A DNA stretch of 64,000 nucleotides from Branchiostoma lanceolatum (taxonomy: Eukaryota > Chordata > Leptocardii > Amphioxiformes > Branchiostomatidae): the NCBI RefSeq assembly GCF_035083965.1, contig NC_089724.1:2198501-2262500 (forward strand). Direction: 5' to 3'. Under the pieces are notes generated by a model that ran no database searches, had not been told where the DNA came from, and worked only from the letters and a program-made list of their open reading frames with translations. This document shows, one piece after another, positions 1 through 64,000 of this stretch. The number at the start of each line of letters is the position of its first letter. The stretch's first letter is position 1. The translations under genes were made by a program, and so were the position numbers.

Positions 1-800
1 ACCTAGCAAACGATATACCAAGTTACATACCAATGCGGCAACGGGAATTGTGAGTTTTCGCTGCGAACATGTGCCGAGTGAGCTTCAGTCTGTGTATTAA
101 GTATGCCGTGTCCCTCGCAACTCGCATACAGTATGTGCGCACGGGACCACGGACGATGCACTTTTTACGCACAGTGCGTGTGAAAATGGCAAATCTCTGG
201 ACCTTCAAACTTACCACACTTGTAGTTTATAATACGGAGGCTGTGACAATGTAAAAAGTTTACGCAGGGGATGAAAGATTGTTGAGAAATATCTCTCAGA
301 AAAGTGCGCGCGCCAGTGTCACTTCCGGGTGGTTAGATCCGGTGACCTTTGACCTTCGTGAAATGTTACGATAATATAAATGAGCCTTTTTTTATTGCAA
401 ATAGCTTGATAGCTATAGATCAGGCCGGCCTGCAATAAATTGTGGAAAGAGGATTTACTGCATATTTGTGATTTCTGATACATCTTAGTTGTAAGGCTGA
501 ATGGTTCGTTGATAATTGAAAAGGGGCCATCTTGATCTAACTTTGTGACTTTTCCCGGAATTTCTAGATCCCATCTGTGCCATACTGTAAAAACATACTT
601 TTCAGCAGGTTGACCACTCCTGTATTGAAAGAAAAATATAAACAAATTTACACACCCTTTTTCTTTACTTGCTCTAAAACACTACTTGGACTGAGAAGAG
701 ATGCAATTTGTGTGGGTCAATACTTGTACATACTATAAATACTTCACGGAGAATTGTGTCCTACGGACTCTTGTTGTTTTTTGCTGTTGTTTATCTTTAG
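1..800. other. Probable intron of the phosphotransferase gene
   Basis: No exon of the phosphotransferase or of another recognisable gene is visible. The DNA is non-repetitive by eye. Because the first readable exon begins at 801 in mid-protein, this is most simply intron. Confidence 0.5.
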
Positions 801-2623
<1,823 letters not shown>

Positions 2624-2633
2624 ATAAGGGCAA

Positions 2634-2754
2634 GTGTGTTTATTTGTGTGTCTGTGTATATATGTGTGCGACTGTCTGTACGTATATCTGTGTGTGTGTC
2701 ACAGAGTGTGTGTTTGCGTGTGTGTTTGTATATATGTATGGATGTTTGTATGCA

Positions 2755-2793
<39 letters not shown>

Positions 2794-3070
2794 CGGAGTG
2801 CGTGCATTTTTTGTTGTGTGTGTGTGAGAGTGTGTGTGCGTGTGTATGTTTGTGTGTGTGTGTGTGTGTGCGTGAGTGTGTGCATATATGTGTGTAGGGG
2901 GAGGCGAGTGTTTGTTTGTGTGTGTGTGAGTCACAGCGTGTGTGTATGTGTGTGCGTGTGTATGTGTGTGTGTGTACGTGTGTGTCTCTGTGTGTGTGTG
3001 TGTGTGTGTGCGTGAGTGTGTGCATATATTTGTGTAGGGGGAGGCGATTGTTTGTGTGTGTGTCTGTAAT
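2634..3070. repeat. Diverged (TG)n tract with internal duplication
   Basis: Mostly TG dinucleotides with scattered changes. A segment containing tcacag and a segment containing aggggggaggcga-like sequence each occur twice (near 2699 and 2931; near 2896 and 3036), so the tract grew partly by block duplication. Cys/Val-rich frames across it are artefacts. Confidence 0.9.
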
Positions 3071-3857
3071 AAGATCAGATAGTATCGATGACATTGATAG
3101 CATTTGATCATCATAGTTACTTACCTACATTTAGTAGGTAAGGCAATGTCATGACTAGATCAGGCTACTTACCCACTTGTGCTGAAGACAAATTAAAGGA
3201 ATACCAGAAACGAAATGTAGGGCAATATCACTTTGCCAATTAATGCACAGCAAACGCTGGCATATCCTTATAGTTAGCATCCAGACATTTTGATGTGTTT
3301 AATAAAATCATAATGAAAGCATAGTGTCATGCGGGACGTCAGTATTACTTCTAATCCGAAAATGGTACCTCGCACTAACGGATGTTAGATTGTTTTCTTG
3401 CTGTTTGCGATGTATCATTTTCCTTTTTACTTCTGCAGGTGGAAAAAAATTCTGACGCATAGCAGACCTGCGGGTGCGGAGCAAACCAAAGGACCTCAGT
3501 TCCAAGCAGATATTTGGACGGTCCGACATCGCAATGTTTCCAATCTTTTTCTTTGTCCGAAGCCGGGGCAGCCAGAAACTGTTTCGAGTTTTAATCCAAG
3601 CAGCTGTAGATAGAAGTTACACAGTTATTTGCGTGGTCAAAAATAATTTTGCACCATCGACTGACACAACTCAGGGAAACATAGTATGTATGAGTAAATC
3701 AATATTGTTGACGGTCACTATCGATGATTCCATGTTTAAAGGTGTTTTGTGTGTATTAAGGTAGCATTGAATAATTTCCATGAATAAATTGTGAAGTTGC
3801 AAATATACATTGAAACTTTTAATGACTAGATTCTTTCTTCGCGTGTGTTTGCGTATT

Positions 3858-3870
3858 TGTGTGTGTGTGT

Positions 3871-3930
<60 letters not shown>

Positions 3931-3945
3931 GTGCGTGTGTGCGTG
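3858..3945. repeat. (TG)n microsatellite
   Basis: Near-perfect TG dinucleotide run of about 88 bp. Confidence 0.95.
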
Positions 3946-4264
3946 TTTCATATTGCCCCAGCCGTATAATTGGATATACTGCTGTTACAAACGCGTTGTA
4001 TCGTTTACGTCGGGGGAGGGTAGAGTAGGTTACCCTTTGACAAAACCATGGAGTGGACATGTGGACATGTTTTATTACGACTTATACAGATGATGATGAT
4101 CAAACTACCTAGTTATTTAATGATAACAAAATTCAAGTTTTACATCTACAATACCAATGCGCCGGGCTTTGACTTCTTCTTTGGAAGCCATTGGAAAATA
4201 ACATAACCCACATTTTCAATGATAGGTTGGATGATTTCAGCCGTGAAACATAGTTTTTCTGCAG

Positions 4265-4336
4265 ATTTCGCAACCTACACCTAGACAACGTCAAGCTTGT
4301 AGATCCTTTGGATTATCTTGCGATTCAGTGTACACG
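4265..4336 (+). other. Orphan exon-like segment, unidentified
   Basis: A 72 bp stretch sits between a good acceptor (tttttctgcag) and a strong donor (gtgagt). One frame reads through as FRNLHLDNVKLVDPLDY and on to the donor without a stop and looks protein-like. No neighbouring exon could be joined to it, and I do not recognise the family. It may be a relic or an exon of an unrecognised transcript. Confidence 0.3.
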
Positions 4337-4884
4337 GTGAGTACCGCCCGGCACTTTTATTTTGAGTCATCAGGGCCACCTCAGATATGTAACGGCACCG
4401 TATAATTATTATTTATATTATTATATATATATATTATCATTTGTACAATAAGAATTTCTGTATTTGGTTTCTAATTCCTCGTACAATACATTATCTTTTT
4501 CTTGTCTCTAGATTTTGAATAAACTACGCACAAAAAGTTCGGAAACTTAACTTTGGTCGATCATATTTCCGTTATTTTTTTACCGATTTCAATGTATTAC
4601 ATATCATTCAAAAGCTTATTTGATTTCCTTTCGTATGATACCAAACTTATTGTGATTGCAAGTTCATGAAATGAGCATCAGGCCTGCTAAAGTGAGTGGG
4701 TCGAAGAAATAAAGTGCCCAGATTACCTTACTATAGTCAAACATGCTATTCCTTACATATTCTTCTGTAGATATTGACTTCTGTACGAGGGTATTGTGAA
4801 AAATTAACAAGAATAAACAAGACATATTCATGAAAGCTAAGTTTATTCTTTATCAAAACCAACAATCTGTGTCTTAGTAACGAG

Positions 4885-5030
4885 TTAGCAAGGAGTCTTA
4901 GTAACGGGTGGCCCAGCCACGCGCTCACTACAGCACGGCACCTCCTCCTCATACTCGTCCTCAGTCGCGCAATGCGATGCTTTTGGGATAGCGTCCCATT
5001 CCTCCACCAGCAGTCTTCGGTGCCGGTCAG
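4885..5030 (-). pseudogene. Tc1-like transposase C-terminal fragment
   Basis: Reading on the minus strand, VEEWDAIP is followed in a shifted frame by MRRRCRAVVSA. Both resemble the extreme C-terminus of Tc1 transposases (xxEWxxIP, then MRRRCxAVIAARGG). Together with the N-terminal piece this shows an internal deletion of the catalytic domain plus frameshifts. Confidence 0.6.
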
Positions 5031-5072
5031 AGAATCATATCTGCAGCCGCGTTGAAGACAGTCTACGGTCCC

Positions 5073-5294
5073 TTAGAGTTGCTCGAGTAAGGAACCGGTC
5101 TTGCTCAGGTGTTGTGGCCCTGGGACGTCCAGTGCGTGGCTGTCTTTCACATCACCAGTTGCGCGGAACTTGGCCACCAGTTTGGAGATGGTACCAGGAC
5201 GCACTCCGAATAACGCTGCAACATCCCTCTGACGGGTGCCAGCTTCAACCTGCCCTACAGCACGGAGCTTATCCACAAAGTACAAACGCGGCAT
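5073..5294 (-). pseudogene. Tc1-like transposase N-terminal DNA-binding fragment
   Basis: A 73-residue frame beginning MPRLYFVDKLRAVG has the helix-turn-helix layout of Tc1 transposases (RQRDVAALFGVRPGTISKL). A stop follows, then the same strand continues with RDRRLSSTRLQ, which resembles the region after the Tc1 DNA-binding domain. The DDE catalytic region is absent. Confidence 0.75.
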
Positions 5295-5970
5295 GGCAAT
5301 GTTTGTTGTGAAACAATAACAAAAAGAACACCTGTGGATGACGATACCGTTGGGTACCGTTTTCCACAGGTGTTCATTTTTGGGTTCACACCTGCAGGAC
5401 GCAGGTTTTTATGTGGTGTAAACAATTGGATCTTGTATGTGCTAAAAATAACATTGGATGTTCTGTGTGCTAGAAATAACCTTGGATGGTCTGTGTTCTA
5501 AAAAAAACCTCAGAACCTGAGGAAACAATATATTGGATCATCATCCGCGCCCATACCAATAGGATGTCACAGCACGCGTATGACTCCAACAGGGAATTTT
5601 GGGCACTTTTTCTCTGTGACCCACTCACGTTATTAGTTCTGGTACTTGTTCCGTGGGTTTTCAATCACAATAAGTTTGGTATCATAGAAAAAAGAATCAC
5701 ACAAGCTTTATAATGATATATAATGTAACAAAATCGGAAAAAAAACAATGGAGATATGATCAACCAAAGTTAAGTTTCCGAACTTTTTGTGCGTAGTTTA
5801 GTATTAGTTGTTTAAATTTAAGTTAGATGTTGTTAAATGTGATATGCCTAATGTTCGCAATTCAGCATCCTCTTCTGAGGACGCTGCCATGTACTTTAGC
5901 GATGAATGGATGATCGAATCAATAAACTTACAATATAACTAAATGCACATGCCTGTGTAGGACTGAACTA

Positions 5971-6073
5971 GCCTGGGTGCCATCCTATTACTACCGGGGC
6001 TCCAACACTCCGGGTTACCCTAAAATATTTTTTTAGGGTGTTACATGTAACGTTAATAGGGTGGCACTCAGGC
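5971..6073. mobile_element. Short MITE with about 22 bp inverted ends
   Basis: The ends are GCCTGGGTGCCATCCTATTA and its near-complement, and TA lies immediately outside each end (5969-5970 and 6074-6075). The element is 103 bp with no coding capacity. Confidence 0.7.
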
Positions 6074-6295
6074 TAAGACTTCACTAGTAACAGTTACATT
6101 TTATGTATCAAATACATGGTGGAAGTATAGTATATCCCTGTTTGTTATGCAAATGATGCCCTACTTTGCACAATATCTCAATCTAACAACGTAAACGTTA
6201 ATGTTTTACTAGTTGAATCAGGTCAGTGGGTCACGCGGTACAAAGTTCAGTTGACATAGTTCCCTGGCCGCGGTGCATGGTGGGTAAATTACCTG

Positions 6296-6345
6296 CAGTC
6301 ATGTGACGTCAGCGTGATTCCAAGATGGCGGATCTCGGCGAAACG
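6296..6345 (+). promoter_or_regulatory. Candidate HPS5 promoter: CRE palindrome and YY1-type site
   Basis: A full CRE, TGACGTCA, is at 6304-6311, and CAAGATGGCGG, the YY1/initiator motif common at housekeeping starts, is at 6321-6331. No TATA box is seen. The ATG within the YY1 site opens only a seven-codon frame (6325-6348), so it would be an upstream ORF. A donor-like GAAAG|GTATGG at 6441/6442 could end a 5' UTR exon that splices to the acceptor before 8090. Promoter identity is inferred. Confidence 0.45.
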
Positions 6346-7509
6346 TGAACGCGGAAGTGGACGATTCGGAGGAATTTTCCTCAAACCGTGGCTCTTTATG
6401 GCGTGATAAAACATCTATCCTACCGTACAGATCTTTGAAAGGTATGGTACCGAAATTTGGCTTCTATGAAGTTCGCAAACATAGATTAGAGACTTGGTCT
6501 ATATCGATTTTTCGGAGCCCTCAACCCCCCCACCCCTCTTTAATATTTGTCTTGAAGACTGACTGGACCAACCCCTGGAACTTAAGGCCTTGTAAGTTGA
6601 GTTTAAGGCGAAAGTTCTCATCTGGGAGGATTCTGCTACATGTGTGTGACGTTTCAGTTTTGGAGTAAGTTGCTAACGACGTCATGAGTCAGATATATGG
6701 AGTTATGTTCTAGTGACAGGCACAGGCACCGGTCTACTGTCTTATAAAAATACATGTAACGTTGTAGAGCATTCTAGCACTTACCGCCAAAAATCTCATG
6801 CTTTCAAAATAGTCATTCTTCATTTCAACAATAGGTTTGTTGCTGTTGATGCTATTAATGTGTACAAGTCTGTGATCTAACATAGCTTTTTTTTATGACA
6901 GCAAGTGTGCAAACCTACATTTGTATAGTCGAAACAGCATGTCATGTTGGGCCTTCTTCCATCAATCCAAATATTCTCCTAAAGGCAAGGCAATGGAATG
7001 ATTTAATTCCTAAGTTCTATATCCAAAGACTTAAAATGGTTTCAATAGATGCTTACCTGTCTTGTACTTGGAAAGAACCAAAACCAGAACCATTTTCATT
7101 TTAAGGAACCAAATATTGCCTCACTAGATTTGAAACACCATACAGCACAAAACCTACCCAATTTTTTGCTGGGGAGGGGGGTATACATGTTTGTGAGCTT
7201 AGGCAGAGCCACCCTTTGTCAGAACAGTCACCAGCTTTGCAGGCACATAGCACTGCTGCTTATGTTTTATATGGAGCAAGCTGTATGTCTAACTTTCATG
7301 CATCTAACGATGAAGTGTTTCAAGCCATATTGCAGTATGTTGACACTCTCAAACATGTCAGTTTAGTGACTGTGTGTTTGGTACCAAAAAGGCTGCATTA
7401 GCAGAGAAAGAGTTTACAGACCCCAACAGTACACACGTACACTGGAGGACAGAGAAGAATGTCCGTGCCGCACGGATCACTGCCGCTAGCTGTTGTGAAG
7501 CCCCTACGA

Positions 7510-7982
7510 TAGGGGTGGGTACCGGTACCATGTACCGATACAAAACCGGTATTTCTTAATGGACCGATCCAAAAAAAACGGTCCGTAAAAAATCAGTGGA
7601 CCGGCCTATGGACCGATTAGAAAATTCATAGTACCAGGCTACCAGCAGGCGGCCACATAACTGGTCTAACAAAATACAAAACATCAGATTTAAGGAGTCA
7701 TTTTCAAAGACGTTAGCTGTGAATCATATCTAGAATCACTTAAAGGATGAGTAAACAGACGGCGAGGAGAGTATAGTTATAATTTTGAGACAAAGTGCAA
7801 ACCTTAGAAATTATATCATTCTAGACATGACGTTTGGAGACTTTTATGTGTGTCTCGCTCTCCAAAATATGATGTACTGTGACACTACTGTAATCAGGTA
7901 CAGGTACAGGTCTGGACCTGGACCTGACCCTCTAGACCTGGACCGGACCGACCTGAATTTTCTGTACCGGTACCCACCCCTA
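7510..7982. mobile_element. hAT-like non-autonomous element
   Basis: Perfect 19 bp inverted ends (TAGGGGTGGGTACCGGTAC) enclose 473 bp. Direct flanks CCCTACGA (7502-7509) and CCCTATGA (7983-7990) match at 7 of 8 positions, the size hAT transposases make. No transposase frame. It lies between the inferred HPS5 promoter and its first coding exon. Confidence 0.8.
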
Positions 7983-8095
7983 CCCTATGACCATTGAGGT
8001 TACGGGACCTGACTGACTGACTGAACAGTACACTGACATGTAACAATGTTAACGTTCACTTGACAGTTATTGTATTCTTTCATGATCAGTTCACG

Positions 8096-11000
8096 ATGGA
8101 GCCAGAGTCCAGCCTAACCCCCGCCCCGCCCCTGGGTGTGACCCTTGACCCAGCATCTAGTACAGCCCTGACTCCAGCCATGACCTATGACCCAGGAGGT
8201 CACGTCCTGACCGACCTGAGCTCGATGGAAGACCTGCTGGCTCCGATCAAGACGTCAACGAGAATCAAGGTGAGAATTAAGGTGTAGTCTTAGAGATAGG
8301 TGCATGGTTCACCTGAGGACCTGGACAATAATATATGCAAGACCATGGAACAGTGTTTGTGTTCGCTTCTTCTGGACTTTACTTAGTTTACAGGTTAGCA
8401 TGAAAGTTCATATGTGTTGGTAGAATTCATAGTTTATAGGTTGTTAAGTAGAAATTTGAATGAATAAAGATTGAAGAACAGAAGTTGGAGCAGTTCTAGA
8501 ATGAATAAGAAGCAAAGTTATAGAACAAAATTGTGCTTAAGTTAATGTGTTATGTACAACTATGCCGCAGCCAAATGGCTACTTTTCTTCTGAAAATGAT
8601 TTAATTAGGCTGGTAGAACACAGGATAAAGGAGCTTTCTTTTTACACAACCAGTCACTTCTTACCTGCTGACGTTTTGGTGCCTGTCAAACACCTTCGTA
8701 GCTTCTGACTGGAGTTTTGACTTCTGAAAAGGCTGCATTTCTTACCATCATCATGACTTACATGGCTGTAGATTCAAATTTCCTCTGAATCGTTTGTGAA
8801 ATGGAGTTTGTTTATGATTGTGTGTTTATTTGTTTGTCTTGTTTGATTCTCGCCAGTACACGTGCCTGAGCGTGTCACGCCGGTTCATCAGCCTGGGCGC
8901 CACCACGGGGGGTCTGTACCTGTTCCACCGGGAGAAACTCAAGTGTCTGCAGCTGCTGGCCAATAAGGTACTAGTTACACACCGATACCCTACCTTCTGC
9001 TCAAGTCACAATGTCATACCTGTACAGGGATCTCCACAGAAATTAAGATGGTGCTAGAGGTAAAACTCCCCAAGGGCAAGGTGGTAGGCTACAGTAGATG
9101 GTCCAGGCAGGGACATGGCCCCCGCCCTGGGGTGGATCCTCTAGCATTTGATGCCTTTTTCAAACACAAATATATTGGAGGCCTTGGAGTTAAGTTTTAC
9201 AGCTGTACCTCTTACCTAACAGTGCATTCAAAAGTAACATGTGGCTAGTCTCCAAGAAGATTTTGGGGAGGTTTATTTGGTCGTCATGTTTGCCTTGTTG
9301 TCTAGATCTCTTTCTGTGTCAAACCACCACCCTAGAAAGACGAAACAATCTAACTTTTATACTTTTAGTAAGTACCATGCCATGAAAATATTCCATAATG
9401 AGTAACAGGAAACTAGGGTGTACACGTATGCCTGTAATGTCCTAATCAGTTCTTCACAGTACATAGTATTTACTGCCACAATATTGCACACGATAATCCC
9501 TGTGTGGCTTACCTGTCCCTAGGAAGGAGCCATCACCATGGTAACCTCTGCGCCTGACGACAATCTTGTTGCCATAGCAACCAGGTAAGCTGTTTCATTG
9601 GTTTGTGAACTGGATGCCTTAAGGAGTTCTGTGTCATTTGTTTGAAAGTAATTCTCAGCCTAAATAAGCCACAGGTGATTAGATCTGAGCCTGTCTTATA
9701 GATAGGTTGGTTCAGTATACTGTAAGTCTGGACATTTTCACAACAGTTTTAGCTGCATGGTTTTCATGATCACCTGTCGACCACAAAATCAAGTACGTGC
9801 TACATTTGAATCATATTGCTAACAGTACTGTAACTGTAATTAGCATTTGTAGATCTTATTGAATTCACTCAGTGACACTCAGTTTTTTAGATGTGATGGC
9901 CTTGAATTAATTCATGTACAACAGAATTATGAAAATTAAATGAGAAGATATGCCAAATGAGAGTTACTGATTAGAAGCAATTGGATAAGATTTTGAAACA
10001 GCCATGATTACTTGAGCAACTGCCATACAATCAAACATGTAAGGCTACACTGTATGCTGCCATTTAATCTGTTGTTTACACGTATCTTCCCTCTTCTTAA
10101 AACAATTGTGTAGGAGTTTTTGTTTTACAATGTTGTCAGAGGATGTCATTATAACTAACTACTTAGATCGTGTATTATCTAAATTCATATTAAATGTGAT
10201 GACTTGACTAGCAGGGTTAGCCCTTAGTAATAGCTTTCACTAGTTGGGCAACCCTGGCATGTAAATACAATGTACATGCTGAACCAATAAACAAATAAAT
10301 AAAATGTGTCCTTTGTCCCCAGCATTCGGGGAGGGACCATCTAATAGAGTTGCGCAGTAGAGTGCATGCTGCATACCCTTTAGTATTTTGCTAAAAATAA
10401 TTTTGTTGCTGGTCAAATGTTGGTCAGAATTGTCCAGTTTTCTGCTAGGGAGGACAGAAGAATGTGAATTTTAAAAATCTGGCCAAAATAGGTAATTTTT
10501 GTCATGTTTTGACCTCAGATTGACATCTGAACCCTTCTCTTCTGGTTGGACTGATATATTAGGATGGGGGGTGAAATCCTGGTCTCATCTGAAACTTCTG
10601 TCTTTAGCTCGTTAGAATGCTGGAGTTGGACTCCTGCTTTTTCCACCTAAAGCAACCTGACAAATCCAGCTTTGCAGGGGTGGTAAAGATTTGAGGTTTG
10701 AAATGTAGATACATGTGTTTTTAAGTGATTGTTTTTGACGGCTTATCCATGTGTGGCATAGGTAAGTCCATTTACTGGTCCCTCCCCATACATAGACTTC
10801 CTGCAGGACAAGGTTTTGATACTTTACTGAATGTGTTATTTGTCCCCAGCCGCGGCCTGGTCGTGGTGTGGGAGCTGAACATCGAGAGGCGAGCAAAGCC
10901 GGAGCGGCTGCGGATCTCGCCGGAACACCGCGGGAACACCGTTGTGTCGTTGCAGTGGGACGACAAGTCCTCACGTCTGTTCATCGGGGACGACACGGGC

Positions 11001-14000
11001 AAGGTGTCGGTGGCAAACGTGCCGTCTTCTGGGAAGGTACGCTTTTGTCCATGTTTGTTTGTATTTGTTTGTATTGCATACCCGGTAAACCGCATGAAGG
11101 CGTAACACACCAGGTTTGTACTGAAGAGTACAAGCTGCATACATGTATCTGGACAGATTTATATGATCCACACACACCGGGAAGGACCCCCACTCTTTTT
11201 GATAAGTGTGTTAGGTTCTTTAACGTGCTTGAGGTGTGGCTCTCCTCAAACACGGGACCTCCATTTAACGTCCTATCCGAAGGACGTCCCTAACCGAAGC
11301 TAGGTACTCATTTTCACCTGAGTAAAGTGGGGGAGGTTGTGTAAAGTACCTTTCCCAAGGGCACAATGTCAACGGGACAAATCAGGGAACCCCGGATTCG
11401 AACCCGGTACCTCTGGGTTCTGGGGCCAAACACCCTGGCACTACCCCACCGCGACGCCACGAATTATACATGTAACTGTTCAATTTCTAAAATCTTGAAA
11501 TACAGCATATTAAGTTTCTAACAGGGTACTATTCTAACAATTGAGAGGTGTTTGCTATTAGCTACAAAGATGAGATGGACAAGTCACTACATGTGTTGAA
11601 CTCTAGATGTGCCAGGCAAACTTGTATGACAGTGTATTATTATCAGAGGCTGGGACAAATGTTCGTATATAAAGCAGGACAGATACATGTACATGTACAT
11701 GTACACAGCTCAAATATAGTCATAGTGATGAAGTCAGGCTAGCCGATAGGGCTCTAGGTTAATGTTTACTTCCTGACCATTTCCAGGCCAAATGTCTTAC
11801 TATCTGAAGCCAGAGAAAATGCATGTATCAAATTTTATAGGATAGATTTAACTTCTAGGTTGTGAATTTAAAAATTTTTCCAGGCTAAAGGGGTCTTCAA
11901 ATTGTTACCTGTGTGATGCACTCAGGTTGGGTTATGACCTCCGAACTCATGTCGTAAACCGTGCAATTAATTGTGAGTTTGTTCCTGACATTTTCCAGGC
12001 TAAAGGGTTCTTCAAGGTGCCCACGGAGCTCCTCCTGACAGCGGACTCCAGCGTGGTCCAGATGGACTTCGCTAACGAGCGCCTGATGGTGTCGACTCTC
12101 ACCAGGTGTTACCTGTGTGACACACTCAGGTGGGGTCACGACCTCTGAACTTATGTCATAAGCCTTGCAATGGTAGTATGACCTTTTCTAGCTGGTCATG
12201 TTCGTTGATCAGTAACAGACCACTTTCCAAAATCCAGGGTGTTTGGGCAAAGACGAGGGTCGGGCGGTAAAATTTGTACCTAAAAGATAGACTGAATTTA
12301 TTTCCTATATTTTGAGCATGTGGAACATCTGTTATGCCAATTTAAACTAACCAGTTTGCTGGTCACTGCCTTCGGGCAAGTGAGGAGATTATCTCCTCAC
12401 TCATTCTGTGGAGGCCCCGGGAAAAAAACATGATCCAGAAAGCTGACTTTCACGAGGGCTCTATCTAGAGACACCTCAATTCACATGGAAGACCTAAGTA
12501 CGGCCATGGCAGATAGACTGATGTGGTTGGAAGTCGTGCATGGACTTGTCCCGTCCCCCCTGGGGGTTGACCGATGATGATGATGATGATGATCTGTTTT
12601 CTCGCTGTTTTTCCAGGGAGAAGTTCTGGCATGTTGGGAAGAAGCTGCGAGACGGGAAGTTCGGGGCGTGTTTCTTCCGCACTTCAGCGGGCCAGGTTCC
12701 CGCGATCTACTCCGCGCGCCCGGGCTCCAGGGTGTGGGAGGTAGGTTCAGCTTCGTTTATGGCCTCGTCTACTTATATTGGTCATCGTTACAATTCATAT
12801 TTATTTATTACTCATTTCTCCATCAAAGTACATAAGCAGGGAGAACAGCATTCCCTCTGAATTGGGTACCGTTTGTTACAGTCTTCATTAAAATCATCAT
12901 TAATGCACAAAGACAAAAACAGCTGTTAAAAAATTCACAACATTACTTCAAGTCAAGTCATAGTTAAATCCTGATTCACATCAGCAACTTAGCTATGGCT
13001 AAACTGTCCTATATGAGAAGTCTCTGCCACATAATAATAAAAACACAATCTTACGTTAAGTTAGTCACTAAATCTTTACCTTGTCTCCAATACTCTAATG
13101 ATAAAATATATTCATCAACTATATAATTATAGTATTAGAAACAATTAGGTAGCGCTTTCAGTAAGGACAATTGGTTTCCAACTTGAGGGTAGTCTTATAT
13201 ATTATGTAGAACTTAGAAGAAATATGGAAATTTAATGATAAAAGTAATAATAGATACTTACTAAAAGTGATAGTATTACTTGATACTGAATCGTTGAGAA
13301 ATGATAACAGTTTATTATCAATATTATTGAAAAAACTTTACAAAAGAGAAAAATTATTCCACTCACCCATTGTCAGGCATCATTTTTTTGTTCTTTGTAT
13401 TCCGTCAGATAACAGTGATTTTTTCTCCTCAGGTTGATTTTGAAGGGAACGTGTTGAACACCCACCAGCTGAAGAAGCTGTTAGCCGTACCACCGGCTCC
13501 CGTCATCTCCAACAGGTCAGGGCATTTCTATTGTCACAGTTTAGGTTTGCTGCTCAAGGTACTTTTGCTCTGCAGGGTGGTTGAGAATAATCTCCAAGCA
13601 GATGTAAGGATCTGACTCATTTTTATAGTGCTGCGTTTTAGTCTTGAATTTTCGTGCGTCTCTCATAGGACGAGAATAGTACTTAAAATGTACTAATATC
13701 AGAAAACTAATGGTAAGAATAACTATCAAAAATAGGTGTTAACATGTAGAGAATGAGCCTTTAAAATCATTCCATTTTCCTGTGCTACAGATATGAGCCC
13801 AAGTTCCCTGCAGCAGGATCCACCTTCCCTCCACAGTCTCTCACCTTCTCCAGGATTCTCATGTTCAAGTAAGTCATTATAAATCAACCTCACTCTAACC
13901 CTAACCCTTAAACCCTAACCTTAACCTGAACTCTAACCTTTAAACCCTGACCCTAACTCTGACCCTTCACAGTCTCTCACATTCTCCAGGATTCCCATGT

Positions 14001-15369
14001 TCAAGTAAGTCATTATAAAACACCCTGACCCTAACTCTAACCCTGACCCTAACTGTTACCCTCACCCTAACCCTGACCCTACCTTTAACCTGAACACTAA
14101 TAACCCTGACCCTAAACTAAGCCCTACACCTGATCTAAGCCCTACAGTCTCTCACCTTATCCAGGATTCCAATGGTCAAGTAAGTCTCGGGAAGGATACA
14201 CTGTAAACAACAAGGATCATAATGGTGTAGAAATAAAAGATAAAAAATCTACAACTTTACCATTTGATTTATCACCTTCAATTTGTTTCTCTGACGTTTC
14301 CAAATGCAAAATATCAAAACAAGCATTAGCATCATTCACAAGTTTTTCACTGATTGTCTTTAGAAACTTTCAAGCCTAATGCTCTTCACAAAGGTAGACA
14401 TGTACAAGTCATGTACATTGTATAAACCTGACTGTCCTCACATTAACTTTTCCCAGCAACCGTCTGCTGCTGACGTGGACCCAGCAGGGACTGTACATTA
14501 TAGACCCCGCCAGGGTGCAGCTGGTCATGTGGACTGACAAGTTCAAAGGTGAGACTAAAACCATGGCAGCATGCAATATACATATGATTGTACATCCCCA
14601 AACTGGACTTTCTGGAAGTGAAAACCTCTCTAATCTTTCATGTTGTAGCTGTACCCCCAGTTTCTGTTTTTTGTTTGTTAATAGATGACTTATATAAACT
14701 CTATAGTTTATCAAATTCATTTAGTTTCACAGGTAGTTAATTTTGCAGCACATGTACATGTAAATTTTTTGAAGTGTTTTAAAAACACTTTGCATGAAAC
14801 TATCTTAAAGTAGTAATACAGTGGAAACACATCGGGGGAAATAAAACCCCGCAAACGTTTCAAAACAAACATTATGTTGGATAGAAAAGTTTTTGTACAA
14901 TGGTTGTTTTATCCACACCGACATTTCTGTGACCATCTGTCACCTAACTCAATTATAACTTGTTCACATTGCACTGCAGCGATACATTGTAGGTGTCACT
15001 GCTTATAGATGCAACTTCCAAACGCAAATTATCTGCACAGGTGCTGACAGACAGCCACCGAATCCTCAGTGTGAATAAATCAAACACTTGGTTGTGCACA
15101 GAGAATTCTGTTGTCTCATGACAAACCAAACTGATGAAACTATTCACAAAGGCATACATTCTGTGTACAGTGTTTCTTATTACACGCATGTCTAACCTTC
15201 ATCGACATATATGATCATGTTGTTTTCAGACATCTCTGATGTGAGGTGCTATAAGAACGACATGTACCTGTTCCACGCCGACTCCCGCGTGTCGCGCCTC
15301 TCCCTGCTCGCCGTGGACAAGTGCGTCGGCAAACTCTTCTCCAAGCAGATGTGGAGACTGTGTGCGCAG
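8096..15369 (+). CDS. HPS5: HPS5 exons 1-10: N-terminal beta-propeller
   Basis: Exons 8096-8269, 8857-8967, 9523-9584, 10850-11036, 11999-12129, 12617-12740, 13433-13515, 13791-13868, 14457-14548 and 15230-15369 encode residues 1-394. WD40-like strands are visible ([60 protein letters not shown]). Splice phases agree at every join. The introns hold a SINE, a MITE piece and duplicated exon fragments, listed separately. Confidence 0.92.
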
Positions 15370-18300
15370 GTTAGTAAAACTTCCATGCAGGGAGGATGGA
15401 ACATCATTCTGTAAAGTCCTGATGCTCATGTTGCTGTCAACATGTTAACAAGCTTCTGCCATATTTGTTAATCGTTAGAAGGTTGCCAAGTTTCAAGATT
15501 GCTAGAGACTACAATCATGACAGTAGAATATTTCACTTGAAAATCTCCCATATCACACTGGAATAGCTCAGGAACATTGGTCTATTTTTAAAAATTATGT
15601 GATGATTGAGAGAACATCTGGTGCATCACTGCTGAACATGCAATTCGTGATTTAGAGCTTGCAGACTTGTCAGAAAATCGATTTTCGTGCAGTGTGACAG
15701 GGGCATAAGGAGCAAACAGTATATACAGAAAACAAAGAGTCGACCCCACAATGGGAAAAGCAGACTGAGTAGGAATGACTCATTGCAATGTCTTTTTCAA
15801 GCAATTGATAAAGTCAGGGTAGGGTAGGAAATTATGAAGTTTATGTTGTCTTCAATTAGCACTGTGCCTTAGTTCACCCTAAGATGTGGCCTATAAAGTA
15901 TCTGTATTATTCTTAAGTTACAAAAAAGGTCATTGCTGATCATGATTTCCTCCAGGTGTGCTGCCACTACCAGCCGTCAGTCATCCCCATGAAGGCACGG
16001 CGGGCAGTGCCGGTCTCCATGGTAACGGAGCTGCGGCAGCATCTCGGCACGATGGACGACGCGGACGAGCTGCTGGACCAACTGGAGGAGCTTCTCAACA
16101 GGTATGGAAGGAACACGGAAGTGGAGAATAAAGTTTGCAGTATCTGTATATTGTGTTTAACCAGTACAACTGTCCTTTGGCGTAACACACCAGCTCCTGC
16201 ATCTGTGTTTGTGTAACCAGACGGTATAACCACCCTTCAGGGTTACACACGTACCGTCGTACATCCAGTTTCTGATGTGCATATTGTTAGCTAGTATAAC
16301 CGCTCTTCGGTCCAATGGACCAGCTTCTGTATCTGTATAGCCGTTATAACCGCCTTTGTGAATTCTGAATAAAGCTTCAGCTCTTCCATTGTTTCTATGT
16401 CAACCAAAAAGAGATTAAACATTAACTGTTACAGTTATAGATCAAGTTACAGTGTGTTTCTATCCCCCAGGATTGAGCTAAACGTTGACAGCACGAGCTC
16501 CAACCAGAGCAGCGGTCGCTCCAGTGTCAGCTCCATCGGGAGTGTCAGCATGCTCCAGTCCGGGATCTACCAAGTCCACAGCCGGCGGGGGAGTCAGGAG
16601 TCTGTCGACAGCCTCCCAGAATTCACCTGGGCCGAGGAGGAAGCAGGGCAGGATGGGATAGCCAGGCCCAAGTTTGACCTTGTCTCTGATGCTCTGGCGA
16701 CCTCTGCGGAAGAAGGAAAAGAACCTGGCCTTCTTCCTTCCTTGCCTTCTTCACAGGAGACAGCAGCTTCTGCAAATGAAGTGGTTGCCTCAACACAAGA
16801 CAATGTAGAAAGTCTGGAAAGTTCAGTTTTATCACAAGGGAAAAGAGAAGGTTTAGAAAATGTGGAAAGTTTGTCTTTGGTGCAGAACGAGCAAGCTGCA
16901 ATCATTGAAAGCGAGAGTAGCGCCTCTGACCCGGAAAAGACCAGCATGCAATCCTGCGACAGCGGAAACAGTGACGGCACGAACGTCTCCCCAAGGTCGG
17001 GATCCAAGATGGCCGCCGGCGAGACAGAGGTCGCGGGAGCCAGCGACAGCGGGACGGGAGAAGAGGCTCTAGAGGAAGACGCTCAAACAGTCCCTGACTC
17101 ACTCACTATCCGGTTTAACCTCTTAACAGACTTTGAAGCCACAGAAACCACAGAGGCAGCCCAGATTTCTGATAAATACCAGAAGTTTTCCCAAGAAGTC
17201 CCCGTTGATTCCATGCCACTGGTTGCCATAGAAACAACAGGTACCAACAGCCATGAAACCCCAGAACTGAAGATGACACAGAGCGAGGATGCCAAGGGTA
17301 AAGGTCACAGGTCAAAGGAGGTGAAGGGTCAGAGGGCACTGCTAGACAGGTTTGCGAATGTTGACCTTGAGGGTGATGAGTTGGTGGTGCAGAGAGAAGG
17401 CAGACCCATCAAGGGGAAGAGGAAGAAGAAGAAGAAAGCTAACAGTGCAGGTACATGTAGGAAGGGATACTCAGCGCTTCCTTAAATGTCAGGAATTCTT
17501 ATCTAAATGAACCTTTTTCCTTATCATTTCTTACTATTTCTGGCTTTCCTTGCAGTTGATAAATGATACATAATATTTTAAACCTTTAAATTGTATACAT
17601 ACTATTAGTTACATATTATTTTTATGACATTGTGATGATTAAACTTTGCACCTTACATTTAGTTATTACTTATCATAACTTGCCCAACAGTGGTATCATG
17701 AAATTTTTTCCTGACCTCACATTTAATTTTTTTTTAAATTTCTAACCATCTTCTTCTAAATCAATTTCAGACATTTCCTACCTGTCCCTATCAGAAGGCA
17801 CAGCAGTGGACTCACCTCCATCTGGTAAGTGGACTAACATAATATTGTACATTTAGTGGTGTTATGTACATGTATTATTAATGCCAGATTAAATTATTTG
17901 CTAAATATTTTACATTATAGGAGGTGCTGGGTATACATGTGTATGTAGGTGCAACATCCTATTTGACTATTGATTCTGGGACGCTATTTGTATTGCCTAA
18001 AATTATGGAATTCAGCCAGTCTAACTTACAATTTTATTATTTTGCTGCAATGTTGTTTTCATGTGTCAATGTACCAATTTGTTGATAAACTAATTTATAT
18101 AGTATACATTTTAACTTTATGTAGTATGTTTCCTATAAATGTGATAGGTATACAATGTAATTTATTATTCTCAAAAAAATACTTGCATATTCCAACTAAC
18201 TTTAGCGTGACGCACACTTCATCATTGCCTTGTTCTTCAGATGATATAAGTCCCAAACGGACAAAGAGTTTAGATGCAACATGGGGAAAAATGAAAGGTT

Positions 18301-21300
18301 TGTCAGACGATCGAGTTTGAAAGATGATTGAAAGAATTTAGTAACGGAAATTTGACAATCACAGGTAAAAAATTATCCATTGATGATTTCTAATCAATCA
18401 AAGCAACCAAGCAATTTTAAAAAATCTATCAATAAACAGGAAAATTTCATAATTATCATTAACAACCTATCGTCAATTAAACCAGCTTTCTCATTAACTA
18501 AGCAGTCAACCTGCCAGGCAAATAATAATCAATCCACTTCTTTTATGTACAGACCAACCAATCTTTAGCCAATCTAAGTTCAGTAGCTATGTACCTACGA
18601 GCCTTACAAACATTTTAAGGCTACCACAAATTCTGATTTAAAATCAGGTTTAGCTAATTGTATTTTTTTCAAAATTCACAAATGTTGAACGGCATCATAA
18701 AAAATCACTAAAAAGACAATCACTAATATAGTTAGAAATCTGAATTCTCTCCAAAAGACAGTTACCAAAAGCAGAACCCCTCAAAGGCACCTTCCAATTT
18801 GATTGAAAATATAACTTACATGAACATGTACATTACATAAGCCTCAAGTATCAAACCTCTGCACGTTAAAGAACTCACTTATCAAGAAAAGTGTGGCCAA
18901 AAACGCAAGCTGTAGCAAAGCCGCATTGCACTACCACTAGCTACTTGAAAAAGCATCATGCTTCACCTCAATTGAGGATGACTGCTTTCTCTTTTTTACA
19001 TGTAAGGAAGTAGTCTTACGTTTTGCCCTGACCTTTGCCCTGACCTTTGCCCCAGACCTGCGTTCGGCGTTCCAGCAGAAGATGAGCACGCTGAAGACGG
19101 GACGGATGTCATCTGACAGCGACACTCCTGAGGGCGGGGCGACCCCTGAGCTGTCGTCGTCACCCGTGGTGCAGCAGCAGCTCAAGGTCATGAAGGACAA
19201 GTAAGGGCGTTTGCTCTTAGAGAATTCTGAAGTTCTTTGAATTGAAAACTTTTTACAATCTACTACCTGCTAGACACTCCAAAATAACTATGTTTTATTT
19301 TCATTATCAAGTTTTTAGCATCTTTTAATCCATAGGATTTTGAAATTTGAAGTTTACTCAATCTTAACCAGTACTCAGTGGATAGCCCTTTAACCTTCAA
19401 TATTTTTAGCAAAATCTTCACACAGACATTTACTACATGTACATGTAGGTATTTATATCATTGCTACAGTTAAGTGCTACATGTAGCTCAAAAATATTTA
19501 CACTTACAGACTGTCCATCAGACTGCAAGACTCGCACAGCTAAGACATTCACCTTGTTTCCTTCCAGCTTGTCTATGAGACTCGCAGTACTGTAGTAAGT
19601 CTTAAGACATTCTCCATGTCTCCTCACACTCACAGGTTGTCTAGAAGAATTTTAGGACTGAGACACAATAAGACCAGTTTAACATCAAAGACATTTGCCT
19701 GGTCTCCTTCCTTGGCAGGTTGTCCACACGGCTGCAGGGCTCGTGCAGACTTGTCTAAAATCTAAGACATTCACCCTAAGTCTTAAGACATTAACCATCA
19801 TGTCTCCTTACAGGTTTTCTTACTAGTAAGTCTTGACGTTTCCCTTACTTCTTGGCAGGTTGTCTACGAGACTTCAGGACTCTCGCAGTAAGCTGGCCAC
19901 CAAGTCCAAGTCTCTGATGAAGGCGATTCAGGAGAGCGAGCAGATGGGACGCATCAGGCAGACCATGAGGAGACCTGACATGCAGGCAGACAGGGGAGAT
20001 GAGGTGGGATATGGATGTGTTTTAGGGTGTAGGGTTCTGATACAGGAAAGTGAACAGATGGGCCGCATCAGGCAGACCATGAGGAGACCTGAGGCCCAGG
20101 CAGACAGGGGAGATGAGGTGGGATATGAGTCTGTTTTAGGGTGTAGGGTTCTTGTACAGGAGAGCGAACAGATGGGACGCATCAGGCAGACCATGAGGAG
20201 ACCTGACATGCAGGCAGACAGGGGAGATGAGGTGGGATATGGATGTGTTTTAGGGTGTAGGGTTCTGATACAGGAGAGTGAACAGATGGGCCGCATCAGG
20301 CAGACCATGAGGAGACCTGAGGCCCAGGCAGACAGGGGAGATGAGGTGGGATATGAGTCTGTTTTAGGGTGACTGTAGGGTTCTTGTACAGGAGAGTGAA
20401 CAGATGGGGCGCATCAGGCAGACCATGAGGAGACCTGACATGCAGGCAGACAGGGGGGACAAGGTAGTGTTTTCCATAACATAAGGCCATATGGATGACA
20501 TCTGTGCACGCAATTTTTATCAGTACCAAAGAAAATGTTGATTATACTGTAGATTGTGCAAAGCAGCTGCAAAATGATCAAATATGCCGTGAATTGTAAA
20601 AATGATTTTGGAAAACAATACTTAATCATAAAATGTTAAAATCAATTAAAAAATGAAGATGTTAAGAAGTGAAAATGAAGAATCCATTATTCGTTATACA
20701 ACTCTATGTTAGCTGTGATCAGCAGCTGAGGATTAAAAAGTTGGTTGGAAATAGAAAAAAACTAACTTAAAAGAAAAAAAATGATTTTCCTTATTTGTTG
20801 CTCAGGATGATGATGTGTTCGAGGACGACTTGGGAGGTAACCAAGACAACGGCATCTCCATGGTAACGGAGTCAGGAGGACATCAGGAGAGTGAGGAAAG
20901 GAGGAGGGGCGTCGGTCCACGTGTGGATGTCACTGTCCTGCTGCAGGCCACCAGGGAGACGAGGTGGGGATTTTGTTTTTCATCTGTTCATTCTTTTGTG
21001 TTGAAGCTCCTCAGAAAGTGCTGCTCGACGGAAACCTGGCAACGCAAAGTTTAGTGTTTTGTTTAGAATTAGAAAAGATTATGGACAATCTTATAATCTA
21101 TTTCAGAAATCTAATAGTACCCTGTATTTAATTATGAAACATTTCAAGCGGAACAGAGCTTAAGTGGACTAGAATCCTACATTGTGTACGTAGTTTGAGT
21201 CCAACTGCCTTACACCTAAGCTATTCCTTTTAATCTTTTGATACTGTTACTGTGTAGTTTCTGTTAAACAACATCTGATGTAACAGGAAATTTTTTCTCC

Positions 21301-24300
21301 TCCACCCTTAGTGAAAAGTTGAAGGACCCAGAAGTTCTGTTTGCCCCAGACCAAGCAAGAACCGTTCTGTCAGCATGGTTACAGCACCTGGAGACTGCTC
21401 TACAGAACCTCTATAGAACAGTGAGAGAACACAACGCCAAGATCAGGAGTAAGTTAGAGGTGAAAGGGCAGATGTCAGATGTTGTAGATGACATTGTCTC
21501 TGAAAGAACTCCAATCAACGGTTACGCTAATGTTAACAGCATGCAGCAAGGAAAGCAAGAAGATGAAAGTGAAAGCACTGAGTCAAGGACACTTGAAGAA
21601 AAAGAAGGAGAAGGAATGGACGCATCTGTAGTTCTGCATGACAGCGGTGCAGAATGCGACAGTGTACAGGATGGTCAGGAGAAACAGAACAAAGATGTCT
21701 CAGAACACAGAACGTTAGCAGAAGAAGAAGAGCGAATCTTTGAGAACAACGTTGATGGGAAGGATGACACACAACCATCACCGCATGCCAAGACAGAGGA
21801 TGAAGCTCCAGCACTTGTAAACCATGTTGAGACACATTCTCCAGATACGACATACACAGAAGAACACACTCCCAAGAATGCTGCTGGCCATCCCCAAGAC
21901 ATGGAAGATCTTCAAGAAGTTTTCATCCAAGAGGGATTCCACATCTTCGACCCTTTTCTGTTAAAGGAAGAGAGCCATGCGGAAATTTCTGAGCTGGTGA
22001 CTTTCTGCTTTCAGTTCGGTGTCCTTAGGAGCAAGAGTGCTTCATCAAAGGATTTTGCTGTATCCTCAACCATCATTGGACAGGACAGTCCTAGTCATGA
22101 CATTTGCAATCTACCTGACGAATCAGAATCTGTGTTACAAGAAGAAGATGCCCCTGAATCTGACAGGACTTGTGATGGCAATGATAGCTTCTCACCGATT
22201 GGTCCACATAGTAAGGAAGGTCAGCATCTGTCAGCAACAAGCCAATCAGCTTCCTTGTCTCATGAAGAGGAAGAGTGGGACAGGAACGCTGCTCAGTTCT
22301 TGAAGAGTCATTTCCATTTCTTGGACATAGAAGCCGTAAGAAAGACTTTGCAGTACAGAAGAGGACCAAGGACGATAGTGTGGGAGGGACTTATGGAGTG
22401 TCTGCATGGTAGGCACACCGACTTTTTTTTTAGACAACGTGTTGAAGTAATTCAGATGTAGATTGTTATGTCATCTTGTGAGCAAATAAAAATGTCAAGG
22501 TTTTAAGAAATGAATTTACAGCAGCAAAGGTTTACATATTCCCGTTTTACATGTTGTATGTTGAGGTTTAGAACACTTTTGAATTTGGTCTTCATATCCC
22601 TTTTCTCTAGATCTTGGTTCAAATTGTCTGTAGCTATAGCTATAGCTATAGCTAGTTAAGGGGAGTCTTTTTCATTTGATTCTTGACCGTTTTGTTTCCA
22701 TCCAGCCCTGTACTCTGAGGGTGCAGTACCAGATCTCATCACTAGGGGCAATGTGGACGAATGCCTGAAACTGATCAGGACCAAAGAGTTGACAGACGGA
22801 GGGGCTGTTCTGTCCTGTCTGCACAGGTGAGTGTTGAGTAGGTGGAAATAGAAAACAGCAAAATTGATTGTATGATGATGATGGCTGCTTCTTCGCTTCC
22901 AAAGATTACTGGGAAGGTTGTCCACCTCTGCAGGCTCTTCCGTGTCTGTGTAGCCCAATCCTTGATCTGCACACTCTGCTGCAGGCTGGGCATGTAAAGC
23001 CCTGTGTAGGTGGAGACTGGGCAGCAGCAGCTTTTCTTTGGCTTCTCATGATTGTAAGCATTGTTGAACAACATCATCGTCATTATCCAGTCTGGTTTCT
23101 GTATCATTTTACAGTTGTACAAATGTCTTTCAGCTGCACTCAGTCTCTCTACATTGTACATCTTCTTCCACTGTGTCTTGCATCTTGCGAGCTCCCTTAA
23201 GCCCCCCTCTCACTGGACCCGCGGCACGCTGGTGGCGTTGCTGCGTCCTAAACTGGATTTCTGTTATCATTGACTTTATAATGGGAATATCATTCAAAAC
23301 GTACAAGTAAGACCAAAAAGACAACAAAACACACAAAGGTTTAAAGGTTTGTTTTTCTTCATGAAATTCCTTGAGTGCTTTGTCAATTCAATCGGCCGCA
23401 GCGACGCCGCAAGCGTGCTGTGGGTCCAGTGAGAGGGGGGCTTTAGGTCCAGCCTTGGGCATGCTCAGCCTGTAGTAACGTTACCTGTAGCTATAACTTA
23501 CAATGTTTTGGCGATTTGCACACCTTTATGTCTCCCCAGTGTGTTCCTCTTGTCTCCTGAGACCATGGAAGACACCTGTGTACAGCTCTACCCCCAGGCC
23601 CAACACTGGGAGATCTCCATGCTGTTCTATATTATATAATATATATACAGTGTGCCTGGTGCATACATGTACATGCATTTTGTTTATTGATAATGCAAAC
23701 ATGTGTTTCTCCCCAGTGTGTTCTCCCTGTCCCCAGAGCCAGTGTTAGACGCCTGTTTACAGCTCTACCCGCAGGTCCAAGCCTGGGAGGTAGCTCAGAT
23801 CTGTAAGGACTCCCCTCAACACTTCCTGCACTATGTTCACAAGATACAGGCCTTGCCAAGGCACAGACAGTGAGTACGATTTATGTTCCCATTATTTTCA
23901 TTGTGTTTTTTTTTTGGAGTACGGCTGACATGCTGAACTTGTCAAAGGATATGTTAGGGAGACAAGTTCTTGTACATTGCGTATATCGCTGTCATCCTTA
24001 AGTGACAATGTACAATGTCATGTATTTAGAATATTGTTATAGCTCGTTATGCAGTCAATTGTAATGTCTTGTCTTTGTCAGCAGGGCTAGCCCTTTGTAA
24101 TAGCCTCAGGCTAGTTGGTCAGCCCTGGCTGTGTGTCAAAAACAGCCGAACCAATGGAGCATACAGCCTTCCTGTTTAGAAATCTTATTCTGTAACTGTC
24201 TTACCAGCCATTAATTTCTTTCATTTCAAATGTGTTCCTCGTTATTGTTGTCATTCAGTGGTAAAAGATTCTCCTCCTATATTGCTTATAATGCTTTAAC

Positions 24301-27300
24301 AAGTAGCTAAGCCTTGCATCTTACCTATCATGATGAGGTAATTCTAGACTTTTGAGTTGGAGTTTAAGTCCTGATGTTTGTTACAGAGCTGAGTTGCTTG
24401 AGGCCCTGTACAGAGATGAGGCCCTCTTGCACCAGTGGATGGACTGTGCTCTGACTGAAGGGGCTCCTGACAGGGATCTACTATTCACTACGCAGGGGGA
24501 GCCAAGGTAGATGGCATGCTTCTTTTAATTCAAGCCCATCCTTTATGTGTTGTCACAGTCAACAAGCATCGGCCATTCATGTGCTTGCTGATTGCCATAC
24601 TTTGCAAATTAAAGAAGTATTGACTAGATTACTTGTTTTTATTTGGCTAACTGTACATTATGTCTAGTATGTGTTAACAATCATAGGGATGCTTCAGATG
24701 CATTGTAGCATTCTATAACAGAACATTTTGTTATCACCATGCAATAAGTGCTGCTTCAATTCATAGTGCTTCAAGTTAGATGTACTAGACACATGTACAT
24801 GTATGTAAGGCTTTAATGTAAGACACCATTCAATATATGATATGATATAAAGGATGCTCAGTAGCTGTTTCTGTATGCCTGTAGGGGTAATCTTAGTCAA
24901 ACCATCTGTTTCTCCAGGCCAGGTTCTCATCTGTTGCCATGGAAACACGGTGCTGATGTGGATGAGATTCTGACCTGCTACTCCACGGATAGCGAGTCTG
25001 TCCCGCACAACTCCGCGGAGAGAGGGTACCTGATGAAAAAGTGTCGCAAGGCAGGGTTAGTGTTTTAAAGGTTTTGTAACATCTGTCATGTTCTAAAAGT
25101 TTTCAGCTATCTAGATTTTCACCTATCAAGTCAGGACACGTACCACATGTTTTCCTCTGTTTTATTTATTGAAGTCATAATACACTTTGGCCTGGTAAAT
25201 TGTAAACTGAAGGGCAGTGTTACACCATATTAGGAGCTAATTAGTAAATTACTTGAATGACTGTGTATAGTAACACTATTTCAAATATCATCAAACACAT
25301 TTACAGGTTGTTTTTTTTTTACAATGACTTGTGCTGCATTGCTTTAAAATGTTTACCAAATAAGCATGAATCATTCCAATGAATACAGAATAAGGTTGAC
25401 TTTTTATTGCCAACTTCCTATTATAAGGTACTGGCAAGGATACCTGAGGCTGTGTAAGGGGTTTGGCCACAGACAGGAGGCCCTGAGGACTGCAGTGCTG
25501 CTGGGAGATGTGCAACTCCTGGACCCCCAACATGACCCAAGTATGTTGACGCACCTTATGTCATATTTGTATCTAACAGTTGAAATAAAGATGCATGACA
25601 TCAGATGAGTATGTGTCACATATTTCTGCTTTCAGGGTCTTTTCATCAACATGCAGCTTACTTAAAATACTGTAGTTTCAAAAGCTATTTCTGAATGATA
25701 GTTATTGACCTTTTCGAGATCACAGAACTCGCTTATTAAAAACATAGGACTATTCATCAGCCACTGCCTCAAAAGAAGCCACCTCTGCCAGTAACATGTG
25801 TAGAAATATCAGATAGATCTATAGAATTACTTTTAAGTTTAAAAAAAGTTTTTTTACATCATTGTATCTGACAGTACAAAATGTATGTATCCTTGCAATT
25901 AGCCTTTGGGTATGAATTAATCAAATTCTATATTAAGATTGATGATTTTGGATTTGCTTCTCCCAAAACAATTTTTAAGAATCAAGATATTGATTAGTAT
26001 TGTAATATTATATCTATGCTAAGCCTTGTCTTTAATGTCTGTATATAACTATTTACCAGGTGTTCCCCCAAAGTCCCTGGAAGAATGGGAAGAAGTCTTC
26101 AGGCTCATGCTGCAGCTACAGGGAGGTCAAGGGTCGGGAGAAAACTCCCATGGTGCAATATCCTCCCAGGATGCTATGCAAGAAGTAGCAGACCACGAGC
26201 AATCAGTGAACAACGCAGTGCCTTACGACTCTAGCGATGTAACGCCGAGTCCAAATGATAGAACTAGTTTGCCTAATGTGGAAAGGAGGGAAACTTCTGA
26301 TTGGTTACCTCAAGATAGCACTGCATCACAGGAGGGCTGTGATTGGTCACCTAGGATCACATGGGAGGAAGCTGGCAGGCTATTGGTCAGCAGTGTGGGT
26401 CCAGACAAGGGGATTGAATTACTGCAGAGGCTGCCTCTTCCAACGGGATGTTTGTCAGAAGACTTCTACAAGAGCTGCGTGCTGGCAAGCATGATATACA
26501 GGAGACAGAAGTATGGTTTTGCGTTTTTTGTTGCCTCAAAAGTTCTCTAATTCCTGGGAAGTCACTTATTGGTAGTAATATAGTCACACCAGTTCTGTAT
26601 ATTGTAGACAGTGATCACTGTACATAAGGCCCACCTGGACATTCATATACAGTCAAACATGTACGAGTGACCACCTCTGTATAAGGGCCACCTGGCCATA
26701 TTGTAGCCACATTTTGGTGTTCCATGATAGACTACGTATACATGTATTTTCCCCATTGACCCAAGCACATAGAAGCCTGTCTATCATAGCCACCTGTCGA
26801 CAGTAATATTTTTCTTCTAGTCTCTTGGGTGGTCACTATATAGACAGGTTTGACTGTAGCTCAGCCTCATTGCACATAGTCAACTCCTGTCTGAAATGCA
26901 GATATGAATCAGCCTGTGTTGAGATGAAGTTGTTGAGAAGTTGTTTTTCTCCCTTGCCTGTAGGCTGTTGATCCACTCCATGTTGGAGAAGGTGGACACG
27001 TATCTGTGGTCCAAGAGACCAACAACTCTGGCCCCAGAGGTAAGAGTTTTCCCTTCTGTAAGAAGATAAAAACTTACAGAATGATATGTATACTGTCAGG
27101 TTCAGATTTGATAATGCAGCCTCTACTGGGTACTTCAAAATGCAGACTTGAAGTATGTTTTTCTGCAACTTTTATTCAAAGAAATTTTAAATTTCATTTT
27201 CAAAAAGGCAGATTGGATTTTAGTTTTTCTTTGTTGCCTGAGAAGCCAGAACTGACTAACAATTTACTATCAATCTGTGTGTCCTGGGCGGAAATTTAGT

Positions 27301-29351
27301 TACTTCATTCTATGCCACCGAGTTTTAGTAACAAATGTCATGCTCTATCATACTATAATCAATTACCAGCTAAGTTCATGTTGTTAATATACATTTTGTA
27401 TCTTACCCGAAACACAACCATGATCCCATCTTTTCAGTTACAACGGTTACAGTACGAACTAAGATATACAGAACTTACTGAATGTTAAAACCTTTGTGTT
27501 CCCCAGCTGTACTTTGCCATGCAGCAGGAGAAACTTGCCCTACAGGCCCAGAGAAAAGGAACACCTGTCTCACTGGATCGCAGTCTGGTATGTGTGATTC
27601 AGTTTTTATTAACTAACCATAAAAGTCATGTAGCTTCAGTTTGTAATCATGTCATCATGTCAAATAACTGAAATACTGGGGACTCGGTGATATTATAAAG
27701 TGGAAAATGAGATTTTTACTGTAATGTTGTTTTGAGATGGAATGTTTTAAGGGTAGTAAAACAATGGACATGAATAATGATCGCGGTGTTATGGTTTCAA
27801 TGTAGAGAGGTCACCACAAAAATTTATAAGCACTATCAGTGTATTTTAATGTTACACCTGGAATGCTTGAATTTTTTTTATTCATTTTTGTATGACTACA
27901 AAATGTCTGGCAAGTATGATACAGGCAGAAAAACAGTGTTGTAACTTAAATGTAATGTGAATCTGAACAGTACAACCGGTGACAAGTTGAAATTTAGGGC
28001 CTGACTATCATGTTCTTGAAATACAAATCTGGGTATCAAACCTTTTAGACAGAATATGTTTTGATCTGTCATAATTTGTTTCCCCGTACAGTTTGTGCTG
28101 GACCCAAGCAGACTGGAGGGGGGTGTCCAGCACCTGGAAGAGCCTGAGGGACACTGGGGGGTCACATCTGAAGAAAGGTGGGCAGGGAATCAAATTGAAT
28201 GTGAATTTAGATCAGTTCATCCTCTGTGAGGTGACACAAATGTCTCCACATGTCCCTGTCGAGCATGGCAGAGTTGATTTAAACTTAATCTAAATCAAAA
28301 GCTGTTATTTTGATGCATCTATTACGGTGACTGTATACAGTCTTAAATAAGTCTAAGCCCATTAGGGTGTCTTAAAGCACCTCAAGTATGGCTTCAGTCA
28401 AACCTGTACTAGACTAAGTGTAGTACCTGGTCCAGTGATCATCTCTGTATATGGTAACCTGGTCATTGTGGCCACCTTTTGGTGATCCCTTAGATTATTT
28501 TCATATGAATCTACAGTGGCCACCTGTATATATATATATATTTACTGTGACCATTTTCTTCAAGTCATATTAAAGTTTTTTTATTTATTTTTCACAGTAG
28601 ACAAGTTTTAAATTTCCAATTTCCCTCCCACAGTTCCTGTGCAGTGTGCACTTTGCTGCTGAGTGACCCCATCTCGACCTCTGACCCTGGGGTCACAGTC
28701 TTCCCCTGTGGTAAGAAACCTGTTGTTTGTGGAGTGATACCTATTTTCTAAACCTTCTCCCAGCTGTTTAACCCCATTGCCTGTACAAATTTGGTGCTAA
28801 GTGGCTACCTTAGTAGGTCAAAGGTTAAATGCAGGGCTGTCTCCAGGACCCATCCCTCTGTCCCGGGACGGAAATTTGCTTGTTGGGACGGAAAAAAATT
28901 CACCCTTTCCGTCCAAAATGCTGAACGTTATGACTTGAAATTGATGAAAAGGTATCAATGTAAGCTTATAATGACGAATTTAACAACGAAAAGTCAAAAC
29001 ATCGGCTCTCAAACAATGTGTGGGACGGAAAAAAATTCAAAGCTGAAGACAGCCCTGGTTAAATGCATGCAAAAGTTTCAAGTTAAGGACACACAAACTC
29101 CTATGTTTCAAAACATCAGTTTCCAAAACAGGCTAAGTTATTTTTACAATCTAGATGGGATGAGACCTCTTGAATGATTTGTTTTGATCTTACAGATCTT
29201 AGCATTAAAGTCTTTCTGGCAATGTTTCCATACCTGTAACATAACCCTTTGATGTTTTTGTCTTACCCTGTGTTCTCCAGGCCACGCCTTCCACACCCAC
29301 TGTGTACCACAGAGAGGCTGTCTGCTGTGTTACATGGCCAGTCAGAAGTGA
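8096..29351 (+). CDS. HPS5: HPS5, BLOC-2 complex subunit, with C-terminal RING-type finger
   Basis: Twenty-nine coding exons join in frame to 1,816 codons plus stop. HPS5 is a cytosolic subunit of BLOC-2 (with HPS3 and HPS6), which directs cargo to melanosomes and other lysosome-related organelles. Diagnostic segments: N-terminal [37 protein letters not shown] with [41 protein letters not shown] with [25 protein letters not shown]; and [11 protein letters not shown], all colinear with vertebrate HPS5. The start at 8096 was chosen because [15 protein letters not shown] aligns with the human N-terminus and an acceptor lies at 8089. The protein is much longer than human HPS5 (about 1,129 aa) because of acidic, Ser-rich linkers, and it continues past the human C-terminus into a RING finger. 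TECPR2 is the main alternative for the propeller but lacks the HPS5-like C-terminal half. Confidence 0.93.
8606..8730 (+). repeat. Fold-back repeat family, half copy
   Basis: Shares GGTAGAACA, CACAACC, CACTTCTTACCTGCTGACG and the following CACCTTC..CTTCTGACTGGAG block with the copies at 36736-36978 and 60062-60217. The right arm is missing. Lies in HPS5 intron 1. Confidence 0.6.
10208..10305 (+). repeat. Interspersed repeat 3' end, copy 1
   Basis: GCAGGGTTAGCCCTTAGTAATAGC through AACCAATAAAC.. matches 24072-24165 over most of its length and ends in an A/AAT-rich tail, as a retroposed 3' end would. The parent element is not identified. Confidence 0.55.
11078..11460 (-). mobile_element. tRNA-derived SINE
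   Basis: Read on the minus strand it begins GTGGCGTCGCGG, has a B-box GGTTCGAATCC about 60 bp in, and continues through a body (GGACGTTAAATGGAGGTCCCG, AGCACGTTAAAG) shared with 35811-36090 (plus) and 36409-36620 (minus). It ends near GGTTTACCGGGT. Lies in an HPS5 intron. Confidence 0.75.
11874..11967 (+). pseudogene. Decayed partial copy of an HPS5 exon
   Basis: Matches the real exon 11999-12129 at both edges: TTTTCCAGGCTAAAGGG at the acceptor side, then, after an 89 bp internal deletion, TGTTACCTGTGTGA..CACTCAGG and about 40 bp of following intron. The deletion is not a multiple of three and a stop appears, so it cannot act as a substitute exon. Confidence 0.75.
13834..14190 (+). repeat. 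Exon edge and splice donor present three times, with CCCTAA-like filler
   Basis: CAGTCTCTCACCTTCTCCAG.. through the donor GTAAGTCA at the end of HPS5 exon 8 (13834-13880) recurs at 13970-14016 and 14145-14187 with few changes. Between the copies is irregular CCCTAA/CCCTGA sequence. Only the first copy continues an open frame from upstream. Confidence 0.75.
15956..20003 (+). CDS. HPS5: HPS5 exons 11-16: Ser/acidic linker with basic KRKKKKK block
   Basis: Exons 15956-16101, 16471-17450, 17771-17824, 18241-18297, 19056-19200 and 19859-20003 encode residues 395-903. After a short helical piece ([13 protein letters not shown]) and the HPS5 motif [13 protein letters not shown] comes a long low-complexity stretch. 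It ends in [20 protein letters not shown], which resembles the linker of TECPR2 as I remember it. The last exon ends in a basic helix ([19 protein letters not shown]) whose second half is copied four more times downstream. Confidence 0.85.
16160..16370 (+). repeat. Tandem repeat of about 70 bp in HPS5 intron
   Basis: Units containing TATAACCGCCCTTCGG-like sequence, ACACACCAGCTTCTG and ATCTGTAT recur three to four times with drift. A solo copy is at 61368-61400, so the unit is a dispersed repeat. Confidence 0.55.
19505..19858 (+). repeat. Degenerate upstream copies of an HPS5 exon 5' edge
   Basis: The start of the exon at 19859 (GGTTGTCTACGAGACTTCAG) with its acceptor has decayed copies near 19507, 19566, 19634, 19717 and 19811. 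Each has a CAG-type acceptor, TGTC..GAGACT-like sequence and a following AAGACATTC-rich spacer. Confidence 0.6.
20046..20463 (+). repeat. Tandem array of four further 72 bp copies of an HPS5 exon segment
   Basis: Segments 20046-20117, 20160-20231, 20274-20345 and 20392-20463 each encode 24 residues ([15 protein letters not shown] and on). Each is preceded by an acceptor-like ..TACAG and the first three are followed by GAG|GTGGGA; the last ends AAG|GTAGTG. They repeat the 3' part of the exon ending at 20003 at a 114 bp period, with versions alternating A-B-A-B. All are phase 0 to 0, so any copy could be added in frame. Reading straight through meets a stop near 20370, after a 4 bp insertion. 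Whether they are used as exons is unknown. Confidence 0.75.
20806..22408 (+). CDS. HPS5: HPS5 exons 17-18: linker into alpha-helical region
   Basis: Exons 20806-20963 and 21312-22408 encode residues 904-1321. [20 protein letters not shown] and [11 protein letters not shown] align with the human DPLVLF..VLQEWLSHLEK segment. A long acidic stretch follows, then [14 protein letters not shown] (human LAELTTLCLELNVL) and [20 protein letters not shown] (human CQFLKKYFFLLNLKRAKES). Confidence 0.88.
22706..27039 (+). CDS. HPS5: HPS5 exons 19-25: C-terminal helical repeat region
   Basis: Exons 22706-22826, 23717-23869, 24387-24506, 24918-25055, 25428-25540, 26060-26510 and 26964-27039 encode residues 1322-1712. 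Conserved points: [80 protein letters not shown], and [15 protein letters not shown], which is where human HPS5 stops. Helical repeats of this kind resemble those of vesicle coat and tether proteins. Confidence 0.9.
23200..23442. mobile_element. PIF/Harbinger-like MITE
   Basis: Inverted ends of about 47 bp begin AGCCCCCCTCTCACTGGACC, and TTA flanks both sides (23197-23199 and 23443-23445), the 3 bp duplication typical of PIF/Harbinger. 243 bp, no coding capacity, in an HPS5 intron. Confidence 0.7.
23540..23620 (+). pseudogene. Truncated duplicate of HPS5 exon 20
   Basis: Starts with the same acceptor (CTCCCCAG|TGTGTTC) as the real exon at 23717 and encodes a similar peptide ([20 protein letters not shown] against [20 protein letters not shown]). 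Similarity stops after about 80 bp and a stop codon follows with no donor, so it is probably not used. Confidence 0.75.
24072..24165 (+). repeat. Interspersed repeat 3' end, copy 2
   Basis: GCAGGGCTAGCCCTTTGTAATAGCC.. matches 10208-10305. It carries a fuller CTCAGGCTAGTTGGTCAGCC hairpin segment. Confidence 0.55.
26650..26856. mobile_element. CAGTCAAAC-ended MITE
   Basis: Ends are CAGTCAAACATGTACGAGTG on the left and the complement of CAGTCAAACCTGTCTATATA on the right, with TA immediately outside each. Internal GTGACCACC, GGTCACT and GGCCACC blocks recur. A truncated second copy begins at 28395. Confidence 0.65.
27507..29351 (+). CDS. HPS5: HPS5 exons 26-29: C-terminal extension with RING-type zinc finger
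   Basis: Exons 27507-27587, 28092-28177, 28634-28710 and 29281-29351 (TGA 29349-29351) encode residues 1713-1816. A helix ([16 protein letters not shown]) leads to eight zinc ligands spaced C-x2-C-x19-C-x-H-x2-H-x2-C-x5-C-x2-C ([26 protein letters not shown]). This layout is seen in RING-H2-like domains of VPS8, VPS18 and VPS41. The RING is split by an intron after FPCG, and both halves keep phase and all ligands. An E3 or tethering role is inference only. Confidence 0.85.
28215..28275 (+). repeat. 60 bp segment shared with the flank of the LINE at 47 kb
   Basis: CATCCTCTGTGAGGTGACAC and CCCTGTCGAGCATGGCAGAG match the minus-strand sequence at about 47447-47507, just 5' of the LINE reverse transcriptase. 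It may be a fragment of the same LINE family's 5' region or a separate small repeat. Confidence 0.5.
28395..28600. mobile_element. CAGTCAAAC-ended MITE, truncated copy
   Basis: Begins CAGTCAAACCTGTACTAGAC and keeps the GTGGCCACCTTTTGGTG block seen in the copy at 26650-26856. Its right end has decayed into TA-rich sequence. Confidence 0.5.
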
Positions 29352-31002
29352 AAAATGACTTCTTAAAGCCACTTACAGAGGTTTAATTTTTTTTCATTTT
29401 GAAACAATCTTTATAAGCTTTATTTCAATCTTTGTTTGAAATTGGCAATTATAAATGTTTAGATTATGGAAATGGGACCACCATGGGCCACGAGGATATT
29501 TTTACATAATGAGTCAGAAGCCCTTTCAGACACATTATAGGGATTTTAAAATAATTTTTGTCAGAAACAGCAAGTCGACCATTATGATAATCATTTGAAG
29601 ACTATAGTGATGTGTACATTTCATCTCCTTTCTTCAGATCTCTAGAGGTAGACATAGGTTTGTGCAACTGACTCAGTACCAGAAAAGGAATTGGGAAGCA
29701 AAATATGGATCATATTAAGATATTATTTCCTGTGATATAAGATGATATAAAGATATGTATCATTGTACAATTTCCTGATAATTTGTAATCTTAAGTGTTG
29801 TAAGTACTATTTCTAGCAACTTGTTTAAAGTAATTTTACCTGAATTGTGAAGATGTGTACATAGCTAATGATTCATGTAATTATGTTTAACAAAAATTTT
29901 CATATGATCATGACTGCATTGTGTAATATGTAATGGTGTTCTTACCGTTGTGTCAAAAATCGTTGAATGTTGCACTAACTTTATGTTTTCTTAGCTACCA
30001 TTCATATAGGTCTACAAACATGCAATAGCAATGCAACTTTTAGTGATAGTTCTTTTTCCCAGCCTTACAATAGTATCATCACTGAAAAAAAGAATTTAGG
30101 ATTCAAGTGCTAGTTTGATGTTCTGGACAAAAAAAATGGACCAACATCATTGTCCTTTTGTCAACTTGAATTAGAGATGAATAACATATGTCAAGATCCT
30201 TTAATCATCTTCCCTATATGAAAGTTTAAAAAATGACTTGGGGAATCGAAAAAGTTTGTCAGAATCATTATGCAAATTGCTGTTGCTGCTTGTTTCTGTT
30301 TTTTTTAGATCACCACAGGATCGTAGACTCATGGAAAAACAAAACTTTAATTTCAGTGAAAGTCATTTGTTTTTTTATGACTTTTCTATGAATGTAGGAC
30401 ACTCCTTCCTTTATCTAAACAAAAGGCACATATTTTCCCTGTATCTTTATGGTCTTTGCAGACCAATTGTACTTGTGATACTGTGTGCATTTTATTTGAT
30501 TGTGTGCCAAATTGTATTCATGTTTAATGTGCAATGGTTTCAATCTTGGTATTTATAAAACAGCTTTGTTCTCATATTGAATTATTATTGAATTTTCTTT
30601 GTTGCTCTTGAATACACATGAGTCTCAATGATACTATCTGATTTGTTTTTCATTTATTGCCTGTGTGAAGTAGGTAGTGCTTTTGTTGTGGGTGCGTGGG
30701 AGTTTGGAGGCAGTGTTTCCGACTTGACCAACATAAATCAGGAAGCTATGGATGGACTGCAATGTTTGTCATGTAGCTATCACAGTCCATTTATACGCAA
30801 GGACAAAGCTCACATCATTACTTATGGGGTTTAGTTATAGGGAAGGCAAAACATCCTTCAGTTAGGATTGACAAGAAACTGGATAATTTTTAATGATGAT
30901 TTATTATCAAAGTCATTGTCAAGATGAAGCTTGTAAACAATACAGCAATACACGTGTCAGCATTGGACCGCAGGTGGCGCCTGGAAGGCCCCTGCTGTGA
31001 CG
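29352..31002. other. HPS5 3' UTR and intergenic DNA
   Basis: No gene recognised. The AT-rich first kilobase is probably HPS5 3' UTR, but I could not fix a polyadenylation signal. A 68-codon plus-strand frame at 30628-30834 has no recognisable features. Lectin gene A ends at 31003 on the other strand, so the two genes converge. Confidence 0.5.
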
Positions 31003-35298
<4,296 letters not shown>

Positions 35299-35355
35299 CT
35301 TTGGCGTCAGTTGAGTCCAGACTCAACTGTGTTAATGCTTACTACGGGTGCGACA

Positions 35356-35362
35356 ATTTATA
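35356..35362 (-). promoter_or_regulatory. TATA box of lectin gene A
   Basis: TATAAAT on the minus strand lies 58-64 bp before the ATG, which would place the start of transcription roughly at 35325-35335 and give a very short 5' UTR. Confidence 0.6.
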
Positions 35363-35810
35363 TCGTGTCCCACTAAGGCCATGGGAACCACACAGTTGGT
35401 CATTCGGCCAAACCACCACTTAGACTTAATCATGTGTTAAGTTGAAATTCATGCTGGACATATTAATGAATGCCATAACATGTGTATGAATATCATCTTA
35501 CATTTTATAGAGCCATAACTAACCAATCATAAATGTCTTGAAATTTGCTCTCATTTTCTTCACATAACGTTGAGTTCCCAGACGCCACACCTTCGCCAAA
35601 ATAATCAACTTGCAAAGGATATCCTAATTCGAATTCAATTTTTGATAATTTTACTCAAACTTACATTTATCAAAAATACAAACGTCTTACCATTTGCCGC
35701 TTCGATACTGTATGCAACCTCAGAAATTGCGCAAAGTCGACCCTCATTTGCATATATATATATGCACATATATACATCAATACATTGATTATCTCATCTA
35801 AGCCAATTCG

Positions 35811-36090
35811 TGGCATCGCGGCGTAATTTCTACAGTGCTTAGCCTAGAATAAAGAGGTATGAGTTCAAACCCCTGACATGCCCTATGTTATTGCCTGAGG
35901 AAAGGTGCATTACACGAATTTACTCTCTACCAAGCGTCGAATGGGTCTAGGGACGTCATTCGGTTAGGACGCTGAATTAAAGTCCCGTGTTTGAATAGAG
36001 CCCCACATCGAGCACGTTAAAGGACCAACTACACTTACTGAAAAGAGTAGACAGGGGTCCTTTCCGGTGTGAGTGTTTTATAACAGTGTA
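35811..36090 (+). mobile_element. tRNA-derived SINE, plus orientation
   Basis: Head GTGGCATCGCGGCG.. with B-box-like GAGTTCAAACCCC, then the body words GGACGTCATTCGGTTAGGAC and GAGCACGTTAAAGGACC shared with 11078-11460. Diverged. Confidence 0.6.
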
Positions 36091-36408
36091 ATTACAGCCC
36101 TATATATGGCCACGCCGGGGGAGTTACTGTCGTATGAAGGTCGGCTGAGTTAGCACCTAAAAGCAGCCGTTCCAGACTCTTGCGATCTAGCCCCGTCAAT
36201 TTTAAGTTCCTGGCAATTCTGCCTCTGGCTAGCGCTGCGAAGTGAGAGTGAGTCGGTCCAACCAATAATAAGTATTACAACTGCATGTGTTGCGAGTAGG
36301 GAAACTTTGAATTTCAGTGAAAAATGATAGCTATCATAATATTTCGTCATTAACTGCAAATGAAACGTTAGCAACCATAATCCATATCTGATCATTTTTG
36401 TTCGTTTT

Positions 36409-36640
36409 TGCAAACCCGGTGAACCGCCTCAATTGCATAACACACCAGGTTTGTACTGAAGAGTACAAGCTGCATATCCATACAGTTTTACCTGACCCAC
36501 TCACACCGGGCAGGACCCCTACTCTTATCGATAGGTGTGAAGGGTTCTTCTGCGTGCTCGAGGTGTGGCTCTTCTCAAACACCGGACCTCCATTTAACGT
36601 CCTGGCCTATCCTAGGGACGTCCCCAACCCAAGTGTGGAG
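36409..36640 (-). mobile_element. SINE, head-truncated copy
   Basis: Matches the body and 3' end of the SINE at 11078-11460: CACACCAGGTTTGTACTGAA, GAGGTGTGGCTCTTCTCAAA and CCTCCATTTAACGTCC, in the same orientation. The tRNA-like head is missing. Confidence 0.7.
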
Positions 36641-36735
36641 ACTGATATAAAATGCCTTACCCACTTAGCTACACCGTATCTCGTTAGTAATGATACTCCT
36701 GTGACCATCTGACAATAATTTCCTCGGGTTAGTAG

Positions 36736-36978
36736 AACATAGAATATTGGGGCTTTTTACACAACCGGGCACTTCTTACCTGCTGACGTTGAGCTTAACC
36801 GCATTTGGGATTGTGTTCTCGCCACAAAAGCGTCCCCTACATCGGCTACTTTTAGTGACGAGAAGCAGTACTCCAATCAGAAGCTCAGAATAAGGTGTCT
36901 GACAGACACAGAAACGTCAGCAGGTAAGAAAGAAGGGACTGGATGTTTAAAAAGATAACTCCAATATCCTGTGATCAT
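36736..36978. mobile_element. Fold-back repeat family, complete copy
   Basis: Left arm contains ATAGAATATTGG..CACTTCTTACCTGCTGACG. The right arm carries the complement (CGTCAGCAGGTAAGAAAG.. to CCAATATCCTG). Related copies: 8606-8730 and 60062-60217. Confidence 0.65.
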
Positions 36979-37375
36979 ATTTGAGTACCTCCACCTGTGC
37001 CCTCGCACGAACACAAGTGCTAGCCACTTGTTGTATATCTTTTATTATTTACAGTAGCAGAATTCAGGCAGACCATTTCCTATAACTCTGCCTGTTGAGG
37101 ACGTACTTGATAAAGTTACAAAGTACTTCAGAATCTTTAATTTGATTTGGCTCCTGACACGGCACCTTTTGGGACTCAAACAGCTGAAACGACAATCAAG
37201 GAGTGGTGGTTTCTACCAAAATACTTCAAAAAGGCTTACGTAGATAAATGGTAGGGTTTAAAGCCATGCAATGTGTTATGTGTAAGCATATGATCCCATC
37301 AACATATAGCCAAGTTCTAAGGTATATGCACATTTCGTGTCAACTTAACCGTTCTGCTCGCCTTTGCAGATGTAT

Positions 37376-38740
37376 AATTATCTTCGCCGAGTACTTGTAC
37401 TCGGAGAAGATTATGTTTTCGGTTGAAAAATCTGTTGGGTGGGTCTGAATGTATGTCAGGAGCATAACTCAAGAAAGCTTCAATGAATCTTTATGATTTT
37501 TGGTAGGTGTGTAGTGGTTGTGCAAAGGAAACTTAAGTTCGAAAATGGTTCACCTTGCGTTTTTCAACAGTACTGCAGCAGACTTTACATTTTTTTTGTG
37601 TTTGTATGTAGGCAAAAAAAGTGACGGAAACGTTGATGGATCTTCATGATTTTTTGCAGGTGTGTAGATGTTGTGAAAACGGGGGTCAAGTTAGAAAAAT
37701 GGTTCCCCTGGTATTTTCCGTTGGTACTGCAGCGGGCTTTGTGTGGATGTGTATTTGTATGTCGCCAGCATAACTCGAGAAGCTGTTGATGGATCCGTAT
37801 GATATTTAGTTGATGGGTAGGGTTTACAGAAAGGAAGGTCAAGTTCGATAATGGGCCTTCTAGCGGGTACCTAAGGTACTGCAGCGGAGCTTTAAAATTT
37901 AGGGGCATATTTTCTGAAAGTGCTATGGTCATGATTTTTGTGTGGTAGATAGTTCATGCCACAGAAAGTAAGTTCTGTAAATTTTGGCTCCCTAGCGGCT
38001 TGTTTAGAACTGCAGTGGGTGTTTTTGTTTTGACCTTCGGACATGAATAACTTGAGAAGGGGTCGAAGGATCGTCGTGATGTATGGTATGTAGAGAGCTC
38101 AGATGGTGCTTTACATTATCAATGACTAATTATGCAAATCAGGAGCTAATTTGCATAATTAGTAAGGAAAGTTCGTTAACCTACTGCATTTCAATGGGAC
38201 ATGGGACAGTGTCAGGTCATGTAAACAGATGGCCTTGCATAAACGTACATGTAGGTCAAATAAATAAACTATTCTCCAAGCAGAGGTGTGGGTTCTGTTT
38301 AGGCATTTTTGTTCAACACGGTTGGCGACATAACGAAATAGGGACAAAATAGAAAGCCCAGCAGGACAAAAACACCTAAAAACACGTCAACCACCAGCCA
38401 GATTTATTCTATTCATATAAATTGACTGTACTATTTCATCATCACTTTCAACTTACAACACTGCAATATCGAACCTTTGTGGCCCATATAATATCAACAT
38501 ACTCTTATTTTTTCATGACCAGTTATAACATATATCAGCACACTCTACACATATACTAGTCCTGTACCACCAAATGATTTTTAACCATATCTAGACTGGA
38601 CTCATTCGCCCCATCATAACTTCCAAATGGTATGGTGCATGATCAAATTTGCAGGGGGTGATAAGCACGTAAATATTAATCACTCTCCATGATAAGCCTT
38701 GATTATTTGGCGAAGATAATGTGTTCGTGGAACTCTAGTT
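37376..38740. repeat. Long interspersed repeat with internal tandem blocks
   Basis: Starts with ATTATCTTCGCCGAG and a short hairpin (GAGTACTTGTACTC) and ends near GGCGAAGATAATGTGTTCG. Inside, a block of about 150-200 bp (AACTCRAGAA.., GATGGATCTTCATGAT, TACTGCAGC) recurs with drift. The same block types occur at 44290-44480 and 50040-50110. No coding frame. Class unknown; a Helitron-like origin is possible but not shown. Confidence 0.45.
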
Positions 38741-38994
38741 TTATGATGATTTCATCACTAGTAAAAAAGATACGTTTTGGGACATCCTGTACTTTAACAA
38801 TATTCGTACCGCAGTCAATGGGGGGGGGGGGGTCTTAAAGTGCTGGTCTTGCTCAACAATATCTCAAACATGTCCACGATTGTCAACTTTTTCCTCGGTA
38901 CAATGAACTTGTAAATTCTGTACATAGCGTCCTCCTTCTTTGTCACTTCAGTGAGCTTAACTGGTTCAAGATCACTTTACTTTATTTTACTTTT

Positions 38995-39284
38995 ACTCAC
39001 TCACTCACAAACTCACTCACTCACTCACACACACACACTCACAAACTCACTCACTCACTCACAAACTCACTCACTCACTCACAAACTCACTCACTCACTC
39101 ACACTCACTCACTCACTCGCTCACAAACTCATTCACTCACTCACTCACAAACTTACTCACTCACTCACAAACTCACTCACAAACTCACTCACTCACACAC
39201 GCACACATATACACACACACACAGAGGCACACACACACGCATACACACGCGCACACATAAACACACACACACACACACACACAT

Positions 39285-39345
<61 letters not shown>

Positions 39346-39390
39346 TACACACACACACACACACACACTCACACGCGCGCGCATCCTTAC
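38995..39390. repeat. (ACTC)n/(CA)n compound microsatellite
   Basis: About 200 bp of ACTC tetranucleotide with regular ACAA interruptions is followed by about 190 bp of CA dinucleotide. A short poly-G run lies at 38821-38832. Confidence 0.95.
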
Positions 39391-40227
39391 TCAATCGACC
39401 GGGCTACCTGAAACGTTTATTCCATCACTGCTGGTAACTGAACTTCCCGTGACCCTACCAATATTTCAACAAATCACCCTTCAACCTAGCTGTTAAAATT
39501 ATTGCTTCAGGATTTGATATTCCACCTAGTCGAATAATTGCTCAATTTGGCTATAAAATTATGGTCATATTGAAGATGTATTAGCTAAACAGGAGAGAAG
39601 GCAATTTACCTAGCACTAAGGTGCGTACGATGAAAACGCTGTCGACCTGGCACCTACCATACAAAGTTCAATGAACCTATACTTAAAAAGGTGCTAACAA
39701 AGGAACTCTAGTGCGTGCCTATTTTGTAGATCGTATTGGCAATTTTCGTGAATATCAAGACAATCGTTAAAAGAGTAATGATGGGGAGGGGGCAGAAGCA
39801 CTGTAAGAGCTCAGCTTTTTAATCGTTCTGAAGACGTAGACTAGTCACCAATCAGATGTTGGGGTAGAAAATCCTAAAGTTTTCTGACGGGTTGGAATTT
39901 CTGACAGCACATTGACAACACAATACTTTTCAACCAAGACATCATTTGGCCTACCGACCTTGACACTAGGTACAGAGACGGGGGTGTCACTTCAGGTGAA
40001 CGGTTGATTGGCATCATGTACACTCTAAATGTATACATAAAGGACATCGGTGCGATGTATGATAATAATGATGATAAGACAACAATGAACGGGAACTGCG
40101 AAAACACGTGCATCATCATTTGGTGGTTTATTATCTAAATTACTATTACTCTTGAAAATCAGAAAGCAATTCTCGTATGCCAGCCTATGGCTACTAGCTG
40201 AGGGCTTCAAGTGACTTTCCTTTGACG

Positions 40228-52147
<11,920 letters not shown>

Positions 52148-54430
52148 CTTTGCCGTCTGTTGAGTTGAGTTCTGACTGTGATGCGAGTGCCACAGTTACG
52201 AGGTGCCGCACTGGTACAGGCTGCTGTATGGGGTGGGCATATGAAGAGTCAAGTCACAAAATAAACATCACATCCTTGACAACAGTGGTGCGTGCTGCTA
52301 ACTTTGTAAACTTGCCCATTAAAATGTATTTTGAATTACTAACAACAGCATAAGGAACACCAGGTAATGCACACTGTTTATGGAGACGGAGTAAAAATTT
52401 AAAGCGAACGACCGAACGGTTGGTTGACGTAGGGTATAAAAGGCAGAGAGGGAACAAGTATTGGGGTCGCAATAAAATTGTACAGTCTCAAAAACATTGA
52501 ATTATTTTTATCAACGAAAATCAATCTAAATTTCATCGTACAGAGAAGGACTAGATTAATTATTTTGTTCCAGGTCTGATATCAATCTTTGTAAATATCG
52601 TTAAGCTTACAGTTTAAGTCTACAGAGCAAAAAAGCTAAACCGTCCCGAACTGTTCCCTGCTTTTACTGTGACGTAATCGACAGCCTTAATTGAAATGCC
52701 TTGCGACTAACCGAACCTTCAGTCTAAATAATCATTTTTTTATGGTGTGATGTTCAATAATGAGAGTAGGGTGAATATTTGGCGCAAGTTTGTACGTGTA
52801 TGTTATTCAAATAACACTATTATCGTTGACATTAAATGTAATGAGAAAATGTTCTGTATCCGTATCCTACAGTCATTCTTTATTATCTAGCTATCTATAA
52901 TAGCCAGACTGTGTGAACTTATAACAATCCTCCGTTCCTAGCTCATATTTCTGTACAGTCATAAGGACACAAACATGCGTTTATGAAAATAACTGTTTTC
53001 ACAATGCCGTCGAATTTTAAATGCCAGTATAGTCTCTAAATTTTAGAGACTAAAACTAGAACTGACGTGGTAGCTGCTGTTTTTACTCAGCCACATCCGG
53101 GGTATTCGACAACTGGTGGGCAAAAGGGGGTCAGCTGATTAGATTACAAATTAACGTTTAATAAATTAATTAATCTGTTGCCAAACGTGAACAAAATGGA
53201 TAAAGCCTAACGTGCTATTTGAAGTCAAGTATTTCGCATGGATAATCAGGCGAACAATTTCACCCTTGACCCATGTTTGTGTTCACCTCTGACCTCACCA
53301 CGGAAGGGCAATTGCAAGTTACACCGCACCTGTTTACGTGGAGAGAAAAGAAAACACACCATAGGAAGCAGGTAATGCTTGGAAACAAGTATGCAAGTAT
53401 TTTGATACCTAGTGTGGTAGTATGAGTTTGTTTCTGTGGAAAAAGTATTACCTCAAGGTGATATTTTATAGGCCTTTTAACGAATGTGCACATGGTAAAA
53501 ATGAAGGGGGAGGGGGGCGAAAACATTTACACACCTGCGACTTTCAATTACTTCAGGCAAAGTGGCCGTTTTTGAGGAAATAAAATGCTATCGAAAAGAC
53601 AGGTTGTAAATTTATAGGCGTAAATAACCAATATGGAAGCACCTAGAGGTTACTAGTGAAATCGACAAACTTCATGTTGGTCCTGGGAGGGGGTGTGGCT
53701 GATTGAAACAAATTTTGTTAGCCCTGGAAGTTAAGGAGGTAGCAGAACACAGTTTCCGGCCTATGGGGATTTCTATAGTTAAGGGCCGCAAGGTGATTAG
53801 CTTTGACGTGGTAAAAATCATAGTGCGGTGCACTTGAGAAATACAAACAACGAATATGTTTGAGCAGGGTACAACCTACAAATAACCAGAAAAACAAAAA
53901 ATTCTGTTGGCGTATCGGCTCCTCACGCCCACTTTGAAACAGCGCTCTGCGAGAGGTCAATGAACTGCACAGACTGACCCCGTGAGGCGGTTGCACAAGA
54001 TGGCGCATTTATACACAGAGCGGAAAAGGCCCACTATCCAAATCCTACAGTCTAAAAGCCAACATATTTCTACACCACACAGCACAGTTTACACATGGAT
54101 GCCTCTCACATGCAGCTTTCTACCCAGTCTTCAAGAGTTTGGGCCGCACTACTCTCTGTACCCGCATCATCGACCCCCGGGTGTCGCGGATTAAAACTGT
54201 GTTCTGCTATCTTTAACCTCGTTGGTTATTGACTTTGTTTCTGTAATCTTGATTCTATCAAGTATTATTTACACTATTATATAAATAACAGATTGATTTT
54301 TATTATTCATTCATTTTCTCAATAGGCTGGACATGGCAAGGGCAGGATATGGGTATCCCACTGGAGTTTCATATGATAGGTCTCCCACCAGGTTGACTGC
54401 AACAGCAAGACAAGCAATGCTGAAGAACAG
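52148..54430. other. Intergenic between gene B and the zinc-finger gene
   Basis: A TATAAAA word at 52436-52442 on the plus strand has no attached gene nearby. One transposon-like element lies at 53735-54212. An acceptor-like CTCAATAG ends at 54325, so 54326-54430 may be 5' UTR of the zinc-finger gene. Nothing else is assignable. Confidence 0.5.
53735..54212. mobile_element. TTAA-flanked inverted-repeat element
   Basis: TTAA flanks both ends (53731-53734 and 54213-54216). The ends, GGAGGTAGCAGAACACAGTT and AGATAGCAGAACACAGTTTT, match at 17 of the first 20 positions. TTAA targets are used by piggyBac and Kolobok transposases. 478 bp, no transposase frame. Confidence 0.65.
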
Positions 54431-55606
54431 ATGGCAGCAAAAGAAATGAATCTGAATAACGTTGGTAGGAAACCCTACATGTGTGAAAAGTGTGGGTATA
54501 GAACGATTAGGAGATCAGAACTGTTAGCACATATAAGAATCCATACAGGAGAGAAGCCCTACAAGTGTGACCAGTGTGACTATTCTGCTGCACAGCACTC
54601 TACCTTGAAATACCACAAAGCAAAGCACACTGGCAAGAAACCCCACATGTGTGGGGAGTGCGGGTTCAGGACAGCTCGAAAGTCTACCTTGACTACTCAT
54701 ATGAGAACCCATACAAGTGATAAACCCTACAAGTGTGACCTGTGCGACTATTCGGCAGTTATTAAATCGTCTCTGGATGCCCATCTCAAGAACCACACCG
54801 GTAAGAAACCCTTCATGTGTGGGGAATGTGGATTCAGGACGACTCGAAAGTCTAACCTATCTGCACATATGAGAACACATTCAGGAGAAAAACCCTACAA
54901 GTGTGACCAGTGCGACTATTCTGCAACAAAAAAGTCAAACTTGGACGTTCATATTTTAGCAAATCACACCGGTGAGAAACCCTACATGTGCGGGGAGTGT
55001 GGGTACAGGACGGCTGTCAGAACTAACTTATCTCGACATATGAGAAAACATACAGGAGAGAAACCCTTCAAGTGTGACCAGTGTGATTATTCTGCAGCAA
55101 GTAAATTTTCTTTTGACAAGCATGTAGCAAAACACACCGGAAATCAAGAGAAACCCTACATGTGCGGAGAGTGCGGATACAGGACGGATCAAAAGTCTCA
55201 CCTGCTTCAACATTTGAGAATCCATACTGGTGAAAAACCCTTTAAATGCGACCAGTGTGGCTATTCTGCGACACAGAAATCTAGTTTGCAGGGACATCTA
55301 GGAACTCATACTGGTGACAGACCTTTCATGTGTGGGGATTGTGGGTACAGGGCGCAGAGAAAGTCTGACTTGTCTCGACATATGAGAACTCATACGGGAG
55401 AGAAACCATACAAGTGTGACCAGTGTGACTATTCTGCTGCACAGAAATACAGTCTGGACCTGCATCTAGCTACTCACACTGGTTACAAACCCTTCAAGTG
55501 TGAGGAGTGTGGGTACAAGACAGCTCGAAAGACCCGCTTAACCCAACATATGAAAACACATGCAGGAAATTTAGGAGTCCATAGAACACAAACCTCTGTG
55601 AAGTAG
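54431..55606 (+). CDS. C2H2 zinc-finger protein, 13 fingers
   Basis: A 391-residue frame, almost all of it fingers of the C-x2-C-x12-H-x3-H type (one with H-x4-H), joined mostly by TGEKP linkers. Two finger types alternate strictly for the first 12: MCGECGYRT-type, then KCDQCDYSA-type; finger 13 (KCEECGYKT) is a hybrid. No KRAB, BTB, SCAN or ZAD domain is visible. The N-terminus before finger 1 is only about 15 residues. Start at 54431 gives MAAKEMNLNNVG; more N-terminal sequence from an upstream exon cannot be excluded. Probably a nuclear DNA-binding protein; target unknown. A candidate AATAAA is at 55788-55793. Confidence 0.88.
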   Translation: MAAKEMNLNNVGRKPYMCEKCGYRTIRRSELLAHIRIHTGEKPYKCDQCDYSAAQHSTLKYHKAKHTGKKPHMCGECGFRTARKSTLTTHMRTHTSDKPYKCDLCDYSAVIKSSLDAHLKNHTGKKPFMCGECGFRTTRKSNLSAHMRTHSGEKPYKCDQCDYSATKKSNLDVHILANHTGEKPYMCGECGYRTAVRTNLSRHMRKHTGEKPFKCDQCDYSAASKFSFDKHVAKHTGNQEKPYMCGECGYRTDQKSHLLQHLRIHTGEKPFKCDQCGYSATQKSSLQGHLGTHTGDRPFMCGDCGYRAQRKSDLSRHMRTHTGEKPYKCDQCDYSAAQKYSLDLHLATHTGYKPFKCEECGYKTARKTRLTQHMKTHAGNLGVHRTQTSVK

Positions 55607-56075
55607 TGATATGTTTTCCATTTATGATCAGGTACCAGTTTATTACCACATTAGAATTAGTATAAAGTAACCAGGGCAGTGTCTTTACATGTCTATGGTT
55701 GCACGGTGAACTTAAGTAGCTAGCTGACAATGATGGGTGTGCTGCCCTTTATGCGAATTGCTGTTAATTGTATTTTCCTCTGAAAATAATAAAATTACAG
55801 ATGAAGTTTTTTGAGAGGAAGACCTCCACCCAAAGGGAACAGCTCTCTTTACATGTAAAATGGTTAATAAGGTGCAATGATTCAATAGCAGTACTTTCCA
55901 AACACCCCGAAAATTCAGCTTGTGCAGCAATCAGCTGTCGAGCTATTGCATAAAGGTCAGAAAAGAGCAGAAACAGTTGATAGCATCTTCAAAGCGCTTT
56001 ATTCTCTGTCACCTTTAATCAAATTAGAATCAAAACTTGGCTGACATCTGCGTGCTTGAGGCGTAGGCTGTGACG
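55607..56075. other. 3' UTR of the zinc-finger gene and short intergenic
   Basis: AATAAA at 55788-55793 lies about 180 bp after the stop. The remaining stretch to the end of gene C on the opposite strand holds nothing recognised. Confidence 0.5.
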
Positions 56076-56191
56076 TCACTCAGCCTTGCAGGAGAAAGAA
56101 GAGACGGTCTCCTCGGTGCAGTACATGCCGTCCGGACAGGAGGCGCTGCTGCACTGGTAAGGGGTCATCCTGCTGGTAATGGGAGCCGGAT
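56076..56191 (-). CDS. Lectin gene C last exon: terminal 4-Cys module
   Basis: [18 protein letters not shown] then FSCKAE and TGA. Frame and splice acceptor are intact, though it lies downstream of the premature stop in the preceding exon. Confidence 0.78.
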
Positions 56192-59100
56192 CTGAAGGTG
56201 CATATTGAACATGTAGTCTGAAATTCGCAACGTAAAACGAACGATATTCTTTATTCTTTATTAAAAATTGCAACAAGACAATACATAGTGGAGCGCCAGG
56301 CAGCCAAGCTGATATTACATGAACATTGGAACGTGCGCGTTGATGCTATGATTATAATGTATGATAGCAATCTAAAATATTCACTGCAAACAACAAGCAT
56401 TTGGACTCTGAATTTAGGGCCGTTCTTAAAGATTATTGGGTGCTTGAAAGTTTGCACCACCCATTACAGATATATCCAATATCAATTATTGATAAAAAAG
56501 CTCATATATAAATGTGTGTTCGAGACGTATGTTCGTAAGCTACTGAAATGGAATCATAACGTTAGAAAAAGTGGAATAACCGCATCGAAACATGACGTTT
56601 ATTTAAGTATATGTAAAGGATGTATCAATCATTAAATCATGTCAAAGAGTTTTTATTTTATTTTCGCTTCTGACTGCTTCACAGTTACATTGAAATGATA
56701 CTGCATGATCAAATAACTGGTCTCTACCAGACTAACTACGCCGGCTATAGGGAGAATGTTTGCCAGGGTTTCATTTTGATCTTAACCATGGACTGACTCT
56801 ACTGGCTAATTATTCCTTAATATATGACGAAATTTACGATCCACACGCCCGTAGGAGGGTCTGGTGGAGGCTATCAAATACCTGCCATTCAGTCAGCATC
56901 GATCATCGATCACATTCAGCATCAATGCTGTTCATTGCATGCATAGAGTGCGCGACGGCTTTCTAAAAACAAGAGCTTCTAAAAAAAGCTGGCCATACGA
57001 CCTCATTGTGGTGGGGATGAAACGGTTGAAGTATAGTTTGTAAAAAGAACTAAATTGCACAAGTGCAGTGTTAAGTTTTTTTTCTTCAGTTTTGTGAAGT
57101 TTGGTATGAAATAAACTGTTTTCAAAGTCAGCTTCAAGAAAGCTTTAAAAAAAAGCTGACTGGAGCGCATTTGGAAGAAATGAAATGAAAGTTTCTGCCT
57201 GAAATATGCCAATGAGACTCATTAGCATAATGTATGTGGTGCATTCACCTTTCCTAAAGTCAAAATCAATTATGACATCTGTAGCATTTATCGTATGGGA
57301 TATACAAGTTCCTGCATGAATTATGCAAAAGAGGAAGAAGAAAAAGATGAAGAACACGCCAGAAAAAACAATATATTTCCTCCTTGTATTAAAATTGAAA
57401 GAAAACGAAAAGGTTCTACCTGGGTTCGAACCGGGGACCTACCAGTCCCCACCAAACGTCAGACTCCATCCGCTACCAACTGAGCCATTTGGGATTGACA
57501 GAATATGGTTTTTTAAAGGTACTAGTACCTAATCTTTAAATCTCACTTCACGGCACCATATTTTGGTAACCTTCTTGTCCATTTTCTTAGCAAAATCAGT
57601 TCCTTTTGTTTCATTTTTTGGTAATATATGTAATATGGCCATTTATGGGGATCTGACACGGCATACAGCCACGGATGCCGGCGGAAAGGCCCAATAGACC
57701 TCTTTCCAGTTACGGCGGCCATTTTGAATTCCCAGGGGTCAGCTCGGGGTCATGCACCAAAACGAGGCAGTCCCTGACTCAGATCCTACTATAACCCTGG
57801 GTAATGCCAGTTATACCATCTCCGGTTGTACATTTCGCCCCTCTAAGATGAAATAATCTAATATATGTGCCTTTCATATGTAGAAAATATTGTTGTGGAC
57901 ATTTTGACTTATTTTTGGCTAAATTTTTATTCGTTTTCCACAGTTTTTGATGGGTAACGTAAGGACAGTCTCTACCATGTATCCTCCTTAATATCTTAAC
58001 TACATGTAGTAGGATTAATACAAGACCTGGAAAGACTAGCTGCAGACTGGCATTCTTGTGGGTAAAAAATTAGAAGACAATTGGCAGTTGTTACGACAAT
58101 TTCTAGATACCAAGATCCGGTCTGCACACTAAGCTCTATGGGGTCGACCGGTCCGGTCCAATGCAGAACCCAGTGGGGAAGGCGGGGTAAATCACAGATG
58201 CGTCCCCATCACTAGTTGCCAGCGTAGTTAGTTTGGTAGAGACTGGGGTCGATCCCTGTCCCACTGGCGATAACATTTACGGGTATAGCGTTTCTTTGCC
58301 ATGCCGATCTTAGCATTGAGAAATCATCAAAATCACAGGATAGATCTGCTAAATTTCAGCCCACAATTATCTGGACTCAACTTGTGGAAGTGTATGCTAC
58401 CAAAACTATCATTGGAGCAAACTGACATACAAATATACAAAGAACGCAACCAGTCTATACCCCACCTTTCCCACTGCACTGAGTTCTGCATTGGACTCCA
58501 ATCACCCCATACAGCTTTGTTTACAGAACGGATCCTGGTATCTAGAAATTGTCGGAACAACTGCCAATTGTCTTCTAATTTTTTACCCACAAGAATGCCA
58601 GTCTGCAGCTAGTCTTTCCAGGTCTTGTATTAAACCTACTAGTAAAAAGATATTAAGGAGGATATACAAATGTAGACACTGTCCTTAAGTTACCCATCAA
58701 AAACTGTGGAAAACGAATAAAAATTTAGCCAAAAATAAGTCAAAATGTCCACAACAATATTTTCTACATATGAAAGGCACATATATTAGATTATTTCATC
58801 TTAGAGGGGCGAAATGTACAACCGAAGATGGTATAACTGGCATTACCCAGGGTTATAGTAGGATCTGAGTCAGGGACTGCCTCGTTTTGGTGCATGACCC
58901 CGAGCTGACCTCTGGGAATTCAAAATGGCCGCCGTAACTGGAAAGAGGTCTATTACGCCCTGCTGCGGTATGATAGTATATACAACAATAATGCATTGCG
59001 ACATATTCCGGTGTTGTACAAACAATACATTTTTAACGATTCATGTCCACTTCAAAACATAAACTTTTAAAGGAAAACTTTATATTGTTTCACCATATCG

Positions 59101-62100
59101 TTTGCATGGTTGAATATCAATCTACATTGTAATATTTTGCAACCGTGCAGCATTTTCAATGTTGGGCCCACAGAAGAAAGTGGACATGCCGGGCCGTGCC
59201 GTTTGGCAGGTATAAATGTCCACGCGTGCAGGCAGTGCCCAGGCAGTCTGCCTCCGGGCACAATGCCATACGGCCTGGCGGCCGTATGGCAATAACATGA
59301 TAGTAGAAACTGTACTCACGAACGCATTGGAAGTAGAACGTGTAGTCCTGACAATTCCATCCTTGGGGGCATTGGGCTTAGGAACACCAGTCCATGTCTA
59401 GTTAAAACAGATCAAATAAGGACGAACTGTGGTAAAGGTAAACTATGAATACGCCAAAAACCGTTCCGCGCCCGGGCAACTTGATATGGTTTTCAACTTA
59501 CATCCAATACCTTTCAGTGTGAAGGAACTTACGGTAGTGCATGCCATCTAAAAGGTATTTTCCAAAGTCGCATCCATTTCCTTGATGAACTGTTTCTGGC
59601 GTATCTTATTACCTGGATGCCTAGGCTTCATCAACGTAAGCTATGAATAGTAGAGAGAGTTTCAATTGATTGCTTAAATGTGCAGGAAGAAGGAAACATA
59701 TTCCCCCTACCGGACTCGCAGTGGTCTCCGTGGAATCCGGTGAGACAGCTGCAGCTGTAGGAGTTGATGTCGTCATGGCAACTTCCGCCATTTTGGCACG
59801 GGCCGGAGGCACACTCGTCGATGTCTGTAAAAAGATATTCGAGAATCCAGTTGTCGACAAATTTGCCACAGGCGGGCACAGCTAAAGGAGATTCTACTTC
59901 GTTTCTTATTTGCTATCATCATGTACAATCGTATGCTAACATTCAGTATGATGTAAACTGCACTGGCAAACCTTTTAAAATAAATGCTTCCCGTTTTCGT
60001 ACTGTGATATTTTACAAAATTTCCATTACATATTTTGCTATGTTAATGTACAATTATACTTGATATTTGAAGTTTCTTTTAACACAACCAGGTAATCTCA
60101 CCTGCTGACGCTTCGGTGTCTGTCAGACACCTTCTTCACAGCTCCTGACTGGAGTACTGCTTCTCACCGCTATAAGTAGCCGATGTAGGTGGCGCTTAAA
60201 AGAAACTTCAAATATCCTATGTTCTACCAACCTGATGAAATTATTTTCGGAAATACAATTATACTGTATCATTTTATGTGCATATATTTTCAAAAATATA
60301 ATAAAAAGGACCACTCATCTTTCTGCAAATCTGACTACAAAAGAATCTAAGAAAACACAATGTGAGTGTAGACCATGAAAGTACCTACTTATCTCACAAG
60401 TCTTCCCCTCAAACCCGGCAGGACACTCGCAGAAGGCGGCGGAGTCGTTGAAGCAGGAGGTGCAGTAACCGCCGTTCTGACAGACGTCTTGTCCACAAGG
60501 CTTCAGGTCTTACAGATTCAAAAGAACAACCACAATGAACAAGTCAGTAGTTCCAGTTTACATTCAGCTACTGGTTGGTTAGTAAGGAATTTAGTCACAT
60601 TTTTTCATACTGAAGTGATTCCTATTCATAACTTCTGCCATGATTGGAAGTCAATGCATGCTCATATTGATATCTGAAAAGAAAATTGCCATTTCACAAA
60701 ATACGCCAGACAAAATATAATCAACAGAGACGGCGGGCGCTACAGACTTTCCAATACTTACGATCCACTACTCACGGAGTCACGTGTGCTATCTGCATAA
60801 CGTGACGTCACCCCAGCGGTGGATGGATCATTCCTTGATAAAGACCGATGTCGTACGGTCGAAAATTTGGGTAAGTCCAATTTTTTGTGTTGGAAATTAC
60901 AGTTTAAACTCATTTAAGAATGATTTCTACCAACACAGATGAAATTTCAAGCTAAAAATATTAATGCTTTTCTTTTACATGTCATTCTTGAGTCTGGAGT
61001 GTAACGTTACACGCTGCACCGCTCTATTCTGCCCTCTCGGTGACTGTGTATACAGATTTTGTTTCAAAGCACACAGTTTCCACCGTTGAGTCCGATATTC
61101 CCAATTTAGGTTTTACTAATTGGACTGTAGAACATTGGTGTGAAACTGCCTTACCAGACTGGCAGACGTAGTTGTGCTGCTCACTGCACGGTGCTGTTTT
61201 TCCAAGGAAGTTGTCGGAGCTGTCCAGGAGAACGCACAGGTCACAGGGAGCGGCGGGCTCACTGGCAGACCACTGCATTGGACCTGATATCAAACAGTAT
61301 AAATATTTAGGTTAAATGATTCTGAAACTTTGTAGTAAAATTCTGTATCTAATATATAGCCTGTATAACCGCCCTTCGATGTAACACTCTAGGTTTTGTA
61401 ACAAAAAAGATCAAGCATTGCTTTAACTTCCTGTTTCATAAATCATGCGCTTATCATTAAAAAAAAAAACAGTTCCTGCAAACCTCAACTTTGCAGCTAA
61501 TAATTTACTAAATACCATTGTTCAAAAATATTGTTAGTTTTTGGAAGCCGACCTGAAAACGGAGATCCATGACTGTTGAAAAACGCAACTGGTGCTGCTT
61601 TAATCGCCAGCCAGGTGGAGCCGCCGGCGGAAGCCGCGATCTTGTCAGCGAGGAAACTTTGCTGCTGATCGTCGTTCAGATCCACCAAGCGGCTGCCCAT
61701 GGCGCTGCAGGCTTGTGCTGCGTCCTGGTGGGTTAGAGCGGCGGACGAGAACTGATAGCATTCTCCGGCAAGGGACGCTGGAATTTAGAACAAAAGGTCT
61801 AACGATTTCTTTGGAAGTCTGCGATTGCTTTAACCCTAAGTTAAGTCTTGGTTTTACATTAAAATTTCAACATCTTTCCAGCACTTGCATTATAACATTT
61901 TATAATCTTTTTTTTCCAACTGCGGCTTATACAAACATACAAACTCAATGAAAATGTTTATATCCCTATATTGCTGAGATTTGCACAAAGTTCAAACTCA
62001 GCCAACAATGTGTACACTTGTAAATCATTATGAGTATGCACAGACTAAGATCACAAACGGTTGGGTTACAAAATGTGTCCGTTACTAACTTACTATAGAT

Positions 62101-64000
62101 TTGATAAACAGCTGTCAAGTCTCAGATTATATGTAATACCCGTTTCACAGTTCTTGCCGGTGGTTTCTTTAGGACAGACACAGCTGTAGCCGCCCACGTG
62201 ATCCAGGCAGGTCCCTCCCAGCAGGCAAGGGTTGCTCGCGCACTCGTCGATATCTGAATGATACACCAACACAATGTCAAACATGATGATCACGAAATCT
62301 TCAAAGAATGTGCTGATTTTACCTACTGCTGCGCGTGCTGAGAGCGTTGACCTTATACACATTAGACTTGATTGTCATTCTTTTAGGGCTGTTTCAGTCT
62401 ATTTAGTTGATTTAAATAAGTGTATTTACTAACCTTGATCACAGTCGGTCCCTTCCCATCCGCTTTCACAGCTACAGGTGTAATTTCCCACACCGTCCGT
62501 ACAGGTTCCGTGTGCACATGGGGAGGACGCGCAGTCATCGATGTCTAAGAAAAGAAAACCAACAGCGATTAATGATAAAGCTGTAAAGGAAAATACCGAC
62601 GAAACTAAAATGATTTTGTACATGTCCTTGCTAGTACAACGTTGTAAAAGAATTACGTCATTATATTGAGTTTACTTGCAGCAGCTAATAATAGATCATT
62701 AAAAACCTTGATCACAGTTGGTCCCCTCCCAGCCGTTCTCACAGCTACAGGTGTAGTTCGCTATCCCGTCAGTACAGTTTCCGTGTGTACATGGGTAGGA
62801 CACGCAGTCATCTAGGTCTGGGAAAATAAATTAAAATTGTTCTAAATCATAGCAATAAAATACTGACAGAATAAAAGAATTTTGCCACAGGGTTTCCTGG
62901 GTGAGACATGTGGAACTCCTTTCTCACGTAGGTTTTTTTTTACTTTAACTTGCCTTTGATTCTTTGTTATCAAAAATACGATGATTTCTTGCATCCATAA
63001 GATTGAAAATTGAGATTTTTGTCAGAGTTGGTCCCAGCCGTTTTCACAGGTACGCGTGTGACCCCCAAAATCATCGTCACCTCTCACACGTAGGGGTTGG
63101 AGAAATGTTCTAATGAGATGGGTCATTTTTCAGCCACTAAGAAGATCTAGTTAATTAGCTGCTAGGTCACAAGTGATGGAAGGTATCCATACGCATACGG
63201 ATGAATTCGAACCTGTATGATTGTTACAGTCAAATATCCAAAAATACATCATATGAAGGTAAACCTGCTCCCAGTCTCCAAGTCAGTCTACTTCATAGGT
63301 TATATCTATAAGAGGAAAGGAAATTAGAAGGGAGAAACTTATCCGACCTGATTCATAAATCCTTTTTACTTTTATCACAAAATGGCACCTTCCCTAATGG
63401 AGGTTCGGGTTTTCATATCTTCGGAAAGAAATCCAAAAGTATATTAGTTGATATATAATTTCTCCCCCTCTTTATCAAACAGCTTTTATCGCGCAAATAT
63501 TTACAAATCCGCTGAGAAACTTCGCCTGATATCCTATTCTGTTCATTACGACACAAAGTTAACGCAATATGTGCTGACGCAACTGATTCTTGATATTATA
63601 AAGGCTTCCAGACAGTAGGATTTATCCAGACCCCCTGTTTTGTGTCACGAAAACGAGGCTGCATCCTTACCTGCGCACAGGGCGTACATGTTGTTGTAGT
63701 TTGCTCCCTGCAGGCCGGCATAATGAGTCTCGTAGTCCACTCCGTATGCGCTGTCACGGTCACCGCCCCAACAGCCAGGGCAGTACACAAAGGTGTCATC
63801 AAGGGGCTGGCACCTGCTGCCGTACCCGTCAGTAGTTCCACACAGGTTTGCCGAGAGGACCTTGTGGGTATAACAGCTGACACCGGCGTCGTCATACCTG
63901 ATGCAGTCTGAGGTCCAGCCGCCGGTACACCCATCCCTACCTGAGTGGTAGCACGGATACCCCATCCCCGCCGCATCGCAGGTGGCCTTGACATTGGTAT
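56076..64000 (-). CDS. Lectin gene C (5' end outside window), with a premature stop
   Basis: Exons: >64000-63671 (8-Cys-type domain), 62817-62707, 62544-62434 and 62253-62140 (EGFs), 61777-61553 and 61283-61155 (C-type lectin), 60508-60389 and 59824-59711 (EGFs), 59397-59320 and 56191-56076 (4-Cys modules). The architecture is that of gene A with all three upstream EGFs intact. In the penultimate exon the codon at 59380-59378 is TAA, where gene B has CAA (Gln), so translation would end after DMDWCS and the last exon would be untranslated. This could be a tolerated truncation, a polymorphism or a sequencing error. The signal peptide is beyond the window. Confidence 0.78.
57400..57486 (-). repeat. 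tRNA-like sequence (SINE head or pseudo-tRNA)
   Basis: On the minus strand an A-box-like TGGCTCAGTTGG and B-box GGTTCGAACCC are followed by TTTT. The acceptor ends do not pair (TCCCAAA against TAGAACC) and no normal anticodon arm forms, so it is not a working tRNA. Confidence 0.5.
57693..58954. mobile_element. Fold-back element with arms of about 430-480 bp
   Basis: The left arm (57693 to about 58121, with weaker similarity to 58175) and right arm (about 58526, weaker from 58473, to 58954) are complementary with scattered differences. Ends read AATAGACCTCTTTCCAGTTA. The interior of about 300-400 bp has no transposase. Target duplication unclear. Lies in the last intron of gene C. Confidence 0.75.
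59320..59397 (-). CDS. Lectin gene C: 4-Cys module with in-frame stop
   Basis: The exon reads DMDWCS, then TAA (59380-59378), then continues [18 protein letters not shown] as if Gln had been changed to a stop. Splice sites are intact. Confidence 0.8.
59711..59824 (-). CDS. Lectin gene C: Ca-binding EGF domain
   Basis: [20 protein letters not shown] then [16 protein letters not shown]. 114 bp, phase 1 to 1. Confidence 0.9.
60062..60217. mobile_element. Fold-back repeat family, compact copy
   Basis: GATATTTGAAGTTTCTTTTA at the left is complementary to TTAAAAGAAACTTCAAATATC at the right. The interior CACCTGCTGACG..GTCTGTCAGACACC is shared with 8606-8730 and 36736-36978. Confidence 0.7.
60389..60508 (-). 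CDS. Lectin gene C: EGF domain after the lectin domain
   Basis: [15 protein letters not shown] then [14 protein letters not shown]. 120 bp, phase 1 to 1. Confidence 0.88.
60745..60960. mobile_element. Fold-back element, copy lacking left arm
   Basis: Shares GAGTCACGTGTG/CTATCTGCATAACGTGACGTCA, GTCGAAAATTTGGGTAAGTC and the end CTACCAACACAGATGAAATT with 41101-41370. Confidence 0.65.
61155..61283 (-). CDS. Lectin gene C: C-type lectin domain, second part
   Basis: [20 protein letters not shown] then [12 protein letters not shown]. 129 bp, phase 1 to 1. No EPN/QPD or WND motif. Confidence 0.88.
61553..61777 (-). CDS. Lectin gene C: C-type lectin domain, first part
   Basis: [36 protein letters not shown] and TWLAIKAAP. 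225 bp, phase 1 to 1. Confidence 0.88.
62140..62253 (-). CDS. Lectin gene C: Ca-binding EGF domain
   Basis: [20 protein letters not shown] then [16 protein letters not shown]. 114 bp, phase 1 to 1. Confidence 0.9.
62434..62544 (-). CDS. Lectin gene C: EGF domain
   Basis: [20 protein letters not shown] then [12 protein letters not shown]. 111 bp, phase 1 to 1. Confidence 0.88.
62707..62817 (-). CDS. Lectin gene C: EGF domain
   Basis: [20 protein letters not shown] then [12 protein letters not shown]. 111 bp, phase 1 to 1. Donor GTTTTT is weak. Confidence 0.82.
63024..63064 (-). pseudogene. Decayed EGF exon fragment in gene C
   Basis: [13 protein letters not shown] on the minus strand resembles the [16 protein letters not shown] end of the neighbouring EGF exons, with the middle lost. 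A remnant of a fourth EGF. Confidence 0.5.
63671..64000 (-). CDS. Lectin gene C: 8-Cys-type domain, partial
   Basis: [39 protein letters not shown] and [13 protein letters not shown] match gene A exon 2. It has two additional cysteines ([10 protein letters not shown]) where gene A has FVYHPGW. Runs off the window end. Confidence 0.85.

What the first reader, a model, noticed from the sequence alone, without database searches (positions are those of the whole stretch)
28634..29351. HPS5 with a C-terminal RING-type zinc finger
Seen: after the point where human HPS5 ends (..FLWSQ), four more exons in perfect phase add about 100 residues ending in eight zinc ligands spaced as in RING-H2-like domains. 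Known: the tether proteins VPS8, VPS11, VPS18 and VPS41 carry such a C-terminal RING. Inference: HPS5 may descend from a RING-bearing, VPS-like ancestor, with the finger later lost in vertebrates. This would tie BLOC-2 to the HOPS/CORVET class.
Basis: partly seen in the sequence, partly recalled or inferred. Interest (0 to 1): 0.78.

Follow-up and report, generated by a model that had tools for sequence, protein, structure and literature searches.

The report
HPS5 ending in VPS8/VPS41-like RING finger
In this animal genome the gene for HPS5, a protein needed to build pigment granules and similar organelles, appears to end in an extra zinc-binding RING finger that most resembles the finger found on the lysosome-tethering proteins VPS8 and VPS41, which hints that the two machineries are related.

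Summary
A hand-built 29-exon model (10851-29351, +) stays open and is HPS5 (Pfam Beta-prop_HPS5, 350 bits; TPR_HPS5, 188 bits). Four further GT-AG exons (27507-29351) continue in phase, add 104 residues and end in a RING-H2, C-x2-C-x19-C-x-H-x2-H-x2-C-x5-C-x2-C. A RING so split by an intron occurs once in the window, in 0 of 100 shuffled windows. Of 24,736 Pfam models, the two best for the 51-residue finger are the C-terminal RINGs of Vps41 (30.1 bits, cut-off 30.3) and Vps8 (29.6, cut-off 27.3), 7 bits ahead of the next; within longer stretches both fall below cut-off. Eight ligand-preserving shuffles match neither; three ordinary RING-H2 fragments prefer generic models. The resemblance to HOPS/CORVET is thus specific but near threshold. 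The finger lacks usual E3 features (recalled), so I think it is a docking module, as in human VPS41-VPS18. Descent from a RING-bearing VPS-like ancestor with loss in vertebrates was not tested: no other animal HPS5 and no transcript could be reached. New variant of a known kind.

The parts
10851..11036 (+). HPS5 beta-propeller coding exon (first exon of the model; earlier exons not found)
11999..17450 (+). HPS5 exons 2-9 of the model (rest of propeller and start of linker)
   Evidence: Beta-prop_HPS5, profile 80-328 of 328
18241..22408 (+). HPS5 exons 10-18 of the model (linker, with tandem 114-bp array at 19925-20456, and start of the C-terminal half)
   Evidence: splicing inside the array is uncertain
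22706..26510 (+). HPS5 exons 19-24 of the model (alpha-solenoid); a missed exon between 22827 and 23716 is possible
   Evidence: TPR_HPS5, 188 bits
26964..27039 (+). Last exon with human-like HPS5 sequence (..[17 protein letters not shown]..)
   Evidence: human end from recall
27507..27587 (+). Tail exon 1: 27 residues, perhaps helical
   Evidence: helix only from a very low-confidence model
28092..28177 (+). Tail exon 2: linker
28634..28710 (+). RING exon 1: zinc ligands 1-3 (C, C, C)
29281..29351 (+). RING exon 2: zinc ligands 4-8 (H, H, C, C, C) and stop codon

Best explanation
This HPS5 has a C-terminal RING-H2 finger of the Vps8/Vps41 kind, placed after the alpha-solenoid as in those proteins. 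It most likely works as a docking module: the finger, with the stretch before it, pairs with a partner subunit (another BLOC-2 subunit, or possibly the VPS18 RING of the class C core) and so holds HPS5 in its complex. Shown here: the exons, their phase, the ligands and the specific similarity to Vps8/Vps41 RING models. Inferred: expression as one protein, zinc binding, the docking role. Not shown: age of the finger and loss in vertebrates.
For: HPS5 identity. Four in-phase exons to a stop, good splice sites, GC contrast. Split RING found once in the window, in 0 of 100 shuffles. Finger alone: zf-RING_Vps41 30.1 bits (cut-off 30.3), zf_RING_Vps8 29.6 (cut-off 27.3), next best 22.5. Neither model is listed for any of 8 ligand-preserving shuffles. 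Of 3 ordinary RING-H2 fragments, 3 prefer generic models; Vps41 scores 21.8 and 19.1 for two and is not listed for the third, and zf_RING_Vps8 is listed for none. Function by analogy: human VPS18 and VPS41 RINGs form a 1:1 heterodimer needed for VPS41 to join HOPS (PMC5651818: abstract, first part of the Results and passages seen); in the CORVET structure Vps8 attaches through C-terminal helices and paired RINGs with Vps18 (PMC11187117, passages seen). The finger (sequence) has no Pro after ligand 7 (CLLC), no Trp in the 5 residues between ligands 6 and 7, and no Arg just after ligand 8, features that I recall as usual for active E3 RINGs.
Against: In the 129-aa tail (26.6 Vps8, 26.0 Vps41) and the 861-aa C-terminal half (23.5, 24.4) both scores lie below the curated cut-offs. 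The Vps41 match covers only profile positions 3-37 of 52. The finger lacks the Trp two residues before ligand 7 that VPS8 has. Human VPS8 RING alone does not bind VPS18, so not all such RINGs dock by themselves. HOPS/CORVET RINGs are reported to have ubiquitin-ligase activity. By single sequence search of the PDB, E3 RINGs rank ahead of Vps11/Vps18 chains, all at E above 0.04. The last exon's codon score is low and better in other frames, and no AATAAA or ATTAAA lies between 29351 and 31299. No transcript, no orthologue, no structure: the fold prediction was of no use (mean pLDDT 35).
Confidence: 0.6

Rival explanations
1. The finger was added to HPS5 late, in the lineage of this animal, for example by capture of the 3' end of a VPS8- or VPS41-like gene; it says nothing about the origin of BLOC-2.
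For: Only the finger, not the scanned propeller or solenoid parts, matches Vps8/Vps41 models. Vertebrate HPS5 is thought to lack it (reader and my recall).
Against: The tail is spread over four separate phase-matched exons, and its C-terminal position is the same as in VPS8/VPS41. Neither point is decisive.
Confidence: 0.25
2. The RING exons belong to another gene, or are never spliced to HPS5.
For: No RNA evidence; an in-frame ATG lies in tail exon 1; the last exon's codon score is low, and no canonical polyA signal lies in the 1.9 kb after the stop.
Against: Neither tail exon 2 nor the first RING exon has an in-frame ATG between the upstream stop and the exon; phases fit throughout; splice sites rank high; no AATAAA or ATTAAA lies between 27040 and 28568 that would end HPS5 earlier; the eight ligands are intact.
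Confidence: 0.08
3. The finger is an active ubiquitin ligase that marks cargo or subunits.
For: RING-H2 ligand pattern; HOPS/CORVET RINGs are reported to have ligase activity (PMC11187117, passage).
Against: Recalled E2-contact residues are missing (CLLC in place of CPxC, no Trp, no Arg just after ligand 8; sequence); generic RING models score at least 7 bits below the Vps8 and Vps41 models for the finger alone.
Confidence: 0.12

Closest known systems
HPS5 (BLOC-2 subunit; Ruby-eye 2)
   Same: Beta-propeller and alpha-solenoid families Beta-prop_HPS5 and TPR_HPS5 well above cut-off
   Different: 104 more residues with a C-terminal RING; human HPS5 is recalled to end just before them
VPS41 and VPS8 C-terminal RING (zf-RING_Vps41 PF23555, zf_RING_Vps8 PF23412)
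   Same: Best two Pfam models for the finger; both VPS proteins are described as having a C-terminal RING
   Different: No Trp two residues before ligand 7 as in VPS8; only 5 residues between ligands 6 and 7; sits on HPS5, not on a HOPS/CORVET subunit
VPS18 and VPS11 (PDB chains 8dit_C, yeast PEP3 and PEP5)
   Same: RING near the C-terminus; appear among the 54 PDB sequences listed
   Different: Very weak sequence match (E 0.35 to 0.58); human VPS18 has 65 residues between ligands 6 and 7
Ordinary E3 RING-H2 (RNF38, Arkadia, RNF165)
   Same: Weak PDB matches to the finger, CxHxxHxxC centre
   Different: Prefer generic RING models; RNF38 has CPIC and a longer ligand 6-7 loop (alignment)

Membership tests
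HPS5 | HPS5 beta-propeller | tested here: met
   PF23756, 350.4 bits, cut-off 34, profile 80-328 of 328
HPS5 | HPS5 solenoid | tested here: met
   PF23758, 187.7 bits, cut-off 27
HPS5 | Member of BLOC-2 with HPS3 and HPS6 | not testable with these tools
   Needs biochemistry
RING-H2 (C3H2C3) | Eight ligands with RING spacing | tested here: met
   2, 19, 1, 2, 2, 5, 2 residues between ligands
RING-H2 (C3H2C3) | Cross-brace fold binding two zinc ions | tested here: inconclusive
Vps8/Vps41-type RING | Score above the curated cut-off | tested here: inconclusive
   finger alone: Vps8 29.6 against 27.3, Vps41 30.1 against 30.3; both below cut-off in the longer proteins
Vps8/Vps41-type RING | Docks to a partner subunit | not testable with these tools
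   Needs pulldown
HOPS/CORVET subunit | Vps8 or Vps41 propeller or solenoid domain | tested here: not met
   in model residues 1-400 and 918-1778 no Vps8 or Vps41 family other than RINGs was listed at E up to 10 (linker 401-917 not scanned); so it is not filed as a HOPS/CORVET subunit
E3 RING ligase | Pro after ligand 7, Trp E2 contact, linchpin Arg (recalled features) | tested here: not met
   Sequence: CLLCYM, 5-residue loop without Trp; ligase activity itself not tested

The most novel reading that the evidence does not exclude
HPS5 is a third branch of the VPS8/VPS41 type: BLOC-2 arose from a HOPS/CORVET-like tether whose peripheral subunit carried a docking RING, and vertebrates lost the finger when the donor after the last shared exon failed (reading through it here gives a stop after nine intron-coded residues), so that vertebrate BLOC-2 must be held together in another way.
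Probability: 0.35. Interest if true: 0.75.

Novelty: new variant of a known kind. Interest (0 to 1): 0.55.

Why it matters
BLOC-2 is central to some forms of Hermansky-Pudlak syndrome, yet its architecture is poorly known, and no HPS5 structure turned up in the PDB copy with the propeller query. A Vps8/Vps41-like docking finger on HPS5 would give a sequence link from BLOC-2 to the HOPS/CORVET tethers, suggest which end of HPS5 holds the complex together, and make the origin of BLOC-2 testable by looking at HPS5 C-termini across animals.

Tried and rejected
Fold: the 129-aa tail folded alone gave mean pLDDT 35, so no fold search was run. Relatives: four scans with two queries (the last 182 residues; the first 300 residues of the model) in genome contigs and viral contigs confirmed no relative (36, 8, 11 and 1 pattern matches); these collections hold prokaryotes and viruses, so this says nothing about animals. 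Whole genome: none held. PDB: propeller query 0 hits at E up to 10; finger weakly like many RINGs. A 104-aa stretch from the end of the solenoid through tail exon 1 matched no Pfam family, so Pfam does not say where the HPS5 family ends. Papers: ten searches, nine with HPS5 and/or BLOC-2 terms together with RING, zinc finger, HOPS, CORVET, Vps8, Vps41, AlphaFold, tethering or cryo-EM and one on Vps8/Vps41 RINGs, listed no paper whose title or abstract start describes a RING on HPS5. Of full texts I saw only the parts named: passages of PMC9674347, PMC13261697, PMC5592937, PMC11187117, PMC10193976 and PMC5351877, and the abstract, first part of Results and passages of PMC5651818. Subscription papers and sequence-database annotations were out of reach, so prior annotation of invertebrate HPS5 RINGs is not excluded. 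PMC9674347 (passage) already notes that HPS3 and HPS5 resemble IFT-A proteins in predicted structure. Separate-gene and E3 readings were considered and ranked lower (see rivals).

Full report
What is there. The window's + strand carries an HPS5 gene. I joined 29 exons by hand from 10851 to 29351; the introns are GT-AG, the frame holds over all 28 joins, and the model has 1778 residues with one stop, at its end (one search was a first attempt with the wrong starting phase). The exons were chosen by eye to keep the frame open, so the open frame alone is weak evidence; the family matches are the independent check. The start of the gene is missing from the model (the propeller match begins at profile position 80), an exon may be missing between 22827 and 23716, and the splicing inside a 114-bp tandem array (19925-20456) is uncertain. 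None of this touches the 3' end. Pfam gives Beta-prop_HPS5 at 350.4 bits for residues 1-400 and TPR_HPS5 at 187.7 bits for residues 918-1778; residues 401-917 were not scanned.

The extra tail. They add 104 residues. Splice sites scored with a matrix from the 24 upstream introns of my own model rank 2, 8, 1 and 10 of 241 donors and 2, 16, 9 and 1 of 220 acceptors in 26000-29400. GC is 0.53-0.59 in these exons and the one before, and 0.33-0.39 in the introns between them. Codon scores (trained on the 25 upstream exons against the 24 upstream introns) favour the right frame for the joined tail, 0.40 against 0.19 and -0.01, but exon by exon they are 0.37, 0.82, 0.19 and -0.13, against a 95% point of 0.27 in 282 intron and flank windows; in the last exon both wrong frames score higher. 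Upstream exons range from -0.15 to 1.14, but they were the training set. The first RING exon and the exon before it have no in-frame ATG after the last upstream stop; an ATG does lie in tail exon 1. Canonical polyA signals were sought from 26901 to 33000: ATTAAA at 28569 and 29204 (both in introns of the model), 31300, 32031 and 32046, so none ends HPS5 before 28569 and none lies close behind the stop.

The finger. Ligands are C-x2-C-x19-C-x-H-x2-H-x2-C-x5-C-x2-C, with six residues after the last Cys. A RING split near ligands 3 and 4 by an intron with consensus borders occurs once in the window on both strands, at intron 28711-29280, and in 0 of 100 dinucleotide shuffles (the narrower first form gave 1 and 0 of 100). 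The pattern was written after seeing the finger.

Which kind of RING. In the 129-residue tail the best two Pfam models are zf_RING_Vps8 (26.6 bits, cut-off 27.3) and zf-RING_Vps41 (26.0, cut-off 30.3), the next 21.2; in the 861-residue C-terminal half they are 23.5 and 24.4, the next 19.6. The 51-residue finger alone gives 30.1 for Vps41 and 29.6 for Vps8, the next being zf-RING_2 with 22.5. For eight shuffles that keep the ligands in place neither is listed (best match zf-C3H2C3, 16.6 bits). Three fragments of ordinary RING-H2 proteins were scanned as printed, RNF38 with all eight ligands, Arkadia and RNF165 without the last two: their best models are generic (55.7, 41.9 and 43.8 bits); zf-RING_Vps41 is not listed for RNF38 and is 21.8 and 19.1 for the others; zf_RING_Vps8 is listed for none, its fungal relative once (15.2 bits, RNF38). 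Against PDB sequences the finger is weakly like many RINGs: 54 sequences at E up to 10, led by E3 ligases at E 0.044; yeast PEP5 and PEP3 and a VPS18 chain follow at E 0.35-0.58; no Vps8 or VPS41 chain is in the list. So the kinship with Vps8/Vps41 RINGs is specific at profile level but near threshold.

How it may work. In human HOPS, VPS18 and VPS41 RINGs form a 1:1 heterodimer, and the VPS41 RING is needed to join the complex; VPS8 needs more than its RING (PMC5651818). In the CORVET structure, Vps8 and Vps18 are joined by C-terminal helices and paired RINGs (PMC11187117). By analogy, and because recalled E3 contact residues are missing, I take the HPS5 finger as a docking module. [quoted passage not shown]

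What was not shown. There is no expression evidence, no second species and no useful fold model. Only the finger, not the scanned propeller and solenoid parts, links this protein to Vps8/Vps41. Reading through the intron after 27039 gives a stop after nine intron-coded residues, which shows how simply the finger could have been lost, but is no evidence that it was.

Verdict. A real feature in the gene, with a specific and interesting resemblance; interest 0.55, rising if the finger is found in HPS5 of other phyla.

Noticed in passing
19925-20456: Tandem array of 114-bp units (4.6 copies), each with a 72-bp in-phase stretch ([15 protein letters not shown]..) and 42 bp that is either a very short intron or in-frame coding: repeated exon or 38-residue protein repeat in the HPS5 linker.
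   Followed up: partly
23540-23618: By eye, a partial second copy of the HPS5 exon at 23717-23869 just upstream of it.
   Followed up: no
45257-47416 (-): 720-aa reading frame with a reverse transcriptase domain (RVT_1, 140.7 bits), probably a retroelement.
   Followed up: partly
47724-51981 (-): Reading frames with an EGF-like domain (47724-48299) and two F5/8 type C domains (50171-50803, 51478-51981), perhaps exons of an adhesion or secreted protein gene.
   Followed up: partly
54380-55603 (+): 408-aa reading frame made of C2H2 zinc fingers.
   Followed up: partly
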